From Tichowtungia aerotolerans (GTDB lineage Bacteria > Verrucomicrobiota > Kiritimatiellia > Kiritimatiellales > Tichowtungiaceae), in contig NZ_CP047593.1 in assembly GCF_009905215.1 (NCBI RefSeq), positions 744,001 to 808,000 on the forward strand: a stretch of 64,000 bases of DNA. The letters run 5' to 3'. Made by a program: the position numbers and the translations under genes. This document shows positions 1-64,000 of this stretch, piece after piece (the stretch's first letter is position 1; every line of letters starts with the position of its first letter). The notes beneath the pieces are model-generated. The model was not told where the DNA came from. It worked only from the letters and a program-made list of their open reading frames with translations, and ran no database searches.

Positions 1-766
1 TCAGTGCAGCCGGAGCATCCAGTGGTGAATGCGGACCATAATACCCAAGATACAGAAAAAACGGATCGGCCCCATCCGCATGTCGTTCGATAAAATTAAG
101 CGCCAGCTCGGTCTGAAGCTGAAGGCGGAATTTATCCGCGTGGGATCTTTTCTCATAGGTCTTGTAGTTGATTTCCTGCGGTTCGACCGTTTTTCCGTTC
201 ACATCAAAATTCGACCAATATTTGGTACCGGTTCCCTGCGCATACTCATCGTAACCGAAGCCCTGCGGCCGGTGCGCATTAACAGCCTCGACGGGCGCGT
301 CTGCCATACCGGTGCAACCGACCTGCTCGAACCATTTTTTGGTCGCGCGGTCCGGCGCCAAATGCCACTTGCCCACATGCCCGGTTTTATAGCCCAGCTT
401 CTTCAAGCGCGAAGCGATGGACGTCTCACTCTTTGGCAAAGGGCCTTCGCCATTGCGCTCCATGCTGAACTTCTGTTGGTAACGCCCTGTCACGATGCCC
501 GCCCTCGACGGCACACACTGCGGAGCCGTGCAGTACGCCTGCGTCATTAACGCACCGCCGCTCGTCAGCTTGTGGATATTCGGCATGTCAACCTCATCGC
601 GCATATCCGTCGCTTCGAGATCATTAAAGCCGTGGTCATCTGTAACGATGAAAATAATGTTTGGGGAACGGGAGCGTGACGCTCCACCCACCTTGGGCGC
701 TGCGAGAGCGCCATTCACGAACAGCAGGAACACAATAGAATATAGAATCAGCAGGGCCTTTTTCAT
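1..766 (-). CDS. Secreted type I sulfatase (partial, C-terminus beyond window)
   Basis: The N-terminal 255 residues of an alkaline-phosphatase-superfamily sulfatase, reading out of the window at position 1. It begins with a hydrophobic signal peptide (about residues 1-22, ending LAAP), followed by the metal-binding stretch ITDD-type (VTDDHG near residue 41). The maturation motif C-V-P-S-R is at about 84-88, where Cys would become formylglycine, and G-K-W-H follows. The family hydrolyses sulfate esters, often on polysaccharides. The substrate cannot be told from the sequence. The signal peptide places it in the periplasm or outside the cell. Activity needs a maturase (anSME or FGE) not present in this window. 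Two more sulfatases lie upstream on the same strand, separated by a 260-nt gap holding two palindromes. Confidence 0.9.
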   Translation of the reverse strand, partial: MKKALLILYSIVFLLFVNGALAAPKVGGASRSRSPNIIFIVTDDHGFNDLEATDMRDEVDMPNIHKLTSGGALMTQAYCTAPQCVPSRAGIVTGRYQQKFSMERNGEGPLPKSETSIASRLKKLGYKTGHVGKWHLAPDRATKKWFEQVGCTGMADAPVEAVNAHRPQGFGYDEYAQGTGTKYWSNFDVNGKTVEPQEINYKTYEKRSHADKFRLQLQTELALNFIERHADGADPFFLYLGYYGPHSPLDAPAAL

Positions 767-908
767 CCATACAACGTACGAAACCAATCGGATATCGAAT
801 AGTATTTTCCCGCCAACAAATAAAACTCCACCGCCAGATATCAGATTTTGACCGCTAAGGCGCGAAGACGCAAAGCGATGCTCCGCCGGAGGCATTGCCC
901 TAGCCAAT

Positions 909-923
909 TTCCAATCATTGGAA
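909..923. repeat. Iterated palindrome TTCCAA-TCA-TTGGAA
   Basis: Exact 6-bp inverted arms with a 3-bp spacer, lying in the gap between two sulfatase genes. A second copy follows after 7 bases. See the finding on the dispersed palindrome. Confidence 0.85.
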
Positions 924-930
924 GCATTTA

Positions 931-945
931 TTCCAAACCTTGGAA
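931..945. repeat. Iterated palindrome TTCCAA-ACC-TTGGAA
   Basis: Exact 6-bp arms, 3-bp spacer. It forms a tandem pair with the copy at 909-923, about 80 bases beyond the stop codon of the next sulfatase. This is the only tandem pair seen. Confidence 0.85.
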
Positions 946-1026
946 ACCACCAAGCCGGGCCCACGCTGAATACAGCTGAGTCCCGGCTCTACTTTTGCGA
1001 TTACTGCGCTCTTTTGCGGCTATGCC

Positions 1027-2442
1027 TTACTTGCCCCGGCCGGTTGCGGTGCTGCCGGGAGGCAGCGGCGGGAAATAGTCCGGCGGATCTTCGATGGGCA
1101 ACACGCCGCCGACGTGGCCGGGCTGATATTTGTCGCTGACGGTGTCGCCGTCGTCGAACGGATCGCTGGTGCGTTCGAGCCAGCCGTGCAGCTTTTTATG
1201 CAGCTCCTGCTGGAGCGAAACCACTTCCGGGTTATCCCTGTTCGCCCAGGTGATCAGGTTGTTTTTCTGGAGCGGGTCGGCCTTGTCGTCGTAAAGCAGC
1301 CACGGCCCGTCGGGCGTTTCGGCATAGGTATGCGTACGGGTCACCACGCCGCGGAACGGCGGAGACGGAATGCAGTGCACATCGACTGCAAAGTTGATGA
1401 AGACTGAATCCGGCGCAGCGGATTCATCGCCCAGGATCAGTTTTGAAAGGTCATCGCCCTGCATCGCTTCCGGGATGTCGGTTCCCGTCATGGATATCAG
1501 CGACGAGGTCAATTCGATCAGGCTGAGCGGCGCATCGGTCACGCGCCCTTCGGGGATCTGCCCCGGCCAGCGCATCAGCAGCGGAATACCGACCGACTCG
1601 CGCCACGGCTGGCTTTTGTAATACTGCTCATGGTTCCCCAGCATATCGCCGTGATCGGCAGTGAATACGACAATCGTATCGTCGTAGATGCCCTGCTCTT
1701 TCAGGGTCTGCTCCAGCCGGCCGACCTGATCGTCGAGCGCCATAATGTGCGCATAGTAACCGGCCAGAATTTCCTTCTTGGCCTGCATAATTTCACCGGG
1801 CACATAAATGCTGTTGGTTTCCATCAACTCAACATCGTCGACCGGATAGCGCTCCAGCATCTCTTTCGGCATTTCGCAGTACGGATCATGCGGCGTTCCG
1901 ATGGAAAGCACGAGGAAGAAGGGATCATCGGCTTTAGCCTTTTCCTTGATGTAACGGATCGCCAGGTCGGTCTGATGAATCGGCTCGTAGCCGTCAATGA
2001 ATTCCGGCTTCGGCTCTTCAGTGTAGTAGAACGAGTTCATGTAGTCGTGTGTGCAGTTGGCGACCGCCCAATAGTCGTCGAATCCGAGGCGGCGCGGCCC
2101 GGGCGGCGTAAAGCCGGTGCGCGGCCCGCCGTCAAGATGCCATTTGCCGATATACCCGCACTTGTATCCGCTTCCAGTCAAAGCGCCCGCAAATGTCGGC
2201 CCGTCGTTTTTCACCTGAAGTTCATTGTTCACCACGCAGTGCGAGAGCGTGTGCAATCCGGTCAGAATTGTGCCGCGTGCCGGCGCACACGACGGCGTAT
2301 TGGAAACGGCATTGGTAAAGCGCGTGCCCTGCGCAGCGAGGCGATCAATATTCGGGGTTTTTACTTTTTCAACACCCGCACAGCCCATCGCCGTTGAGCG
2401 CATCTGATCCGTTAAAATGTAAAGGATGTTCGGCTTATGCAT
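1027..2442 (-). CDS. Sulfatase without signal peptide
   Basis: A 471-residue sulfatase. It shows the N-terminal metal-site segment LTDQ (about 10-13), the maturation motif C-A-P-A-R-G (Cys at about 52), G-K-W-H (about 99-102) and a second metal-site segment TADHGD near 260-270. The protein starts MHKPNILYIL directly at the core fold, so no export signal is visible and it is probably cytoplasmic, unlike its two neighbours. It could act on imported sulfated mono- or disaccharides; it might equally be a phosphonate or phosphodiester hydrolase of the same superfamily. The next gene upstream (a secreted sulfatase) ends 2 bases before this start, so the two are surely co-transcribed. The C-terminus is proline-rich and ends GRGK. 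Confidence 0.88.
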   Translation of the reverse strand: MHKPNILYILTDQMRSTAMGCAGVEKVKTPNIDRLAAQGTRFTNAVSNTPSCAPARGTILTGLHTLSHCVVNNELQVKNDGPTFAGALTGSGYKCGYIGKWHLDGGPRTGFTPPGPRRLGFDDYWAVANCTHDYMNSFYYTEEPKPEFIDGYEPIHQTDLAIRYIKEKAKADDPFFLVLSIGTPHDPYCEMPKEMLERYPVDDVELMETNSIYVPGEIMQAKKEILAGYYAHIMALDDQVGRLEQTLKEQGIYDDTIVVFTADHGDMLGNHEQYYKSQPWRESVGIPLLMRWPGQIPEGRVTDAPLSLIELTSSLISMTGTDIPEAMQGDDLSKLILGDESAAPDSVFINFAVDVHCIPSPPFRGVVTRTHTYAETPDGPWLLYDDKADPLQKNNLITWANRDNPEVVSLQQELHKKLHGWLERTSDPFDDGDTVSDKYQPGHVGGVLPIEDPPDYFPPLPPGSTATGRGK

Positions 2443-2444
2443 AT

Positions 2445-3866
2445 CTATTCACCAGCGCTGTTAAACCAGGCAGGATAAGGCTCCTTGACCTGCTGATAAA
2501 TCCTGCCGCCTTCCGGATAGAAGATTCCATAGTTTTTATATTTTCCCGGCGGACGAGACGCATCCCATTCCAGATTGGGTCGCATGCGCTGCGCGTTCGT
2601 ATCCCGCAAATGAGCCTCCAACATTTTTGCCAGCCGTTCTGTTCGTTCCGGATGCGCTGAAGAAAGATCATTACTCTCTTCTGGATCAGAGCTCAAATCG
2701 AACAGTTCGACTTCGCCAGACAAAAGATGACGAATGAGTTTCCAGTCGCCCATCGCGATTGCCGACGCCGGATGATCCCGATGCGGAAAGTGCCAGGCCA
2801 GTGTTCGCGGCTCCACAGACTTGCCTTCCAGAAGCGGAACCATACTCTGCCCGTCAACATGAGCCTCCGGCATCAACGGCTGTCCGGTCAGCTCCAGAAA
2901 CGTAGGGAAATAATCCATGCTGATCACAGCGGAATCACAGACCGATCCTGCCGCAACCCGCCCCGGCCAGCGAACAATCAGGGGCACGCAGATACCGCCT
3001 TCATGCAAATCCCCCTTGCCTCCGCGAAACGGGGCGTTGCTGGTGAGGTTTTTCAGCCCACCATTATCGGAGCTGAAAACCACAACTGTATTTTCAGACA
3101 ATCCCAGCTCATCGAGTGAGCCCAGCAGTTTTTCGATGGACTGATCCATATGCGAAATCATGCCCGCATATTTTTGGTTCTTCTGGAACCGTCCTTTCGG
3201 CACATCGTTGTACAGCGCCTCGGCGTCCGGCGGACAGGCCATCGGCACATGCGGCACATGATGCATCAGGCAGACCATAAAGGGCTCGTCTTTGTTTTCC
3301 CGCAGGAACCGGATCGTCATGTCCGTCAATTCATCTACGCCCTTGTCGCGTTTTTTTTCCTGCCACGAACAGTCCGCCGCTTCGTCAAAGCCATAGGCCT
3401 TGTGTCCGCCTTCGGTAAAAAACTTCTCTTCATTACCGAGGTGCCACTTGCCGAACAGCGCTGTGCGATAGCCCGCCTCCTGTAAAGATTTTCCAAACAT
3501 TGGAAATTTTGTCGGCAGCTCTTTCAGATGGTTCGGCGGAATCATTTTCGGATTATCCGCGAGCCGATCCCAAGGCAACGCGTCAGTCAGCTTAACGCGG
3601 TGCGGGTATCGACCGGTCAGGATTGCCGCGCGTGTCGGCGAGCAGACGTTGCAAGCCGCATAGGCTCGCGCAAAGCGCATCCCCTGCGCCGCCAGTTTAT
3701 CCAGGTTCGGCGTCCGATAATAATCGCTGCCGTAACACCCCAAATCTCGAACTCCAAGATCATCGGCCATAACGAATAATATGTTAACGGGGCGCTCGTT
3801 CGCCAAACATGCCTGAGTCATTGCACTGATGCCAAACACCATGTTCAATACTGCTGAAAATTTCAT
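2445..3866 (-). CDS. Secreted sulfatase (GalNAc-6-sulfatase-like)
   Basis: A 473-residue sulfatase. The signal peptide is about residues 1-23. Then come the metal-site pair ADD (about 34-36), the C-S-P-T-R-A maturation motif (Cys at about 75), G-K-W-H-L-G (about 139-143) and the second metal site SSDNGG. It resembles the large arylsulfatase A / GalNAc-6-sulfatase-like group of bacterial polysaccharide utilisation. First gene of a two-gene transcription unit, 2 bases before the cytoplasmic sulfatase. Its coding region carries one exact copy of the iterated palindrome (3491-3505), read here as PMFG. Confidence 0.9.
   Translation of the reverse strand: MKFSAVLNMVFGISAMTQACLANERPVNILFVMADDLGVRDLGCYGSDYYRTPNLDKLAAQGMRFARAYAACNVCSPTRAAILTGRYPHRVKLTDALPWDRLADNPKMIPPNHLKELPTKFPMFGKSLQEAGYRTALFGKWHLGNEEKFFTEGGHKAYGFDEAADCSWQEKKRDKGVDELTDMTIRFLRENKDEPFMVCLMHHVPHVPMACPPDAEALYNDVPKGRFQKNQKYAGMISHMDQSIEKLLGSLDELGLSENTVVVFSSDNGGLKNLTSNAPFRGGKGDLHEGGICVPLIVRWPGRVAAGSVCDSAVISMDYFPTFLELTGQPLMPEAHVDGQSMVPLLEGKSVEPRTLAWHFPHRDHPASAIAMGDWKLIRHLLSGEVELFDLSSDPEESNDLSSAHPERTERLAKMLEAHLRDTNAQRMRPNLEWDASRPPGKYKNYGIFYPEGGRIYQQVKEPYPAWFNSAGE
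3491..3505. repeat. Iterated palindrome TTCCAA-ACA-TTGGAA inside a sulfatase gene
   Basis: Exact copy, part of the 17-mer TTTTCCAAACATTGGAA that recurs in recQ and in the FGGY kinase gene. In this gene's frame it encodes K-F-P-M-F-G-K, between the substrate-side loop and the GKWH motif. Confidence 0.85.
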
Positions 3867-4063
3867 TGGAACCCTTTCGAATATGTCTGCGGATCACTCT
3901 ACTGCTATGTAAGGAACATCACTATTAGCTTACTGCCACAAATTTGGATAATCATGCCAAATAAAGATCTGCACATCGCTTCTGAAACACCCTGAAAACT
4001 ACGTCGAAAACTACGGGTTTTGTGGCAGAAAATAACAGATTGTTAAAAACCATTTCACCTTCC

Positions 4064-4091
4064 TTGACTTTCCCGCCGATTTTCGTATCAT
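4064..4091 (+). promoter_or_regulatory. Candidate sigma-70 promoter upstream of tRNA fragment and ychF
   Basis: TTGACT at 4064-4069 and TATCAT at 4086-4091 with a 16-base spacer. It points toward the tRNA-Val fragment and ychF, about 200 bases upstream of the ychF start. Short inverted repeats follow (gcagat at 4103-4108 with atctgc at 4120-4125; gtgtga with tcacac at 4150-4167). Prediction only. Confidence 0.35.
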
Positions 4092-4160
4092 TCTCATTAC
4101 AAGGCAGATATGTGAATCAATCTGCAATGTGCTGACATCAGTTTTAGATGTGTGAGTCGA

Positions 4161-4205
4161 TTCACACGCAAGAGGTCACAGATTCGAATTCTGTAACGCC
4201 CACCA
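4161..4205 (+). other. 3' half of tRNA-Val(CAC), probable attachment-site scar
   Basis: The sequence from 4161 reads as the 3' part of a tRNA: anticodon loop TTCACAC (anticodon CAC), 3' anticodon strand GCAAG, variable loop AGGTC, a perfect T stem-loop (ACAGA-TTCGAAT-TCTGT, 4178-4194), acceptor strand AACGCCC, discriminator A and encoded CCA (4203-4205). The partners needed in the 5' half (GGGCGTT acceptor strand, CTTGC anticodon strand) are absent upstream, so this is not a functional tRNA. A 3' fragment starting at the anticodon loop is what tyrosine-integrase insertion into a tRNA leaves at the far end of an element. By this logic the element lies to the left, including the sulfatases, and the ychF side is old chromosome. 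Confidence 0.75.
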
Positions 4206-4288
4206 CTATAAACATAAAGCTGGCGGCAACACTTGCCTAGTCAGCGGTTTCATGCTTTATTTTCCGGTCTTTTTACGGAGCAACCACT

Positions 4289-5389
4289 ATGAGCTTAAGT
4301 ATCGGAATCCTGGGTCTTCCAAATGTTGGGAAATCAACCATCTTCAACGCACTGACCCGCGCACAGAACGCGGAAGCGGCCAACTATCCCTTCTGCACCA
4401 TCGAACCGAACAAAGCGGTGGTTCCGGTGCCCGATCCGCGCGTCGACAAACTGGCCAATATGGTCACTCCAAAGAAAACCGTTTACGCAACGGTCGACTT
4501 CATGGACATCGCCGGACTGGTGAAAGGCGCCAGCAAGGGCGAAGGCCTCGGCAACAAGTTTTTGTCCAACGTGCGCGAAGCCGATGCGCTGCTGCACGTG
4601 ATCCGCTGCTTCGAAGATCCCAACGTCGTGCATGTCGATGGTTCCGTCGATCCGGTGCGCGACATTGAAGTGATTGAAACCGAACTGGTCCTTGCCGACT
4701 ACGAAACATGGAGCAACCGTGTCGACCGTATGAAAAAACAGGCACGCGCCGACAAAGCCGCCGCAGCGACCATTCCGGAAGTGGAAAAACTGCTCGCGCA
4801 TCTCGGCGAAGGCAAACCGGCCATTGCATTCCCGGATCGCAATAGCGAACTGTTCAAAAAACTGTTGAAGGAATGCCCATTACTGACCGATAAAAAGATC
4901 ATTTACTGCGCCAACGTCGATGAAGACGGAATGGTGAAAGACAACGACTTCGTACACGCCGTCCGCGCCTACGCCGATGCCAAGGGTGCCGACACGGTAA
5001 AAATCTGCGCCAAGATGGAAGAAGACCTCGTCGGCATGGATGAAGAGGAAGCCAACGAATTCCTCAAAGAATACGGCGTGGAGGAAAGCGGTCTCAACCA
5101 GGTGATCCACAAGGGATACCACACCCTCGGACTCGCCAGCTACCTGACCGCCGGCCCGAAAGAGGTTCATGCGTGGACCATCCACCAGGGTTGGAAAGCC
5201 CCGGCCGCTGCGGGCGTGATCCACACCGACTTTGAGCGCGGGTTCATCCGCGCGCAGGTCATCTCCTACGCCGACTACATTGAGCACGGCGGCGAAAATG
5301 CCTGTAAGGAAAAAGGCCTCATGCGCACTGAAGGAAAAGAATATGTCGTCAAAGACGGCGACATCATTGAGTTCCTGTTCAACGTCTGA
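4289..5389 (+). CDS. ychF: Redox-regulated/ribosome-associated ATPase YchF (Obg family)
   Basis: 366 residues, the normal length for YchF. The P-loop is G-L-P-N-V-G-K-S (about 8-15) and the switch region is [20 protein letters not shown] near 70-90. The ATP-preferring specificity segment and the C-terminal TGS domain (ending DIIEFLFNV) are also present. YchF binds ribosomes and affects translation fidelity and stress responses. The start is supported by GGAG about 9 bases upstream. It stands alone on the plus strand between a tRNA fragment and a large inverted repeat. The P-loop codons contain a near match to the iterated palindrome. Confidence 0.97.
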
Positions 5390-5407
5390 TTCTTTTGCCG
5401 CCGCAAA

Positions 5408-5495
5408 TGTAGCAACGCTTACCCAAAGGGAAGCATTTATACCCGATGGCCACCTGCTGACGTCATCGCTTCCCTGACGGGTAAGCGATACTACA
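5408..5495. repeat. Large imperfect inverted repeat between ychF and recQ
   Basis: The arm at 5408-5434 (tgtagcaacgcttacccaaa...) is nearly complementary to 5468-5495, with a 33-base loop. The strongest blocks are AGGGAAGC/GCTTCCCT and CGCTTACCC/GGGTAAGCG. It sits between two convergent genes, so it could be a bidirectional transcription end, but there is no T-run. It could also be a small non-autonomous repeat. Confidence 0.6.
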
Positions 5496-5512
5496 CTCTC
5501 CCTTGATGACTG

Positions 5513-7657
5513 CTATGCCATGAACGCGCGGACGAGGCGGGCCTGTTCGTAGGAGACATCGCCTTTGCCGGCTTCGACAATCGCGCCGAGCGTGTCGGCG
5601 TTCAGGTCGCGGAAGAGCGCTTCCACTTCAATGCGCTTTTCAGCGTCGATAAACTGGTCGACGTCCAGCGTTTCGCCCTTCTGGATCAGCTTTTCAATAT
5701 GCTGAGTGATCGTTGCGGGCGACAGATTCCGTCGCGAGCAGATCTGCTCAACATTGAGCCCTTCTTTGATAAGCGAAAGCGTTTCGTTCACCGTCCCTCC
5801 CTTCGGTTTTTTCCGAACCTTGGAAACAACCGGAACCTGCAGGATGGAGCGCTCGTCGGCTTCGTCGGGATGCGCCTCTTTGTAGGAGTCAATCACGGCT
5901 AAAAAGGTGTCGCCAAAGTGGTCGAGCTTGGATACGCCGACCCCGGAAATCTGACGCATCTCAAGCAGCGTGGCAGGGAAATAGCGCGCCATTTCATGGA
6001 GGGTGTGGTCGGAGAAGACAACGAACGGCGGCACGCCGAGGTCGCGGGCGACGCGGCGACGCTCGGTGCGCAGGGCGTCGAAGAGCCCGGCGCTGAAATC
6101 GCCGGACGACAGGCTCCGCCGCGCGGTCTTCGTTTCTTTCTGGCACAGAATCCGGAAAGGAGCCTGCCCACGCAAAATGGGTGTGGCTTTTGGCGCGAGC
6201 TGCAAAACGGAATATTGATCGTCGGAGAGACGGATGCAGTCCTGAGCGATGAGTGCATCGATGATGCGCCGCCAGTGGCGCTTATCGCGGTCGCTCCCCG
6301 CGCCGTAGGTCTTAATTTTGTCGTGCCCGAAACGGCGGATGCGCTCGGTGTCGGCACCGGCGACGATGTCGGCAATGTGCACGGCTCCGAACTTTCCGCC
6401 GGTGCGGTAGATGGCAGACAGAATTTTCTGCGCGTCGATTGTAGCGTCGATCCGTTCGACGTCGCCCGTACAGATGTCGCAGGTTTTGCAATTGTCCTTT
6501 GGATAGGTCTCGCCGAAATAATCCAGAATGTTTCTGCGGCGGCAGGCGTTGGCCTGCGCAATCTGCACCATTTTATTGAGCTGCGAAATCGCGATTTTCT
6601 GTTCCACCAGATCCTCAATCTGATCGATAAAATAGCGGATTTTAACGGTGTCGCCCGGCGAGAAATAGAGGCAGCAGTGCGCGGGGTCGCCATCGCGCCC
6701 CGCGCGGCCGGTTTCCTGATAATAGCTCTCCACGTTTTTCGGGAGGTCGCCGTGCAGGACAAAGCGGACATTCGATTTATCGATGCCCATGCCGAACGCA
6801 ATGGTCGCGACGACAACGTTGATCTCATCGCGGTTGAACTGCTCCTGATGCGCCTTGCGCTCTTTGTCGGACAGCCCCGCATGATACGGAAGCGCCTTGA
6901 TCCCCTGCCCCTGCAAAAAGGCGGCAGTCGATTCGACGTTTTTGCGGGTCGTGCGATAGATGATGCCGGACTCATCGGGGCGCTCGCGCAGAAACGCGAG
7001 CAGCTGCATGTTGAGATCTTCTTTGGGAGCCACCTGATAAAACAGGTTCGGGCGGTCGAACGAAGCGCGCGTCAGATGCGGATTGCGAAGCTGCAGCTTT
7101 TTAATGATGTCGTCCTGAACCTGATGGGTGGCGGTGGCGGTAAACGCGGCCACGGCCACCTTTGGGAAATGGTCGACGATTTTGGAAAGGGACAGGTAGT
7201 CGGGGCGGAAGTCGTGGCCCCATTCAGAAATGCAGTGCGCCTCGTCGATGGCAAAAAAGGAAATCTCGGCCTGCTTGAGCGTGGCCAGGAAATCCGGCAT
7301 CGCAAAGCGCTCCGGCGAGACGTAGAGCAGATCGAGATCGTTGTTTTCCAAACATTGGAAAACCCGGCGGCGATCTTTAACCAGCAGAGAGCTGTTCAGA
7401 AACTCAGCGCGCAGGCCGGTCGCCTGCGCGGCATCCACCTGGTCCTTCATCAGGGAAATCAGCGGGCTGACAACCACGCAGAGACCGGGAAGTAAATGGG
7501 CGGGGAGCTGATAGCAGAGCGACTTGCCGCCGCCAGTCGGCATCACCGCAAACACATCACGCTTTTCGAGCAGCGCGGAGACAATCTCCTCCTGATTCGG
7601 CCGAAATTCATCAAACCCGAAAACCCGACTCAGCGCCTCCTGCACGGATTCACTCAT
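5513..7657 (-). CDS. recQ: ATP-dependent DNA helicase RecQ
   Basis: About 714 residues. The domains in order are a RecA-like helicase core with motif I P-T-G-G-G-K-S (about 40-46) and DEAH box I-D-E-A-H-C; a second helicase lobe with Q-E-T-G-R-A-G-R-D-G; a four-Cys zinc site (CRRR...CKTCDIC); an RQC winged helix; an HRDC domain; and a C-terminal helix-turn-helix extension. It unwinds DNA 3' to 5' in recombination and fork repair. A GTG at 7663 could also start the frame. ATG at 7657 is preferred because it overlaps the vapC stop (ATGA), which suggests translational coupling. The gene contains one exact (7346-7360) and one near copy (5811-5825) of the iterated palindrome. Confidence 0.96.
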   Translation of the reverse strand: MSESVQEALSRVFGFDEFRPNQEEIVSALLEKRDVFAVMPTGGGKSLCYQLPAHLLPGLCVVVSPLISLMKDQVDAAQATGLRAEFLNSSLLVKDRRRVFQCLENNDLDLLYVSPERFAMPDFLATLKQAEISFFAIDEAHCISEWGHDFRPDYLSLSKIVDHFPKVAVAAFTATATHQVQDDIIKKLQLRNPHLTRASFDRPNLFYQVAPKEDLNMQLLAFLRERPDESGIIYRTTRKNVESTAAFLQGQGIKALPYHAGLSDKERKAHQEQFNRDEINVVVATIAFGMGIDKSNVRFVLHGDLPKNVESYYQETGRAGRDGDPAHCCLYFSPGDTVKIRYFIDQIEDLVEQKIAISQLNKMVQIAQANACRRRNILDYFGETYPKDNCKTCDICTGDVERIDATIDAQKILSAIYRTGGKFGAVHIADIVAGADTERIRRFGHDKIKTYGAGSDRDKRHWRRIIDALIAQDCIRLSDDQYSVLQLAPKATPILRGQAPFRILCQKETKTARRSLSSGDFSAGLFDALRTERRRVARDLGVPPFVVFSDHTLHEMARYFPATLLEMRQISGVGVSKLDHFGDTFLAVIDSYKEAHPDEADERSILQVPVVSKVRKKPKGGTVNETLSLIKEGLNVEQICSRRNLSPATITQHIEKLIQKGETLDVDQFIDAEKRIEVEALFRDLNADTLGAIVEAGKGDVSYEQARLVRAFMA
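7346..7360. repeat. Iterated palindrome TTCCAA-ACA-TTGGAA inside recQ
   Basis: Exact copy within the shared 17-mer. On the coding strand it is read V-F-Q-C-L-E-N, a different frame from the sulfatase and kinase copies, just before the conserved L-Y-V-S-P-E-R-F helicase segment. Confidence 0.85.
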
Positions 7658-8043
7658 TCCCACACCGCCCTCACTTTGGGATAGGTCGGAATAACGCGGT
7701 CTTTGGTGAGAATCGTCATTTTATGCAGCTGCGCGGTAGCAATGAGAATGCGGTCAAACGGGTCGCGGTGAATCTGCGGGAGCTGCGTAGATGCAAGCCC
7801 GATTTCCACATCGACCGGGATTTCGTGAATTCCAAACTGCTTCAGGTTCTTGCTGATAAATTTTTCGACAGAACCATAGGTGTTAATTTTCCCGGTATTG
7901 GAAAGGAGTCCGATTTCCTCAGCGGTAATGGAAGAGATGAATAATCCTTCCATATCGTTTTCGATCGTTCTCAGCACCCTGTCCGGCAATTGATCCGGTC
8001 TTGAAGACAACCAGATAAAGGTGTGCGTATCGAGCAGCAGCAT
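7654..8043 (-). CDS. vapC: PIN-domain toxin (VapC family)
   Basis: About 129 residues starting MLLLDTHTFIWL, the usual start of this VapC group. Acidic PIN residues are visible: Asp5, the Glu pair in T-A-E-E-I-G, and the Asp pair in R-D-P-F-D-R near residue 95. VapC toxins are Mg-dependent RNases that cut tRNA or rRNA. The chosen ATG overlaps the stop codon of the upstream antitoxin (TGATG) and its own stop overlaps the recQ ATG, so three genes are linked by overlaps. A longer in-frame start exists at 8094 but would lie inside the antitoxin gene. Confidence 0.88.
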   Translation of the reverse strand: MLLLDTHTFIWLSSRPDQLPDRVLRTIENDMEGLFISSITAEEIGLLSNTGKINTYGSVEKFISKNLKQFGIHEIPVDVEIGLASTQLPQIHRDPFDRILIATAQLHKMTILTKDRVIPTYPKVRAVWE

Positions 8044-8291
8044 CAGCGATATTCCTCCGGCCAAAGATCTTCGGTCGACTCCAGAGGATCGCACAGATAA
8101 ACATCTTTGCCTTCAAACTCCGGCAGCGGCCCCGGCAGCTTGGTCTTTTTCTTCTTTTCGCCATGCACCACGATATCGACCACCGGCTTATTGTTTTTGC
8201 AGATGGTGTACATTTCTCCCGTCTCGCACACCTTGTTGATCAGCTCGGACAGGTGCGTCTTGGCTTCGTAAATATTAACCCGCTTTTTCAT
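8043..8291 (-). CDS. vapB: VapB-type antitoxin (Phd/YefM-like)
   Basis: 82 residues. The N-terminal part MKKRVNIYEAKTHLSELI is the classic Phd/YefM-type DNA-binding start, followed by a charged tail (G-E-K-K-K-K, then ESTEDLWPEEYR) that would wrap the toxin. It binds and neutralises the PIN toxin encoded next and likely represses the operon. ATG at 8291 is preceded by AGAGG; an in-frame TTG at 8297 is less likely. A near copy of the iterated palindrome (8292-8306) overlaps the ribosome binding site. Confidence 0.85.
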   Translation of the reverse strand: MKKRVNIYEAKTHLSELINKVCETGEMYTICKNNKPVVDIVVHGEKKKKTKLPGPLPEFEGKDVYLCDPLESTEDLWPEEYR

Positions 8292-8636
8292 TTCCAACCT
8301 CTGGAAGAAGCTTAGTTGGTCAAGTTGGTCAAGTCAAGCGACGCGCCGATGGCGCTCTGCTATCAGTCAACCCTTCTTCACGTCAATGATGTGCCCGAAA
8401 CAGAAGCATCTTGACGCCTGCCAAATCTGCAATAGAATCCTGCTTGCTGAGACAATATACAATTTACACGCCGGAGCACGTTAGCTTCGGAACGGAATTT
8501 TTGAGGATTCCGAATATAACCGGGATCAGGAAAGTCCGGTCGCATAAACCGACTGAACTCCTGCTCTCTTTCGGGTTACAGGGAAAGAAAATACACGCCG
8601 CTTACAACGTATCTGAATACGATAGAAGGAGGCCCT
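8292..8636. other. Intergenic region upstream of vapB and the FAD oxidase gene
   Basis: About 345 bases with no convincing gene. It separates two divergent units and must hold both promoters, though no strong -35/-10 pair stands out. A short tandem repeat of ttggtcaag lies at about 8312-8337. A plus-strand frame at 8411-8665 runs into the next gene and has no family features, so it was not called. AGAAGGAGG directly precedes the 8637 start. Confidence 0.6.
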
Positions 8637-10022
8637 ATGAACCCGCCGCAAAAAACAGCCATTGAGTCATTCAAGGCTCAATTCCATGGTGAGATCGTTC
8701 TTCCGGATGACGCAGACTATGATGAAGTCCGCCAAATCTGGAATGCCATGATCGACCGGCGCCCCGCAATGATCGCCCGGTGCACATCGCCGGACGACGT
8801 TGTCTCGGCCGTCCAGTTCGCAAAAACAAACAAACTGCTCGTTTCGGTCCGGGGAGCCGGTCACAACATTGCCGGCAATGCCATTTGCGATGACGGCATG
8901 ATGATTGACCTTTCGCCGATGAAAAAGGTCAATATTGATCCGAACAACCGAACCGCCACGGTCGAGCCGGGCTGTACCCTCGCCGATTTTGATGCGTCCG
9001 CGCAAAAGCACGGCCTCGCAACGCCGGTGGGGATCAACTCAACAACCGGTATTGCAGGCCTGACGCTCGGCGGTGGCTTCGGATGGCTCAGCCGCAAGTA
9101 CGGTATGACCGTAGACAACCTGCTTTCCGCCGAGGTTGTCACGGCGGATGGCCGTCAGCTGCATGCCTGCGAAACGGAAAATAATGACCTGTTCTGGGGG
9201 CTGCGCGGAGGAGGCGGCAACTTTGGAATTATCACGCGCTTTGAGTTCCAGCTTCATCCCATCGGTCCGGATGTGCTCAGCGGTCTGATTGTGTTTCCGT
9301 TCAAGGAAGCAAAATCGGTTCTCACGCAGTTTGCACAGTTTACAAAAACCATGCCGGAGGAACTCAATGTCTGGGCCATCGCCCGAAAAGCCCCTCCGTT
9401 ACCCTTCCTGCCGGAAGACGTTCACGGAAAAGAAGTGGTGGTGTTCGCCCTGTTCTACGCCGGGGATCCGGCGGAGGGAGAAAAGCAGATTGAACCTCTG
9501 CGCAGTTTTGGGACTGTGTGCGGCGAGTTTGTCGGCACCCAGCCATACGTCAACTGGCAGCAGGCATTTGATCCGCTGCTGACGCCGGGGGCCCGCAACT
9601 ACTGGAAATCTCATAATTTCCTGCAGATTGAGGAACGCACCATTGATGCAGCCATCGAATATGCAGGGAAGCTGCCGACGCCGCAGTGTGAAATCTTCAT
9701 TGCATCCATTGGCTGCCAAACAACGCGGATCGCACCTGACGCAATGGCATACTCAAGCCGTGATGCCAACTATGTCATGAATGTTCACGCCCGCTGGGAA
9801 TCCCCGGAAGAGGACAAACAATGCGTCCAATGGGCACGCGATTTCTTCGCGAAAACGCTGCCGTTTGCCAGCGGAGGCGCGTACGTCAACTTTATGACCC
9901 AGGAAGAAACCGACCGGATTGCACGAGCCTACGGGACGACCTATGACCGGCTCGTAAGGCTTAAAAACAAGTACGACCCGGACAACTTCTTCCGGATGAA
10001 CCAGAATATCAAACCCACCTGA
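8637..10022 (+). CDS. FAD-linked oxidase, berberine-bridge-enzyme (BBE) type
   Basis: 461 residues. It has an FAD-binding PCMH domain (about 40-210) with the R-G-A-G-H-N motif near 70, whose His is the usual covalent FAD attachment site. Further motifs are G-L-T-L-G-G-G-F-G-W and L-R-G-G-G-G-N-F-G. It ends with the BBE C-terminal signature Y-D-P-D-N-F-F-R-M-N-Q-N-I. The second covalent ligand (Cys in bicovalent enzymes) seems replaced in the G-I-N-S-T-T-G segment, so FAD is probably bound through His only. Such enzymes oxidise sugars, alcohols or secondary metabolites with O2. The substrate is unknown and no pathway partner is adjacent. An AGAAGGAGG site supports the start, and a terminator follows the stop. 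Confidence 0.9.
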   Translation: MNPPQKTAIESFKAQFHGEIVLPDDADYDEVRQIWNAMIDRRPAMIARCTSPDDVVSAVQFAKTNKLLVSVRGAGHNIAGNAICDDGMMIDLSPMKKVNIDPNNRTATVEPGCTLADFDASAQKHGLATPVGINSTTGIAGLTLGGGFGWLSRKYGMTVDNLLSAEVVTADGRQLHACETENNDLFWGLRGGGGNFGIITRFEFQLHPIGPDVLSGLIVFPFKEAKSVLTQFAQFTKTMPEELNVWAIARKAPPLPFLPEDVHGKEVVVFALFYAGDPAEGEKQIEPLRSFGTVCGEFVGTQPYVNWQQAFDPLLTPGARNYWKSHNFLQIEERTIDAAIEYAGKLPTPQCEIFIASIGCQTTRIAPDAMAYSSRDANYVMNVHARWESPEEDKQCVQWARDFFAKTLPFASGGAYVNFMTQEETDRIARAYGTTYDRLVRLKNKYDPDNFFRMNQNIKPT

Positions 10023-10028
10023 AAAATG

Positions 10029-10059
10029 AAAAGCGCCCCGAAAAGACAGGGCGCTTTTT
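10029..10059 (+). terminator. Rho-independent terminator after the BBE oxidase gene
   Basis: Stem AAAGCGCCC / GGGCGCTTT with loop cgaaaagaca, then a T-run. It starts 7 bases after the stop and also lies at the 3' end of convergent rph, so it may serve both. Confidence 0.85.
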
Positions 10060-10080
10060 AACAGCTCTATTCGGCTCGGC

Positions 10081-10854
10081 TTAGGCCTTCTGCGCCGCGA
10101 ACAACTGGTTGATGCCTTTTTCGGCCAAATCCATCATCTGGGTCATCTGCTCTTTGGTAAAGGGCTCTTCCTCGGCGGTACCCTGCACTTCAACAAGACG
10201 GCCGGATGAGGTCATAACAACGTTCATATCGACTTCGGCTTTGGAGTCTTCGAAATAGCAGAGGTCGAGCAACGGCGTTTCTTTGTAGATTCCGACGCTG
10301 ATGGCGGCGATGGCCTCTTTGATCGGATCTTCTTTGAGAAGTCCCTCTTTCATCAAGCGGTCAACAGCAAGGCGCAGGGCAACGTAACCGCCGGTGATGG
10401 ACGCCGTACGGGTTCCGCCGTCGGCCTGAATCACATCACAGTCTATCGTGACCTGGCGCTTGCCGAGCTTCTGCAGATCAACCACCGCGCGCAGCGCGCG
10501 GCCGATCAGGCGCTGAATTTCCATCGTGCGTCCGCCGACCCGGCCGGTTTCGCGACGAAAGCGGTCAGAGGTGGCGCTCGGAAGCATGCCGTACTCGCAG
10601 GTGAGCCAGCCACCGGGCACGTTGTCGCGCCGCATCCACGGCGGAACACTCTCATCCACGCTGACCGCGCAGATAACTTTGGTGTTGCCCATTTCAACCA
10701 GCACCGAGGCTTTGGCGTTGATCGTGAAATCGCGGGTGAATTTTACAGAGCGCATTTCGTCCGGCGCGCGACCGTCGTATCGTTTTTCTTCCACGTTGAT
10801 GAATTCCTCGAGGTTGATTCCGTTTTCGATTTTGTTAAAAGGTTTTTTGCTCAT
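10081..10854 (-). CDS. rph: Ribonuclease PH
   Basis: 257 residues from the ATG at 10854 (MSKKPFNKIE). A start at 10920 would add 22 unlikely residues. Family signatures are present: R-x-D-G-R (Y-D-G-R-A near 30), M-G-N-T-K-V, the long G-R-V-G-G-R-T-M-E-I-Q-R-L-I-G-R-A-L-R-type block, D-C-D-V-I-Q-A-D-G-G-T-R-T-A-S, and the acidic segment K-A-E-V-D-M-N. It removes the 3' tails of tRNA precursors by phosphorolysis and degrades structured RNA. It stands alone, convergent with the BBE oxidase gene. Confidence 0.97.
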   Translation of the reverse strand: MSKKPFNKIENGINLEEFINVEEKRYDGRAPDEMRSVKFTRDFTINAKASVLVEMGNTKVICAVSVDESVPPWMRRDNVPGGWLTCEYGMLPSATSDRFRRETGRVGGRTMEIQRLIGRALRAVVDLQKLGKRQVTIDCDVIQADGGTRTASITGGYVALRLAVDRLMKEGLLKEDPIKEAIAAISVGIYKETPLLDLCYFEDSKAEVDMNVVMTSSGRLVEVQGTAEEEPFTKEQMTQMMDLAEKGINQLFAAQKA

Positions 10855-11018
10855 AAGGCCGCCGATTATGCGAAACCACCCCCTGATTGCAACGGGAAAA
10901 CAGGTAAACCGCACGCTCATGCGCCGTCATGGCCTCAAAAACAATCTCCTAAATGTGATGAACAAAGTAGGTTATTATGTTATCAAAGACCGCGAAAGGG
11001 AAAGGAGATCCAGAAGTC

Positions 11019-11681
11019 ATGAAAAAAATTCAGATATCTGCGATGACAATGGCTGTGATGGTCCTCGGCGTACAGGCTGCGTGGAAGGTCCAGAGCGGTC
11101 CGGATGGAAGAATGGTGAACTACGGACCTACCTGCGCTCTCGAAAAAGGCCCGGACGGACGTATGGTCTGCGTTCCGGACGGGTGGAAAGCCGAGAACGG
11201 CCCCGACGGACGACTCATCGAAATCCCTCCGGGCGGACGCGGAGAATACGGCCCGGACGGACGCATGATTGCGGTCCCGGACGGCTGGAGCTTCCAAACC
11301 GGTCCCGATCAACGCGGCGTTGCCATTCCGCCCGGCGGAACCACTGTGGTTGGCCCCGACCAGCGGATGATTGCCGTGCCCAAAGGCTGGAACTACGAAA
11401 TAGGCTCAGACCAACGAGCGGTAGCCGCTCCGCCCGATGGAAAACTGATCAGCGGCGGAGACAACCGGCTGGCAGCGGTTCCCAAAGGATGGACCTATCG
11501 GGAAGGCGCTGACCGGCGCATTGTTGCCCTGCCGCCCGACAGTGAATACACGGAGGGCCCGGATGGCCATATTGTTCCGCAGCCGCCGGACGACTACCGG
11601 ACCGATGACTATATGATGTATTACTTCATCCTGCAGCTTCAGGCCATTACTGCGCTCGATGAAGCGGATGAACTGCAGTAG
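11019..11681 (+). CDS. Exported protein built of G-P-D-G-R / P-x-G-W repeats
   Basis: 220 residues from the ATG at 11019, which follows AAAGGAGA; the frame stays open to 10977. A signal peptide covers about residues 1-21 (ending VQAA). Residues about 25-195 are tandem units of roughly 18 residues with the pattern W-x4-G-P-D-x-R-x-(I/V)-x-x-P-(P/D)-x-G, in at least eight copies. They alternate between G-P-D-G-R-M and G-P-D-Q-R variants and degenerate toward the C-terminus. The tail (Y-M-M-Y-Y-F onward) is not repetitive. The regular Asp/Gly pattern could bind Ca or a carbohydrate, as in other short beta-type repeats; this is inference. I do not recognise the family. Confidence 0.75.
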   Translation: MKKIQISAMTMAVMVLGVQAAWKVQSGPDGRMVNYGPTCALEKGPDGRMVCVPDGWKAENGPDGRLIEIPPGGRGEYGPDGRMIAVPDGWSFQTGPDQRGVAIPPGGTTVVGPDQRMIAVPKGWNYEIGSDQRAVAAPPDGKLISGGDNRLAAVPKGWTYREGADRRIVALPPDSEYTEGPDGHIVPQPPDDYRTDDYMMYYFILQLQAITALDEADELQ

Positions 11682-11752
11682 AAACAAAACTCTCCTCTTG
11701 TGCATTGCCGCGGAAGGAGAGTTTCTGCACCTGCCAGGAAAAGGAGATTTGC

Positions 11753-12217
11753 ATGGGACTTGCCGGTGAACTGGAAAAGCTGAATGCACTGAAGCAGGCC
11801 GACGCGATTTCGGAAGAGGAATATCAGCAGGCCAAGGACGCCCTGCTGGAACAAAACCGCCCGCGAACACCTGCGGCGGCCGTACTGGACGTCAACACGT
11901 GGAGTGTGTTTCTTCACCTGTCACAGTTCCTGACCTACCTGCTTCCGCTGGCCGGAATCGTTGCGCCGATCATTCTATGGCAACTTAAAAAAGACGAATC
12001 CTCCATCATTGATCGGCACGGGAAAATTGTCCTCAACTGGATTCTCACCGAATTGATTCTTTTTCTGGTCGCGATTCCGCTCTGCTTTGTGCTGATTGGG
12101 GTGCCGCTGATCTTCATCATCTCTGTGGCAGCAATTGTTTTCCCAATCATCGGAACCATCAAAGCCGGCAACGGCGAAATCTGGCCCTACCCCTGCTCCA
12201 TCCGCTTTTTCAAATAA
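11753..12217 (+). CDS. DUF4870 membrane protein with N-terminal SHOCT-like segment
   Basis: 154 residues from the ATG at 11753, preceded by AAAAGGAGA. Residues about 3-30 (L-E-K-L-N-A-L-K...I-S-E-E-E-Y-Q-Q-A-K) match the SHOCT short-helix pattern. After a linker come three or four membrane helices of the DUF4870 (Tic20-like) fold, with the typical ILWQLKKDESSIIDRHGK segment between the first two. Function is unknown; such proteins are common in Gram-negative bacteria. It follows the repeat protein by about 70 bases and may share its transcript. Confidence 0.8.
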   Translation: MGLAGELEKLNALKQADAISEEEYQQAKDALLEQNRPRTPAAAVLDVNTWSVFLHLSQFLTYLLPLAGIVAPIILWQLKKDESSIIDRHGKIVLNWILTELILFLVAIPLCFVLIGVPLIFIISVAAIVFPIIGTIKAGNGEIWPYPCSIRFFK

Positions 12218-12380
12218 CCGGGTTTTCCAAAACTTGGGCCTATCGCATAGGAGCACACAGATTTCTTCCAATGTCTGGAAAACAAGAAACACAAACCAAC
12301 CGCCTCAAGCCCACACTCATAAAACTTTGCACTGAATATAAAATCTTGACATAAAAGTCGTGGTTTAAAGGAAGTTTATT

Positions 12381-13589
12381 ATGAGTGAATCGATACCCGT
12401 TCGCAGCTTTCCCTCCTATGAGGAAGCTCACAAAGCATCCGCCCAACTGGAAGCGGAAAACATTTCCGGAAAAATCATTAAAGAAAGCTCTGGTCTCTTT
12501 TTCAGCCTGCTGGTCGCAAAAGAATACTCTGAAAAAGCCGCCGGCCTGCTTGAAGATTCGGGATTTGAACCCCCAGCAGAAAAGCTCCGGGCCAAACCTG
12601 TCCCAACTGATACACCTCATGGGTTCCCGTTCAGCAGAGTTTCTGCGACAGCCGTCAGACAGGCGATGGAGAAAAAAAAGCGCGGGCTGATATCGAAGAT
12701 CCTAACCCTGGTTATCTCGCTTCTGATATTCGCCGGCGCGGGGCTTCTAACCGGCTCTCCGCTCAACCTGCTCATGCTCGTTCTGGTCCTTCTGATTCAT
12801 GAAACAGGTCATTGGATCGGGATGAAAATTTTCCGCTACAACGATGTCCAAATGTTCTTCATTCCGGGATTTGGCGCGGCGGTCTCCGGAGAAGCAGCTA
12901 CCCCCAGCGCTAAACACCAGGCCATTGTTTCATTACTGGGACCCGTTCCCGGCATTCTGATCGGAATTGCCTGCATTATCGGTTACGTTTTTTCAAAACA
13001 ACAAATTCTACTGAGAACGGCAGACATGTTTTTGCTGATCAACAGCTTCAACCTGCTGCCAATTTATCCTTTGGATGGCGGTCGGTTTCTGGAGGCTGTT
13101 CTGTTCTCAAGACACCCCAAAGCAGAAATCGGCTTCAAACTGGTTACGGCATTGGCAATAGGTTTTATCGCCTTCCAGTGGAAAAGCGCAGCCTTAGGAG
13201 TTCTGGCCTATATCTCAATTGTATCCCTGAAGCAGGTCAAAGATGTCGCGGAAGTATCTAAACAGCTTCGGGCGGAGGTCCCTCCGGACCGCATAGAGAC
13301 CCATCGCGAAATACCGGACCATTGGCTGAACCGGATCCTGTATGAACTGGACAAAAAACTGCCTGAGAACCAGAAAAGCCCGAGAGGATTTGCTTCTGCA
13401 GCACAAACCATCTGGAACCGAATCCATCTGCGCCATTGCTCAGCCAGAGCAACTGCGGGACTGACACTGATCTATCTGCTGTTTTTAGCGCCGTATACCG
13501 GAATTCTGGCATTAAACAAAATTGCGGCATCCATGCAGCAGGAAAAGAACTCTGCTCCCATGGGACAGCAAGCCACTGACAACCTCTGA
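12381..13589 (+). CDS. Site-2 protease family protein (peptidase M50)
   Basis: 402 residues. N-terminal residues about 5-65 form a soluble DUF2007-like domain. A membrane core follows, with zinc motif H-E-T-G-H (about 141-145) in the first catalytic helix and the third ligand motif N-L-L-P-I-Y-P-L-D-G-G-R near 225. This is the intramembrane metalloprotease pattern. A final helix lies near 360-380. Members cut membrane-anchored regulators such as anti-sigma factors. No PDZ domain is seen. No candidate substrate is adjacent, although the preceding gene also encodes a small membrane protein. GGAAG precedes the ATG. Confidence 0.88.
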   Translation: MSESIPVRSFPSYEEAHKASAQLEAENISGKIIKESSGLFFSLLVAKEYSEKAAGLLEDSGFEPPAEKLRAKPVPTDTPHGFPFSRVSATAVRQAMEKKKRGLISKILTLVISLLIFAGAGLLTGSPLNLLMLVLVLLIHETGHWIGMKIFRYNDVQMFFIPGFGAAVSGEAATPSAKHQAIVSLLGPVPGILIGIACIIGYVFSKQQILLRTADMFLLINSFNLLPIYPLDGGRFLEAVLFSRHPKAEIGFKLVTALAIGFIAFQWKSAALGVLAYISIVSLKQVKDVAEVSKQLRAEVPPDRIETHREIPDHWLNRILYELDKKLPENQKSPRGFASAAQTIWNRIHLRHCSARATAGLTLIYLLFLAPYTGILALNKIAASMQQEKNSAPMGQQATDNL

Positions 13590-13689
13590 ACATAGCTTTT
13601 GATCCAGTCCCGGCCCTCTTTGAGAACACAAACAAATTTGCGTGCCCCGCTCACATCTGTTAGAACCTTCCCCCGAACGGAGAAAATTT

Positions 13690-14502
13690 ATGAGCATTAA
13701 AGTGGTTATTCAAGGCGCGGCGGGTCGCATGGGCAAAACGCTGATTCGCTGCATTCAGGAACAAAAAGTGACCGGACTCAAGCTGGTCGGCGCAATTGAT
13801 CTATGGGATGTTCCAGACATTGGAACAGATGCGGGCATTGCTGCAGGCACCAAAGAAGCCGGCGTTAAAATGAGCACCGACCTTGCCGCCGCTGCACCGG
13901 ATGCAGATGTCATTATTGATTTCACCTCTCACTTCGGAACCTCCGGCAACGCCGAGCGCGTCGCTGAATGGGGAACCGCATGGGTGATCGGCACAACCGG
14001 TCTTTCCGACGAGGAACTCGCCGAAATACACAAAGCCTCTGAAAAAGTTCCGGTCGTTATGGCCGGCAACATGAGCCTCGGCATCAACCTGCTCTGCAAT
14101 CTGGTAAAAGAAGCCGCCAAAGCGCTGCATGCCAAAGGCTATGACATCGAAGTGATCGAACGCCATCACAACCAGAAAGCCGACTCACCGAGCGGAACCG
14201 CGCTGATGCTCGGACAGGCCGCTGCCGACGGCGCGGGCCTCGACCTGAAAAAATCGCAGATGGACGGACGAACCGGTCATCCTGGCGCACGCACAAAAGA
14301 AGAGATCGGCTTCCATGCCGTACGCGGCGGCGACATCGTCGGCGACCACACGGTTCTGATGGCCGGCACCGGCGAAATGATCGAACTCTCTCACCGGGCA
14401 ACCAGCCGCGAAACCTTCGCAATCGGCGCACTCAACGCCGGGAAATGGGTAGTCGGCCAGAAACCCGGGCTCTATAACATGAAAAACGTGCTCGGGCTGT
14501 AA
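13690..14502 (+). CDS. dapB: 4-hydroxy-tetrahydrodipicolinate reductase
   Basis: 270 residues from the ATG at 13690 (GGAG 8 bases upstream); an upstream start at 13642 is unlikely. The Rossmann motif is V-I-Q-G-A-A-G-R-M-G (about 4-14). The substrate-binding signature E-R-H-H-N-Q-K-A-D-S-P-S-G-T-A is near 160. It makes tetrahydrodipicolinate in the lysine/meso-diaminopimelate pathway, needed for peptidoglycan. The two dapA-like genes at 47-49 kb are far away in a catabolic cluster and are probably not its partners. The coding sequence contains a one-mismatch palindrome (13811-13825). Confidence 0.97.
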   Translation: MSIKVVIQGAAGRMGKTLIRCIQEQKVTGLKLVGAIDLWDVPDIGTDAGIAAGTKEAGVKMSTDLAAAAPDADVIIDFTSHFGTSGNAERVAEWGTAWVIGTTGLSDEELAEIHKASEKVPVVMAGNMSLGINLLCNLVKEAAKALHAKGYDIEVIERHHNQKADSPSGTALMLGQAAADGAGLDLKKSQMDGRTGHPGARTKEEIGFHAVRGGDIVGDHTVLMAGTGEMIELSHRATSRETFAIGALNAGKWVVGQKPGLYNMKNVLGL

Positions 14503-14529
14503 TATCAGTCGCAGCAACATTTGAGCAGA

Positions 14530-14562
14530 AACTGCAGCCGCAAAAACGGCTGCAGTTTTTTA
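14530..14562 (+). terminator. Rho-independent terminator of dapB
   Basis: Stem AACTGCAGCCG / CGGCTGCAGTT with loop caaaaa and a following T-run, 28 bases after the dapB stop. Confidence 0.88.
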
Positions 14563-14767
14563 TTACCGACGGACTCTACACTCCATAGCTGTACCCAGAG
14601 GCCGCCCGACGCAAGAACAGAGTTTTATGGAGGATCCCAAAACGAAAGTGCGAAAGATTCTGGACACTACCCATAACGGAATCTCCTTTTGGTAGTTGTT
14701 TCTCACAAAAGCAAGATACCAAAAATTCCGTTATGACTCCTCGTCCCCCGGAAATGGGTCATGAACC
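14563..14767. other. Intergenic region with an inverted repeat between dapB and glnN ends
   Basis: No gene is seen. It contains an exact 11-bp inverted repeat, cataacggaat (14672-14682) with attccgttatg (14725-14735). An inner 8-bp pair lies within it, ttttggta (14687-14694) with taccaaaa (14717-14724). Together these could form a hairpin of about 19 pairs with one bulge. It lies between two ordinary terminators, so termination does not explain it. Confidence 0.6.
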
Positions 14768-14798
14768 AAAAAAAGCCCCTTGCTTCTGCAAGAGGCTT
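14768..14798 (-). terminator. Rho-independent terminator of glnN
   Basis: On the minus strand AAGCCTCTTGC-agaa-GCAAGGGGCTT is followed by a T-run; one mismatch in the stem. It starts 22 bases beyond the glnN stop. Confidence 0.85.
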
Positions 14799-14820
14799 CA
14801 GGCGATACATTCTTCATAAA

Positions 14821-16854
14821 TCAGATGAAGAGCATATCGGTGTAGCTCGGGAGCGGCCAAAGATCAGCCGGAACAATGGCTTCGAGAGCATCTGCTGCTG
14901 CACGAACTTCGTTCATGGCTGCAATCTTTGCTTTTTCACCTTCTGCAGCTTCGAGTACAGCAATGCCTGCAACGAGCTTCTCCAGGAGAACGGACATTTC
15001 ATCAGTAACTCCTTTCACGGCGGAAACTGCGGAATACTCAGTGATTGCAGTAACTGCGGCAGGGATGATCATCGTTTTAGCGATATCAGCAGTAACACCC
15101 GCCTCGATCGCAATCAGCGTATCGTACGCTTCGGTGTAGCTGTTGTAACGAGACTCGAGCTCTTGGTTGCTCAGAACACCGTATTTGGAGAACAGAGCTT
15201 TAGCTTTATCTGTTGTCAGCGCTTCCAGAGCAGCTTCGGTATCAACGAGATTGGGAAGACCGCGCCTGGCAGCTTCCTCAAGCCATTCGGCGGTGTATCC
15301 GTCGCCATCGAAGAGAATGCGTTTGTGCTCTTTAATGATCTCCGCAAGGATATCCTGCAACGCAGCATTGAATTCGGCACCCCCAGCAACAGCAGTTTCG
15401 AGCCTGGTGCAGATGTAGTCGAAGGCTTCTGCCACGATCGTGTTGAGCACAACATTTGCACCGGCAGCACTCTGGTTAGAACCAACAGCACGGAACTCAA
15501 AACGGTTGCCAGTGAAAGCAAACGGAGAAGTACGGTTCCGGTCGGTATTGCCACGCGGCAGTTTCGGAAGATTGTCAACGCCCAATTCAATATGGCCGCC
15601 ATCCTTGGAGCTGCTGGCGCCGCCGGCCTCGATCTGCTCGACAATGTCGGTCAGGCAGTCGCCAAGAAAGATGGAAACAACGGCCGGAGGAGCCTCATTG
15701 GCACCGAGACGGTGATCATTACCGGCGGATGCAACAGAAGCACGCAGAAGATCAGCGTGAGTGTCAACTGCTTTCATCAGCGCACAGATAATGGTCATGA
15801 ACTTGGCGTTGGCGTGCGGAGTGTCTCCGGGCTTCAGCCAGTTTTTACCATCCGGCCCCATGATGGACCAGTTGTTGTGCTTGCCGGATCCATTGACGCC
15901 GGCAAACGGTTTTTCGTGCAGCAAGCAAATGAATCCATGCTTCTCGGCGGTGGTACGAAGCACTTCCATGGTAATCATATTGTGGTCAACAGAAACGTTA
16001 AGGGATTCGAAGACCGGAGCGATTTCAAACTGGGCAGGACACACCTCATTATGACGGGTTTTAGCCGGAACGCCGAGTTTCCAGAGCTCTGCGTCAAGAT
16101 CAGCCATGAAGGCAGCAACGCGAGACTTAATGGATCCAAAGTAATGGTCATCGAGTTGCTGGTCTTTGTTGGCAGGCTTGCCAAAGAGTGTACGACCAGT
16201 CTGGATAAGGTCGGGGCGGGCTGCATAAAGCTCTTCATCGAGGAGGAAGTATTCCTGCTCGGATCCGAGAGTCGCGATGGCCATCTTATCGCCGCAGTCG
16301 ATACCAAAGAGTTTACCAAGACGAACGGTCTGTTCAGAAAGAGCCTTCATGGAACGAAGCAGCGGAACTTTTTTGTCGAGGGCTTCACCGTGATACCCGC
16401 AAAAAACAGTCGGAATACAGAGCGTTGCCGCGCCGGCGCCGTCGTATTTGATGAAAGCCGGGCTGGTCGGGTCCCAACCTGTATAACCGCGAGCCTCGAA
16501 GGTAGCACGCAGTCCGCCAGAAGGGAAAGAAGAGGCATCCGGCTCACCCTGAATAAGTTCGTCCCCGGAGAACTGCGTTACAATGCCGCCTTTGAAATCA
16601 GGAAAGATGAAAGAGTCGTGTTTTTCAGCAGTAGCGCCGGTCAGCGGCTGAAACCAGTGAGTGTAGTGAGTCGCGCCTTTTTCCATGGCCCACTCTTTCA
16701 TCGCTTCAGCAACTTCATCCGCAATTCCTGCATCCAGCGGCTTGCCGGTATTAATGGTTTCTTCAAGGGATTTAAATGTTGATTCCGAAAGACGCTCACG
16801 CATCACTCTCGGCCCAAACACATTTTCTCCGAACAGCTCTGTTGTATTTGCCAT
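14821..16854 (-). CDS. glnN: Type III glutamine synthetase
   Basis: 677 residues. It belongs to the long GSIII class (about 700-730) rather than the 470-residue GSI. Recognisable blocks are the N-terminal [23 protein letters not shown], the ATP/glutamate site [10 protein letters not shown] (near 340) and L-G-A-N-E-A-P-P. It joins ammonia to glutamate using ATP in the cytoplasm. GSIII is typical of Bacteroidetes, cyanobacteria and PVC bacteria and supports the assignment of the host. The start is preceded by AAGGAGAAG. A candidate sigma-54 promoter lies about 90 bases upstream, consistent with nitrogen control. Confidence 0.97.
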
Positions 16855-16942
16855 GTTACTTCTCCTTGCGCTAAGCGCTTTCTCAATTCAGCTAAAGCAA
16901 TGACCTTCTTCCAATCGAATAAAGATCAGGTATTTATTTACA

Positions 16943-16956
16943 GCAGGACACATGCC
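16943..16956 (-). promoter_or_regulatory. Candidate sigma-54 (-24/-12) promoter of glnN
   Basis: On the minus strand, GG at 16956-16955 and GC at 16944-16943 are separated by exactly ten bases, in the context AGGCATGTGTCCTGCT (GGCA...TGC). This fits the -24/-12 layout and would give a leader of about 75 bases before glnN. The 16855-17087 gap contains no gene. Confidence 0.35.
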
Positions 16957-17087
16957 TCTTCGACCCATCGGAATAACGCAACGCATAAGATATTTATATG
17001 AAACGACTTACAAAACCAACACTCCACGAGACACTTGTTACACTCCGGAATAACAGTTACACAAATGTGCAAAACCGGGCAGCCTTG

Positions 17088-18131
17088 TTACATTTCTGGC
17101 CCACTCGCGTTGCCTTCCAGCTGCCGGATTCTTTTTTCCAGCACAGCTACCCGATCTTTTAACTTTGGAAGCAACATGGAGGCGGCGACATTCCTCTTAA
17201 ACTTCTGAGCAGGCATCGCCGGCATCCCCATCACATATTCTCCAGGAGGAACATCTTTGGAAACGCCGGCCTTCCCGGCAACCACAGCGCCGGCACCCAC
17301 TTTCAAATGACCGGCAACCGCTGCCTGACCAGCCAGAATAACTCGATCGCCGATCGTCGTACTCCCGGCGATACCAACCTGCGCAATGATTACCGCGTGA
17401 TCCCCAATAGTCACATTGTGTGCAATCTGGACCAGATTATCTATTTTCACGCCGTTTCCGATGCGGGTCTTTCCAAAGCGTGCCCGGTCAATACAGACAT
17501 TCGCACCGATCTCCACATCATTTCCGATCTGTACAATTCCAATCTGGTTGATTTTCGTTCGGACACCATCTGCATCGACCGAATAGCCAAACCCGTCACT
17601 GCCGACAACCGTCCCGTTATGAATGATAACGCGACTGCCGATCTCCGCTCCTTCTCGAATGGAAACCTGCGGATACAAAAAACTGTCTTCGGCGATGCAA
17701 ACCCGGTACCCAATATAACACTGTGCAGAGATCACAGATCCGGAACCGATTTTGACGCCAGGCTCGATGACACAATACGGCCCCACACTGACCCCTTCGC
17801 CCAGCTCAACATCTTCAGCAACCACTGCTGTTGGATGCACTCCCGGAGCGGGTCGAGGCACCGGCGTATAAAACAGCGCAGCGGCAGATGCAAAAGCGGC
17901 ATCTGGATTTTTACAACGAACCAGTACCGACGAGCAGTCGGCAGACCAATCTTCCGGCACAATCACTGCACCCGCAGTTGTCGCAGCCGCCGCCAGCGCA
18001 TATTTCGGATTGGCTACAAAGCTGATTTGGTCAGCCGTCGCCTCATCAATCGCAGCGACGCCACAAATTTCAACATTGCCGTCTCCTTCAAGGAGACCGC
18101 CGATTTTTTCAGTGAGTTCACTCAGTTTCAT
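17088..18131 (-). CDS. lpxD: UDP-3-O-acylglucosamine N-acyltransferase
   Basis: 347 residues from the ATG at 18131 (MKLSELTEK), the family's usual length; longer in-frame starts lie inside skp. An N-terminal uridine-binding domain (about 1-100) is followed by a left-handed beta-helix of hexapeptide repeats (about 100-310), with D-G-F-G-Y and the catalytic-region I-A-H-N-V-T-I-G-D. A C-terminal coiled helix follows. It adds the second acyl chain in lipid A synthesis, so the cell makes LPS. The start overlaps the 3' end of skp by 14 bases. Last gene of the long core operon. Confidence 0.97.
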   Translation of the reverse strand: MKLSELTEKIGGLLEGDGNVEICGVAAIDEATADQISFVANPKYALAAAATTAGAVIVPEDWSADCSSVLVRCKNPDAAFASAAALFYTPVPRPAPGVHPTAVVAEDVELGEGVSVGPYCVIEPGVKIGSGSVISAQCYIGYRVCIAEDSFLYPQVSIREGAEIGSRVIIHNGTVVGSDGFGYSVDADGVRTKINQIGIVQIGNDVEIGANVCIDRARFGKTRIGNGVKIDNLVQIAHNVTIGDHAVIIAQVGIAGSTTIGDRVILAGQAAVAGHLKVGAGAVVAGKAGVSKDVPPGEYVMGMPAMPAQKFKRNVAASMLLPKLKDRVAVLEKRIRQLEGNASGPEM

Positions 18132-18771
18132 TAGATTCCGCCGCCCCTTCTGCATCCACTGTCCCCAGCAGGCTTTCTCCATCGCTCAGCAGCGCTTCTC
18201 CGTTCTGCAGGTCCGGCTGCTTACTGTTCAGCATAGTCAAAACCGTCTCTGTAATATCGACATCAGGATGAGTGTAAATAAAAACTCCGACGGCTGCCCG
18301 GCGGGTTGAACTGTCGATGACAGCCTGCAACCCTTCCTGCTTGGCATATTCGACAACGGTCTCCCGAATTTCATCCATAAGCGTTTGGCTCATTCGGGAA
18401 ACCTGCATCTGCGCCTGTTGCTTCCGGCGGTCCGTAAACTCCTTGATTTCCTGTTCTTTGGAGCGCAGGTCGATCAGGCGTTCTTCGTAAAGGATTCGTT
18501 TCCCATCCCGGATTTCCTGAGACAGCGTCACATCGCGAGCTTCTTTCTTAAGCCGATCGACGTCTTCGCTGATTTGGGTCATCTCATCAACCATGGCCTG
18601 GCGTTCGGTATCAGAATCCTTCTGCTGAGCTTCCATCTTTGATTTGGCGAGACGTGTCTTATAGAACTCATTGAACACCCGCTCCAGATCAACAAAAACA
18701 ATGCGCTCCTCAGCGGAAACCGTTCCACAAACCAGCATGAGAGTAATGATAGACCAAAGAATTTTTTTCAT
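18118..18771 (-). CDS. skp: Periplasmic chaperone Skp/OmpH
   Basis: 217 residues with a signal peptide (about 1-20, ending VSA-EE). A long charged coiled-coil region (about 45-130) and a C-terminal beta part containing Y-T-H-P-D-V-D-I-T form the Skp 'tentacle' pattern. It carries unfolded outer membrane proteins to the BAM complex. The acidic Glu/Gly tail after about 185 is longer than usual. It is placed 20 bases after bamA and overlaps lpxD, the classic bamA-skp-lpxD order. Confidence 0.93.
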   Translation of the reverse strand: MKKILWSIITLMLVCGTVSAEERIVFVDLERVFNEFYKTRLAKSKMEAQQKDSDTERQAMVDEMTQISEDVDRLKKEARDVTLSQEIRDGKRILYEERLIDLRSKEQEIKEFTDRRKQQAQMQVSRMSQTLMDEIRETVVEYAKQEGLQAVIDSSTRRAAVGVFIYTHPDVDITETVLTMLNSKQPDLQNGEALLSDGESLLGTVDAEGAAESNETE

Positions 18772-18790
18772 ATCGCGACTCTTTTCTTAA

Positions 18791-21193
18791 TTAAAACGTA
18801 TATCCCAACATAAAGTTCCAACGAGGGCTGGCATTTTCATTGTACTCATCGGTCAGATGAGGAAACGCATAATCCAGCCTCAACGGGAACATGGGCAGGT
18901 CAAACCTTGCTCCGATACCGTAACAGGAATTAATCTCCGGATCAAAGAATTCGAAAGGATCTTCTCCGACAGCACCAATATCGTAGAAAATTGCGCCGCG
19001 GATTTTATCCCAAAGCGGCACCGTATACTCCGCACTGGCAAACCAGCTGGCTCGCCCTCCATAGGGCTCGTTATTGTTGTTCGGGTCACGCGGACTGACA
19101 TCGCGATAATCAAATCCGCGGAGAGTGCGCGGGCCACCAAGGTACAGCCGGTCAAAAATCGGGACCTCCTCATCTCCGTATGAGTCCACCGAACTCAAAG
19201 ATCCCCGCACATTCAGCACATGATCATTCCACAGAGGCCAGAACTGTGAGGTTTTGGCTTCGGTCAAAACAGTTTCGACATCTCCCCCCAACGGTCCCCC
19301 GGCAACTTCCACACTTATCGAACTCTGATTCCCGCGAGTAGGAATGAAAAACTGGTCGCGGGTATCACGGGAAACGGTAGCGCCCACCGTCGATTTAAGA
19401 CTGCTGCCCGCCTGAGTGGCCAGGAAAGAATTACTTGGCGCTGTAATATCCTGCACATCAAAATTCTCCAGAGAATAGCTGAGTGTTCCACGGACGAACG
19501 GCCCTAGAGGTTTACTAAGCGAAACCCGAGCGCCGGTCGTTTCCAAATCATAATCATCACTGTAATACTCAGCGGTCCGATGATAAAGGTCGACACCAAG
19601 AGACAGCTTGCGATCCAGAAACCAGGGTTCAACAAAAGATACCTCAACATCGTTTCGAGACGATCCTGCCTGAACGCGAACCTTCATTTTCTGCCCATCG
19701 CCAACCGGAGGCCAGTGCTTAATATCAAAGTTTCCATGAGACAGTTCAGCAAAGCCAACTAAAGCATCCACGCTGGAAAACCCGGCGCCGATCAGGAAAC
19801 TGCCCATCGCTTTTTCTTTCACCTTGAAAGCCAGATCATACGTATTGGTTCCTTCTGCCGGAACATAGGAGCTGTCGACGCTTTCAAAATATCCAAGATT
19901 TTTCAGACGGCGTTCACTGGTCTCCACCTTCTGCTCATGGAACTTTTCGCCGGGGAATACTGCCAGCTCTCGGCGAATAACCTCATCTTTTGTTTTTTCA
20001 TTTCCGCGAATATCAATCTTATGAATGGTCGCCAGCCGGCCTTCCTGAATCTGCAGCGTCACATCAGCAACCAGCGTATCCGGATTCGTCTGAATGACCG
20101 GCACAACCCAACTGCGAACATATCCCCGGTTTCCATAATAACGACGAACCGCCGCAGCGGCAGCATCCAGAGCAGACTGCGCCGCGATATCTCCCGACTT
20201 CAAAAAAATCTGTTTTTTAAGCACATCCGGCTCAAAAAGCTCCGCACCCTCCAACTCGATTTTTCCAATCCGGTACTGTCCCCCCTCCGAAATCCGATAG
20301 GTCAACTCCAGTCGGCCACGACCATGCGAATCGACTTCCGGCGCTTCCACAGAGACGTCCAGAAACCCTTTATCCATATAAAACTTCTGAAGAACCGCAA
20401 GGTCTGCATCCACCAGCTCCGGACGATAAGCTCCAAACCACGGTGTAATCCAGAATGTTTCTTTCTGGTTCAACTGACTGCGCACTTCATTGGAAACAAA
20501 CCACGCATCTTCTTTAGAGGAACTCCCCAGCGAAGGAACCAGTCTTTTGAAAAAACGACCCGTCTTCGCAGCAAAGCTGTCACTTAAAAAACGATCTCCC
20601 TCCAACGTGATTTTTTTTACACGCAGCTTCTCCCCTTCATCCACAGAAACCTGCAGATCCGCAGCACCCGTTTCTTCATCCGGCGTCAGATTCCAGGTGG
20701 CCGCTGCGTCGGGATACTTGTGCTCCCTGCAGTAAGCTTCCAGCTTGTGCACTTTTTCGCCGACAATCGCATCATCGACATAATCGCCCAAATTGAGCTC
20801 GAGCTGATTCTTCAGTTTCCGGCTGCTGATTTTCTTTGCCCCGACGACCTCGATCTTCCGAAGACGGAAGCGCGGAACCACACTGTAGACAAGAGTCAGG
20901 CGCCCGTCGTCCTGTTCAATAAATGCGCGAACATATGAAAACCGGCCGGAGCGGCGAAGATTATCGACATCCTTGGCAACCGCGGTGTTCAGCTGATCCT
21001 CATTGTCCACCGCCTGCCCGGCTTGCAACGAGGTATACGCACGAACAAAAGAGGCATCGAGCTCCACTTTCTCTGGATTCTCAATGCGAATATCATCAAT
21101 CGTAACAGCGGCCCATCCAGCAGAAGACAGCAGCATGCCTCCAACAAACAAACGTACAAACCGGCATGTCTTTTTCGTCATAAGCTCTCTCAT
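18791..21193 (-). CDS. bamA: Outer membrane protein assembly factor BamA
   Basis: 800 residues. A signal peptide covers about 1-28, followed by five POTRA-like domains (about 30-430; G-N-E-K-T-K-D-E-V-I-R-R-E marks the last). A 16-strand Omp85 barrel has R-G-F-D-Y in the lid-lock loop near 690 and ends in aromatic F (M-L-G-Y-T-F). It folds and inserts beta-barrel proteins. The ATG at 21193 overlaps the dnaB stop by four bases (ATGA); an ATG four codons later is also possible. Finding bamA directly behind dnaB and ribosomal-protein genes is less usual than an lpx/dxr context. Confidence 0.96.
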   Translation of the reverse strand: MRELMTKKTCRFVRLFVGGMLLSSAGWAAVTIDDIRIENPEKVELDASFVRAYTSLQAGQAVDNEDQLNTAVAKDVDNLRRSGRFSYVRAFIEQDDGRLTLVYSVVPRFRLRKIEVVGAKKISSRKLKNQLELNLGDYVDDAIVGEKVHKLEAYCREHKYPDAAATWNLTPDEETGAADLQVSVDEGEKLRVKKITLEGDRFLSDSFAAKTGRFFKRLVPSLGSSSKEDAWFVSNEVRSQLNQKETFWITPWFGAYRPELVDADLAVLQKFYMDKGFLDVSVEAPEVDSHGRGRLELTYRISEGGQYRIGKIELEGAELFEPDVLKKQIFLKSGDIAAQSALDAAAAAVRRYYGNRGYVRSWVVPVIQTNPDTLVADVTLQIQEGRLATIHKIDIRGNEKTKDEVIRRELAVFPGEKFHEQKVETSERRLKNLGYFESVDSSYVPAEGTNTYDLAFKVKEKAMGSFLIGAGFSSVDALVGFAELSHGNFDIKHWPPVGDGQKMKVRVQAGSSRNDVEVSFVEPWFLDRKLSLGVDLYHRTAEYYSDDYDLETTGARVSLSKPLGPFVRGTLSYSLENFDVQDITAPSNSFLATQAGSSLKSTVGATVSRDTRDQFFIPTRGNQSSISVEVAGGPLGGDVETVLTEAKTSQFWPLWNDHVLNVRGSLSSVDSYGDEEVPIFDRLYLGGPRTLRGFDYRDVSPRDPNNNNEPYGGRASWFASAEYTVPLWDKIRGAIFYDIGAVGEDPFEFFDPEINSCYGIGARFDLPMFPLRLDYAFPHLTDEYNENASPRWNFMLGYTF

Positions 21194-22563
21194 TCCATTT
21201 CATCTGCGGCGTGCCGCATATCGCGATCCTCAAAGCGGGTGAATTCCTTAAAAAAGTTCATTTCGACCGTACCGGTCGGGCCGTTACGATGTTTGGCCAC
21301 AATCACCTCTGCCAAGGGGTCATCTTCATCCACATCCCCCTTGTGGGCATCATTAAACGCCGGACGTGTCAGGAGCAGCACCACGTCGGCGTCCTGCTCA
21401 ATCGCTCCGGAGTCACGAAGGTCGGAAAGGCGCGGTTTTCCGTCTCGTCCTCCCTGCTCGGGAGCACGGCTGAGCTGACTGAGAATCAGAACCGGAACGT
21501 TCAGATCCTTCGCCATCTTTTTAATTGTATTCGAGATAGAAGCGGTTTCCTGCTGGCGACCGTCCCGCATGCGGCGTTTATCGTGCAGAAGCTGAAGATA
21601 GTCGATGACAACCAGGTCAATGTCGTACACGCGCTTCATACGCCGTGCCCGGGAAAACATATCCATCACATCCAGACCGGCAGAATCGTCCACCACGATT
21701 TTTGCTTTGCCCAGCTGGTCGGCAGCACTGACCAGTTTGCCGTGATCCGACTTATGAATTTCTTCGCGCCAGGCCGGAATGCGCGCTTTACTGAACAGCA
21801 TGCGTCGCACCAGCTGTTCCTGCGACATTTCCAGGCTGAATACTCCGACAGAAAACTTTTTGTGTTCTTTATTTTTTCCCAGCGCGGCATTTTCAGCAAT
21901 GTTCATCGCCAGCGAGGTTTTCCCCATCGATGGACGGGCGGCGAGAACAATCATGTCGGTTTGATGTAACCCGCGGAGCTTTCCATCGAGGCCGTGATAT
22001 CCGGTGGGAACCCCGAAGGACTGTTTCTGGTCCAGCTTTGCCATCGTCATGGCAACCGAGTCCTTCCAGTCCTCGGTTTTACTGATCTGCTGTCCGCTCA
22101 GTTCAAAAAAAGCGGATTCAGTTCGACTGAGAATTCCTTCCGCTTCTTCATCCGTTTCCGTATAGCAGCGGTCAATGGCCGCAGTTGCTTCTTCGATGAT
22201 ATTACGAAGCAGATGCTTCTGGCGTATAAACCCGATGTAATATTCGGCATGGGCCGATGTGGGAGTACTGTCAATCAGGCCTTCCAGAAAAACATAGCCG
22301 CCCACAGAATCGAGGCGGCCGTTTTTCTTCAGGTATTCGCCGACCGTGAGCAAGTCAACGGCCTTCCCTGATTGCGTCATCTCCTGAAGCTGTTCGAAAA
22401 GATGCCGATGTGCCGGAACGTGGAAGGAGTCGGCAGAGATCTGATTGTCCGAGCAGAGCTCGAGCACCTTTTCCGAATCGATCAGAGCGGAGCCGAGAAC
22501 CCCCCGTTCCGCTTCTTCACTATAGGGCGGAAGACGATATCCGCTCTGATCGATCGAACTCAT
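21190..22563 (-). CDS. dnaB: Replicative DNA helicase DnaB
   Basis: 457 residues. The N-terminal DnaB domain (about 12-115, P-P-Y-S-E-E-A-E-R-G-V-L-G) is joined by a linker to the RecA-type motor. The Walker A region is A-A-R-P-S-M-G-K-T-S near 210, Walker B is V-V-I-D-Y-L-Q-L-L near 315, and D-L-R-D-S-G-A-I-E-Q-D-A-D is the arginine-finger region. It is the hexameric 5'-3' helicase at the replication fork. No intein is present. The start overlaps the rplI stop (22560-22563). Confidence 0.97.
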   Translation of the reverse strand: MSSIDQSGYRLPPYSEEAERGVLGSALIDSEKVLELCSDNQISADSFHVPAHRHLFEQLQEMTQSGKAVDLLTVGEYLKKNGRLDSVGGYVFLEGLIDSTPTSAHAEYYIGFIRQKHLLRNIIEEATAAIDRCYTETDEEAEGILSRTESAFFELSGQQISKTEDWKDSVAMTMAKLDQKQSFGVPTGYHGLDGKLRGLHQTDMIVLAARPSMGKTSLAMNIAENAALGKNKEHKKFSVGVFSLEMSQEQLVRRMLFSKARIPAWREEIHKSDHGKLVSAADQLGKAKIVVDDSAGLDVMDMFSRARRMKRVYDIDLVVIDYLQLLHDKRRMRDGRQQETASISNTIKKMAKDLNVPVLILSQLSRAPEQGGRDGKPRLSDLRDSGAIEQDADVVLLLTRPAFNDAHKGDVDEDDPLAEVIVAKHRNGPTGTVEMNFFKEFTRFEDRDMRHAADEME

Positions 22564-23009
22564 TCCTCAACAATCCAGACCTTCAGTGCAGCCTGCACTT
22601 CCGGGTGGAGGCTGATTTCCACATCGAATACTCCGAGTTCATGAAGCGGGGCAGCCAACTTGAGCTGGGTGCTTTCCAGTTGAATATCCTGTTCGGCCAG
22701 TTTTTCAGCAATCTGGGCCGCAGTCACCGAACCGAACAGCTTGCCGTTCTCTGTGGTTTTTACTGCAATTGTGCAGGACACATTCTCAAATTTCTTTGCC
22801 AGCTCTTCCGCAGCAGACTTTTCCTTTTTCATCAGCTCAAGACGCTCAAGACGCTTTTTCTCAATCTGACGTTTTTTTCCTTCGGTCACCAGCGAGGCAA
22901 TTCCGCGAGGAAACAGAAAGTTGCGGGCGTACCCATCAGCAACGCTGACAACATCCCCTTCAATTCCGAGTCCGGGAACCGCATCCATCAACAAAACTTC
23001 TACAGCCAT
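22560..23009 (-). CDS. rplI: 50S ribosomal protein L9
   Basis: 149 residues, normal length. The N-terminal domain begins M-A-V-E-V-L-L-M-D with G-D-V-V-S-V-A-D-G-Y-A-R-N-F-L-F-P near 20-35. A long connecting helix (about 40-75) and a C-terminal domain follow. It binds 23S rRNA domain V. The standard partner order rpsF-ssb-rpsR-rplI is kept. Confidence 0.96.
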   Translation of the reverse strand: MAVEVLLMDAVPGLGIEGDVVSVADGYARNFLFPRGIASLVTEGKKRQIEKKRLERLELMKKEKSAAEELAKKFENVSCTIAVKTTENGKLFGSVTAAQIAEKLAEQDIQLESTQLKLAAPLHELGVFDVEISLHPEVQAALKVWIVEE

Positions 23010-23031
23010 TTTCTTTCTCCAATCTGTATTC

Positions 23032-23235
23032 TTAGCGAAGCAGGCCCATCACACGTGCACGGCGAATGGCCCGTTTGACTTCACGCTGCTGCTTTGATGT
23101 CACACCGGTGTAGCGGCGCGAAAGAATTTTGCCGCGATCGGTCATAAACTTGCGGAGAAGTTCCGCATCCTTGTAATCCACTTCCGTCACGCCTTCGAGC
23201 AGGCGGCCGTTTTTTTCCTCTTTATTATAAGCCAT
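23032..23235 (-). CDS. rpsR: 30S ribosomal protein S18
   Basis: 67 residues from the ATG at 23235, chosen because GGAAAGG lies about 9 bases upstream; an ATG two codons earlier (23241) is too close. The S18 core [12 protein letters not shown] and [11 protein letters not shown] are present, and it lacks extra Cys zinc ligands. It binds S6 on the small subunit platform. Confidence 0.95.
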
Positions 23236-23253
23236 GGTCATATCCTTTCCTTA

Positions 23254-23679
23254 TCAAAACGGAATGTCGTCGTCATCACCAGTCGGAGTCGAAGCTTCCT
23301 GCGGTGCCGAAGGTGCAGATGACGGAGCATCTGAGGCTCCATCCCGCTTCGGCGCACCGAGAAACTGAACCCGGTCCGCACGCACCCGCAGCTTGCTGCG
23401 TTTTTCACCCTGCTGATTTTCCCACTGATCGAGTTTCAGGCGGCCCTCAACAAAAACCGGCGATCCTTTATAAAGGTATTCAGCACAGGTTTCGGCCTGG
23501 CGGGCCCACACTTCCACATCCACAAAAACCGTGCTCTCCACTGTTTCGCCGGCTTTGTTTTTGTAACTCTCATTCACAGCCAGTCCGAGGTCCCCTACAG
23601 CCGTTCCCGACGGGGTGTAACGCACCTCGGGATCACGGGTCAGATTACCCATCAGAAAGACTCGATTCAGTGTCGACAT
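23254..23679 (-). CDS. ssb: Single-stranded DNA-binding protein
   Basis: 141 residues. The OB-fold (about 1-105) starts M-S-T-L-N-R-V-F-L-M-G-N-L-T-R-D-P-E. A Pro/Ser-rich linker follows, and the acidic tip D-D-D-D-I-P-F matches the partner-binding tail of bacterial SSB. It coats ssDNA and recruits repair and replication proteins, RecQ among them. It starts 2 bases after the rpsF stop. Confidence 0.96.
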   Translation of the reverse strand: MSTLNRVFLMGNLTRDPEVRYTPSGTAVGDLGLAVNESYKNKAGETVESTVFVDVEVWARQAETCAEYLYKGSPVFVEGRLKLDQWENQQGEKRSKLRVRADRVQFLGAPKRDGASDAPSSAPSAPQEASTPTGDDDDIPF

Positions 23680-23680
23680 G

Positions 23681-23992
23681 TTACGCCTCCTGCGCGATCT
23701 CCGACTCTTCCTTCTTTACAAACTGAGCACGAAATACGTTCGTGGCAAGTTTCAGGCGGTGCTTGAACGCAGGAATCTTCAGGCCGTCCATGCGGAACAT
23801 AATAATGGCGTAGATGCCCGCTTTTTTCTTTTTCATCGGACGTGCGAATGAACGCTTTCCGAGACGGGTTGAGCTTTCCAGCGACCCCTCGAGTTTCTCC
23901 AGCTCGGTTTTCACCGCGTCGATTGCCTGATCCAGATCTTCTTCACTCAGCGTTTCCGGAAAAATAAACAGTCCTTCATACAATGCTTTCAA
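23681..23992 (-). CDS. rpsF: 30S ribosomal protein S6
   Basis: 103 residues with Y-E-G-L-F-I-F near the start and the conserved basic strand M-K-K-K-K-A-G-I-Y. It pairs with S18. The C-terminal Glu-rich tail is short (E-E-S-E-I-A-Q-E-A). AGGAGAGAG lies upstream of the ATG. Confidence 0.93.
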   Translation of the reverse strand: MKALYEGLFIFPETLSEEDLDQAIDAVKTELEKLEGSLESSTRLGKRSFARPMKKKKAGIYAIIMFRMDGLKIPAFKHRLKLATNVFRAQFVKKEESEIAQEA

Positions 23993-24011
23993 TGTCTCTC
24001 TCCTTGCTCCT

Positions 24012-24578
24012 CTATCCTCTATTAAAACGGTTCATCGCGCGCTCAACTCCATTAGCGCACGCTGCCTCCACTGCGTCAGCCGCCTGGCCAACCACATCGG
24101 CCAGTTCTCTCTGTTCTTCGGCCGAAAACGGACCTAGAACGTGTTCAGAGAGCGACACCTTATCAGGTTTCGATCCGATTCCAACCCGAATCCTGCCGAA
24201 AGCACCGTCCCCCAGCGCGTTCAGAACCGACTGCACACCATTGTGCCCGCCGGCCGATCCCTGCGCACGAACACGCAGCCGGCCCCACGCCAGGGCCGTA
24301 TCATCAAATACCAGCAACAGGTCTGCCGCAGTCCCTTTCCCCTTGCGAAGCATCGGCCCGACGGCCGCTCCGCTGCGGTTCATATAGGTCTGCGGCTTTA
24401 CCAGCTGCACCGGCTCTTCGCCGATCTTCCCTTTCGCGATCCGGGCGGGGAAGCGCCAGCTCCTGCGAAAGGAAAGGCCGTTCCGGGCGGCGAGTTCATC
24501 CAGCACCAGAAACCCAATATTGTGGCGGGTCATTTCGTATTCCCGCCCTGGATTTCCAAGCCCGACGATCCACTTCAC
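24012..24578 (-). CDS. pth: Peptidyl-tRNA hydrolase
   Basis: 188 residues. The family start is W-I-V-G-L-G-N-P-G-R-E-Y with the Asn and the catalytic His in T-R-H-N-I-G-F (about 18-23). P-Q-T-Y-M-N-R-S-G, the Asp-containing L-V-F-D-D and G-G-H-N-G-V are also conserved. It frees tRNAs from peptides dropped off ribosomes. It follows rplY, its most common neighbour. Confidence 0.96.
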   Translation of the reverse strand: MKWIVGLGNPGREYEMTRHNIGFLVLDELAARNGLSFRRSWRFPARIAKGKIGEEPVQLVKPQTYMNRSGAAVGPMLRKGKGTAADLLLVFDDTALAWGRLRVRAQGSAGGHNGVQSVLNALGDGAFGRIRVGIGSKPDKVSLSEHVLGPFSAEEQRELADVVGQAADAVEAACANGVERAMNRFNRG

Positions 24579-24604
24579 TCAGACGGCCTCCGGAAAAAAC
24601 GGAA

Positions 24605-25243
24605 TTACTCCGCTCCTTCTTTTTTCTCTGTAATCACTTCCGGTCCAGCGCCTTCAGCGCCCTCTTCGCCTTCTGTCTCTGCAGCAAGACGCGGAGCCAG
24701 CACCGAAGTCACAACAATATCTTCGTCAGCCAGAATCGTGTATTTCGAAGTATCGATGCTGATGTCCTTCACGGTCATCACATCGCCGATCTTCAGGGCG
24801 CTCACATCCACTTCGATCTTTTCCAGAATATCGGCAGGCAGGCATTCGACGTCCAATGAGTAGAGGGAGTGATCAAGAATCCCTCCCTGACTTTTCACAC
24901 CTTCGGCCTCGCCAACCGGCTCCACCGGGACCTGCACCTTGATTTTTTTATTGAGCGCAACTTCCAGGAAGTCCACGTGAATCACATTGCCGGAAAGCGG
25001 GTCGTGCTGAACATCCTTGAGCAGAACCGACTCGGTTTTTCCGTCCAGTTCAATTTCCACCATCATCTGCTCACCAGCATGGTGATGAAGCATCTGTTCA
25101 AACTCATGAGCCGGCAGGCTAACCGGGCGGGCTTCGCCGCCGTCTCCGTACACCACACCCGGGATCTGTCCATCGCGGCGCATACGGCGCGCATTAGACG
25201 AACCCTTCAGCTCTCTGCTGCTTACAATCATTTTCGCGTCCAT
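24605..25243 (-). CDS. rplY: 50S ribosomal protein L25/general stress protein Ctc
   Basis: 212 residues, the two-domain Ctc form rather than the short E. coli L25. The N-terminal 5S rRNA-binding domain (S-N-A-R-R-M-R-R-D-G-Q-I-P-G-V-V-Y-G) occupies about 12-90. The C-terminal beta domain occupies about 95-190, followed by an acidic Glu/Gly tail. It lies between prs and pth in a widely conserved order. Confidence 0.95.
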   Translation of the reverse strand: MDAKMIVSSRELKGSSNARRMRRDGQIPGVVYGDGGEARPVSLPAHEFEQMLHHHAGEQMMVEIELDGKTESVLLKDVQHDPLSGNVIHVDFLEVALNKKIKVQVPVEPVGEAEGVKSQGGILDHSLYSLDVECLPADILEKIEVDVSALKIGDVMTVKDISIDTSKYTILADEDIVVTSVLAPRLAAETEGEEGAEGAGPEVITEKKEGAE

Positions 25244-25257
25244 AATCTTTTTCTCCT

Positions 25258-26187
25258 CTACGTAATTTCAAAAAGCGATGTCACCGAGCTGTTGCTGTGA
25301 ATACGCTGAATGGCTTCGGCCAGCAGTTCAGCAACCGAAAGCACCTTGACTTTTTCACCGACATCACAGCGCTGCGGAACGCTGTCTGTAATCACAAGCT
25401 CTTCAATCGGCGAATTGGCCAAACGCTCCACACCCTTGCAGTTCAGCAGCGAATGGCTCACGACAGCCCGAATGGATGCCGCTCCGGCGTCGACCAGCAG
25501 GCGGGCCGCCGCAGTCAGCGTGCCCGCAGTGGAGGTCATATCGTCCACCAGCACCGCATTGCAGCCTTTTACATTTCCTACCAAATGGGTGGCCGCGACA
25601 TCTTCAGCGCTCTTGCGCTCCTTGCCGACCACAGCCACACCGGCGCCAAGCATATCTGCATAGGCCGCAGCCTGCTTCATTCCACCGGTATCCGGAGCAA
25701 CCACGACAAGATTTTCCGGTGTTTTTTCGCGTAAATACTTCACAATCACCGGTGCCGCATACAGATGATCCACCGGAATATCAAAAAAGCCCTGAATCTG
25801 CTGAGCGTGCAGGTCCATCGTCAGAATGCGGTTAATGCCGGCGGCAACCAGCAGGTTGGCAACCAGTTTAGCCGTAATCGGCACACGCGGCTGATCCTTG
25901 CGGTCCTGGCGCGCATAGCCGTAATAAGGAAGAACTGCCGTAATGCGTTTGGCCGAGGCTCGCTTGGCCGCATCGATCATAATCAGCAGCTCCATCAGGT
26001 TATCATTCGGCGGAAACGAAGTCGGCTGAATGATAAATACATCCCGTCCGCGGATATTTTCCGTGATTTTCACGAAAATCTCACCATCAGGAAATTTACG
26101 GATCTCTGCGGCACAAAGCTCCGTACCGACGGCCTTTGCGATCCGCCGAGCCAGATCCTGATGCGCTGTCCCTGCTAGAATTTTCAC
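25258..26187 (-). CDS. prs: Ribose-phosphate pyrophosphokinase (PRPP synthetase)
   Basis: 309 residues from a GTG at 26187 (V-K-I-L-A-G-T-A), preceded by AAAGGAT. The frame stays open further upstream but would run into the tRNA gene. Family motifs are F-P-D-G-E, Q-P-T-S-F-P-P-N-D-N-L-M-E-L, the flexible-loop region Y-A-R-Q-D-R-K and the PRPP-binding V-L-V-D-D-M-T-S-T-A-G-T near 220. It makes PRPP from ribose-5-phosphate and ATP, which links to the ribose salvage genes at 55-58 kb. First protein gene after tRNA-Gln, apparently on the same transcript. Confidence 0.95.
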   Translation of the reverse strand: MKILAGTAHQDLARRIAKAVGTELCAAEIRKFPDGEIFVKITENIRGRDVFIIQPTSFPPNDNLMELLIMIDAAKRASAKRITAVLPYYGYARQDRKDQPRVPITAKLVANLLVAAGINRILTMDLHAQQIQGFFDIPVDHLYAAPVIVKYLREKTPENLVVVAPDTGGMKQAAAYADMLGAGVAVVGKERKSAEDVAATHLVGNVKGCNAVLVDDMTSTAGTLTAAARLLVDAGAASIRAVVSHSLLNCKGVERLANSPIEELVITDSVPQRCDVGEKVKVLSVAELLAEAIQRIHSNSSVTSLFEIT

Positions 26188-26212
26188 TGTTCTATCCTTT
26201 ATATAGGAGATT

Positions 26213-26283
26213 TTGCCCGACCAGGACTCGAACCTGGACGCCAAGAATCAAAATCTTGTGTGCTACCATTACACTATCGGGCA
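26213..26283 (-). tRNA. tRNA-Gln (anticodon TTG)
   Basis: Minus strand. The acceptor strands TGCCCGA and TCGGGCA pair over all seven positions. D-arm GTGT-AATGGTA-GCAC, anticodon arm CAAGA-TTTTGAT-TCTTG (anticodon TTG) and T-arm CCAGG-TTCGAGT-CCTGG are all intact. The discriminator is A and CCA is not encoded, unlike the tRNA-Val fragment at 4.2 kb. The 3' end is 25 bases from the prs start. Confidence 0.96.
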
Positions 26284-26331
26284 GCCTTTTTAACCCAAAA
26301 AAACACCCCTCCCTTTCGAGAGAAGCGTTGA

Positions 26332-26360
26332 ACCATAAGAAGAGGCCCCACCCTTGTCAA
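26332..26360 (-). promoter_or_regulatory. Sigma-70-type promoter of the tRNA-Gln-prs operon
   Basis: On the minus strand, consensus TTGACA (26360-26355) and TATGGT (26337-26332) are separated by 17 bases. This would start transcription about 40 bases before the tRNA. It adjoins the 3' end of the small membrane gene upstream. No later strong promoter is evident in the eleven genes behind it, whose gaps are mostly under 30 bases. Confidence 0.6.
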
Positions 26361-26537
26361 TTAAAACAGGTAATGAACCGCAAGCAGTAAAATCGCAACC
26401 CCCGCCTCAATAAAAGCGACCACAGGGATATTGATTTTAGGCGCTATTTTCGAAAAACGGTCGTGATTCCACAGCCCAAACGACGCATCCAGCAGTAAAA
26501 CAACTGCAATCCAAAACCTGATTACCCCCCAATTCAT
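26361..26537 (-). CDS. Small membrane protein (58 residues)
   Basis: A short frame starting MNWGVIRFWI and ending LLAVHYLF, with AAAGGAG upstream of the ATG. It has two hydrophobic segments (about 5-23 and 38-58) separated by a polar turn with H-D-R-F-S-K. That would make a two-helix inner membrane hairpin. It lies about 65 bases after tonB on the same strand and may be the last gene of the exbB-exbD-tonB unit. I do not recognise a family. Clean start signal and composition argue that it is real. Confidence 0.55.
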   Translation of the reverse strand: MNWGVIRFWIAVVLLLDASFGLWNHDRFSKIAPKINIPVVAFIEAGVAILLLAVHYLF

Positions 26538-26604
26538 CGCAAAAAAACTCCTTTCTCTCCGCGCATCCAGCTTTTTTTTTCAGAAACCGGAAACGCGCTT
26601 CCCG

Positions 26605-27261
26605 TCAAAAAGGCTCGAAGCTGAACTCAACCTCAAACGCCAACGTTTCACCGATCGGCTGTCCGAAACTGCGCCCGGGAAGCTTCACCAGCATCTTTTC
26701 CAGTGCCTGCCGCAAAATTCGATGTCCCTCACCCCCCAGAACCTCCGCGGAAAGAATGGTTCCATGCTCATCAAGAATCACCAACAAATCAAATGTACCC
26801 TGCAGGCCAAAGCGCTCGGCAGCCGGAGGATAATATTTTTCCCGCTCAATCTGCTCAATCACCCAGCCCTGCACCTGATCCGGAGCAACCGAGTACACCG
26901 GAGCCGCCGCTTCCTGCGATACCTGAGCCACCGGCGCTTCCGGTCTCGGAGGTTCTTCCCGCGGCGGCTCGGGGGTCGGTTCCGGCATCGGCTCCTCAGG
27001 AACGTCCTCCAAAGCCACATCCGCCTCCTCCGGCTCCGGTTTCGGCTCCGGTTTCGGCGCAGGCTCAGGAAGCGGCGCAGGCTCGGCCTGCAGCTCCGCC
27101 TGCACAAAACTCAGCTTCACAGCACTCGCCACCGGCACTGCGGCATTCCGCTGATTCTCCAAACCCTGGAAAACAAGGACCAGCACGATCAGGTAAACCG
27201 CCCCGCACAGACACAATGCAGCGAGGCGGGTCAACCGCTCAAATGGACACGACTTATTCAC
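26605..27261 (-). CDS. tonB: TonB-like energy transducer
   Basis: 218 residues. One N-terminal membrane helix (about 14-34) is followed by a Pro/Glu/Lys-rich periplasmic spacer (about 55-115). A C-terminal domain (about 125-218) has the TonB/TolA pattern Y-Y-P-P-A-A-E-R-F-G-L-Q-G-T-F and a final beta strand. It passes proton-motive energy to outer membrane receptors; no TonB-dependent receptor lies in this window. Its start overlaps the exbD stop by 8 bases. Confidence 0.85.
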   Translation of the reverse strand: MNKSCPFERLTRLAALCLCGAVYLIVLVLVFQGLENQRNAAVPVASAVKLSFVQAELQAEPAPLPEPAPKPEPKPEPEEADVALEDVPEEPMPEPTPEPPREEPPRPEAPVAQVSQEAAAPVYSVAPDQVQGWVIEQIEREKYYPPAAERFGLQGTFDLLVILDEHGTILSAEVLGGEGHRILRQALEKMLVKLPGRSFGQPIGETLAFEVEFSFEPF

Positions 27262-27658
27262 GTCCGGCCGGCAACGTGGTTATCGAAACATCATCTCGCC
27301 CCTGCAGGCGGGTTTCGTCAATCACCGACAAAAACGATTCGAACGGCGCCGCACGATCCACAAACAGATTGATCCCGAGATCCGGATTCGAGCGAATCAG
27401 CGTCGGGATTTCTTCGCGAATTAAAACAATGCCGTCATGAAAAAGCGTTCCATCCGCATCGATGGTAATCACCAGCTGCTCCTTGCGTTCGGCCGAAGCC
27501 GAAGCGGACGCCGCCTTCGCCAGATTCACCGGCAGCGAAGGCTGAATAAAGGTTGATGTGATGAAAAAAAAGATCAGCAGAATAAACACCACGTCGATCA
27601 GCGGCGTCAGGTCGATCTCCTCATCAAATTCTTTATCCAGTGACCAATCTTCCAACAT
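27254..27658 (-). CDS. exbD: Biopolymer transport protein ExbD/TolR
   Basis: 134 residues. The sequence E-I-D-L-T-P-L-I-D-V-V-F-I-L-L-I-F-F (about 14-32) contains the membrane Asp that carries protons, and a periplasmic domain follows. It works with ExbB and TonB. The gap to exbB (27659-27840, 182 bases) is long for such a pair and holds no gene I can see. Confidence 0.92.
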   Translation of the reverse strand: MLEDWSLDKEFDEEIDLTPLIDVVFILLIFFFITSTFIQPSLPVNLAKAASASASAERKEQLVITIDADGTLFHDGIVLIREEIPTLIRSNPDLGINLFVDRAAPFESFLSVIDETRLQGRDDVSITTLPAGRE

Positions 27659-27840
27659 AATTAATTTTTTCTTTTACCAAAAAGATACAGAAAACACGGA
27701 AACCCAGCTGGCAACACATTCTATCTAAAGTTGAAGACAGTGCCCGGAATCCACAGGCAGTCCCTGTTTATATTGATAAACTCCTCACAACCCGGATCGC
27801 TCATTTGTGGCTTGCTCCCTGTTTTCAGTTTATTCCGTGA

Positions 27841-28428
27841 TTAATTTTCGTCTTGGCCAATCATCAATTCACGGGCAGCCTCAATCGTCCCGATCATCAA
27901 AGACCGGGTGCGCAGGCGGAGCAGGTAGTAAAACACCAGCGTCGGAATCGCAACAGTCAGTCCCATAATCGTCGTAATGAGCGCTTCCCAGATTCCGCCG
28001 GCCAACGCAGCATTATCCACCGCCGCCTGCAGCGACATTTCGCGAAACACACGAGTAATTCCCAAAACCGTTCCGAGCAGCCCAAGCAGCGGGGAAATCA
28101 CAGAAATCAGGCGCAGAATCGTGAGCGATACGGTTGTTCCGCTGAGATTGCGCTGGAACAGGTAAGCGACCTCTCCCTGCAGCTCTGATCGTGCGGTCCT
28201 GTGCGCCAATGCTGTCAAGAGCACATGCGCAATCGGATTTTTTGCCGCATCCTCTTCTGTTACGGTCGGCGACTTTTTTTTCAGCGCGGCTACAAACCGA
28301 CGGAACCCGACCGGCACCACCGCCAGATAAATGAGTCCGGACAGGAAGAGATAAAGGCTGACAAAAGAGAGCACTGCGATCACTAAGCCCGCCGGCCCGA
28401 TTTTTGCATAAACGGCTTCAAACATCAT
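27841..28428 (-). CDS. exbB: MotA/TolQ/ExbB proton channel family protein
   Basis: About 195 residues from the ATG at 28428 (GGAG about 9 bases upstream; a second ATG follows at once). Three membrane helices lie at about 12-35, 100-125 and 145-170. The signature [13 protein letters not shown] and [20 protein letters not shown] are the proton-channel motifs. First gene of exbB-exbD-tonB. Upstream is one exact palindrome copy (28459-28473). Confidence 0.93.
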
Positions 28429-28458
28429 TTTTCTCCAGACCCGGAAGCATAGGACGGT

Positions 28459-28473
28459 TTCCAACCTTTGGAA
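28459..28473. repeat. Iterated palindrome TTCCAA-CCT-TTGGAA upstream of exbB
   Basis: Exact copy in the exbB/GH78 gap. It is followed at 28501-28516 by a related palindrome with longer arms and a 2-base spacer (TTCCAGA-GT-TCTGGAA). Confidence 0.85.
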
Positions 28474-28545
28474 AGTCTATTGCCGAGGCCAGCCCGGAAC
28501 TTCCAGAGTTCTGGAAGCCCGGCGCTGCCTTAAACCAGTGAACTT

Positions 28546-31296
28546 TCAGAGAATTTCAACGTTCGCGTCCAGCCCTTCGTGGCTGGCATTCGGCTTAAAT
28601 TCCACTTTGACACCTTTCGGTGCACGGATTTTCACGTTCAGTCTACCGCCACTGACTTTCCAGCTCACGGAAACCGGACCTTGCGGGGTCGCTGTTGCTC
28701 CCCGGGCATTTTTCAGGTTGCTGAGCCACGGGCTGATTTCAAACGCCTTGCCGCCGACGGCGGTCTGGCGGATTCCGAGAACGATGCGGTTCAGGAACCA
28801 GATCGGACTCGACGACCACGCGTGACAATGGCTGCGCGTCGGGAAGCCTTTCGGCGAACAGGTACTTCCGGCAAATGTTTCCCAAACCGTATCTGCTCCG
28901 GCATCAACCATCGGCTGAAATCCTTTGCAGATGGACTCCAGCACGGCATCGTATTCTCCGAGCTCTTCAAGCGCTTCATACATAAACTGCATGGCAAACG
29001 GAGCGCTGACCACCGTCATATCCTTCGTCGGATTGAGAAGATTCCGACGCAGCACCTCTTTTTTACCTTTCGGAATCATATCAAACATCACCGGGAACAT
29101 GGAGGTATGCTGGCAGATTTTCGGGCTCGGCTTTCCGCTCTTGCGAATACTGTCGGGATACGAACCCTTTTTGTCGTTCCAGGTCGCATTGATGGCGCGC
29201 ACCAGTTTTTTGCGGGCGGCAGCAAATTTCTTCTGAGCCTTGCTGTCCTTCAGGATTTCGGCGCAGTTTTCGGCAGCGCGCAGCGCGCCGACCAGCAGCA
29301 TGTTGTTATGCATCACCGTCGGCTGGGCCTCGTCAATCGGAGCCCATTCGATCAGATTCCAGAACTCGCCGCTGAACAGGCCGTCGGCATTGAGCAGGCC
29401 GAGCGCGCCGTCAATATTCTGCTGCACGGCCGGCCACAGCTTTTTCAGGAAGCGCCGGTCGCCGCTGTGGAAGTAATGCTCCCACACGTGCATACCCCAC
29501 AGGAAGCTCCACGCCGGCAGAATGCAGTCCCACGACGACGGCACCTGGCATCCGACAATCGGGAACTGCTCCAGCGACTGGGCGCCGAGTTCCAGACTGC
29601 GGGCGGAAACATCAAAGTTGGCATACGCTGCGAAAGCATAGAGTGCCTCGTTGCGGGCGTCGCCGATCCAAAGCGTCTGCTCGTACAGCGGACAGTCGGT
29701 AAACGTATCTTCCATGCAGAGTTGCAGAGTGCGTTCCGACATCGCCCAGGCTTTGTTGAGCATCGGATCGCTGCACTTAAACGAACCGGTCGCCTGAACC
29801 GGCGCAGTCGATTCGATCACGCGGAACTGCTTGATTTCCACCGGAGTCTTCTGGTTGCGCAGCGTTACAAACAGATAGCGGCCCGAACGGCGCTTAAGCG
29901 ATGTAAAGCGGTTCATTCCTTTTTTCGTCACATACCGCAGGCCGTTACGGTTGTAATCATGCACATGCTGCAACACACCGTCCTCGCGGATAAACTCAAT
30001 CGCATTGATATCCACGATGACACCCTCATCGGCTTTGATTGAAAATTCGAAATAACCGCAGACCTGCCCGCCGAGGTCAAAGCAGAGTTCCACATCCCCC
30101 TGACGCGACGGCTTGACAACCTTTCCGTCGAACAGACGATCCGCAGCCCCCAACGGCTCGCGGGCGGCAAACTCCCCGGAAAAATCGCTCATGAACACCT
30201 GTTCCGTCGGAATAGAACGAAGACTTTCTTCCGGAAGCGTCTGCGCTTTGGCTACAGCTTCGATCTGCATCAACCACCCTTTACGCAGTTTCTCGAGCTG
30301 CCTGTTCGGGAAGGAAAACCAGAGGCGGTCGTTGTCGGCCAGCAGGTATTTGTCAAACACAGCAACCTGCCAGTCGCTCCACTGCCCGCCGGGCATATCC
30401 AACCAGGAGAAGGTCAGGTCTTTCTCATGGCCCAGAAACGACTTACAGAAGAAGAAAACCTGATGCGATCCGGCGGCCAGCGTAACCTTGCCGGACTTCA
30501 AAATCCGTCCATTTACCGCCACGGCCCAGTTTCCCGAGTCCGGATTGGCAATATCCGATTTATGCGCTTTGTCTGAGAAATCAAACTGCTGTTTTTTACG
30601 CACTTTGAAAACACCCGCCAGAGCCACCGGACGCGTCGTGGTTCCGTTGGCCTCAGTGAGACCGGGATGTGCAATCTGCGCAACCGGCACCGTGTACTGC
30701 AGCCCGGAGCGTTTAACAACCGACACACTGCGAAGTTCTTTGGGGCGAACCGGCTTTTGGGTCAACAGGCCGACCTGACGTGCCGTGACGCGACCGGGAC
30801 GTTTCTGTTCCACCGCCGGCTGCCAGTCAAACACGCTGGACAGTCGCGCATCGTATTCTTCCACCGGCTCCATCTGGATCGAAACTTTCGGAGTCCACTG
30901 CTGCCAGGCATAGGAAGGCGACGCCAGCCAGGTGGAATCCGTAGCAATGGAACCTTCGGGTGTATCGAGCTGAGCGAGCAGTCCGGCCTGCTGCGGAATC
31001 TGATGAAAGGTGCCAATACCAAAATAGCGGACGACCACTTCAATTCTGTTTTTACCGGCCTTCAGCAGACCGCCGACGTCATGCGTATCATGCTGGAAAT
31101 GATTTGGATAAGCCCGGGCCGGTCCATCATGAACCCACTTTCCGTTAATGGAAACGCGGTACCAGCTGTCCGCTGTAATCCTCAGCGTTGCCGCATCAAC
31201 GCTCGCAAGCTCAAATTCCTTTTTAAACAAAACCGTCTGGTTGTAATCCCGGACATCATTCTGCGCACACCAAATCCATTTCCAGTTAGTCTTCAT
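28546..31296 (-). CDS. GH78-family alpha-L-rhamnosidase-like enzyme, cytoplasmic
   Basis: 916 residues. N-terminal beta domains (about 1-480) include a rhamnosidase-N type sandwich with W-Y-R-V-S-I-N-G-K-W-V-H-D-G. The (alpha/alpha)6 catalytic domain (about 520-830) carries the GH78 block D-C-P-L-Y-E-Q-T-L-W-I-G-D-A-R-N-E near 545. There the usual R-E-R before W-x-G-D is changed to Y-E-Q, keeping the Glu. A C-terminal beta domain follows. GH78 enzymes release L-rhamnose. No signal peptide is seen (starts MKTNWKWIW), so it would act on imported oligosaccharides. No rhaA/rhaB/rhaD genes are nearby, so the released sugar may be handled elsewhere. Confidence 0.85.
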   Translation of the reverse strand: MKTNWKWIWCAQNDVRDYNQTVLFKKEFELASVDAATLRITADSWYRVSINGKWVHDGPARAYPNHFQHDTHDVGGLLKAGKNRIEVVVRYFGIGTFHQIPQQAGLLAQLDTPEGSIATDSTWLASPSYAWQQWTPKVSIQMEPVEEYDARLSSVFDWQPAVEQKRPGRVTARQVGLLTQKPVRPKELRSVSVVKRSGLQYTVPVAQIAHPGLTEANGTTTRPVALAGVFKVRKKQQFDFSDKAHKSDIANPDSGNWAVAVNGRILKSGKVTLAAGSHQVFFFCKSFLGHEKDLTFSWLDMPGGQWSDWQVAVFDKYLLADNDRLWFSFPNRQLEKLRKGWLMQIEAVAKAQTLPEESLRSIPTEQVFMSDFSGEFAAREPLGAADRLFDGKVVKPSRQGDVELCFDLGGQVCGYFEFSIKADEGVIVDINAIEFIREDGVLQHVHDYNRNGLRYVTKKGMNRFTSLKRRSGRYLFVTLRNQKTPVEIKQFRVIESTAPVQATGSFKCSDPMLNKAWAMSERTLQLCMEDTFTDCPLYEQTLWIGDARNEALYAFAAYANFDVSARSLELGAQSLEQFPIVGCQVPSSWDCILPAWSFLWGMHVWEHYFHSGDRRFLKKLWPAVQQNIDGALGLLNADGLFSGEFWNLIEWAPIDEAQPTVMHNNMLLVGALRAAENCAEILKDSKAQKKFAAARKKLVRAINATWNDKKGSYPDSIRKSGKPSPKICQHTSMFPVMFDMIPKGKKEVLRRNLLNPTKDMTVVSAPFAMQFMYEALEELGEYDAVLESICKGFQPMVDAGADTVWETFAGSTCSPKGFPTRSHCHAWSSSPIWFLNRIVLGIRQTAVGGKAFEISPWLSNLKNARGATATPQGPVSVSWKVSGGRLNVKIRAPKGVKVEFKPNASHEGLDANVEIL

Positions 31297-31363
31297 GTCT
31301 CCCTTTCAGTTTCGGAAAAAGCAAAACCTTAGAGAAGCCGCAACAACAACACAAGCCACGGCT

Positions 31364-31378
31364 TTCCAAGGTTTGGAA
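31364..31378. repeat. Iterated palindrome TTCCAA-GGT-TTGGAA
   Basis: Exact copy in the gap between the GH78 start and the nitroreductase stop. Confidence 0.85.
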
Positions 31379-31394
31379 GTCGACAAACCCCAGC

Positions 31395-31958
31395 TTACAG
31401 TATCACTTCGGACAGCGGACGTTTCGGCACCACATGCTCATCCTGTTCGTCACGATAATACCGAATCGAATCCGTCGCCTCAGTCAGTCGGACGGTTTCG
31501 TCCGGAATACCCATTGCCAGCACCAGAAGGATTTCGTATCGGCCGGAAATGTCCAGTGCGTCCGCCAGACCCCGGCGGTCCAGCGATCCGATCATGCACC
31601 CGCCGAGTCCCTTTTCCGCAGCTCCGAGCAGAATGGTCTGAGAAGCAATCCCGGGATCATACCCGAAATGTCTGGAGATCTCTGTATCTCCCAGCACCAC
31701 AATATATGCCGCAGGGCGCTCGCCCTTTTCCGGTCCAACCCATTCCGTCAGATATCCGGCCCAGTTCAGGTACGGAAAAATCCGTGCATTGGTGTCTGCA
31801 TCACAAGACAGTTTATATTTGAGAGGCTGCAGATTAGCACTTGATGCACTGATTCGGGCCAGATTCACCAGTTCCTCCAGCACGGACTTCTCGATGGCCC
31901 GGCCCTGTTGAAACCGACGATAACTCCGATCCGCTTCCACGATCTCTCTGAAATTCAT
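31395..31958 (-). CDS. Nitroreductase family protein
   Basis: 187 residues with the FMN-binding pattern of short nitroreductases: R-S-Y-R-R-F (about 11-16), A-R-I-S-A-S-S-A-N-L-Q-P-L near 35-47, G-I-A-S-Q-T-I-L-L-G-A-A-E-K-G-L-G near 125, and M-G-I-P-D-E. The family uses NAD(P)H and FMN to reduce nitro groups, quinones or enones; the substrate is unknown. It lies between GH78 and a divergent peptidase gene and may be co-transcribed with GH78. Confidence 0.9.
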   Translation of the reverse strand: MNFREIVEADRSYRRFQQGRAIEKSVLEELVNLARISASSANLQPLKYKLSCDADTNARIFPYLNWAGYLTEWVGPEKGERPAAYIVVLGDTEISRHFGYDPGIASQTILLGAAEKGLGGCMIGSLDRRGLADALDISGRYEILLVLAMGIPDETVRLTEATDSIRYYRDEQDEHVVPKRPLSEVIL

Positions 31959-32022
31959 AATCCCCTCCGGTCAAAGACGTATTGTTACCATTTCGCAGAA
32001 CACCTGTTAAGTGACTTCCTCT

Positions 32023-32037
32023 TTCCAAAGTTTGGAA
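32023..32037. repeat. Iterated palindrome TTCCAA-AGT-TTGGAA in a divergent promoter region
   Basis: Exact copy between the divergent nitroreductase and C39-like genes, 43 bases before the latter's start. It is the last exact copy outside coding DNA. Confidence 0.85.
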
Positions 32038-32079
32038 ATTGTCTTTTTCAGGCCCCGGAAACATTGCAGGTTGTTTTCC

Positions 32080-33453
32080 ATGAAACAGCTCATCGTTTTT
32101 ATCTGTGTTACGGTTCTTTCGATCCTGCCGGCAAAAGCCCGCACATGGACGAATACCAAGGGAAAAACATTCGAGGCGGAAGTCGTCTGGATCAATGAAG
32201 ATAAAGAAGTCAAACTCGCCTCCGCCAACGGAGAAACAATTGTTGTTCCGTTCGCAGGCCTCTCTGCCGAAAATGAAGAATATCTGGAAGACCTTCTGTT
32301 CCGCCAGATTCATGGAGAGCCGCACCCGGTCTCATGGAAAAAGATGAACGAACTGTTCGGGCTCAATATATGGAAAGACGTTTATGTTTTCGACGACCAC
32401 ACCAAACCGGCCGGCGAGCGTATGCAGCTGGAAAAAGAATCGGAAACCGACTTCATGGAAAATTACCGCGCGTATCCTCTGGGGAAAGAACAGATTCTTT
32501 CTGAGCCGGTTTACACCAGCGTGCTGTACGGCGGAAAACAATATGTGGAAAGCCTCTGCTTCGTATTCCTGAATCAGGGCGACATCCCGCTTCCGGAGCA
32601 GATGAGCGACGGATTTGTCGAAACAATGACTGAAGACATTGAGGCAAGCGGCATGCGCGTACACGATGCGATTGTTCCGATTCTGGGTGAGCCGAAGCGT
32701 GACACCATCGGTAAAGGTTCGATGCGTGAAAAGGTCTGGCGCTGGGACTGGAACGATCAGTCAATGCTGCTCAGCGTACAGGAAGGCAAATATGCAATGA
32801 TGCGTATTCTGCCGGCCGAACTCGCAGATCGTTCCGGAAAGGTCGAAGAGGTCGAAAGCAGAGAACTGCGCAAACAAATGAAATCCTGCGTGGAGCGGCG
32901 TGACAACGGCGATGTCATCATCCGCAACATTCCGATGATCGATCAGGGACCGAAAGGCTATTGCTCCCCTGCCACATGGGAACGCTATCTTCGATATCTC
33001 GGAATTCCGGCCAACATGTACCAGCTGGCCAACGCCGGCAACACCGGCATCGGTGGCGGAACCCATACAAAAGAAATGATCGATGCGACCGAAAGCCTTC
33101 TTTTTACAAACGGAAGGAATCTGAAAGAAATTGAGGACCCGCTCGAAATCCAAACCATTTCTGAGTATATCGATGATGGCATGCCGATCATGTGGTCGTT
33201 CGCAACATCATCTGACCTCCAGCGGGAAATCAACCGGCATAACGCCCGCAGGAACGAACGAAAAATTGAAGAAAAAGAAAACACCGGCGCCAATGTCCAC
33301 GGCGGACACATCTGTCTGATTATGGGATATAACCGGAAAATTCAGGAGTTCGCGATCTCCGACAGCTGGGGCCCGAAATTCAATGAACGATGGGTTCCCA
33401 TTGATTTAATCGACTACATACCGTACAGCGTCATGAATGTCATCAGATGGTAA
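32080..33453 (+). CDS. Exported SHD1-domain protein with C39-like peptidase fold
   Basis: 457 residues from the ATG at 32080. A signal peptide covers about 1-20. Residues about 21-70 (R-T-W-T-N-T-K-G-K-T-F-E-A-E...V-P-F-A-G-L-S) match the SHD1-like domain frequent in planctomycete and verrucomicrobial exported proteins. After a middle region, the C-terminal part has a papain/C39-like triad: Cys in Q-G-P-K-G-Y-C-S-P-A-T-W (near 290), His in G-G-H-I-C-L-I-M-G-Y and Asp in I-S-D-S-W-G. It is likely a cysteine peptidase or transpeptidase-like enzyme in the periplasm; the substrate is unknown. An earlier ATG (32011) is less likely because the signal peptide starts at 32080. Confidence 0.75.
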   Translation: MKQLIVFICVTVLSILPAKARTWTNTKGKTFEAEVVWINEDKEVKLASANGETIVVPFAGLSAENEEYLEDLLFRQIHGEPHPVSWKKMNELFGLNIWKDVYVFDDHTKPAGERMQLEKESETDFMENYRAYPLGKEQILSEPVYTSVLYGGKQYVESLCFVFLNQGDIPLPEQMSDGFVETMTEDIEASGMRVHDAIVPILGEPKRDTIGKGSMREKVWRWDWNDQSMLLSVQEGKYAMMRILPAELADRSGKVEEVESRELRKQMKSCVERRDNGDVIIRNIPMIDQGPKGYCSPATWERYLRYLGIPANMYQLANAGNTGIGGGTHTKEMIDATESLLFTNGRNLKEIEDPLEIQTISEYIDDGMPIMWSFATSSDLQREINRHNARRNERKIEEKENTGANVHGGHICLIMGYNRKIQEFAISDSWGPKFNERWVPIDLIDYIPYSVMNVIRW

Positions 33454-33454
33454 T

Positions 33455-34465
33455 TCATCTGAAAGAGATGATCACGGAATGCTGAACCGCTTCTCCCGGC
33501 TCAACCACCCTTAATGTACCGGCCTCCTGCTCGGCGGCCTGCCCGTCCGGATGGCAGTTGGCAGGCTCCAGCCCCATCACATATTCCTGCTCGCCCATCA
33601 TTTTCCACTGGGTAAAAAACGGCAGCTCGGCCTTGCGGAAGGCCACCTCAACCTCGCAGCCGGATTTTTTATTTTTGAGCGTCATGCGGGCCATGCCATC
33701 TTTATCGGTTTCGACATCGTGGTAATAACAGGTTTCGGCACAGCCGGCAGTCGGCACATGGCACTCGCTCCATCTATCAATGCAGGCGGCTGCAGCATCG
33801 TTGCGCGGCGTCGTGTTGAGGGACTTTCCTTCCACCACCGAATCTTCGCTCAGCAGTGGATAACCGAGATTGATGTGATAAATCATCATCAGCGGCGACG
33901 AACGAACGCCGCGGTTAACAATCTCATCCCGGATCGCAATCGAGTTATCCCCCATCGCCGTCGAGATGGTCCGCCGAAGTTCTAGGTTCTCGCCAAAAAA
34001 ACTGACCTCGCGCACCGTTCCGCTGACACGGAGTTCATAACGACCGTTTTTCCATTCCTTGGAAATGCTTACGTCTTCGGCAGGAATATTGGAAAGACGT
34101 CCATGCAGCCCGAGCGGTCCGGCGACCTCCATGCCTGCTTCGGGCGCCGGATTGCCGGCCGTGCGCATCCCGCAGCCGGCCAGCAGGCCGCCGCCGAAAC
34201 TGCGCAGCCAGCGGAAACCGTCCGACTCAAAACGGGAGGGATGCACCAGTCCTACCGGCGTCTGATACGCCACCGGCGTTCCGTTAAACGAGGCGTCACC
34301 GATGTCCATGCCGCGATCAAGCAAAACCGTAAAGCGCAGGCCGCTTCCATTATCAACGTCCGCTATGCGGATTCCACGACCGCGCCCGTCATCCAGCACC
34401 GATGTGCGAATCCTCGCCAGTTGGTCCATCGTGCCGACATATCTCCTGAGTTCATTCGCTGTCAT
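33455..34465 (-). CDS. DUF4432 / aldose-1-epimerase-like protein
   Basis: 336 residues of a galactose-mutarotase-like beta-sandwich. Visible conserved segments are L-L-D-R-G-M-D-I-G, G-P-L-G-L-H-G-R-L-S-N-I-P, M-I-Y-H-I-N-L-G-Y-P and M-G-L-E-P-A-N-C-H-P-D-G. The family is linked to sugar catabolic operons and is thought to act on sugar anomers or as an isomerase/epimerase. The exact reaction here is unknown. The start ATG overlaps the stop of the polyol dehydrogenase gene (TGATG), making it the last gene of the five-gene sugar operon. Confidence 0.82.
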   Translation of the reverse strand: MTANELRRYVGTMDQLARIRTSVLDDGRGRGIRIADVDNGSGLRFTVLLDRGMDIGDASFNGTPVAYQTPVGLVHPSRFESDGFRWLRSFGGGLLAGCGMRTAGNPAPEAGMEVAGPLGLHGRLSNIPAEDVSISKEWKNGRYELRVSGTVREVSFFGENLELRRTISTAMGDNSIAIRDEIVNRGVRSSPLMMIYHINLGYPLLSEDSVVEGKSLNTTPRNDAAAACIDRWSECHVPTAGCAETCYYHDVETDKDGMARMTLKNKKSGCEVEVAFRKAELPFFTQWKMMGEQEYVMGLEPANCHPDGQAAEQEAGTLRVVEPGEAVQHSVIISFR

Positions 34466-35616
34466 CAGATTTCCTCTCTTAAATGCGGAGCGATCTGCAA
34501 CCATACAAACGTGGCCTCTTCGTTCCAAACTCCCCAAAGTGCTTCGAACCCGGCTCGAATTTTTTCAACATCTTTCCCGAAAAGATGAACCGCGGCCTTC
34601 GCGGCCCCTTCAGCAAAAACATTCGGGAAAACATCCTGACTCAGCACAACACGCATCGTCCCGATCAACCGATCGTCCCAGCTCAGCTTTCGCTCGAGAT
34701 CGCGACAGACACGATCCACCCGGTCGGTAAGATACGGGTTGACCATTCTCTCGAGCAGATCGTCGGCATAGGCCGCGAACCCGTCCGACGTAAACAGCTC
34801 ATCCACACCGGCCCACTTTTTGCACAGTGCCACACCGGACTCATCAACAAACGCCTTGCGCGCCCAGGCCAGCAGATCGACCTCATCTGCCATCTCATGC
34901 ATAAACAAAGCGCCGTTCTGCTGTGCATACAGGCCGAGCCAGAGGTGAACCGCATTATGCCCGTAGAGTTTGGCCTCTTCGAACGGAAGCAGATCGGGCT
35001 TGTCGTACAGCCCCTGCACCATCCGCTCGCTGAGTCCATCGCAGGACTGGATCAGGATTTTATTGAACGCTTCGACCAAATGTCCGCGATCCGCGTCCGG
35101 CGTCAGTGTCGGAATGTCGCGCCGCACACATTCCTCGGCCGGGAAAATGCAGCTCATTTTCCCGATCACGGTATTGAGAGTTTGCGTGTTGGCAAACGAA
35201 CCGATTTCCTTTTCGAGTTCTTCCGCCGCATGATTGTGGTTTTCGGCCGCATAAACAAACCGGCGGCGATCAGGCTCTTTTCCAAAACCTTCCTTCAGCC
35301 AGCCGAGGTGTTTAAAAAATGCAATACTCGGAAGCGCTGTCGCGACTTCATCCGCCATTGCCGCAGCTTCAACCAGCTTCGCGGCCTCTTCCGGAACGGT
35401 CGGATTATAAATTTCGACTCCGGAAATCGTTTCAGTGGTTACTTCTGTATTCGAAGCAATGTTGATCCGGATCGTTCCGTCATTGGCACGAATGGATTCA
35501 ATCAACGCCGTATCCACATCCGCAATGACAAGCCGGTCAAAGCCGCCGCGGAATGCGCCGTCGAGAAAGATACTGGTCTGGATCGGCCCCAGGCCGATCC
35601 CGAGAAATGTTTTCAT
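34465..35616 (-). CDS. Mannitol-dehydrogenase-family polyol oxidoreductase
   Basis: 383 residues. It has an N-terminal NAD-binding motif G-I-G-L-G-P-I-Q-T-S and a C-terminal MtlD-like domain with K-L-Y-G-H-N-A-V-H-L-W-L-G-L-Y-A (near 220-235), the Lys/Asn/His active-site pattern of mannitol dehydrogenases. It interconverts a sugar (or sugar phosphate) and a polyol with NAD(H). In this operon it may feed a polyol into, or draw one from, the isomerase/kinase route. It lies 7 bases after the FGGY kinase stop. Confidence 0.78.
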   Translation of the reverse strand: MKTFLGIGLGPIQTSIFLDGAFRGGFDRLVIADVDTALIESIRANDGTIRINIASNTEVTTETISGVEIYNPTVPEEAAKLVEAAAMADEVATALPSIAFFKHLGWLKEGFGKEPDRRRFVYAAENHNHAAEELEKEIGSFANTQTLNTVIGKMSCIFPAEECVRRDIPTLTPDADRGHLVEAFNKILIQSCDGLSERMVQGLYDKPDLLPFEEAKLYGHNAVHLWLGLYAQQNGALFMHEMADEVDLLAWARKAFVDESGVALCKKWAGVDELFTSDGFAAYADDLLERMVNPYLTDRVDRVCRDLERKLSWDDRLIGTMRVVLSQDVFPNVFAEGAAKAAVHLFGKDVEKIRAGFEALWGVWNEEATFVWLQIAPHLREEI

Positions 35617-35623
35617 AGGTCTC

Positions 35624-37093
35624 CTAAAGGGTTTTCAGTACAGGCTGCAATGACGGCTGCAGCTGCTTATACAGCGCATGTTTTTCGCGATAAAACGCGT
35701 GACGTTTTTCGTCCGGCTCAAACAGGCGTTCGTGCCTGACAAACAGTTCGGCGGCGGCTTCCGGGTTTTGGAGAACACCGGTTGCAATACCGGCGTTCAT
35801 GGCAGCGCCGAGCAGTCCCGCCTCGGTAATCACCGGGCGCACAACGGGCACACCAAGAATATCGGACCGCAGTTGAAGTCCGGCATCAGATTGGGCACCT
35901 CCGCCGGAGGCAATATATTCCGACGCACCAAGACCCAGATTCTTCAGCGCATCCATTCCCTCAAGGAAGTAGAACGCCGTACCTTCCTGAATGGCTTTAA
36001 GGATCTCACCGCGCTTCGTGGAGGTTCGCAGTCCGACAATCACGCCAGCGGTATCCGGCGTATGATGCGGCGGCGTATCAAAGTGCGGTAGCACCAGCAG
36101 ACGGCTCGGCTCAGCCGGCATTTCCCTGTCAAGCTGACTGTACGAAACGGACCCGTCCGTAAACGTATCGCGAAACCATTTCACCAGCAGGCCGGCCTGG
36201 TTGTAATGAAACGAAACAAACAGGTCCGGCACCAGATGATGTTCCACATTCAGGTTATTGCGGCACATTTCCTGCAGGTCGGACGGCATGTTGTAAATCG
36301 GGGTAATGCAGTCGAACGACCCCATGCCGTACACCGCGCGCCCGGCAGAAACACCGCCGCATCCCAGCGCGTTGCAGCACTGATCGTGACCGCCCGCAAC
36401 CACCTTAACGCCTTTCGGAAGTCCAAGCTGTTCAGCCATGGCATTGGAAACCGTTCCGGTGACCGTTCCACCCGGCACCACCGGCGCCAGCTTTTCGCGA
36501 TCGATGACGCTCCACGCGAGCAGCTCGTCCGACCAGTCGTTTTTCTTCAGGTCGAACAGCAGCGTGCGGTTGGCGTGCGAATTGTTAGTGGTCGGCTCTG
36601 CGCCCAGCATAAAGGCGATGAAATCGGCCCAATGCAGGAACAGGTCGGCAGCATCATACACTTCCGGGCGATGCTCTTTCAGCCACAGAATTTTCGGCAT
36701 CGAATAATTGGGCCCGAGCAGGTTCGGATTGATCGCGTAAAACACTTCATGCCCGAAGTCTGCCAGCAGCCGGTCGATGTGCTCCTGCCCGCGGTCGTCG
36801 ACACACAGAATACTGTTATCGAGGATTTTCCGACCTTTGGAAACCGGCACGACCGCTTCGCCGAAACTGCCGATCGAAAGCGCCGTGACCGGGTCGTTTC
36901 CGGCCTGCGCCACCGCTTCGGCAATCACCTCGCAGGTGATTTTCCAAACATTGGAAGAATCAAGCTCCGACCAGCCGGGCTGCGGATGCAGCATGTCGTA
37001 TTCGCGGTAAGCCTGCGCAATGCAGGCCCCGTCGAGATTGAACACGCCGGCTTTGACGCCGCTGGTCCCTAAATCGATGCCGAGCAGACTCAT
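35624..37093 (-). CDS. FGGY-family carbohydrate kinase
   Basis: 489 residues, typical FGGY length. The N-terminal ATPase-fold start is L-L-G-I-D-L-G-T-S-G-V-K-A, and A-G-G-H-D-Q-C-C-N-A-L-G-C-G near 235 holds the likely catalytic Asp. The C-terminal G-G-G-A-Q-S-D-A-G-L-Q-L-R-S-D-I is the ADP-binding block. It phosphorylates a ketose or polyol. The family subtype (xylulo-, fuculo- or rhamnulokinase) cannot be fixed by eye. It overlaps the isomerase stop by four bases. It contains one exact palindrome copy (36942-36956) and one near copy (36828-36842). Confidence 0.88.
   Translation of the reverse strand: MSLLGIDLGTSGVKAGVFNLDGACIAQAYREYDMLHPQPGWSELDSSNVWKITCEVIAEAVAQAGNDPVTALSIGSFGEAVVPVSKGRKILDNSILCVDDRGQEHIDRLLADFGHEVFYAINPNLLGPNYSMPKILWLKEHRPEVYDAADLFLHWADFIAFMLGAEPTTNNSHANRTLLFDLKKNDWSDELLAWSVIDREKLAPVVPGGTVTGTVSNAMAEQLGLPKGVKVVAGGHDQCCNALGCGGVSAGRAVYGMGSFDCITPIYNMPSDLQEMCRNNLNVEHHLVPDLFVSFHYNQAGLLVKWFRDTFTDGSVSYSQLDREMPAEPSRLLVLPHFDTPPHHTPDTAGVIVGLRTSTKRGEILKAIQEGTAFYFLEGMDALKNLGLGASEYIASGGGAQSDAGLQLRSDILGVPVVRPVITEAGLLGAAMNAGIATGVLQNPEAAAELFVRHERLFEPDEKRHAFYREKHALYKQLQPSLQPVLKTL
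36942..36956. repeat. Iterated palindrome TTCCAA-ACA-TTGGAA inside the FGGY kinase gene
   Basis: Third copy of the 17-mer TTTTCCAAACATTGGAA. Here it is read S-S-N-V-W-K-I, a third reading frame. It is the rightmost exact copy in the window. Confidence 0.85.
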
Positions 37094-38493
37094 AGTTCTT
37101 TGAGTTCGTAACCAAGGTATTTGGTGAATGCTTCCTTGACCGCCGGGGCCACATGGCCGGCGGTAACGCCGACGTGGTGGCGGTAGCCTTCATGCCCAAT
37201 GTACTCGAGGGCATTCTGCAGGTTGTTGATTCTGGCAACGCCGCCGCAACCGAAGAACCCTTCTTCAATTTCATCGGCAGTGAACTCGCCTTCACCGAGG
37301 TAACACCAGAGTTTGCCGTCGGTGGTCTTTGCGCTGGCAAAGGTCATCGGCGTCGGCGCGATGCGACCGACGTTGCAGCCCCAGCCGCAGCCCGCGCCCA
37401 TTGCTTTGGCGAACATCGGGTGGTCAACAACCTGCCCCTTGGCAGTCATCAGTCCCTGAGGAACCGGGCCGCAGTGGAACAGGATGCATTTATCCGGATC
37501 GTCGCCGTAGTTGTTGTTCCAGTCGAGACAGGTGGCCGGCAGCTGGGACGCGAGGCGAAGCGCATACATCGGAACCGCGTTGCAGACGTCGAGCTCGCAG
37601 GCGGAGACAATGCCGCGGTCATTCATTTCGCTGAGCAGTACACACGGGGAAACGCCGAGCTCTTTTTCGATTTCGATCCAGCAGCGCAGCGCCATGCAGT
37701 CGAGCTTGTAGTCATCCATGATGTTGTCGAGAACGACTGCCACTTTGGCCAGCATTTCCGATTTTTCGGCCGGAACGCCGTCCCAGTTAGTGTAGTTTTT
37801 CAGGCGCTCAGCTTTGGCAATAAACTGATCGTCGGTGGTTTTGATGTCGCGCACACGCAGGAACACCTCGGACAGGTCGAGCGCCTCGGTGGTAATGCCG
37901 TAGCGCTGAAGGGTCAGCTCGTCAAAGCGAACCGTCTTAAAGGCCGTCGTGCGGGCTCCGATGGCGCCGACCGACATCTTTTTCATCTTGTTGGCCACGC
38001 GGCAGACGGCGGCGAACTGCGTGAGATGCTTCTCAAACGTTGCGCTGGTCGGAGCCACGGTATGCGGCTGGAAGGTGGTGAACGGCAGGCCGTACTGGCA
38101 GAAGATGTCCATCACGGAAAACTTGCCGCAGAACGCATCGCGGCGATCAGCAAAGCCCATTTTTCCGAACTCGTCCGGATAGGCCTGAACGAGAATCGGC
38201 ACGCCGCATTCTTCGAGCGCGGCAATGGCGCCGTTTTCATCGCCGAAGTTCGGCAGGCAGAGGATCACGCCGTCATACTTTCCCGCGTTCGCTTTGAGGA
38301 ACTGTGCGTATTTGATGCCGTCGTCAACGCCTTCGATTGCGCCGAATTTGGTGAGCGACTCATCCATCAGCAGTGCGTTGAATCCGAGTTTTTTGAGTAC
38401 AGCGGTCATCTCGCCGCGGGCATCAGAGATCAGCTTTTCCGGAAAAAATCCGCGGTTGCCGAAATAAAGTGCAAATGTCATTTCCTGTTTCAT
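37090..38493 (-). CDS. L-fucose/L-arabinose-isomerase-family protein
   Basis: 467 residues. It has the FucI/AraA-type fold: an N-terminal part with D-G-V-I-L-C-L-P-N-F-G, then E-M-N-D and S-A-C-E-L-D (candidate metal-binding Glu and Asp/Glu) and H-C-G-P-V-P in the C-terminal domain. These enzymes convert aldoses to ketoses using Mn. It is too divergent to name the sugar. Next in the operon are the kinase and upstream the aldolase (3-base gap), giving isomerise-phosphorylate-cleave logic. Confidence 0.82.
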   Translation of the reverse strand: MKQEMTFALYFGNRGFFPEKLISDARGEMTAVLKKLGFNALLMDESLTKFGAIEGVDDGIKYAQFLKANAGKYDGVILCLPNFGDENGAIAALEECGVPILVQAYPDEFGKMGFADRRDAFCGKFSVMDIFCQYGLPFTTFQPHTVAPTSATFEKHLTQFAAVCRVANKMKKMSVGAIGARTTAFKTVRFDELTLQRYGITTEALDLSEVFLRVRDIKTTDDQFIAKAERLKNYTNWDGVPAEKSEMLAKVAVVLDNIMDDYKLDCMALRCWIEIEKELGVSPCVLLSEMNDRGIVSACELDVCNAVPMYALRLASQLPATCLDWNNNYGDDPDKCILFHCGPVPQGLMTAKGQVVDHPMFAKAMGAGCGWGCNVGRIAPTPMTFASAKTTDGKLWCYLGEGEFTADEIEEGFFGCGGVARINNLQNALEYIGHEGYRHHVGVTAGHVAPAVKEAFTKYLGYELKEL

Positions 38494-38496
38494 GGG

Positions 38497-39408
38497 TCAG
38501 CCCTCCGGGTTAAGGATTTTTGCAGAGTCCTGCACTTCGAGATCTTCTTTGATGACAACGAGCATGGCGTCGTAGACCGCCTGCTGCGCGGCTTCGATGC
38601 CGCTGGCAATCGCCGCTTCGTACGGCTGGCGGATTGCGGTTGCCACATTGATTTTGGCAATGCCGTGCTTCATGGAATCCATGATGTATTCCTTGCGGAT
38701 TCCGGTTCCGCCGTGCAGAACGAGAGGAATGTCCGTTGTTTTGTGAATGCGGTCGAGGTGCTCAATGTTCAGGCGCGCGGCCACTTTCTTTTTACCTTTG
38801 GCGGCGGCGGAAATCGCACCATGGATGTTGCCGATGGCGACAGACAGCCAGTCGCAGCCGCTCTGGCCGGCAAACTGTTTGGCTTCGTCCGGATCGGTGA
38901 ATCCTTTACCGGAGGCAAAGAGTTCCTCGTACGGCGGGAGCGGCCCGGACTCGTGCCCCATCACCGCGCCCAGCTCGGCCTCAATCGGAATCCCGGCGGC
39001 GTGCGCCACATCCGCGGCCTCTTTGGTGCAGGCAACGTTTTCTGCGAATGACAGGCGGGAGCCGTCCACCATCACGGATTCATAACCGGCATCCACCGCG
39101 CGCTGGATGATTTCCATGAAGTCGACGCGCAGGTCGTCTTCGTCGATCACCGGAACGTGGTCGAGGTGCAGGCGGGTATGGCCCGGCAGTTTGCATTTTT
39201 CGTATTCAGCCTGAAGCGCTTCGAGGCTGCCGGTTTCGAATTTTTCCCACTCGAGGCGAGCGGCCATCACCAACCCGACGCTGTTGGTGTCCTTGATGGC
39301 CTTCACGACCGGCTCCACCATCGGCAGATACGGGATGTTGAATGCGGGAATAACGACGCCGGCCGTACAGGCCCGTCTCATCAGCTGCTGCGTTGATGCA
39401 TACGGCAT
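38497..39408 (-). CDS. Class II fructose-bisphosphate/tagatose-type aldolase
   Basis: 303 residues from the ATG at 39408. Zinc ligands are visible in H-L-D-H-V-P (His at about 83), the E-A-E-L-G-A-V-M-G segment, and the C-terminal H-G-G-T-G motif with N-V-A-T-A-I-R. A phosphate-binding glycine loop is present. It splits a ketose bisphosphate or 1-phosphate to dihydroxyacetone phosphate and an aldehyde. First gene of the operon and divergent from the PocR-AraC regulator, which likely controls it. ATTTCTTT-rich DNA lies upstream; AAGAAAGGAT precedes the ATG. Confidence 0.85.
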   Translation of the reverse strand: MPYASTQQLMRRACTAGVVIPAFNIPYLPMVEPVVKAIKDTNSVGLVMAARLEWEKFETGSLEALQAEYEKCKLPGHTRLHLDHVPVIDEDDLRVDFMEIIQRAVDAGYESVMVDGSRLSFAENVACTKEAADVAHAAGIPIEAELGAVMGHESGPLPPYEELFASGKGFTDPDEAKQFAGQSGCDWLSVAIGNIHGAISAAAKGKKKVAARLNIEHLDRIHKTTDIPLVLHGGTGIRKEYIMDSMKHGIAKINVATAIRQPYEAAIASGIEAAQQAVYDAMLVVIKEDLEVQDSAKILNPEG

Positions 39409-39522
39409 AAGAAATCCTTTCTTTGATTGAAGGAGATCATTGTGTCGCGCGGTACAGAAAAGCGGAATGGACAGGAGCACTAAAACATGTAAAATACGGC
39501 AAACTTAAATACATGAGGAGGA

Positions 39523-39594
39523 ATGGAATGATGGAATACAGGAATAGTTGGATGAATGGGATCAATTCAATCCTCCATCGTTCCATTATTCCAT
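39523..39594. promoter_or_regulatory. Candidate operator in the aldolase/PocR-AraC divergent region
   Basis: ATGGAATGATGGAA (39523-39536) is repeated in inverted form at 39581-39594 with 13 of 14 matches and a 44-base centre. Each arm also holds a direct repeat of ATGGAAT. The spacing suits two dimers of an AraC-type protein looping the 209-base divergent region. Confidence 0.45.
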
Positions 39595-39617
39595 AATTCC
39601 ACTCTTCCTTTCTTCCA

Positions 39618-40418
39618 ATGATCAGGACCGCCATAGAGACCCGCGAAATGAATGAGGTGATGAGCCGGCTGCACCGGCTCTTCGACATCCGCATTACGTT
39701 TTTTGATGTGCAGGAAGACGAACAGCGCGACTTCCACATCAAGCCAATGTCGCCGTTCTGCCGCGCACTGCGCAAACAGAAAAGCATGGACCAGAAATGC
39801 AAGACCTGTGACCGGGAAAACCTGGCCGAAGCCAAACAACTGCGCGATGTCCATATCTACCACTGCCATGCGGGTCTGATTGAAGGCATCGTTCCGCTTT
39901 ATGACCGACGGAACCTTTATCTGGGAGCCATCGTTTTCGGACAGCTTCGCGATCCGGACACCAAAGCCAATGAAGACTGGAGCGGAGCGCAAAAAAAACA
40001 CAGGCTCAGTCTGTCACCCTGCCCGATGGAAAAAGCGCGGGATATCGGCCACCTGCTGAAGCTGGTCAGCGAATCAATGATCGACCGCGAGCTGATCCGG
40101 CGGCAGAGCAACCCGTGGGTGGCAACGCTAGACAGCTATATTGAGCAGCACCTTCATGAAAAAATCACGACCGACGATCTGGCCCGTCAGATTGATAAAT
40201 CCGAGTCATTCATCACTCATCACTTCCCACTCGAATTCGGCTCCACGCCCCGCCAGCACATCCTCAAGCGCCGCATGGAAGAAGCCAAACTGATGCTCGA
40301 AAACGGCACGTCCGTTCAGGAAACCGCCGAACGCCTCGGCTTCTACGACGCCTTCCACTTTTCCAAAACCTTCAAACGCTTCTGGAACAAACCGCCCAGC
40401 ACTGTCGGTTCCAACTAG
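39618..40418 (+). CDS. AraC-family regulator with PocR sensory domain
   Basis: 266 residues. The N-terminal part (about 5-165) has the PocR pattern, including the Cys cluster in M-D-Q-K-C-K-T-C-D-R-E-N and Y-H-C-H-A-G-L-I-E. The C-terminal AraC DNA-binding domain (about 170-265) has two helix-turn-helices, ending Y-D-A-F-H-F-S-K-T-F-K-R-F-W. PocR domains sense small ligands such as 1,2-propanediol. Divergent from the aldolase-isomerase-kinase operon, so it is its likely activator. A ligand derived from a 6-deoxy sugar would fit but is inference. Confidence 0.9.
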   Translation: MIRTAIETREMNEVMSRLHRLFDIRITFFDVQEDEQRDFHIKPMSPFCRALRKQKSMDQKCKTCDRENLAEAKQLRDVHIYHCHAGLIEGIVPLYDRRNLYLGAIVFGQLRDPDTKANEDWSGAQKKHRLSLSPCPMEKARDIGHLLKLVSESMIDRELIRRQSNPWVATLDSYIEQHLHEKITTDDLARQIDKSESFITHHFPLEFGSTPRQHILKRRMEEAKLMLENGTSVQETAERLGFYDAFHFSKTFKRFWNKPPSTVGSN

Positions 40419-40541
40419 CGTTTTTACCCAACGAATCTCATATCGAAAATTTTTATAAGATTCACAACCTGTTGTGCGGGTTTATATTTCATTGCGTTGT
40501 ACATTGGGAGATGTATAGCGAACTTCGCCTAAACCAACAGT

Positions 40542-41696
40542 CTATTGGTTATCCCGCACAATATCTGTAATCTCCAACGAAGAAAGCGGAATAACAGCCA
40601 ACTCACAGTCCTCTTTACCAAGAGAGTAGATTACATACAAATTGCCGTCATGCTCATACGCGTAGGGATACTGCCATCCGGGCATCTTATGCTTCCCTTT
40701 AAATACCGGCTGATAGGTTACGCCCTGACGTATTTTGTACATGCGCACAAAAGCCTCCCCGCCGGGACGACTAACCGCCACAGCAAGGGTACTGCGGTCC
40801 ATGGGATCTCCATCACTGACATTGGCAACCAGATACCGCTGACCAGTACTGAGCATTCCCCCAAAAACCTTCGAACGAATCATCGGGAAATTACTCGCCC
40901 GAGCACGAGTCCATGAGCGACCAAAATCTGAACTGGCTGAAACGCCGGCCACGCCTGGAAAACTGGAACGCATAACAGCGGTGACCTGCCCATCATCAAC
41001 AATCAGTGTTGTCTCCGAACACTTATCGCCTTTTGACACCGGAATGGGAACCCGATCCCAACGAGTAAAATCGTCACCATGACTGATAAACACACAGGCC
41101 CAGAAACCCGTATAAACCCCGCCGCAAATCCAGTTCCCGTTTGCCATCCGCACCGGGGCATCCACCATCCCGCCGCCGCGCGCAACTATACCTCGCGACT
41201 CCCAGCGGCCCGTTTTCCCGTTCAACAGAAAAGCTTCAGTATTGACCTGGCGCACTCCGCTTGAATAGTCGAACTGCAGCGCAAAGAACCACAACTCACC
41301 ATTATGCGAGATGTATGCCCCGTGCGAATGGGCCAGCTCCCCGGGGCACGAAGAGGCAATCACCTCCAGCTCAGACCACGTCAGTCCGCCATCCGCCGAC
41401 TGCTTCCCGCAAACCCGTTCAGCATCGCTGTTTTCATCCACCGGGCTGGCCGCCCAGTTTGCATAGAACACGCCCTGATGCTCAACAATTGCCGTTCCCA
41501 ACAGAAACCGGTCGCCGTCCGAAACAGCCTGATGCACCGAAACATAATCGAGACCATCAACATACGGCAGATCTGCAACATGCTCCGGCAAAGCCGGGCC
41601 GTCCCACAGCACCTCATCGGCCAGCACGGAAACGGCACTCAACGTAACCAGCAATCTGAATATGAATTTCAAAATAGAATCAAAATACAAACACAT
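40542..41696 (-). CDS. Secreted sialidase-fold (BNR repeat) protein
   Basis: 384 residues from the ATG at 41696. A signal peptide covers about 1-26. It has a six-bladed propeller pattern with Asp boxes S-A-D-G-G-L-T-W (near 100) and S-S-D-F-G-R-S-W. Conserved blocks are D-E-N-S-D-A-E-R-V-C-G-K, A-H-S-H-G, G-G-G-M-V-D-A-P-V-R-M-A-N-G-N-W, H-G-D-D-F-T-R-W and G-K-E-D-C-E-L-A. It is strikingly similar to the first 390 residues of the giant protein at 49-54 kb, so the two are recent duplicates. Family membership suggests an exo-sialidase or another exo-glycosidase/lyase; the catalytic residues were not verified. Last gene of the minus-strand cluster. Confidence 0.78.
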   Translation of the reverse strand: MCLYFDSILKFIFRLLVTLSAVSVLADEVLWDGPALPEHVADLPYVDGLDYVSVHQAVSDGDRFLLGTAIVEHQGVFYANWAASPVDENSDAERVCGKQSADGGLTWSELEVIASSCPGELAHSHGAYISHNGELWFFALQFDYSSGVRQVNTEAFLLNGKTGRWESRGIVARGGGMVDAPVRMANGNWICGGVYTGFWACVFISHGDDFTRWDRVPIPVSKGDKCSETTLIVDDGQVTAVMRSSFPGVAGVSASSDFGRSWTRARASNFPMIRSKVFGGMLSTGQRYLVANVSDGDPMDRSTLAVAVSRPGGEAFVRMYKIRQGVTYQPVFKGKHKMPGWQYPYAYEHDGNLYVIYSLGKEDCELAVIPLSSLEITDIVRDNQ

Positions 41697-41705
41697 TGCG
41701 ACCAA

Positions 41706-42665
41706 CTATTCCGTAATATCAAGGTATACCTCATTGCCATCGACCAGAACACTTCCTTTAAAACCGGAAGGCAAAGAACCGATACTCAGTCCATTATCCG
41801 AAATCGTTCCCGTACAGGAAAACAATGTATACCTCCCGGCCTCCAGACCGCCCAGATTGCTTACATTGAGTGTTCCATCAAGAACCAGATCTTCTGTAAC
41901 AATCCGATCTCCGGGGTCTTTCATGCTGCCGAGTTCAAACTCAAGCACCGACAATTCACTCAAAGAAAGCGTTCTGAGAGTAAGCGTTCCGGCAGCAAAA
42001 AAGCCCGGCGCAAGAATACCGCCGTCATGAATTGTGACAGGACGCAATACCGAACCGTCACCGCCGAACAACGCGCCCCGGGCAACAGACACCGGGACCA
42101 GCCGTCGATCCACGGTGCCGCGAGTCACCCACACATCTCCCTCGGAAACAACCAGCGCCCCGAAGGAGTTGATATTATCTTCTCCGCCACGAATCACCAG
42201 TCTGCCGCCGCCGGTTTTGGTCAACCCGCTCGACGCGCCGCCCAGCCCGCCATTCACATTGATTGTACTGCCGGCACCAACCTCCCACGTCTGACTGTTG
42301 CCCAAATACAATCGACTGTTAAACATCACGCTCCCGGCTCGTACCGGGTTCAATACAACACCGCCCCCGATATTCAGCGTATAGGTGTCTTTGCGCCCGA
42401 TGGTCCAATCCGGCCCATCGAACTGAATACGACCAACCGCCCATCCATAGTTCACAACCGGCTGACGGTTCCCCCCGGCACTGTCATCGGCAAAGCGGGC
42501 AACATCCTGAGACGTGCTGTTTTCCGGTCGGACTCCACCGATCCAGTTTTCCGGATCGGTCCATGCTGAATTCTTGCTGCCGTCCCAGGTGATCACTGCA
42601 GCTGATGTTGCAAAGACAAATGCGAACAGCGCAGTGACCCACCCATATATTATATTCTTCATCAT
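41706..42665 (-). CDS. Secreted single-unit autotransporter-type beta-strand repeat protein
   Basis: 319 residues. A signal peptide covers about 1-23, then one beta-helix-like unit: W-D-G-S-K-N-S-A-W-T-D-P-E-N-W at its start, L-T-K-T-G-G-G-R-L-V-I-R-G-G (the autotransporter-associated repeat) near 140, and L-E-A-G-R-Y-T-L-F-S-C-T-G near 285. The same unit occurs four times in the giant protein at 49-54 kb. It is probably a surface or matrix protein holding or presenting enzymes. It lacks the C-terminal FFR tail of its neighbour. Its TAG stop is followed, in the same frame, by the sialidase gene. Confidence 0.8.
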   Translation of the reverse strand: MMKNIIYGWVTALFAFVFATSAAVITWDGSKNSAWTDPENWIGGVRPENSTSQDVARFADDSAGGNRQPVVNYGWAVGRIQFDGPDWTIGRKDTYTLNIGGGVVLNPVRAGSVMFNSRLYLGNSQTWEVGAGSTINVNGGLGGASSGLTKTGGGRLVIRGGEDNINSFGALVVSEGDVWVTRGTVDRRLVPVSVARGALFGGDGSVLRPVTIHDGGILAPGFFAAGTLTLRTLSLSELSVLEFELGSMKDPGDRIVTEDLVLDGTLNVSNLGGLEAGRYTLFSCTGTISDNGLSIGSLPSGFKGSVLVDGNEVYLDITE

Positions 42666-42706
42666 TGTATTTACCGTTGGTTCAAATACTTCGTTCGGTC
42701 ATCGAT

Positions 42707-43981
42707 CTATTCAGCAATGATTCTGAAAAAACCTTCCGGCTCGATGGTCTTCACATAAATCACTTCATTCGTCGCCGACTCAAACTCTGTCACATAACTC
42801 AGATTGCTAACAACAAACGGCTCAGAACCGTCAACAGAATGCCCAATGGTCTCCCAGGCGTTGGCCGTAAGATTTGAGGCACAGAAAAGTGTATAGCGGC
42901 TTGCTGCATCCGGAGCATCGACAACCAGTCTCATCACATCACCGGAAACAGATGAACAGCTGACAATAGCAGCAGCCTGCGGCGGAGCATTCGCTGTAAC
43001 CTGAAGATAAACCCCTTCGGCATCAGTCGAAATACTGCCTTCAAAGCCATCCGGCAAGGTCAGATCCAACCCGTTATCCGTCAGCGTGCCCGCGCAAGTA
43101 AACAGAGTATACGTTCCCGGCTCCAGGCCTCCCTCATTGCTTACGTTAAGCTGTCCATCGAGAATTAAATCCTCTTCTACAACAACTTGATCACTGGTTT
43201 CTGCCAAGCTGTCGAGTTCAAAGTCCAAAATCGATGAAGCATTCAAAGAAAGAGACCTGAGCGTAAGCGTGCCCGGACCGCCATATCCCGGGGAAAGTGT
43301 GCCGCCGTCATTCACAGTAACTGGACGCAGAGCAGGTGCGGAGCCTCCAAATACAGCTCCACTGTTAACCGTCACCGTCGCAAGCCGCCGATCCATCACG
43401 CCGCTTGTCAGCAGAACCTTCCCCTCCGAAACAACAAGCGCCCCAAAGGTGTTTGTATTATCGACTCCCCCGCGAATAATCAGATTCCCCTCACCGATTT
43501 TTGTCAGCGTACTGGAAGCCCCGCCCATACCTCCATTGACATTAATGGTAGTTCCAGCACAGGCGTCCCATGTCTGATTTCCTCCCAGGTACAGGAAGCT
43601 GTTGAAAACCACAGAACCAGTATTTGTAGAATCTACTGTAACGCCGCCACCGATATTCAACACATAAGAGCCGCTGCGTCCTATAGTCCATCCAACCCCG
43701 TCAAACTGAACAGCACCAACTGCCCAATTATAATTCACAACCGGCTGGTTATTTACGCTTTCACTGTCATCGGCAAATCGAGCAATGTCCTGAGAAGTAT
43801 TGTTCGCTGGGCGAACGTCTCCTGCCCAGTTTGCCGGATCAGTCCAAGAAGAATTCTTGCTCCCATCCCATGTAATCACCGTTGCAGAAACTATCTCCGA
43901 AAAGCCCAGCAACACCCAGGCAAATAAACAGCAACACACTTTTTGCTTCAGCATTCTATTAACAACTGATCCGGTCTTCAT
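42707..43981 (-). CDS. Secreted beta-strand repeat protein with C-terminal extension
   Basis: 424 residues. A signal peptide covers about 1-33, then one beta-helix unit close to that of the next gene (W-D-G-S-K-N-S-S-W-T-D-P-A-N-W to Y-T-L-F-T-C-A-G). An extra C-terminal domain of about 90 residues starts near A-N-A-P-P-Q-A and ends E-G-F-F-R-I-I-A-E. That tail is homologous to the tail of the giant protein (ending K-F-F-R-V-V-G-Q). It may be an outer-surface sorting or binding domain. It lies 41 bases before the single-unit gene. Confidence 0.78.
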   Translation of the reverse strand: MKTGSVVNRMLKQKVCCCLFAWVLLGFSEIVSATVITWDGSKNSSWTDPANWAGDVRPANNTSQDIARFADDSESVNNQPVVNYNWAVGAVQFDGVGWTIGRSGSYVLNIGGGVTVDSTNTGSVVFNSFLYLGGNQTWDACAGTTINVNGGMGGASSTLTKIGEGNLIIRGGVDNTNTFGALVVSEGKVLLTSGVMDRRLATVTVNSGAVFGGSAPALRPVTVNDGGTLSPGYGGPGTLTLRSLSLNASSILDFELDSLAETSDQVVVEEDLILDGQLNVSNEGGLEPGTYTLFTCAGTLTDNGLDLTLPDGFEGSISTDAEGVYLQVTANAPPQAAAIVSCSSVSGDVMRLVVDAPDAASRYTLFCASNLTANAWETIGHSVDGSEPFVVSNLSYVTEFESATNEVIYVKTIEPEGFFRIIAE

Positions 43982-44064
43982 ACTTATCTCCTTTTTATTA
44001 CATGTCTTTTCTTCAATACCTCATAATAATCGATTCATCCCACCTGTCTGATATACGGGGAGTC

Positions 44065-45951
44065 TTACTGCAGCTCGGAAATCGGAATAACTGCCAACTC
44101 GGCGTTGTTATTGTTTACCCCTTCACCAAAAGCACTGTTCGAGTAACCGATATACAGCATCCCGTCCTTTTCAATCGCGCAGGGATAGGAGAGCTTGCAA
44201 TCCGCTTCGGACCACGGAACGTTGTCCTGAACGCTGTGGCGAACCAAACGAATCTCGCTCAAAGCCGCAGCGCCCGGACGACTGTATGCGATGGACAGCG
44301 GCGTACGGCTGTTTCCTCCGTCCGAACTGATATTTGCAATCAGATAATGCTGGCCGGTACTCAAGATTCCCGTACAGGGCTTACTGGCCGCCATCGGCAT
44401 ATTGGAGGCCTGAAGTTCCGTCCAGCTCCGTCCAAAATCACTGCTCTCAGCCACCAATGCATACGGCGTCTGCCACCACCAGCGGGAAATCATGGTCAGG
44501 TTGGCACCGTCAACAACAACCCCCGATTCGCCCCAAACGGAGCCCACCCCTTCGCCGGCCGGAATGACAATTAAATCCCAATTCATGAAGTCATCACCAT
44601 GACTGATGGCCACGGCCGGCAGGTTCTGACTGAGCGCCGTGCTGCTGGCCGGATAACCGTCAGGCGCGCAGATCCCGGCCATCACCCAGTTGCCGTCATC
44701 CATCTTCTCCGGCTGCTGCATCGGCCAGAATCCGTCCTCGATCACAACCCCTTGATATTCCCACTGGCCTGTTGTCTCATTCAACAGATAGGCTCGCGTA
44801 TGCGTGTTCTCAAAATCATTGGAAAACGCCCCCTGGAATGCCCACAACTGATCGACATATGATAAAAACACGCCATGGCTGATAGACAGAGATCCTTCCC
44901 CGTCTGCAATACTCTTGACGTCACCCCAGGTTTGCCCCCCATCATCACTGATTCGGTAATGGGCAGACTCTCCCTCTGTATTCTCTGCCCCGGTGTTATG
45001 ACCAAACGATGCATACAGCTGGCCTTTGTGCCACGCCAGGCCGACTCCATGAAGCCACTCGTAGCCGTCATTCTGAGGCTCATACGCCTTGATGGCACGA
45101 AACGCCACCCCGTCAACAGGTTTAAGATCTGCCGCTTTCGGAACCGACCACAGACTGACCCGCCCGTTCGTTTCATCCACATCCAGTCCCTCAAACGCAG
45201 TATTAATCCCAACGCCCTGAACCGTCAGGGCCGGGCGAACGGATTCATCAGAAACTTCTGAGGAATGGAAAATCAGCGCATTTTGACTCGCAGCCGTCTC
45301 ATCCGTCACCAGGAGAAATCCGGCATTGTCACCGCCCTGAATCCAGGACGCGATCGCGGCCAATCCTTCGGCAGAGTCGATTGTAAACGTGACGGTATCC
45401 CCAACGGCAACAGAGGCCGTATCAACGGAAACACTGCTCAGCACCGCCGAAATGCCGGCAGATGCCGTATCGTGGCCGACCCCCGGCCCGCCCGTCCACT
45501 CTCGCGAACCCTCAGCCAAAGAACTCCAGCAGGCCGAACCGCTCTGAACCGCAGTATTGGCAGTCCCTTCCACCCAGTCTTTGTTTGCCGTATCAATCAG
45601 CAAAAGCCTGAGCTCCATATTCCCCACATCAGAATGGACCTTGCCGGTACTGGCCACGGTCAGCGTCAATGACGCAGAAGAAACGGACGCAGCATCATTT
45701 ACCGATGCCAAATCAAAGCGCATCAGGGACCGATATCGGTCCGTACTGTTATTCATTCCGGCAATCAGATTTCCGTGAGCCCCCCAGTTCACCGAGGCAT
45801 ACGCATCGGCACTGTACATAAAATTATCGCCCTCCGCATCGAAACTCCGGAAAGACAAAGGTTGATCCGCAGCAAGAAGCTGCACGCTCAGCGCAAGCGC
45901 ATTCACACATCCGGCAATCCAGCACATCATCATTTTTCGCATAACATTCAT
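44065..45951 (-). CDS. Secreted DNRLRE-sialidase-fold protein
   Basis: 628 residues from the ATG at 45951 (a TTG two codons earlier is in frame). A signal peptide ends near L-L-A-A-D. Residues about 30-215 match the DNRLRE beta-sandwich domain (Y-R-S-L-M-R-F-D-L, A-S-L-T-L-T-V-A, G-D-T-V-T-F-T-I). About 220-628 is a sialidase-type propeller with S-D-D-G-G-Q-T-W and S-S-D-F-G-R-S-W Asp boxes and H-G-D-D-F-M-N-W. It is the divergent third paralogue of the sialidase-fold proteins here. DNRLRE domains often accompany polysaccharide-active enzymes. The enzyme activity is inferred. Confidence 0.75.
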   Translation of the reverse strand: MNVMRKMMMCWIAGCVNALALSVQLLAADQPLSFRSFDAEGDNFMYSADAYASVNWGAHGNLIAGMNNSTDRYRSLMRFDLASVNDAASVSSASLTLTVASTGKVHSDVGNMELRLLLIDTANKDWVEGTANTAVQSGSACWSSLAEGSREWTGGPGVGHDTASAGISAVLSSVSVDTASVAVGDTVTFTIDSAEGLAAIASWIQGGDNAGFLLVTDETAASQNALIFHSSEVSDESVRPALTVQGVGINTAFEGLDVDETNGRVSLWSVPKAADLKPVDGVAFRAIKAYEPQNDGYEWLHGVGLAWHKGQLYASFGHNTGAENTEGESAHYRISDDGGQTWGDVKSIADGEGSLSISHGVFLSYVDQLWAFQGAFSNDFENTHTRAYLLNETTGQWEYQGVVIEDGFWPMQQPEKMDDGNWVMAGICAPDGYPASSTALSQNLPAVAISHGDDFMNWDLIVIPAGEGVGSVWGESGVVVDGANLTMISRWWWQTPYALVAESSDFGRSWTELQASNMPMAASKPCTGILSTGQHYLIANISSDGGNSRTPLSIAYSRPGAAALSEIRLVRHSVQDNVPWSEADCKLSYPCAIEKDGMLYIGYSNSAFGEGVNNNNAELAVIPISELQ

Positions 45952-45974
45952 CCCCAACCTTATCTTCTCGACGT

Positions 45975-47060
45975 TTATTCTGCTTCAGCCGTCCCACAGC
46001 AAAGGGACTTATCCGGATCAGACGAAATCAGCTCCGCCGCCCCCGCGCCCTGCAGTTCGACAGCACTTCGGCCTTCCCGTTTTCGCCAACAGGATGCCAG
46101 CATCGAACTGGTAATGGCGCTCCACGGCCCAAAAGTGGCGGCAGCCATGGCCGCCTGAGTACTCTGAAGAATATTGAAAGCCAGTCCCGTGGCCATGCCG
46201 CCATTCTGTATTCCCACCTCAATGGCAACCGTTCGGCAATCCCGCGCACTCATCCGGAAGAACCGCGCGGCCTGATATCCCAGCAAATAACCCAGCGCGT
46301 TATGACACGCCGCCGCGCCGAAGAGAGCCAACCCCACTTTCAGAAGGTCATCGCGCGACAGGGCGATGGTCACGCCAATGATAATGCAGATTGAAAGCAT
46401 GGCCAGCGACGGCAGCACCTTGACCAAAACCTTTGCCAGCCGCGGCAGGTAGCGATGAATCAAAAGCCCGACCACCAGCGGCAGAATAATCATCTTAAAA
46501 ATTGAAACCATCATCGGCAGAAAAGCGATCGGAACGTATGTTCCGGCGAGCAGCTTCATCGCCAACGGAGTCATCAGCGGCGAGATCATCGTGGAACAGG
46601 CCGTCATCGTCACCGACAGCGGCACATTGCCGCGAGCGAGGTACACAATAACATTCGATGCCACCCCGCCGGGACAGGAGCCAATCAGAACCAGCCCGGC
46701 GGCAACGCCGGCCTCCAGTCCGAAAACCCGGGCACAAAGAAAGCCGACGAACGGCATGATGGTAAATTGAAGCCCCATGCCGATAAACACAGCACGGGGC
46801 ATTTTCAAAACCCGCCGGAAATCATCAAAGCTCAACGTCATTCCCATTCCGAAAAGAATGAGCTGGACGAGGGGAACGATCGTTCGCTTCAGCTCAAATC
46901 CGCCCAGCGAAACAAAACAGGCCGGAAATGTAAATGCCGCGGAAGCAAAGGCAAACACCATGAACGTAAACCCGAGACCTTTTAACCTATTCCCCAGGCG
47001 GGCATAGACTGCCAGGCCCGCAAACATGAACATGATTAAACTTCCAAGATAGATATTCAT
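45975..47060 (-). CDS. Bile-acid:sodium symporter (SBF) family transporter
   Basis: 361 residues with about ten membrane helices. It has the SBF marks G-M-G-M-T-L-S-F-D-D-F near 75, G-S-C-P-G-G-V-A-S-N-V-I near 130 and E-V-G-I-Q-N-G-G-M-A near 285, the sodium-site crossover motif. Members move organic acids with Na+. Placed between sialidase-type genes and two 2-keto-acid lyase genes, it likely imports the acidic product (sialic acid or a keto-deoxy acid). It would thus replace the usual NanT, SiaT or TRAP carriers. It ends in a hydrophilic tail rich in Ala/Glu. Confidence 0.85.
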   Translation of the reverse strand: MNIYLGSLIMFMFAGLAVYARLGNRLKGLGFTFMVFAFASAAFTFPACFVSLGGFELKRTIVPLVQLILFGMGMTLSFDDFRRVLKMPRAVFIGMGLQFTIMPFVGFLCARVFGLEAGVAAGLVLIGSCPGGVASNVIVYLARGNVPLSVTMTACSTMISPLMTPLAMKLLAGTYVPIAFLPMMVSIFKMIILPLVVGLLIHRYLPRLAKVLVKVLPSLAMLSICIIIGVTIALSRDDLLKVGLALFGAAACHNALGYLLGYQAARFFRMSARDCRTVAIEVGIQNGGMATGLAFNILQSTQAAMAAATFGPWSAITSSMLASCWRKREGRSAVELQGAGAAELISSDPDKSLCCGTAEAE

Positions 47061-47087
47061 CGTGTCTGCCTTTGTTTTATCTGGTGA

Positions 47088-48002
47088 CTAGATCAGCCCC
47101 AGGCGCACCAAGTGGCTGCGCATAATTTCAATTTCCTCCGGCGTGGCCGGTGCCAGCGGAAGGCGCGGCACACCCACGTTTAATCCACACAGATTCATAG
47201 CCGCCTTCCACAGCGGAATCGGGTTAATCCGTCCGTTGCTTCCAAACGCCTTAAACAGCGGATCCATGTCCATATGGATCTTACGGGCACCATTCACATC
47301 GCCTGCAAGAAACGCATCAATCATCGTCCGCATCATCTTTCCGAGAATGATTGATCCGCCGCTCACCACGCCGGCGGCTCCCTGAGCCAACCCGCAGAGT
47401 ACCATAATATCGTCACCGTTATAGATGGTAAAATCATCCGGGGTCACATGAGTGAAATCGCTCATCTGCGTCGGGTTGATTCCGGCTTCATCCTTGATCG
47501 CCACGATATTGGAATGCGCTTCAGCCAACCGTCCGAGCGTTTCTTTCTCAAGGTTGAACCCCTGGAAGATCGGAATGTTATAAAGCATTATCGGCAGCGA
47601 TGTGGCTTCCGCAATTGCAGAATAATGAAGGAACGCGCCCTCCTGATTCGGCTTGCAATAGCAGGGGCCCAGCACCATGGCGGCATCAAATCCGAGTTTT
47701 TCCGCTTCCTGTGTCAGACGAATAGCCTGACGCGTTTCACTGGAGCAGGCTCCGGCAACCAAAGGAACCCGGCCGGCGGCCGCCTCTTTGACAACACGGA
47801 AAAGCTCCAGCCGCTCCTCCAGACTCATCGCATTGAACTCACCGGACGTTCCGCCGATAATCAGCGAGTCACAATGATTCTGCTCAATCACATAGTTTGT
47901 CAGTTCCGCAGCAGCGGTATAATCCACATCCTGCGAGCCATCCTTGAACGGCGTCGCCAACGGAATGACAATATGCCCAAGTTTTTTACCTAAATTTTCC
48001 AA
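47088..48002 (-). CDS. DapA/NanA-family lyase 1
   Basis: 304 residues, a TIM-barrel class I aldolase of the dihydrodipicolinate-synthase/N-acetylneuraminate-lyase family. It has G-G-T-S-G-E-F (about 50-56), the Tyr in L-Y-N-I-P-I, the Schiff-base Lys in A-I-K-D-E-A-G near 170, and G-V-V-S-G-G. Sequence details look nearer to DHDPS, but the catabolic setting and distance from dapB suggest a sugar-acid lyase giving pyruvate. The next gene upstream encodes a second, different member (54-base gap). Confidence 0.85.
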   Translation of the reverse strand: MENLGKKLGHIVIPLATPFKDGSQDVDYTAAAELTNYVIEQNHCDSLIIGGTSGEFNAMSLEERLELFRVVKEAAAGRVPLVAGACSSETRQAIRLTQEAEKLGFDAAMVLGPCYCKPNQEGAFLHYSAIAEATSLPIMLYNIPIFQGFNLEKETLGRLAEAHSNIVAIKDEAGINPTQMSDFTHVTPDDFTIYNGDDIMVLCGLAQGAAGVVSGGSIILGKMMRTMIDAFLAGDVNGARKIHMDMDPLFKAFGSNGRINPIPLWKAAMNLCGLNVGVPRLPLAPATPEEIEIMRSHLVRLGLI

Positions 48003-48055
48003 TTTCAGGTCCTTTCTTCTTAATCTTCTTCGTATCTATAATTCCCGGCAGTACA

Positions 48056-48961
48056 TCACACCCGCACTTCGGGCAGCTCCTCGGGTAAAAGGTTGGCCTG
48101 CTCCAGCGCATAGCGCAGCTGCGCTGTCACATCCGGCTCCGGCTCCAGAACCGGCTTGCGCGGCAGGCCGCCGGTGCGTCCCAGCAGTTCAAGGAGCTTC
48201 TTCACGCGGCCGGGGAATGCCATTCCGGCACAGCTGACCATCTGCCAGACCGGAACCAGGCGGGAATGAATCTCCAACGCCTCATCAATCCGGCCGGCCT
48301 GGACCGCATCCCACTGCTGAACGCACAGCTCGGGGAACACAGTCAGAATCGCGGAAATCGATCCGGTCGCTTTCAGCAGATAATCAAAAACCAGCATATC
48401 GTCCTGCGCGCCGTACACATTCGTCAGTGCCCCGCAGGTCGACATCATTGCATTAAATCCGTGCATCCCGCCGACGCTCTGCTTAATCCCCATCACATTA
48501 CGGATCTGAGAAATATCCATCATCATCTCAGGAGTGATCGGATTCTGCGCAATCACATTATAGATAATGATTGGAAGATCCGTCGCGCCGGAGAGATCCT
48601 GATAAAACGAATAATTTCCGCGGGCATCAGTGCCATGGTAAAAAGTCGGCGTAACCATCAGCGCATCCGCCCCGGCGGCAACGGCGCGCGTTGCAGCCCG
48701 CACGGCATCCCGCGTGGAGTTGCGGATAATGCCGCAAACCAGCGGGCAGCGGCCGGCGGCTTCGTCTGAAAGAATCTCCAAACCACGCACCAGTTCATCG
48801 TCCAAAAGCAACGCGCCCTCGCCGGTACTGCCGCCCAGACTCAAGCCGTGCACCCCCGCATCGAGCAAAAAACGAACCTCGCTGCGCAACGCAGATTCAT
48901 CGACTTCACCTTCTGCATCAAACGGCGTAACCAACGGCGGAATCACTCCCTGAATACTCAT
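48056..48961 (-). CDS. DapA/NanA-family lyase 2
   Basis: 301 residues of the same aldolase family: G-G-S-T-G-E-G (about 43-49), I-I-Y-N-V-I-A-Q-N-P, Lys in M-G-I-K-Q-S-V-G. It is clearly divergent from its neighbour, so the pair is not a recent duplication. It might split another 2-keto-3-deoxy acid, or one of the two may be a dehydratase-type member. First gene of the 48.9-40.5 kb minus-strand run. The 170-base upstream gap (48962-49131) follows the giant gene and probably holds a promoter and the shared motif at 49007-49020. Confidence 0.83.
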   Translation of the reverse strand: MSIQGVIPPLVTPFDAEGEVDESALRSEVRFLLDAGVHGLSLGGSTGEGALLLDDELVRGLEILSDEAAGRCPLVCGIIRNSTRDAVRAATRAVAAGADALMVTPTFYHGTDARGNYSFYQDLSGATDLPIIIYNVIAQNPITPEMMMDISQIRNVMGIKQSVGGMHGFNAMMSTCGALTNVYGAQDDMLVFDYLLKATGSISAILTVFPELCVQQWDAVQAGRIDEALEIHSRLVPVWQMVSCAGMAFPGRVKKLLELLGRTGGLPRKPVLEPEPDVTAQLRYALEQANLLPEELPEVRV

Positions 48962-49006
48962 AAAACAACCTCCTGCAAAAAAACTCTACTTCACATACTG
49001 TCGATT

Positions 49007-49020
49007 TGATAAATGCGATT
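49007..49020 (+). promoter_or_regulatory. Shared motif TGATAAATGCGATT upstream of lyase 2
   Basis: A 14-mer that matches TGATAAATTCGATT at 58426-58439, upstream of the GRP transporter operon, with one mismatch. Both sit in the same orientation about 50-210 bases before minus-strand operons. TAAATCAC directly follows this copy and also occurs in the operator region at 54.3 kb. Confidence 0.3.
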
Positions 49021-49131
49021 AAATCACACGAAAAAACGCAGTAAAGGTAAATGATAACAGGCAAACCGTTTTGACTTAATCCGCCGATTGAAATAATCGA
49101 TCTAGCATATCGACCGTAAAAAAACGACACA

Positions 49132-52100
49132 TTACTGCCCAACGACGCGGAAAAACTTCAACGCATCGACGAGCCGCACATAAATCACTCGGCCCGCATC
49201 TCCTGCGGAGGAATAACTCAGGTTAGTTACAATAAACCCATGCACGCCGTCATCCGAATGCGGCACACGCCCCCACCCCCCGTACGGCAGATTGGTTGAC
49301 GACTCCACAACATAACGGATCGCGGCATCCGGCATTTGAACAACCAGCCTCACAACATCACCGAAAACAACCGGCCCGCCGACAATTGAAGCCGGACGAA
49401 CCGGCTCCAGGGCCGGGAGATCATTCTTCTCCACAACTAAAACAACAAGATTCACCACGCCATTGGACACAGCAACCGTGCCGGCAAAGCCGACCGGCAA
49501 CTGCCCAACCTGCAACCCGTTATCCGTCAGCGCACCGGCGCAGGAAAAGAGCGTATAAGTTCCCTCCTGCAGACCGCCAAAATCACTCACATTCAATAAT
49601 CCATCCAGAACCAGCGAATCCACAGCAACCGAATCATTGCTGCCCGGCAGGCCGCCGAGCTCAAAATCCAACACCGACGTATCGTTAAGCGCCAAACTGG
49701 AAAGCGTCAGCGTCCCGGCACCTCCGTCCCCCGGGGAAAGCGTCCCGCCACCGGCAACCGCAACCGACCGATCAATCGTTCCGCTTCCGCCCAGAACTGC
49801 CGCACCGCCGACAGACACCGTCGCCGCGCGCGAGTCCAGCACGCCATTGACCAGCAATGTTCCGGAAGAAACCACCGTATTTCCATAGCCATTATTCGCC
49901 CCGAAAAGAACCAGCGCCCCGGCTCCCGACTTTGTCAAGGTCGACGACGCCCCGCCGATATTCCCGTGAATCTCAACTATATTGCTTTCCTCAATCGTCC
50001 AAGCCTGATCATCCCCAAGATATAATGAGCTTTGAATCGTGTTCGTGCCGCCCGACTCAGCCGCCCGCGAACTGATTCCACCCGAACCAATCCCCCAAAC
50101 CGAACTGCCATTGCTTCCGACCTCCCAGCCTGCTCCCAGAAAATCAACCCCGCAAATATTCCTGGAGGCATTGATTGCCGGTTGAAAAGCCACATCCTGA
50201 CTGTTCACAAACTTCGCAAAAGAAGACGTAAACGAACTTACCGGCATCACGCCGGTTTCCCAGTTGGACCCGTTGGTCCAGTCCGTATTATTGCTTCCGT
50301 CCCACGCAACAACATCCCGCAACGTTAAGCGAACGGCCCCGCCGGAAACGGATAGACTCCCCTCAAACCCATAGGGCAGCGCGCCGGAGCGAAGCTCCAA
50401 GCCATTGTCCGTCAGCGCACCGCTGTATGTGATCAGCGTATATGTCCCGGCCGACAGCCCGCCCGAATCGGTCACACGAAGCCGCCCATCAAGAACCAAA
50501 TCCGCCGCACCGATCTGATCACAGCCGCCAGCCGAACCGAGCTCAAAATCCAAAACCGAAGAACTGCCCAAGGTCAGATTGGAAACCGTCAACTCGCCGG
50601 CCCCATTACCTCCCGGAGCCAGGATCCCGCCATTAAACACCTCAACAGACCGATGAACCGTCCCCGTGCCGCCAAAAATCGCCGCATCCCGCACCGAGAC
50701 TCCTGCGGCACGAGAATCGAGCACGCCATCAACCAGCAGCGTTCCTTCAGCCACAACCGTTACTCCATATGAATTCTGCGCACCCGAAAGAATCAATCTT
50801 CCCGGACCGGTTTTCGTTAAGGAAGAAGCCGCCCCACCGACACTGCCGGCGGCGACCAGCGTATTGCCCGCGCTGACAAACCAGTCCTGGCCATCCCCCA
50901 GATGCACCCGGGACTCAACAACATTAAATCCCCCGGACTCACCGTCACTGACGACAACACCTCCGCACCCAATGCCCAGAACCGACGCCCCATTACTGCC
51001 AACCGTCCAACCGGAGCCTGCAAAATGAACTGCATTCACATTTCTGGAGGCATTAATTACCGGCATATTCAAAACCGCAGCACTGCCCTCAAACCTGGCA
51101 AGCGCCGAATAATAATCACTGAAAGGCATCGCGCCGGCGACCCAGTTCTGCCCATACGTCCAGTCTGTATTATTACTGCCATCCCAAACCGCCACGTCCG
51201 GCGCCGCAAACACATTCAGGCAAACCGCGGTACTGACAACTGAGATCTCACCAACAAACCCGTACGGCACATCTCCCATCTCCAGCCCGTTATCACTCAA
51301 TACACCGTCAAACGAAATCAAGGTGTAAGAGCCCGGAGAAATATCCCCCAGCGCCACAATATCCAACACCCCATCCAGCGTCAGGTTTCCCGTCTCAATC
51401 CGATCCACCTCATTTGATGGTCCCACCTCAACCACCAGCCGGGACTCAGCGTCGAGAACCAGCTCGGACACATTCAGCACCCCCGAGCCCTGATCGCCCG
51501 GAGAGACAGTCCCTCCCCCCAAAACACTGACAACACCATCGACCACGCCGGTTCCGCCAAAAACCGAATGGTTACTAACCGATACCGGCGCACAAAATCC
51601 CGCCGGGCTGTTTACCAAAAGCGTCCCGGCGCTCACACAGATTTGGGCAACCGAATTTGACCCGGCGAGAACCAAAGTCCCCTCGCCGGCCTTCTCAAAC
51701 ACCCGGCCGGCGCCACTCATTCGCCCGTCCGCAACAAGCGTATTGCCCGCCGCAACGTCCCACGCCTGATCCGCCCCAAGATAGACAGCCGACTGAATCC
51801 AATTCGTACCCGCCCCGGCACTGACGACCCCTTCGCCGCCGATCCCCCACAGAGAACTCCCATTCCAGCCCACCGTCCAGCCGGAATCGGAAAACTGAAC
51901 CCCGCCGATGCTTCTCGAAGCATTGATTGCCGGCATATTCGGAACCACCGAAGCATTACCGAACCGGGCGACTTCCGTATTGAAATCATTCACAGGCATC
52001 ACGCCGGAATCCCAGTTGGCTCCATAGGTCCAATCCGAATTATTACTCCCATCCCAGACAACCGGCCCCGTCACAGCAAGGCTAACAACACCGGCCGAGA

Positions 52101-54120
52101 CGGAAACACTGCCCTTAAAACCGCTCGGCATGCCACGAACCTGCAGCCCATTGTCCGTTACCGCTCCGCTGCAGACAAATAACGTGTACCCCCCCTCTTC
52201 CAAAGCATCGGCATCTGAAACATCCAACAACCCGTCTAAAACCAAATCCCCAACCACAACCCGGTCACTGCTCCCCGACAGCCCATCCAACTGAAACCGA
52301 AGCACCGAATTGCTGCTCAATGCAAGCCCGGACATCGAAAGCGCTCCCGGCCCGCCGTCGCCGGGCTCCAGAACCCCGCCATCGGAAACCGAAACCGGCG
52401 CACCGATCGTTCCATTCCCAGACAACACAGCCCCTTCACAAACAGAAACGGGTGCACTGAAACCGGCGGAACTGTTAACCGCCAAAGTCCCGTTCGAAAC
52501 AACAACCCCCGCCATCGCATTGGTTCGCCCTGCCAGCACCAGCTTTCCGCCACCGGCCTTGCACAACGTCCGCGCGCCTGTAACTGAACCATTGGTCACA
52601 ACCAGTGTATTTCCTGCGCTGACTGTCCAGCACTGGTCGGATGCCAGAAATAGATTCGGGTGAATCGCATTCACTCCCAACGCCCCTTCCGCAGCAAAAG
52701 TGATACCGGCGGAACCAATCCCCCACGTGGACGTTCCGTTACTGCCAACCGTCCAGCCGCCACTGTCAAAATCAACCCCATGAATATTTCTCGATGCATT
52801 AATCGTCGGCATATACAAAACCGCCGCACTGTCAACAAACTCGGCAATATCGGTTGTAAAATCAGTAACCGGCATCGATCCGCACTCCCAGTTCTGGCCG
52901 TTGGTCCAATCCGAACTGACACTGCCATCCCACGTTACCGCAGCAAACAGCTGATCGGTCGCCGGAGCCACCCATTCAATAGAACCGGAGGTATTCAGCG
53001 CAGAGATCGGAATAATCGCCAGCTCGCAATCTTCCTTCCCCAGCGCATAAATCACATACAGATTTCCGTTGTACTCATACGCATACGGATAGTGCCACCC
53101 CGGCGTCTTATACAAACCTTCAAGCAATGGCTGCGGAGTTCTGCCCCTCCGAACAGTCCACATGCGGCAAAAGCTTTGCGTCGCGGGCTGACCAACCGCA
53201 ATGACCAAAGTGTCGCGATCATTCCCGCCCCCATCGCTGACATTCGCAATCAAATACGGCTGACCATTGCTTAACACTCCCCCAAACGGCTTGGATTGAA
53301 CCATGGAAAAATCGCTGGCCTGAGCCGCACTCCAGCTGCGCCCGTAATTCTGGCTGACCGAAATCCCGGCCGCCCCGGGAAAGCTCGACCGCATCACCGC
53401 GATCAGTTTGTCATCATAAACAAGAATGGTTGTTTCCGAACACTTGTGATTCGGCACAATCGGAACAGGAACCCGATCCCATCTGGTAAAGTCATCTCCA
53501 TGACTGATAAACGCGCAGGCCCAGAACCCGGTATAAACCGCCCCGACAATCCAGTTCCCATTTGCCATCCGGACCGGCGCATCCACCATCCCGCCGCCCG
53601 CGGCAACAATCCCAAAGGATTCCCACTCGCCCGTCTGTTCATTAAGAAGAAACGCCTCCGTATTCACCTCTCGGGCTCCATCGGGCGCATACTCAAAGCG
53701 CATGCCGAAAAACCAAAGCTGCCCGTTATACGAAATATACGGTCCGTGCGAATGGGCCAATGTCCCCGGCAGCGATGGAACAATGACTTCTTTATCGGAC
53801 CAGGTCAGCCCGCCATCCGTCGACGTTTTTCCACACACGCGCTCCGCATTGCTGTTTTCATCACGCGGCCCATTGGCCCAATTCGCGTACAGGATTCCAT
53901 TATGCTCAACAATGGATGCCCCAAGCAAAAACTGATCCTCTCCCCGCACCGCCTGATGCACCGCGACATAGGTCGCTGAAGATACAGAGGGCACATCGCG
54001 AACATTGTGAGGCAGGTTCGGGCCCGTCCAAAGTTCTGGAACCTGCCCCAACGCCGGCAGGCTGTTCATTATTCCACACCACACCAATAACAGATTCTGC
54101 GCAAACCTTATCGCCACCAT
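49132..54120 (-). CDS. Giant secreted sialidase plus four-repeat beta-strand protein
   Basis: 1662 residues from the ATG at 54120 (signal peptide about 1-26, ending L-G-Q). Residues about 27-390 form a sialidase-type propeller with S-T-D-G-G-L-T-W and S-Q-N-Y-G-R-S-W. Four tandem beta-helix units of about 290 residues follow (near 393-690, 690-978, 978-1273, 1273-1565). Each starts W-D-G-S-x-x-(S/T)-D-W-T and carries the autotransporter-type L-x-K-x-G-x-G-x-L-x-L repeat. The last 90 residues form a tail domain ending K-F-F-R-V-V-G-Q. It is probably a surface-displayed exo-enzyme on a long stalk. No barrel is present, so it is not a classical autotransporter. Confidence 0.85.
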   Translation of the reverse strand: MVAIRFAQNLLLVWCGIMNSLPALGQVPELWTGPNLPHNVRDVPSVSSATYVAVHQAVRGEDQFLLGASIVEHNGILYANWANGPRDENSNAERVCGKTSTDGGLTWSDKEVIVPSLPGTLAHSHGPYISYNGQLWFFGMRFEYAPDGAREVNTEAFLLNEQTGEWESFGIVAAGGGMVDAPVRMANGNWIVGAVYTGFWACAFISHGDDFTRWDRVPVPIVPNHKCSETTILVYDDKLIAVMRSSFPGAAGISVSQNYGRSWSAAQASDFSMVQSKPFGGVLSNGQPYLIANVSDGGGNDRDTLVIAVGQPATQSFCRMWTVRRGRTPQPLLEGLYKTPGWHYPYAYEYNGNLYVIYALGKEDCELAIIPISALNTSGSIEWVAPATDQLFAAVTWDGSVSSDWTNGQNWECGSMPVTDFTTDIAEFVDSAAVLYMPTINASRNIHGVDFDSGGWTVGSNGTSTWGIGSAGITFAAEGALGVNAIHPNLFLASDQCWTVSAGNTLVVTNGSVTGARTLCKAGGGKLVLAGRTNAMAGVVVSNGTLAVNSSAGFSAPVSVCEGAVLSGNGTIGAPVSVSDGGVLEPGDGGPGALSMSGLALSSNSVLRFQLDGLSGSSDRVVVGDLVLDGLLDVSDADALEEGGYTLFVCSGAVTDNGLQVRGMPSGFKGSVSVSAGVVSLAVTGPVVWDGSNNSDWTYGANWDSGVMPVNDFNTEVARFGNASVVPNMPAINASRSIGGVQFSDSGWTVGWNGSSLWGIGGEGVVSAGAGTNWIQSAVYLGADQAWDVAAGNTLVADGRMSGAGRVFEKAGEGTLVLAGSNSVAQICVSAGTLLVNSPAGFCAPVSVSNHSVFGGTGVVDGVVSVLGGGTVSPGDQGSGVLNVSELVLDAESRLVVEVGPSNEVDRIETGNLTLDGVLDIVALGDISPGSYTLISFDGVLSDNGLEMGDVPYGFVGEISVVSTAVCLNVFAAPDVAVWDGSNNTDWTYGQNWVAGAMPFSDYYSALARFEGSAAVLNMPVINASRNVNAVHFAGSGWTVGSNGASVLGIGCGGVVVSDGESGGFNVVESRVHLGDGQDWFVSAGNTLVAAGSVGGAASSLTKTGPGRLILSGAQNSYGVTVVAEGTLLVDGVLDSRAAGVSVRDAAIFGGTGTVHRSVEVFNGGILAPGGNGAGELTVSNLTLGSSSVLDFELGSAGGCDQIGAADLVLDGRLRVTDSGGLSAGTYTLITYSGALTDNGLELRSGALPYGFEGSLSVSGGAVRLTLRDVVAWDGSNNTDWTNGSNWETGVMPVSSFTSSFAKFVNSQDVAFQPAINASRNICGVDFLGAGWEVGSNGSSVWGIGSGGISSRAAESGGTNTIQSSLYLGDDQAWTIEESNIVEIHGNIGGASSTLTKSGAGALVLFGANNGYGNTVVSSGTLLVNGVLDSRAATVSVGGAAVLGGSGTIDRSVAVAGGGTLSPGDGGAGTLTLSSLALNDTSVLDFELGGLPGSNDSVAVDSLVLDGLLNVSDFGGLQEGTYTLFSCAGALTDNGLQVGQLPVGFAGTVAVSNGVVNLVVLVVEKNDLPALEPVRPASIVGGPVVFGDVVRLVVQMPDAAIRYVVESSTNLPYGGWGRVPHSDDGVHGFIVTNLSYSSAGDAGRVIYVRLVDALKFFRVVGQ

Positions 54121-54290
54121 GTGTCTTCCCCCAGTTGAATGAGTCTTCTGAAATCGATGAAACACCATCCATTCGCCCGCCACACCTCAGCATCCGCCTT
54201 CGCATATAAATAACACGCAACCATCCCAAGGAAGCACACCACGAGACACAGTAAAGACAAAACAAAAGCAACCATTGATTAACAACGGAT

Positions 54291-54326
54291 TCACTGATAT
54301 AAATCACTGATTTAACATAAAATCAG
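54291..54326. promoter_or_regulatory. Candidate operator between the giant gene and the FCD-AraC regulator
   Basis: Direct repeat TCACTGAT at 54291-54298 and 54304-54311, overlapping an inverted repeat CTGATTT (54307-54313) / AAATCAG (54320-54326). It lies 6 bases before the regulator start, in the 211-base divergent region, so it may mediate autoregulation and control of the giant gene. Confidence 0.4.
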
Positions 54327-54331
54327 CAGAT

Positions 54332-55129
54332 ATGAATGATACAAACATAACATCTCCTGAAAATTTCCGCATGCTTTGCGACCTAAGAGCGGAGCTGGAA
54401 ATTTTTGCCGTGCGGCAGATCTGCAAAAAGAATGACAGGGCCTGGGTTGAAGCTCAGTTCACCCCCATTTTAAAGCGCCTTCTAAAGGCAACAAAAGAGC
54501 ATGACAGCGCCGCATTCACAAAAGAAGACCAGGTTTTGCACAAAACAATCATTGAACTGGCGAACCTGCCTGTTTTGAAATCCATTTGGGAAACCGTCTG
54601 GGAAACTCTGGCCCGGTTTCATCGTGAAAGCTTTTCCAAATACTGGCCGGACCTGCGAATATTAATGCGCGAACATGAATATTTAATCAATACCATCTGC
54701 TCCTGCGATCTGTCGGCCGCTGAAGACGGTGTGCGAAATCACCTTCAGGCCATCTGGTTTCGAATCGCACAAAAAGAAGATGAAACCCAGTTGCAAACAA
54801 GCCCGCTGTCGCGCGCCGTCTCCTACATTTCATTCAACCTTCAACACCCGCTAATCCTCAACCAAATCGCCGGCGAGATTGCATTCACAAGCGCCGGGCA
54901 TCTCTCAAAACTCTTCAAGGATCGTTACGGAAAAAGCTTTCAAAGCTATGTTCAGGAGATGAGGCTCGACAAAGCCGCGACCCTGCTGCAGCAAACAGAC
55001 CTGCCGATTTCAACAATCGCTCACCGCGTAGGATACCAGGACATCTCCCGGTTCGGACAGCACTTCAAACGACGCTTTGAAAAGACCCCCAACCAATGGA
55101 GACAACACACTCGGGAAAAAACAGGCTGA
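54332..55129 (+). CDS. Chimeric regulator: FCD ligand-binding domain plus AraC DNA-binding domain
   Basis: 265 residues. Residues about 12-150 match the FCD domain of GntR/FadR-type regulators: L-R-A-E-L-E-I-F-A-V-R at the start, E-D-Q-V-L-H-K-T-I-I-E-L-A-N-L-P-V-L (Asp/His ligands), R-E-H-E-Y-L-I-N-T-I and D-G-V-R-N-H-L (further His). Residues about 165-262 form an AraC domain with both helix-turn-helices (I-A-G-E-I-A-F-T-S-A-G-H-L-S-K-L-F-K; G-Y-Q-D-I-S-R-F-G-Q-H-F-K). The N-terminal GntR winged helix is missing; a stop codon just upstream rules out a longer frame. NanR, the sialate regulator of enterics, is a GntR-FCD protein, so an FCD sensor beside sialidase/NanA-like genes makes sense. 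Confidence 0.82.
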   Translation: MNDTNITSPENFRMLCDLRAELEIFAVRQICKKNDRAWVEAQFTPILKRLLKATKEHDSAAFTKEDQVLHKTIIELANLPVLKSIWETVWETLARFHRESFSKYWPDLRILMREHEYLINTICSCDLSAAEDGVRNHLQAIWFRIAQKEDETQLQTSPLSRAVSYISFNLQHPLILNQIAGEIAFTSAGHLSKLFKDRYGKSFQSYVQEMRLDKAATLLQQTDLPISTIAHRVGYQDISRFGQHFKRRFEKTPNQWRQHTREKTG

Positions 55130-55159
55130 CCCGGCGGATCGAACCGCACGCCTCATCCT

Positions 55160-56203
55160 TTATTTCGAGCCGCTCTTTTCCATCGTGCCGAAAAAATCCT
55201 CCAGAATCGCATCGGCGTCAAAATCATCCCACACGATCATTTTCATCGGATTATCCGGCCGCTCCTCCCATCCATTCCCGACGAGAGCCGGGCGCGGCAT
55301 CACCGTTGAGCGCGCCCAGTCCGGATTTTTCACGACAGCGATTGCGCCCACATCAAACAGGGATCGATAGGGTGGGTTTCCATGCTGCCGCGCACAGGAA
55401 AACAGGCTTTTCGAATAATCCCCGAAACAGCTGAATTCTCCTCCATGACGCCCCGTCACCGATTGGGAAAGGTGCGGCCCGAGCCCCGGCATCCTGCGAA
55501 AAATCTCCTCCTGATACGCTTTGATAACCCACGTCCCGCCGGGATTAACCGTATCCTTATAACGAACCGTAACCATTTCAAACTCAACAGAAGATTCCAG
55601 CAGGTACCGAACCGCCGACAAATCATCCATCATATTATACTCCCCCGGCTTGGGATAGTTCGACCCCAGCCACACAACCTTCACGTTGGGAATAATCGAC
55701 GGATCCCTGGCCAGCGCCAAAGCAATATTGGTCAGCTTTCCAATCGGCAACAGAACCAGCTTGCGGTCGGATTTGATCTTCGCCTGCTGGATAATAAAAT
55801 TAACGGCTTCGTATCCGTCAAAATAAGGCATATCGATGTTCGGCAGAATATCTTCGAAGATGCCGTTTGCCCCACGATACAAAGGAACCTTGAGATAACG
55901 ATTGCAAAGCTTCACCACCCGAACCGCCTCTTTCATCTGCTCACGAACATCCCCGCCATTGCGCGTTTTATTAACCGTAATCCCCTCCACATCAAAAACG
56001 TCATCACTAAACAGCGCATAGGCAATTGCATGCTGATCGTCCGTTTCATTGTTTGCATCCGAATCAATCAGCACCCGTATTTTTTCGGGCGATTCAGCAA
56101 GGGCGGATGCCGCACCGGCTGCATATCCCAAATGCGGAATGAGCATTCCAATCACAACCAGGCAAACCATTACATTGATCGTCGTTACATATCTCTTCAG
56201 CAT
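55160..56203 (-). CDS. Exported inosine-uridine-type nucleoside hydrolase
   Basis: About 347 residues from the ATG at 56203. A signal peptide covers about 1-29 (ending Y-A-A-G). The nucleoside-hydrolase calcium site is V-L-I-D-S-D-A-N-N-E-T-D-D-Q-H-A (near 45-58) with L-L-P-I-G-K-L-T-N-I-A-L-A in the middle. Near the C-terminus lies F-D-V-G-A-I-A. The canonical D-T-D-P-G-x-D-D is changed to D-S-D-A-N-N-E-T-D-D, as in a subgroup of secreted members. It splits the N-glycosidic bond of ribonucleosides. It is followed upstream by ribokinase and a sugar transporter in one operon. Export of the hydrolase makes sense if ribose is imported afterwards. Confidence 0.82.
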   Translation of the reverse strand: MLKRYVTTINVMVCLVVIGMLIPHLGYAAGAASALAESPEKIRVLIDSDANNETDDQHAIAYALFSDDVFDVEGITVNKTRNGGDVREQMKEAVRVVKLCNRYLKVPLYRGANGIFEDILPNIDMPYFDGYEAVNFIIQQAKIKSDRKLVLLPIGKLTNIALALARDPSIIPNVKVVWLGSNYPKPGEYNMMDDLSAVRYLLESSVEFEMVTVRYKDTVNPGGTWVIKAYQEEIFRRMPGLGPHLSQSVTGRHGGEFSCFGDYSKSLFSCARQHGNPPYRSLFDVGAIAVVKNPDWARSTVMPRPALVGNGWEERPDNPMKMIVWDDFDADAILEDFFGTMEKSGSK

Positions 56204-56262
56204 CTTTTTCCCCAATCCGTCATCCCTGTTATATCCCAACATCGCCCCTGCAAACCAAGCCG

Positions 56263-57165
56263 TTACAACTCCAGTTCATTCAGAAAAGGCGCAGACGACT
56301 GCGCCCCCATCCGTGTCACAGAAATCGCCGCCGCCTGATTAGCGAACCCAACGGCCGCCTCAATCGACAAACCATCCGCCAGCCCGACAGCCAACGCTCC
56401 ATTAAATGTATCGCCCGCCGCCGTCGTGTCAACCGCATCAACATTCCGCGCCGGCACCAGCACAGAGAGCGCTTCCGACTGCACATAGGCCCCTCGCGAA
56501 CCCAGCGTGACAACAACCGTCCCGACCCCTTTGCCGCGAAGCACCTCCGCAGCGCGCTGCGCAGATTCCTGATCGGTTACCTTAATGCCGGTCAAAATCT
56601 CCGCCTCGGTTTCATTCGGGGTAATAAAGTCCAGATTCGCCAGAAGCTCATCCGAAACCGACTGCGCCGGCGCAGGATTCAAGATCACACACTTTCCCTT
56701 TTTGGCGCCGAGCGCCGCCGCATGCTCAACAGTCGCAAGCGGGCTTTCCAACTGCATTAAAAGCACGGAAGCAGACTCAATCTGAACAACGGCCTTATCG
56801 ACATCCCCAGCACTCAACGCATGATTTGCACCCGACGCAACCGCAATACAGTTTTCACCTTTTTCATCGACCATAATAACGGCAACGCCGGACGGATTCT
56901 CCGCATCAACCGCAATAAAATCTGTATTGATTTTTTCTTTTCCAAACCCCTGAACAGATTCACGGCCGAATATGTCATCGCCTACCCGGGCCACAAAAAC
57001 AACCTCAGCGCCCAGGCGTCTTGCAGCAACAGCCTGATTCGCTCCCTTGCCACCGGGATTCATTAAGAACTCGCCTCCCAGAATGGTTTCTCCCGGGACC
57101 GGCAGATGGTTGGACTTGACCACCATATCGGTATTTGAACTTCCAACAACAACAACCTTTGCCAT
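56263..57165 (-). CDS. rbsK: Ribokinase
   Basis: 300 residues from the ATG at 57165 (M-A-K-V-V-V-V-G-S-S-N-T-D-M). PfkB family: N-P-G-G-K-G-A-N-Q-A-V-A-A-R-R-L-G near 37-53 binds the sugar. D-T-T-A-A-G-D-T-F-N-G-A near 250 carries the catalytic Asp and anion hole. It phosphorylates D-ribose at O5. Ribose-5-phosphate could then feed PRPP synthesis by prs. It lies 60 bases before the nucleoside hydrolase and 54 bases after the transporter gene. Confidence 0.93.
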   Translation of the reverse strand: MAKVVVVGSSNTDMVVKSNHLPVPGETILGGEFLMNPGGKGANQAVAARRLGAEVVFVARVGDDIFGRESVQGFGKEKINTDFIAVDAENPSGVAVIMVDEKGENCIAVASGANHALSAGDVDKAVVQIESASVLLMQLESPLATVEHAAALGAKKGKCVILNPAPAQSVSDELLANLDFITPNETEAEILTGIKVTDQESAQRAAEVLRGKGVGTVVVTLGSRGAYVQSEALSVLVPARNVDAVDTTAAGDTFNGALAVGLADGLSIEAAVGFANQAAAISVTRMGAQSSAPFLNELEL

Positions 57166-57218
57166 AACAACGTCTCCCCTGCTCACTGATTCAAAAACAA
57201 TCAAAACACCTGTTCAAC

Positions 57219-58217
57219 TTATCTGCCTGCCATAATAATCATTGCAATCCCCGCCACAAAACAGAGAAACATAAATGCAAGCAGCACATTGGTGCTTTTG
57301 GACGCCCCCCTGAATTCCTTCCAGACAAACACTCCCCAAAGCGCAGCGACCAGCGTAGCGCCCTGACCCAGCCCGTACGAAATGGCATATCCCGCCTTCC
57401 CGGCCGCAATCATGCTGAGCGACATGCCGACACACCAGATTGCTCCCCCCAGAACCCCGGTCAAATGCGTCTTCAAACCTCCGGCAAAGTACTGCCTGTA
57501 ACTCACCGGCTCGCCTTCAATCGGCTTGCGCATGAAAATCGTGTTAAACACAAAGTTGCTGATAAAAATACCCAGCGCAAAAACTACAACCGCCGAATAG
57601 GACGTCATTTTCCCGACTGCCGGATTAACAAAATCAACCGACATTGAAGCCGCCACAAAACGATAAAACAGCGCCATCAACACGCCGGCAAAAGCCGAAA
57701 TAACAATCCCCTTGGTTGAAACGTTCAAGCCGGAACCGGACATACTCCTGTAGGCCTGCGCATCCATAACAATTGCGGCGGCAATCAGCCCAACTCCCGA
57801 AAACAACAAAACCGCATCCCCCTGCGGAGCGCCGATGTAATTAACCAGCACCCCCATAATCAGGGCAATCCCGATTCCAACCGGAAATGCAACCGCCATC
57901 CCGGCAATGGAAATCGCCGCCACCAGCAGAATATTCGCCGCATTAAAAACAACTCCACCCAGAAACGCACTCCCAACGCTCGACAGCTCAGCCTGCTGGA
58001 TATCAGCCAGAAAACTGCGCCCCCCCTCCCCGAAACTTCCGATCGAAAAGGCAGAAATCAGCGATAGCAGAAGCAGCCCAACGACATAGTCCCAATAGAA
58101 AAGCTCAAAGCGCCACGTCTTGGCCGCCAACTTTTGTGTATTGGCCCACGACCCCCAACACAACATGGTTACGACCGTAAACAAAACAGCAATTGCATAA
58201 CTTGAAACTATATACAT
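57219..58217 (-). CDS. GRP/RhaT-like sugar transporter
   Basis: 332 residues with about ten membrane helices of the drug/metabolite transporter superfamily. It has the GRP-type N-terminus T-M-L-C-W-G-S-W-A-N-T-Q-K and C-terminal Y-A-I-S-Y-G-L-G-Q-G-A-T-L-V-A-A-L-W-G-V-F-V-W-K-E-F. Relatives carry ribose, glucose or rhamnose. Next to ribokinase and a nucleoside hydrolase, ribose is the likely cargo. First gene of the operon. AGGAGAGG precedes the ATG. Confidence 0.87.
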   Translation of the reverse strand: MYIVSSYAIAVLFTVVTMLCWGSWANTQKLAAKTWRFELFYWDYVVGLLLLSLISAFSIGSFGEGGRSFLADIQQAELSSVGSAFLGGVVFNAANILLVAAISIAGMAVAFPVGIGIALIMGVLVNYIGAPQGDAVLLFSGVGLIAAAIVMDAQAYRSMSGSGLNVSTKGIVISAFAGVLMALFYRFVAASMSVDFVNPAVGKMTSYSAVVVFALGIFISNFVFNTIFMRKPIEGEPVSYRQYFAGGLKTHLTGVLGGAIWCVGMSLSMIAAGKAGYAISYGLGQGATLVAALWGVFVWKEFRGASKSTNVLLAFMFLCFVAGIAMIIMAGR

Positions 58218-58594
58218 TTTTCACCTCTCCTGCTTTGATCAGACCCAATGCGCAGGGCATCACAGAACCTTCCGCACGAAATCATCACGTCATTCAAAAA
58301 AAACGGCACCCACTCAGCGATATGCTTTCGCATATTTAACGAGCCTTCTGACGTCAATAACAGCGACCGACAACCCCGTAAAGGCATAATTATTCAACCT
58401 GTTTGTTTTGAATGGATTCGCGGACTGATAAATTCGATTTGGCATATAAAACCAGATTTATCGAAAAAAAAGATGTGCTGTCTGATTACAGACAAAATCA
58501 AACACATATCAATCCGCAACAACGGATCGTGTTGCCTGCAAACTTAGCGCTGCCGTCGAACACCACACTGCGGCCTCTCAAAAGAAGCATCTAT
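58218..58594. other. Intergenic region upstream of the ribose operon
   Basis: About 375 bases with no gene. It is AT-richer than its surroundings and holds the TGATAAATTCGATT copy (58426-58439), which resembles the motif upstream of lyase 2. No clear -35/-10 pair was chosen. Confidence 0.5.
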
Positions 58595-58757
58595 TTAAAG
58601 CAAGCTGCCCGGCGTACAGCCGAACCGTTTTTTGAACTGCGCGCAGAAGTGGGGTACATTGCGATAGCCGCTGGCAAAACAGATTTCTTTCACAGACAAC
58701 TCGCTGAACGCGGCGAGCTTGCGGACGTTTTGAAGACGGCGGGGTTCAATTATTTTT
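58595..58757 (-). pseudogene. Remnant of an AraC-family regulator (C-terminal helix-turn-helix)
   Basis: On the minus strand an open stretch ending at a TAA (58597-58595) encodes the second AraC helix-turn-helix: K-L-A-A-F-S-E-L-S-V-K-E-I-C-F-A-S-G-Y-R, then P-H-F-C-A-Q-F-K-K-R-F-G and a T-P-G-S tail. The frame is closed by a TGA just upstream, with no start codon or first helix-turn-helix, so only the last 50 or so residues survive. It may once have controlled the neighbouring ABC importer or the ribose operon. Confidence 0.7.
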
Positions 58758-58811
58758 CAGGGAGATGAATCCGGATTTAAAATAAAGAAACAACCAACAA
58801 CATTGATAGCC

Positions 58812-58964
58812 ATGGATGCCAAAAACAAACGTCCAACTATCCAGGTTACCCAGACCAACGACGCCTCCGACAGCGACGGCATCTTTGAAAACAAGCCTAG
58901 CATACTCACACTGTCCGCCGGCCAAACCTTTGAGACCGGTTATGGCGTAACGATCATTCCTTGA
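58812..58964 (+). pseudogene. Small open frame, possible C-terminal remnant
   Basis: A 50-residue frame (starts MDAKNKRP, ends T-G-Y-G-V-T-I-I-P) with a beta-sandwich-like C-terminal pattern, L-T-L-S-A-G-Q-T-F-E-T-G-Y. That pattern resembles the last strands of aldose-epimerase-like proteins. It has no clear ribosome binding site and its end overlaps the ABC permease stop by 11 bases, on the opposite strand. With the AraC fragment next to it, this looks like decayed DNA. It could be chance. Confidence 0.35.
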
Positions 58965-59787
58965 GACCGGACAGGGAAATGCCCTTGATGATGTGTTTCT
59001 GAAAAATCAGGAACGCAACGAGCACCGGCAGCGTACAGATGACGCAGGCCGCGAAAATGAGATCGTACTCAATCGCATAGGAGGACTGAAACAGGGCGAT
59101 CCCGACCGGGAGCGTGTAGCGCTCCAGCGATTCCAGAAAGATCAGCGGCCCGAGGAAGTCGTTCCACGATCCGGTGAAGGTAAAAATTGCCAGCGCAGCC
59201 AGCGCCGACTTGGAGAGCGGCAGCGCGACGTGCCAGTAGATCCCGAGCCGGGAGCAGCCGTCGATGGCGGCGGCGTTCTCAAGATCTTTCGGCAGTCCCT
59301 TGAAAAACTGATAGAGCAGGAAGACGCCAAAGGCCCCGGCCCCGGCGGGAAAAATGAGCGCGCGCGGGCTGTCGAGCCAGCCAAAGGCGTTGAGAATAAG
59401 GTAGACCGGCACGAGCAGGATCTGGCCGGGAATCATCATGGTGGCGATGATGAGCGTGACCATCTGTTTGCGGCCGGGCAAGTCGAGGCGCGCCAGAGCA
59501 TAGGCGCACAGCGATGACACCGCCAGCACCAGCAGCGTGACGCAACCGGAGATGAAAAAGCTGTTGAGCAGCCACTTAAGCACCGGGATTTCGGCAGAGC
59601 TCTGCAGCAGTTCGCGGTAGTTTTCGAGCGTCCAGGCCTGCGGCAGAACACCTTGAAAACGCAGGATCTCCGCATCGGGTTTGAACGACGTGAGAAAAAT
59701 GAGCACCACCGGCATAATGAACAGCAGCGCGGCAACCAGCAGCAGAGCCTCCAGCAGAATGAGCTTCCCTTTTTGCGGACGAATCAT
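58954..59787 (-). CDS. Carbohydrate ABC transporter permease (MalG-like)
   Basis: 277 residues, six membrane helices. It has the EAA loop E-N-A-A-A-I-D-G-C-S-R-L-G-I-Y-W-H-V-A-L-P near 170-190 and typical C-terminal K-H-I-I-K-G-I-S-L-S-G-L-K-E. It pairs with the permease encoded just upstream (4-base overlap, 59784-59787). No ATP-binding subunit gene is present in the window, so a shared MsmK/UgpC-type ATPase elsewhere is expected. Confidence 0.93.
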   Translation of the reverse strand: MIRPQKGKLILLEALLLVAALLFIMPVVLIFLTSFKPDAEILRFQGVLPQAWTLENYRELLQSSAEIPVLKWLLNSFFISGCVTLLVLAVSSLCAYALARLDLPGRKQMVTLIIATMMIPGQILLVPVYLILNAFGWLDSPRALIFPAGAGAFGVFLLYQFFKGLPKDLENAAAIDGCSRLGIYWHVALPLSKSALAALAIFTFTGSWNDFLGPLIFLESLERYTLPVGIALFQSSYAIEYDLIFAACVICTLPVLVAFLIFQKHIIKGISLSGLKE

Positions 59788-60653
59788 TTGGGCTCCCCTT
59801 TGCGGTTAACAGCAAACTGAACGGCGGAAACAACGGCAATGACCAGGAACAGAAGCCAGCTCATCGCAGCACCATAGCCCATGCGATAGTTGCGAAAGGC
59901 GGTTTCATAGATGTACTGAACCAGCACACGAGTGGAGAGTTCCGGACCGCCGCCGGTGATGACATAGGTCTGTCCGAAAACCTGAAAGGAGCCGATGACG
60001 CCCATGATGGAGACAAAGAAAAGCGCGGGGCGCAGCAGCGGCAAGGTGATCGAAAAAAAGCGCCGCAGCCCGGTGACACCGTCGATCGCGCCGGCTTCAT
60101 AGACGCTCTCCGGGATCTGGTTCAGCCCGGCCATCAGAATCAGAAACGATCCGCCGGCGGTCCACCAGACCGTCATCAGCGCAATGGAAGGCAGGGCCAG
60201 CTCGGCGCTGGTCAGCCACGGGACTTTCACGTTGAGCGCCGCATTGAACAAACCGAACTCGCTGTTATAGAACCAGCGCCAAAGCAGACCGGCCACCGCA
60301 ATATTAATCATCGTAGGAAGCACAAAGGCCGCGCGGTAAAAGCCCTGCCGCTTCGGCAGCGCATTCACACCCAGCGCCAGCAGCAGTGCGGTGCCGATGG
60401 TAAACGGCACCGCCAGCACTACAAACCAGGCCGTTGCTTTGAGTGCTCTCCAGAAATAGGGATCGTCCAGCGCTTCCCGATAGTTGTCCAGACCGACGAA
60501 ATGCGGCGATTCACTGGAAAGCATTTCCCAGCTGAAGAAGCTCAGTCCCAGCCCGAACAGCAGCGGACCGATGAGAAAGACCGCGAAGAGCAGCAGATAC
60601 GGAAACGTAAAAGTATATCCGCCGAGATGATAAACAAAGCTGCCGCGTTTCAT
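59784..60653 (-). CDS. Carbohydrate ABC transporter permease (MalF-like)
   Basis: 289 residues, six membrane helices. The EAA motif is Y-E-A-G-A-I-D-G-V-T-G-L-R-R-F-F-S-I-T-L-P near 190-210. The N-terminus contains Y-L-L-L-F-A-V-F-L-I-G-P-L of CUT1 sugar permeases. It starts 2 bases after the binding protein stop. Confidence 0.93.
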   Translation of the reverse strand: MKRGSFVYHLGGYTFTFPYLLLFAVFLIGPLLFGLGLSFFSWEMLSSESPHFVGLDNYREALDDPYFWRALKATAWFVVLAVPFTIGTALLLALGVNALPKRQGFYRAAFVLPTMINIAVAGLLWRWFYNSEFGLFNAALNVKVPWLTSAELALPSIALMTVWWTAGGSFLILMAGLNQIPESVYEAGAIDGVTGLRRFFSITLPLLRPALFFVSIMGVIGSFQVFGQTYVITGGGPELSTRVLVQYIYETAFRNYRMGYGAAMSWLLFLVIAVVSAVQFAVNRKGEPK

Positions 60654-60654
60654 A

Positions 60655-61953
60655 CTACTGCACCTCCTCCGCGGAGGGCTTCATCCGCGCAATAATTTTT
60701 TCAATGTTTGCATGCGCAACCGCCAGCGCTTCTTCCGGCGTGGCCGTGCGCCGCAGCACTTTTTCAAATGCCAGCTCCAGCTCGGAGTCGAGCTCAAGCT
60801 TGTAAGGGACGGCCGGAGAAAACCGCACGCTGTCGATCAGCTCGGCAAACGCACTTTGCACCGGCAGCGCTTTAAACGCGGCGGTCTCCCGCAAGCTACG
60901 GCGCACCGGGATCTGGCCGGTCGCCGCCCACTCCAGGCTGTGATCGGAGAGATAGCGGATAAAAGTCCGTGCCGCCCGCTGCCGAAGCGAATCCGCACTG
61001 TCGGAGATGCACATCATGTGCGATGACGCCCAGACACCGGGTTGCGGTCCGATCTGCGGAAACGGTGCGCCGCACCACTCGAGATCCGATTTTTCCAGTT
61101 CACTCAACATCCAGCTGCCTTCAAAAACGATGCCGACCTTCCCCTGCCGAAAGCCAACCCAGGAGTCGAATCCTTCCGGCTGCGGACACACCTTTTCCTT
61201 TTCAATCAGGTCGACAAAGAACTGCATGACCGCCCGGTTTTCAGGCGAATTGATCAAACTGGTCTTGCCATCGGGCGACACCAGCGATCCGCCATACTGA
61301 GTCATCACCGACTGGAAGATCATGCGCATGGTGGTCAGCACATATCCCCACTCATCCGGCGCGCCGTCCGCATCCAGATCGCGGGTCATAGCCCGCATGG
61401 CCGCAAGCAGCGGCTCGCGCGTCTGCGGAATGCGAATGTCACCGGCATCATCCACCAACCCGGCTTTCCGAAAAAGAGAACGGTTCAGGTACATCCCAAA
61501 GGGATGGACATCGAGCGGAACGGCCCGCTGAGTTCCATGAACCTGCCCGGCATTCCAGACAACCGGATCAAAGTCGGCAACGGGGAAACCGCCGTCCCCG
61601 GAAACCCACGAGTCGAGCGGCGCAGCGAGCCCGGCAGCGGCGAAACGGGGCAGCAGCGGAGCGTGCACCACAAACACATCCGGTGCCCGCCCGCCGAGAC
61701 CGGCGACATACAGTTTGTTATAATAGGTGCCCCACTCAATCCGCTGCAGCAGCACCTTGATGTCTTCATGCTCTTCATTGAACTGCCGCACCAGTTTGAT
61801 GATCTGCCGCCCGTCGGGACCGGTGAATCCGTTCCAGAACCGCAACACAATCTGCCCGTCGCGCGCCGGGCGCGGCCGCGGATCGGTATAACGCAAAAAC
61901 GAAATTGCCAACCCCGCCGCAACGAAAACTAAAAGTATCTGTTTAATCCGCAT
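60655..61953 (-). CDS. Extracellular solute-binding protein of a sugar ABC importer
   Basis: 432 residues. An N-terminal hydrophobic signal/anchor (about 5-20, no lipobox Cys seen) is followed by the type-1 sugar-binding fold with F-W-N-G-F-T-G-P-D-G and G-K-V-G-I-V-F-E-G-S-W-M near 265. The cargo is unknown; CUT1 systems carry oligosaccharides or glycerol phosphates. First gene of the operon and 217 bases downstream of a Tat-exported sulfatase on the same strand, so a desulfated oligosaccharide is a possible cargo. A well-formed promoter precedes it. Confidence 0.9.
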   Translation of the reverse strand: MRIKQILLVFVAAGLAISFLRYTDPRPRPARDGQIVLRFWNGFTGPDGRQIIKLVRQFNEEHEDIKVLLQRIEWGTYYNKLYVAGLGGRAPDVFVVHAPLLPRFAAAGLAAPLDSWVSGDGGFPVADFDPVVWNAGQVHGTQRAVPLDVHPFGMYLNRSLFRKAGLVDDAGDIRIPQTREPLLAAMRAMTRDLDADGAPDEWGYVLTTMRMIFQSVMTQYGGSLVSPDGKTSLINSPENRAVMQFFVDLIEKEKVCPQPEGFDSWVGFRQGKVGIVFEGSWMLSELEKSDLEWCGAPFPQIGPQPGVWASSHMMCISDSADSLRQRAARTFIRYLSDHSLEWAATGQIPVRRSLRETAAFKALPVQSAFAELIDSVRFSPAVPYKLELDSELELAFEKVLRRTATPEEALAVAHANIEKIIARMKPSAEEVQ

Positions 61954-61976
61954 GATCCAAAGTGATGATTCAAACC

Positions 61977-62004
61977 ATTATAGGCTCTGTTCTAAAAACG
62001 TCTA
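61977..62004 (-). promoter_or_regulatory. Sigma-70-type promoter of the ABC importer operon
   Basis: On the minus strand TAGACG (62004-61999) and consensus TATAAT (61982-61977) are 16 bases apart, giving a leader of about 17-20 bases before the ATG at 61953. Confidence 0.5.
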
Positions 62005-62041
62005 TGTCTGCACCTTCGCAAAACATGCCTGCAAATTGCAG

Positions 62042-62185
62042 CTACATCTCCGTCAGAATTCCGTCAACCATCCAAACCTGCCGGCGGATCACCCGCGCAT
62101 AGGCGCCGGAAGGCGCCCCGGCGCACCGTGAACTGACGATGCAAAGCCGGATGAATTTCTGATCATCCGTCAGGTCAAAAGATCC
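62042..62185 (-). other. Coding-like open stretch beyond the sulfatase stop
   Basis: In the frame shifted relative to the sulfatase end, about 47 codons are open. They begin V-E-G-S-F-D-L-T-D-D-Q-K-F, continue through S-G-A-Y-A-R-V-I-R-R-Q-V-W and end at a TAG. No start codon fits and the left part overlaps the sulfatase C-terminus. It could be the tail of a decayed gene or chance in a GC-rich stretch. Confidence 0.2.
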
Positions 62186-63936
62186 TTCAACTCAAACGGC
62201 GGAAGTCCGGCCCGGTCCTGCTGCTCTTCCCTCCAGCAGGGCGCATAGTGGCTGCCTTGACGAAACCGCTCAACCCACTCGGGCTTCTCCGATTTTTCAA
62301 GCCACGATTCCAAACGTTTCCTCATTGTACGCTTCACCGGTTCGCTTTCAGCGGATGCAATCAAATTGTTCTGCTCATAGCGATCGTGTTTGCGGTCGAA
62401 CAACATCCACTCGCCGGGATGATTGTTCCAATCGCCAAACCCGACATTCCGGTTTCCAGAACGCCAATGTCCCTGCACGGAATACAGATGGCGTTTTGTG
62501 ATGACCGACCGATGGATCGGCTGGGCCGGAGTCCCGTTGTGGCAGTTACTGATATTATAGACGAGCACCGATTCCGGATCGGGGCCGTCACCGCTCAAAA
62601 CGTTCCGGCTGTGATCCACCCCGTCGAGCGAATCCAGATAAGCCAGGCATTCGTGCGCATCCCGGGTTCCGGTACGGCGCAGTTCCTCCGTCAGTCCGCC
62701 GAGTCCGCACAGCGTCGGGAACAGGTCAATTCCGGCGATCAGCGCATCGCACTCGCGGCCGGGAGCCTGAATCTGTCCCGGCCCCCACGCCAGGAACGGC
62801 ACATGCGTCGAAGCATCGTTCGGATATTTTTTAGTTCCGTTTTCTGCCCCGTACTGTCCGTTCATCCCGCCGTGGTCGGAGGTGTAAATGACAATGGTGT
62901 TGTTGCGCACATCCGGCGGCAGCGCGTCGACCGCATCCAGAACCCTCCCCAGCTGGTCGTCCGTGGCCGTGACCGACGCATAATAATGCCAGCACGTTTC
63001 GCGATGCGCCTCACGGGTTTCATCGTAGGGATAAAATTTCAGGGACTGCGGGTCATACTGATCCAGCGTATGCGGCGGATGGTTCGGCTTGCCCGGAACC
63101 CGCCCGCTGGAATATTCCGAGCGGGCGAATCCGACCTCATCCCATTTGCCGACCGGCCACTTTGCCTGTTTCATGTAGTCAAACGGCGAATGCGGATCCT
63201 GCAGCGCCAGCACCATAAACAGCGGTTTCTCGGAAAACTCATGCTGCTGAAGCACGCCCAGCGCCTGATCGGTTTCGCCGATGATTTTATAGGGATGAGA
63301 TGGATACGCCGGACGTTTCCCGGCAGCCGGGACTCCACTGTACGGCACACCGCTGCCGTCCATCAGCATGTCATCCGCCGGGGGGCAGGCGAACGGTTCT
63401 CCGTTTTTTTTCAGGCTCAATTCTTCATGAAACTCTCCGGACCAGATATAGGAAAGATCGTACCCTGCAATCTGCGCATTGAGATTCAGCCCCTGATGCC
63501 ACTTGCCGACATGAACCGTCCGGTAGCCGGCGTTTGAAAACATATATCCAAGCGTGGCATTGCGCTGGCGCTCCGCCATGTTTCCGGACTGATCCATCCG
63601 GAACTGCAGATCCATATGATTGTCGATGTGGCCGGTTTGCCAGGCCCACTTGCCGGTCTGCATCATCGCCCGATACGGAGAACAGAGGGGATACGTGGAA
63701 AAGCAGTTGGAGAAATTCACGCCCTCCCGACGCATCCGGTCCATGTTCGGGGTTTTGATATCCACAAACTCAGACGTGAACGACATGGCGTTGTAGCGAT
63801 GCGTGTCGCTCAGCACAAAAATAACATTGGGAGACTGTTTCTTCCCGCGAGCGGCAACTGCTCCGAACGCCGGCATGCCGGAGACCGAAGCGATGGTCGC
63901 CCCGGCCGTTTTTATAAAATCACGTCTGGATTGCAT
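62170..63936 (-). CDS. Tat-exported sulfatase
   Basis: 588 residues. The N-terminus is a twin-arginine signal, S-R-R-D-F-I-K-T-A-G followed by a hydrophobic stretch to about 28. Sulfatase features are V-L-S-D-T-H (first metal site), the maturation motif C-S-P-Y-R (Cys at about 85), G-K-W-H near 140 and Y-T-S-D-H-G-G in the middle. Tat export means it folds, and probably gains formylglycine and calcium, in the cytoplasm first, unlike the Sec-type sulfatases at 1-4 kb. Substrate unknown; it resembles heparan- and fucoidan-type enzymes in size. AAGGAAG precedes the ATG. It may supply the ABC importer downstream. Confidence 0.92.
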   Translation of the reverse strand: MQSRRDFIKTAGATIASVSGMPAFGAVAARGKKQSPNVIFVLSDTHRYNAMSFTSEFVDIKTPNMDRMRREGVNFSNCFSTYPLCSPYRAMMQTGKWAWQTGHIDNHMDLQFRMDQSGNMAERQRNATLGYMFSNAGYRTVHVGKWHQGLNLNAQIAGYDLSYIWSGEFHEELSLKKNGEPFACPPADDMLMDGSGVPYSGVPAAGKRPAYPSHPYKIIGETDQALGVLQQHEFSEKPLFMVLALQDPHSPFDYMKQAKWPVGKWDEVGFARSEYSSGRVPGKPNHPPHTLDQYDPQSLKFYPYDETREAHRETCWHYYASVTATDDQLGRVLDAVDALPPDVRNNTIVIYTSDHGGMNGQYGAENGTKKYPNDASTHVPFLAWGPGQIQAPGRECDALIAGIDLFPTLCGLGGLTEELRRTGTRDAHECLAYLDSLDGVDHSRNVLSGDGPDPESVLVYNISNCHNGTPAQPIHRSVITKRHLYSVQGHWRSGNRNVGFGDWNNHPGEWMLFDRKHDRYEQNNLIASAESEPVKRTMRKRLESWLEKSEKPEWVERFRQGSHYAPCWREEQQDRAGLPPFELKDLLT

Positions 63937-64000
63937 TTGATCTTCCTTTCAACTACAGCCCCGGAATTCTGCACGAGGCCGAAACGTTCCATTCGATTTA

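Follow-up and report, generated by a model that had tools for sequence, protein, structure and literature searches.

A recurring cassette of sialidase-fold proteins, DapA-family lyases and an SBF carrier as a candidate system for scavenging an acidic sugar

Which acidic sugar would be captured and broken down by a cluster of sialidase-fold proteins, lyases and an SBF symporter, and by which route would it enter the cell? The question is raised by a 64,000-nucleotide stretch of the Tichowtungia aerotolerans genome (contig NZ_CP047593.1, positions 744,001 to 808,000; hereafter the window), in which a preliminary description had placed three secreted sialidase-fold proteins, repeat-rich surface proteins, two DapA/NanA-type lyases, an SBF symporter and an FCD-type regulator together between positions 40542 and 55129. 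The open reading frames and the gene set were found as described (Table 1). BNR_2 scored above its Pfam cut-off in all three sialidase-fold proteins, and both lyases, the carrier and the regulator were confirmed at the locus by open reading frames and Pfam. Pfam detects PATR repeats in BNRrep, and the locus also encodes two single-repeat proteins. The cassette genes may form a single transcript; promoter and terminator scans gave signals little above the shuffle level.

Table 1. Features of the cassette, with positions in the window
Feature	Coordinates	Strand	Description
REG	54332..55129	+	Divergently oriented hybrid of FCD and AraC HTH domains, lacking the GntR winged helix; FCD 67.4 bits, HTH_18 83.3 bits
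BNRrep	49132..54183	-	Secreted BNR_2 domain and four PATR/beta-helix units of about 290 aa; BNR_2 66.7 bits, PATR 50.7 bits
Lyase A	48056..48961	-	DapA-family Schiff-base lyase, type A, YNV--IAQN loop, without the DHDPS arginine; PF00701 173.9 bits
Lyase B	47088..48002	-	DapA-family Schiff-base lyase, type B, YNIPIFQG, without the DHDPS arginine; PF00701 234 bits
SBF/BASS sodium symporter, candidate importer	45975..47060	-	PF01758 142.2 bits (Pfam cut-off 24.3 bits)
BNRcbm	44065..45957	-	Secreted DNRLRE/CBM96-like and BNR_2 domains; BNR_2 53.9 bits, DNRLRE 60.8 bits
PATR1	42707..43981	-	Secreted single-unit beta-helix repeat protein; no Pfam match
PATR2	41706..42665	-	Secreted single-unit beta-helix repeat protein; no Pfam match
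BNR3	40542..41705	-	Secreted BNR_2 protein; BNR_2 78.3 bits
Candidate AraC-type operator	54174..54209	-	TATGCGAA ... TGTGGCGG at +22; a weak site here, a strong one in relatives

In a single scan of 84,980 genomes, 30 relatives of the SBF carrier were found, 16 of them at least 52.6% identical to it; 14 of these 16, those with more than 6 kb of contig, could be judged. A lyase lies beside the SBF in all 14 of these carrier loci, as against one of 14 SBFs below 50% identity. A related BNR_2 protein is nearby in 13 loci and REG in eight (one partial), whereas neither accompanies any of the 14 less similar SBFs. These counts rule out chance clustering, and the gene set, for which a comparison with relatives had been proposed, proves to be conserved together. 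The cassette is a conserved gene unit that recurs in several phyla (judged by their record titles, its carriers belong to five), so that a hunch about one locus has become a defined unit. It was found in none of the four congeners sampled. REG was not found in six of the 14 carrier loci within the contig stretch examined, nor anywhere in five of 15 carrier genomes, and one locus, L031, has no related BNR_2 protein within its 21 kb. A literature search that omitted most subscription papers returned no match for the combination of SBF, sialidase and DHDPS-type lyase genes in planctomycetes or Verrucomicrobia; among the matches listed for a bile acid sodium symporter combined with either N-acetylneuraminate lyase or sialic acid, no text mentioned such a symporter.

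The three BNR_2 proteins and the two single-repeat proteins carry hydrophobic N-terminal leaders, as judged by eye. BNRrep probably starts at ATG 54120, which follows GGGGGAAG, rather than at GTG 54183; its four repeat units could be aligned, and the DNA repeats are spaced by 870-882. Within BNRcbm, CBM96 scored 24.1 bits, below its cut-off of 26. BNR3 shares 66% identity with the BNR domain of BNRrep, PATR1 is 62% identical to PATR2 and 39-44% identical to the BNRrep units, and across phyla the cassette BNR_2 domains are 41-56% identical to that of BNRcbm. The best Foldseek match of the AF2 model of PATR2 (pLDDT 87.3) was the autotransporter Ssp (8e7f, E 4.2e-5). The AF2 model of BNR3 (pLDDT 87.7) is a six-bladed sialidase fold (Z 34.4, 306 residues aligned at 2.5 A to 1wcq). 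As read from sequence and spacing only, E231, R246 and Y346 of the sialidase catalytic set appear to be kept, with the first arginine apparently replaced by L, H or K and the acid/base aspartate by His128. Because the catalytic residues seem to be only partly kept, hydrolysis of keto-acid glycosides by the BNR proteins is not assured.

The only PDB sequence match of BNR3 in phmmer was 5mqr (E 8.8e-6), BT_1020 of Bacteroides thetaiotaomicron, a GH143 Dha hydrolase with GH142. The two have the motifs of R304 and Y346 in common and match in Foldseek at 20% identity, but E231 and R246 of BNR3 have no counterpart in the Foldseek alignment, and BNR3 lacks the arabinofuranosidase half of BT_1020. Moreover, five of the seven BNR_2 proteins compared have all four of E/R/R/Y. 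Since these residues stand at the same sites in other BNR_2 proteins, the 5mqr match is not specific, and it was not taken as grounds for assigning BNR3 to GH143. PF24067 had no Pfam match in the BNR proteins of the window and was matched by a paralogue. The absence of 5mqr among the best 50 fold matches of the BNR3 model excludes nothing. A profile built from BNR3 and BNRrep gave Asp-box matches only, the BNR3 reference in that alignment being shortened at its C-terminus. BT1020 appears in neither of the heptulosaric acid texts examined, as far as their accessible portions go, and no match for BT1020 with rhamnogalacturonan and Dha emerged from literature in which most subscription papers are missing.

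In the active-site columns, the Schiff-base lysine and the catalytic tyrosine are kept in both window lyases and in all cassette lyases. Arg138 of DapA, the residue for the carboxylate of aspartate semialdehyde, is replaced in lyases A and B; a true DapA, 43% identical to that of E. coli and with Arg138 retained, is encoded elsewhere in the genome. As both lyases are without the substrate arginine and a true DapA exists elsewhere, they are not plain DHDPS, an identity that the preliminary description had considered fatal to its proposal. Lyase B nevertheless exceeds the NCBIfam dapA cut-off (TIGR00674, 236.9 vs 206.15) despite the missing arginine. Every lyase tested falls far below the cut-offs for NanA-type lyases (for the two of the window, TIGR00683, 118.9 and 92.1 vs 382; NF003164, 139.4 and 114.8 vs 281), and Glu192 of NanA is replaced in the cassette lyases. 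The scores of the lyases with the Arch_KDGaldase and KdgD models are also far below cut-off; YagE is among the PDB matches of lyase A. In the tree, clades A+A' and B have supports of 99/97 and 99/99, and three separate lineages occupy the lyase slot of the cassettes, which could reflect different substrates. The window has two lyases and most relatives one. Naming a substrate from lyase residues was abandoned, no characterised subfamily being near enough.

The closest solved chains to the SBF protein are those of ASBT_NM (8oyf, 8oyg and 3zuy, E ~1e-63), its pantoate complex included. The cassette SBF has in common with the BASS family (ASBT_NM, PanS, plant BASS2 and BASS5) the fold family and the sodium-site and pantoate-contact motifs; it differs in scoring below the PanS cut-off (NF047939, 224.9 vs 400 bits) and in its linkage to secreted glycan enzymes and a lyase. 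The sodium-site and cross-over motifs S-N and E-V-G-I-Q-N-G-G are invariant in the 13 cassette SBFs that were aligned. So are N265 and G267, which contact pantoate in ASBT_NM according to the accessible part of the source (PMC10645422). To call an SBF-type route unprecedented for a keto acid was an overstatement: in the portions available of the two articles, ketopantoate, pyruvate and chain-elongated 2-keto acids are all substrates of BASS proteins (PMC10645422), and KdgT, a 2-keto-3-deoxygluconate transporter, falls into the same BART group as BASS/SBF (PMC8396727). Because a lyase adjoins it in every judgeable carrier locus, the SBF carrier is the best candidate importer, and transport would be inward.

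The regulator had been called FCD-type. The FCD domain is indeed present, but the protein is not the usual FCD/GntR one: it has an AraC HTH at the C-terminus, behind an N-terminal FCD domain, and GntR had no Pfam match. The FCD match starts at residue 15, and only seven in-frame residues lie upstream before a stop. REG thus differs from FCD-GntR regulators such as NanR, which have a GntR winged helix, and shares with them the metal ligands D/H/H/H; these align with NanR and are kept in the window and seven relatives. The ligand of REG would be an acid. No description of an FCD-AraC fusion was found in the literature searched, which omits most subscription papers and holds some texts only in part. 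A direct repeat of TATGC half-sites 22 bp apart occurs at the cassette in the genomes of seven relatives. A matrix trained on the relatives' loci gave this repeat as the best match by far in two loci left out of training (28.6 and 33.0); the highest score among 20 random windows was 16.4. Across 15 genomes, seven of the eight matches lie at the cassette, and a reversed control gave none. The motif is likely to be the REG operator. The window's own copy is weak, ranking 11 among all 36-mers on both strands with the relatives' matrix, and may act as an operator there.

Sialidase-fold enzymes are present in many sialic acid users, and nan clusters (E. coli nanRATEKQ, L055) likewise combine a DapA-family lyase, a cation-driven carrier and an FCD-containing regulator. 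The cassette differs from them in that neither scores nor residues mark its lyases as NanA, it has no NanE, and its carrier is an SBF protein instead of an MFS, SSS, TRAP or ABC system. The reported lack of nanE, nagA, nagB and nanK holds for the locus in Pfam scans. Genome-wide it holds for NanE, which is not over cut-off in the window genome or any other of the 15 carrier genomes (one sub-threshold match) and is over cut-off in six of 14 controls, but not for NagB, which is encoded, unlinked to the locus, at G000:C1:1556874-1557608 (309.7 bits, cut-off 236.9). Scattered genes might therefore form a Bacteroides-like Neu5Ac pathway, with release by BNR proteins, SBF import, cleavage to ManNAc, conversion to GlcNAc by an unlinked GlcNAc 2-epimerase, and then NagA and NagB. 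NagB is over cut-off in 13 of the 15 carrier genomes and an epimerase family member occurs in nine, the window genome (one copy) being among both, and the BNR3 model has the sialidase fold. Yet that epimerase lies more than 2 Mb from the locus, near another DapA-like gene, and six of the 15 genomes, mostly drafts, have neither NanE over cut-off nor the epimerase family. With the nanA scores, the missing Glu192 and the apparently incomplete sialidase residues also against it, we regard this pathway as quite improbable; the cassette sugar is probably other than ordinary sialic acid.

Dak1 follows BNR_2 in L030, L032 and L033, and thus occurs in three of the four A'-type loci; Dak2 was found in L030 and L032. 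This kinase suggests a use for a triose lyase product. It would suit a six-carbon, KDG-like 2-keto-3-deoxy acid, made outside the cell from uronate polymers by lyase- or hydrolase-type BNR proteins and cleaved to pyruvate and glyceraldehyde ahead of Dak phosphorylation, as would the YagE match of lyase A and the grouping of KdgT with SBF in the accessible text of PMC8396727. However, the flanking genes scanned with Pfam, which are part of the flanks, include no hexuronate isomerase, uronate dehydratase or KDG kinase, and with the low Arch_KDGaldase and KdgD scores we consider such a substrate unlikely. That the SBF protein imports an unrelated acid (pantoate, ketopantoate or another organic acid) beside a separate polysaccharide operon is very improbable: the PanS model score and the kinship to ASBT_NM speak for it, but the PanS cut-off is not reached, and a lyase adjoins the SBF in 14 of 14 judgeable loci above 52% identity as against one of 14 below 50%.

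On balance, we favor reading these genes as a mobile cassette that scavenges an acidic 2-keto sugar acid; acids of this class, N-acetylneuraminate excepted, are the likeliest substrates. Outside the cell, secreted sialidase-fold enzymes, some with carbohydrate-binding or beta-helix parts, would cut off a terminal acidic sugar. Sodium-coupled import of the acid by the SBF carrier would follow, with the carboxylate/2-keto end held in the way that pantoate is held by related carriers, and one or more DapA-family lyases would cleave it through a Schiff base to pyruvate and an aldehyde. The metal-binding FCD domain of REG would sense the acid, and its AraC-type HTH would control the operon from the direct-repeat operator. 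Both the substrate class and this order of steps are what we infer. More tentatively, the cassette may represent a previously undescribed pathway, spread horizontally among several phyla, for a 2-keto sugar acid of algal or plant-like glycans that would not be Neu5Ac but Kdn, Kdo, Dha or a sulfated relative, with release by a new sialidase-fold clade (Glu96, His128), BASS import, interchangeable DapA-family lyases and FCD-AraC control. If so, BASS carriers would gain a role in glycan use and the FCD acid sensor a second readout, AraC instead of GntR; the labels that these genes receive automatically, "sialidase", "DapA" and "bile acid symporter", would each be misleading, and the identity of the substrate would point to an acidic sugar so far overlooked among environmental glycans.

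A neighboring operon in the window (34465-39480) encodes fucose-isomerase, FGGY and class II aldolase proteins. A link between it and the cassette, which would fit D-arabinose from Kdo, gained no support, as the operon was not found beside the cassette in relatives. Among the flanks of the relatives' loci, L026 has a distant MtlD-like gene and L028 an FGGY kinase.

ORFs and domain matches confirmed the gene set noted earlier at this locus: BNR_2 (sialidase-fold) proteins, lyases, a bile-acid-type sodium carrier (SBF), repeat proteins and a regulator, all within a single contig of 3.88 Mb. On the minus strand, the gene transcribed first encodes a large BNR_2 protein, secreted and carrying four repeat units (BNRrep). 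Lyase A, lyase B and SBF follow, then a BNR_2 protein that has a DNRLRE/CBM96-like domain, a pair of secreted single-repeat proteins and a third BNR_2 protein (BNR3); the regulator gene (REG) is divergent, on the plus strand. The intergenic gaps, of 0-83 bases except for 170 bases ahead of lyase A, fit a single operon. We consider the cassette to be a conserved and probably mobile unit, putatively for sugar-acid scavenging, in which SBF is the candidate importer and the regulator an FCD-AraC hybrid. The conserved set, the non-DHDPS lyases and SBF as candidate importer survive from the preliminary description of an acidic-sugar capture and breakdown locus, but the substrate is probably not Neu5Ac and the regulator is recast.

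Positions of the features discussed
Feature	Sequence	Position	Strand
REG	window	54332..55129	plus
BNRrep, annotated GTG start	window	54183	minus
BNRrep, alternative ATG start	window	54120	minus
Best intergenic site, candidate operator	window	54174-54209	
Operon with fucose-isomerase-C gene	window	34465-40418	
Nucleoside-hydrolase-like and adjoining genes	window	55160-58217	
Three TATGC half-sites	L043	1519-1590	
Second kind of set, copy at C1 ~1.97 Mb	L023	8239-13262	
Second kind of set, copy at C1 ~1.99 Mb	L024	8717-13761	

Using the SBF protein as query and one genome per species, we obtained 30 loci. SBF was at least 52.6% identical in 16, two of which, on contigs below 4 kb, were left out. 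When the window proteins were mapped onto the 14 judged loci, a lyase was found in all, a related BNR_2 protein in 13 (the exception being L031) and the regulator in eight, counting a 77-residue piece in L034; the set is thus conserved together in relatives, so that this ground for refutation falls away. The same mapping onto the 14 loci with SBF less than 50% identical gave one lyase, of another type (L051), no related BNR_2 protein and no regulator. By record title, the cassettes come from Lentisphaerae, Kiritimatiellae, Verrucomicrobia (Opitutae and Spartobacteria included), Planctomycetes and Membranihabitans of Bacteroidota. Within a 288-genome sample of the window's phylum, cassette-level SBF scores were confined to the window genome and G270, and an SBF match at 1e-60 was found in none of four congeners and none of seven order mates. 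Seven regions were taken from this sample: one is the carrier locus of G270 (L088). The remaining six, drawn from the window genome, G270 and four further genomes, have SBFs of lower score and showed no relatives of the lyases or BNR_2 proteins. This pattern suggests that the cassette may have spread horizontally. In Balneolaceae (L039-L041, L048), an SBF 46-48% identical adjoins a recurring RraA-like aldolase family in place of a DapA-type lyase; L041 also has a GlcNAc 2-epimerase beside SBF.

The window genome encodes 14 DapA-family (PF00701) proteins; one group of these (L014-L018) has YNMPxxTK loops. The true DapA among the 14 shares 43% identity with that of E. coli, keeps the arginine and scores 356 bits to TIGR00674. 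In an active-site alignment, lyases A and B retain the Schiff-base lysine and tyrosine and have lost the DapA arginine; with the true DapA elsewhere in the genome, they are not plain DHDPS. Lyase B exceeds the dapA cut-off (236.9 versus 206.15), so that automatic annotation would misname it. Neither lyase reached the cut-off of the NanA models, and the NanA Asp-Glu position is Asp-Asp in A and Asp-Ile in B. In a 35-sequence tree, the cassette lyases fell into three clades, each with support: A + A' (99/97), B (99/99) and C (100/100). Lyases A and B occur together in the window, L026, L027 and L035, and A alone in L028, on a truncated contig; A' is found in L030-L033 and C in L025, L029, L034, L036, L037 and L043. 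That one carrier clade has different lyases in one slot suggests a common kind of reaction, and would allow for differing substrates. Two further sets in the same genome (L023, L024) share the order DapA-like protein, Gfo/Idh oxidoreductase, sodium:solute symporter and BNR_2-like protein; the BNR_2 protein of L023 also matches the BT_1020 propeller model.

Could the substrate be Neu5Ac? NagB scored over its cut-off in 13 of the 15 carrier genomes, the window's included, as would suit this sugar. However, NanE did so in none of the 15, six of which also lack the GlcNAc 2-epimerase family, and the cassette lyases are not NanA. Neither nanE nor nagB had been seen at the locus; across the window genome this holds for NanE but not for NagB. 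Dak1 lies immediately downstream of BNR_2 in L030, L032 and L033, and Dak2 next in L030 and L032, pointing to a triose product. Neu5Ac is therefore less probable, and Kdn, Kdo, Dha and KDG-like acids are candidates alike.

The nearest solved structures to SBF are those of ASBT_NM (8oyf/8oyg, 3zuy; E ~1e-63). An excerpt of PMC10645422 describes pantoate contacts in ASBT_NM with T112, A113, G267 and Asn 265, implicates PanS in ketopantoate and pantoate transport, and has plant relatives transporting pyruvate, glycolate and chain-elongated 2-keto acids; KdgT falls within the same BART group as SBF (PMC8396727, excerpt). Of these contacts, N265 and G267 align with N286 and G288, which are invariant in all 13 aligned cassette carriers, and the T112 position is V in the window SBF and T in some relatives. 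Because two pantoate contacts are kept, relatives carry 2-keto acids and KdgT is in the group, a 2-keto sugar acid would be a reasonable, not exotic, SBF substrate; in light of these excerpts (PMC10645422, PMC8396727), the idea that such a route would be unprecedented was abandoned.

The BNR3 model (20 aligned sequences, pLDDT 87.7) has the sialidase fold (Z 34.4 over 306 residues, 2.5 A to a Micromonospora enzyme). Its sole PDB sequence match is 5mqr (BT_1020), which we take to be a Dha hydrolase. From residue spacing, E231 and Y346 would form the nucleophile pair and R246 would be one triad arginine, with His128 presumably occupying the acid/base position and the first arginine apparently replaced. 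E231, R246, R304 and Y346 are all present in five of seven other BNR_2 proteins compared; the Glu96/His128 pair is found in 20 of 20 cassette-clade BNR_2 proteins, and only there among those compared. By model and structure search, the repeat unit is a beta-helix like autotransporter passengers; binding or display is our guess.

REG matched FCD (67.4 bits) and AraC HTH (83.3 bits), and a Pfam scan gave no GntR match. Thus, the FCD assignment stands, but in a hybrid with an AraC HTH. Upstream of its start, the reading frame stays open for seven residues only. The metal-site Asp and three His are retained in REG of the window and seven relatives when aligned with NanR, the ligands of which are Neu5Ac and zinc (PMC8012715, excerpt). 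The REG profile matched once in each of 10 of the 15 carrier genomes (in G010 an HTH piece only, in G014 on a contig other than that of the carrier locus), and in four of the 288 genomes, three at 29-33% identity. Two of these three were scanned (L116 in G080, L117 in G268) and had the FCD-AraC architecture again; in G080 the gene adjoins an SBF-like gene, with a BNR_2 protein nearby, and no DapA-like lyase was found by tblastn. Since the architecture recurs in other genomes, FCD-AraC hybrids are, by domain content, a small real family and not an accident of the window genome.

A spacing of two helix turns between direct half-sites, as in the motif described here, would suit an AraC HTH. The regulator-to-first-gene regions of five relatives have TATGCGAAATC in common, with a second TATGC or TATGG at 22 bp, and in leave-one-out scans every training site was the best of its own locus. 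Outside the training set, the best matches in L029 and L043 scored 28.6 and 33.0 and again lay directly ahead of the lyase gene, against a top score of 16.4 in 20 random 64-kb sequences; L026, L027, L028, L034, L035, L036 and L037 gave nothing above 16.7. In L043, the regulator gene of which is on another contig, three TATGC half-sites upstream of the lyase follow one another at 22-bp steps. Allowing at most one mismatch, the 15 carrier genomes gave eight matches in seven genomes, seven of the eight at the cassette; the reversed motif gave none. The best intergenic site in the window ranked 11 in the window scan and is suggestive only as a candidate operator. It overlaps the annotated GTG and so fits a later start of BNRrep; the alternative ATG has the better ribosome-binding site.

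Two gene groups flank the cassette. Downstream of REG are nucleoside-hydrolase-like, ribokinase and ureide-permease-like genes; in L018, a nucleoside-hydrolase-like protein 67% identical to the window's adjoins a DapA-like lyase and an SSF carrier. The other side has an operon of its own, which comprises fucose-isomerase-C, FGGY kinase, class II aldolase and mannitol-dehydrogenase-like genes together with one for a PocR-AraC regulator. Its likely substrate would be a pentose or deoxyhexose.

Follow-up and report, generated by a model that had tools for sequence, protein, structure and literature searches.

A gene in the 64,000-nucleotide stretch of the Tichowtungia aerotolerans genome analysed here (the window) encodes a regulator with an FCD ligand-binding domain at its N-terminus and an AraC-type double helix-turn-helix at its C-terminus (Table 1), and this pairing is conserved among related bacteria together with a characteristic set of neighbouring genes. 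The explanation that we consider probable is that the protein is a one-component regulator of a sugar-acid or keto-acid module, with a carboxylate-sensing FCD domain driving an AraC-type DNA reader.

Domain architecture and distribution of the family

A Pfam search of the regulator placed FCD (PF07729) at residues 15-139 with 67.4 bits (E 2e-18, cut-off 24.3) and HTH_18 at residues 183-258 with 83.3 bits (E 1.5e-23), with the HTH_AraC model likewise above its cut-off. The same search returned no match to any GntR model in the ORF, which sets the protein outside the GntR/FadR winged-helix group. The first in-frame stop upstream of the gene lies 8 codons ahead of the ATG and rules out a hidden GntR head.

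An AlphaFold2 model of the window protein, run with four relatives, had a mean pLDDT of 86. The N-terminal half of the model matched the FCD domains of McbR (Z 15.9 over 141 residues), TM0439 (15.3), DhdR (15.3), and NanR (13.1), and the C-terminal half matched the AraC-family chains ToxT, Rns, and 3oio (Z about 11 over 103-112 residues). A Z near 15 is ambiguous for a lone helical bundle, and the FCD sequence profile is independent evidence; the profile score above the curated cut-off and the predicted helical FCD fold agree in assigning the N-terminal half to FCD, and the C-terminal double helix-turn-helix of about 100 residues places the protein in the AraC/XylS family. These results bear out the initial annotation, which had proposed an N-terminal FCD domain joined to a C-terminal AraC pair, with a GntR part excluded by an upstream stop, and had suggested an FCD and HTH_18 domain search, a structure prediction, and a survey of the architecture and its neighbours as checks. 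Two further FCD proteins are encoded in the genome (one contig, 3.88 Mb), and both are ordinary GntR-FCD proteins.

A class-wide search recovered one full-length relative and a phylum sample three more. Scanning genome contigs gave four loci, all from Verrucomicrobiota/Kiritimatiellota (PVC group), with peptide patterns that would miss independent FCD-AraC fusions in other groups. An FCD-only profile run on the orders around two of these loci yielded hits in 17 of 289 and 14 of 190 genomes, which are overlapping sets, and every ORF that it found ends in an AraC domain. The total is 21 distinct FCD-AraC loci in 20 genomes of Verrucomicrobiota/Kiritimatiellota. As at least 20 related bacteria keep the pairing, it represents a real regulator family and not an accident of one genome, and the exchange of DNA-binding part that had been read from the window alone holds across all of these loci. 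Identity to the window protein defines two subfamilies, A (29-36%) and B (39-51%), and by whole-protein identity the window protein groups with subfamily B.

A single origin of the fusion would be compatible with the FCD tree, where it is poorly supported (62/35) and the GntR branches are long. The viral contigs searched held no relatives of the regulator. On plasmids, full-length tblastn matches were weak, the best being a GlxA-type protein, and one match (H4) falls in an unannotated stretch. Two loci with suggestive profile scores (L048 and L049) were rejected as members since their N-terminal part is different and not FCD.

Table 1. Features of the regulator locus, with positions counted from the first letter of the window.
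Feature	Position	Strand	Remarks
FCD-AraC regulator gene	54332..55129	+	265 aa ORF; model pLDDT 86
FCD ligand-binding domain (residues 15-139)	54374..54748	+	R19, D66, H70, H115, H137
AraC-type double helix-turn-helix, HTH_18 (residues 183-258)	54878..55105	+	
In-frame TGA stop upstream of regulator start codon	54308..54310	+	
Operator-like site at regulator start (AAATCACTGATTTAACATAA)	54301..54320	+	Relatives' matrix score 9.2, rank 21 in window
Partner operator-like site (CAGCATCCGCCTTCGCATAT)	54188..54207	+	Weak alone: 5.0, rank 116
Composite operator-like element	49069..49110	+	Second-best matrix match; 108-149 bp upstream of aldolase start 48961
Composite operator-like element	58406..58447	+	Upstream of permease-ribokinase-hydrolase operon; best matrix match in window, 14.8
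Partner operator-like site	58316..58335	+	112 bp upstream of 58428; best 112-bp pair, 27.9
BNR_2 protein, predicted sialidase-type propeller	40542..41705	-	Z about 30 to sialidases
BNR_2 protein	44065..45957	-	About 50% identical to BNR beside subfamily-B relatives
SBF (PanS-like) transporter	45975..47060	-	52-65% identical to transporter beside subfamily-B relatives
DHDPS-superfamily aldolase 1	47088..48002	-	
DHDPS-superfamily aldolase 2	48056..48961	-	Start at 48961
Divergent BNR_2 (sialidase-fold) protein with PATR repeats	49132..54183	-	True start likely near 54120
Nucleoside-hydrolase-family protein	55160..56242	-	Candidate second target operon
Ribokinase, operon of 55160-58217	56263..57204	-	Above NCBIfam cut-off
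Ureide-permease/RhaT-like transporter	57219..58217	-	First gene of ribokinase-hydrolase operon

Conserved neighbourhood and operator-like element

In the window, both aldolase genes share a strand run with the divergent BNR gene, whose BNR domain is 66% identical to the product of 40542-41705. The genome encodes only four SBF proteins. It also holds 14 DHDPS-superfamily genes, which suggests heavy use of keto-acid aldolases. Just past the far end of the BNR, aldolase, and SBF gene run lies an AraC-type regulator with a PocR sensor (39618-40418, plus strand). The products of two genes on the minus strand (41706-42665 and 42707-43981) have no Pfam match; they show 38-61% identity to one another and to repeats at 49132-52974 (minus strand) in the C-terminal portion of the large BNR protein, which carries PATR autotransporter-type repeats. 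Further out, an FGGY kinase, an isomerase, and a class II aldolase stand in a row at 35624-39480 (minus strand), the isomerase being weakly similar to the sulfoquinovose isomerase SftI (88 bits, cut-off 700), and a sulfatase-family gene occupies 62170-63936.

Parts of this neighbourhood recur in the relatives. In 7 of 10 subfamily-B loci (L104-L107, L111-L113) genes for a DHDPS-family aldolase and an SBF transporter run divergently from the regulator, and it is the transporters of these seven loci to which the identity range in Table 1 refers; a BNR_2 protein related to that at 44065-45957 is found at L104-L107, L109, and L110. The window aldolases share only about 30% identity with the aldolase of the subfamily-B cassette. 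In subfamily A the neighbours are variable. An SBF transporter, an APH-family kinase, an HpcH/HpaI aldolase, and a BNR_2 protein accompany the regulator at four loci (L075, L076, L098, L099), a recurring group that looks like an undescribed catabolic cassette; the kinase and the aldolase occur at L041, BNR or related glycosidase-like domains at L077 and L103, and an MFS transporter with a Gfo/Idh protein in three closely related genomes. The kinase of the four-locus cassette begins with a conserved YYWKCDRP stretch. As two different aldolase families occupy the same setting, what the module requires would seem to be a pyruvate-yielding cleavage. Comparison of these loci supports an evolutionary link between the FCD-AraC swap and a module of aldolase, SBF transporter, and sialidase-fold protein.

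The regulators of subfamily B, which the motif analysis covered, also share an upstream element. The motif GATTT(C/G)GCATA is present at least twice per locus upstream of nine of them, always on the strand of the regulator, with 19 sites at no more than two mismatches compared to 0.5 expected in shuffled sequences; the exact motif is absent at the subfamily-B locus L113. The spacing of the outer sites is 111-113 bp at seven loci and 88 bp at the other two. The regulator-proximal site has a second half lying 22 bp upstream of it, a shift that came out best in 9 of 9 loci, although some loci are close relatives and the nine are thus not independent. A 22-bp direct repeat is as expected for an AraC-type dimer and points to an operator read in the AraC manner.

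We built a 42-bp weight matrix from the relatives only, without the window sequence, and scored about 128,000 window positions with it. Scores of 14-15 were reached in 22-28% of shuffled windows, so that only the location of the matches is convincing. The match at 49069-49110 (local shuffle p 2e-4) is placed where the relatives predict a site, and the promoter of the permease-ribokinase-hydrolase operon was picked as a target after its match was seen. The window contains exactly three pairs of 20-bp sites at a spacing of 111-113 bp in which both sites score positive and the sum exceeds 8: one pair lies upstream of the aldolase operon, one upstream of the permease-ribokinase-hydrolase operon, and one in the interval from the regulator to the BNR gene. 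The last of these pairs has a spacing of 113 bp, as in the relatives, and its site at the regulator start overlaps an inverted repeat (54307-54313/54320-54326). The regulator's own intergenic region gave a poor composite match (p 0.037). The binding site originally proposed (54291-54326) does overlap a match to the element, but a weak one, and the better matches lie at 49069-49110 and 58406-58447. One GATTTSGCATA match also occurs at 3149-3159. This motif alone showed no genome-wide enrichment (6 sites in the genome of the window, 1-4 per relative genome), and we therefore claim no wide regulon.

The best match of the element in the window sits upstream of the facing nucleoside-hydrolase, ribokinase, and transporter operon, and a weak relative of the nucleoside hydrolase also lies near the LR76 regulator, as would be expected if the protein served that operon only and took its ligand from riboside breakdown. 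We judge this unlikely, since the aldolase promoter scores almost equally and the operon was not found beside subfamily-B regulators, whereas aldolase and SBF transporter are.

The sensor site and its probable ligand

In an alignment of the family, R19, D66, H70, H115, and H137 were invariant in 21 of 21 members, so that the Asp and His positions that had seemed kept are indeed kept, and an arginine with them. These residues align with R128, D172, H176, H222, and H244 of E. coli NanR, which bind the carboxylate and the Zn2+ in the structure of NanR with Neu5Ac (PMC8012715). The position of NanR Q221 is Glu in 19 of 21 members and Gln in 2 of 21. With these residues the regulator has the Asp, His, His, His set of the metal-binding FCD subgroup. 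FCD proteins with such a metal site bind several small carboxylates, and the site is common to many FCD proteins; because the tetrad marks metal-binding FCD proteins generally, it argues for a carboxylate and not specifically for sialic acid.

This distinction bears on the NanR-like role suggested in the initial annotation. A functional analogue of NanR would have as its ligand Neu5Ac or a close nonulosonic acid, freed by the BNR enzymes and cleaved by NanA-like lyases. Besides the metal and arginine residues, the conserved module with its pyruvate aldolases and transporter would suit such a role, as would a GlcNAc-2-epimerase family protein encoded elsewhere in the genome. The model of 40542-41705 (pLDDT 75) has a predicted sialidase-like fold (Z 30.7 over 306 residues), and the BNR neighbours share the predicted six-bladed propeller and the Asp boxes of GH33. 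The divergent gene described as a sialidase is a BNR gene and a sialidase in predicted fold only; the F/Y-R-I-P motif with the first active-site arginine was absent in 4 of 4 BNR proteins examined. The sole solved relative of 40542-41705 by sequence is a beta-L-arabinobiosidase (E 9e-6). Similarly, the two lyases reported nearby are there, but they belong to the DHDPS/NAL superfamily only: the Lys and YN of the E. coli NanA active site are kept, L142 and E192 are not, and both proteins are nearer to DapA than to NanA structures. NanR was the NCBIfam FCD match of the regulator at 35 bits, far below its cut-off of 260, which does not make it a NanR, and no NanE was found in the genome. Sialic acid use by this locus is possible but not supported, and a functional analogue of NanR is in our view improbable; with a non-diagnostic metal site and no E192, RIP motif, or NanE, the ligand cannot be called "known", as the initial annotation had it. 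FCD domains dimerise in known structures, and the domain might be a ligand-free dimerisation scaffold in a constitutive AraC-type regulator, but a bare scaffold would not need the four metal ligands and carboxylate-binding arginine that all 21 members retain unchanged, even at about 30% identity, which makes this the least credible of the readings.

We therefore return to the one-component regulator of a sugar-acid or keto-acid module. Here the metal-loaded FCD domain would bind a small carboxylate, most likely a sugar acid or a 2-keto acid from the pathway encoded nearby, and it would very probably form the dimer as well. The AraC domains may then read the direct repeat of 22-bp period in the promoter of the aldolase/SBF-transporter operon and also at the adjacent permease-ribokinase-hydrolase operon and, weakly, at the regulator itself. 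The outcome would be ligand-dependent activation plus autoregulation, with activation favoured only because AraC-type outputs usually activate. Going further, one could tentatively suppose that the FCD-AraC family and a catabolic module of sialidase-fold enzyme, SBF importer, and interchangeable pyruvate aldolases of two families act on a sugar acid with no known use of this kind; operator pairs about 112 bp apart would suggest looping control.

Relation to known regulators

The regulator has a common FCD fold with NanR, TM0439, DgoR, McbR, and DhdR of the GntR/FadR group (Z 13-16) and, compared with NanR, the same D-x3-H, H, H metal set and helix-1 arginine. It differs from all five in that its FCD domain is N-terminal, the GntR winged helix is lacking, and a C-terminal AraC domain reads the DNA. 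With one-component AraC/XylS regulators it shares the C-terminal double helix-turn-helix, a sensor and DNA binder in one gene, and a direct-repeat operator-like element, but its sensor is an all-helical FCD domain and not a cupin/arabinose-binding, PocR, or DJ-1 domain. E. coli XylR (4fe4/4fe7), which was among the sequence and fold matches, likewise joins a sensor of a foreign family to an AraC output; its sensor is LacI-type, however, and its ligand class is probably different too.

We found no description of FCD joined to AraC in the open-licence literature. For the AraC/XylS family, 106 companion domains have been reported (PMC5882156), and the main text of that paper does not name FCD. 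Foreign sensors on AraC readers were already known from these companion domains and from XylR; as AraC accepts many sensors and XylR is one such swap, the FCD-AraC protein is a variation on known sensor swaps.

Work on FCD sensors has dealt with GntR-type proteins, in which the winged-helix heads precede the sensor and move when it binds its ligand. The existence of a natural and conserved family of FCD-AraC proteins means that an FCD sensor works with a different DNA reader placed behind it, and it makes it possible to test which aspects of FCD signalling do not depend on the output. The conserved neighbourhood and the operator-like element provide concrete predictions for an uncharacterised carboxylate pathway of Verrucomicrobiota.
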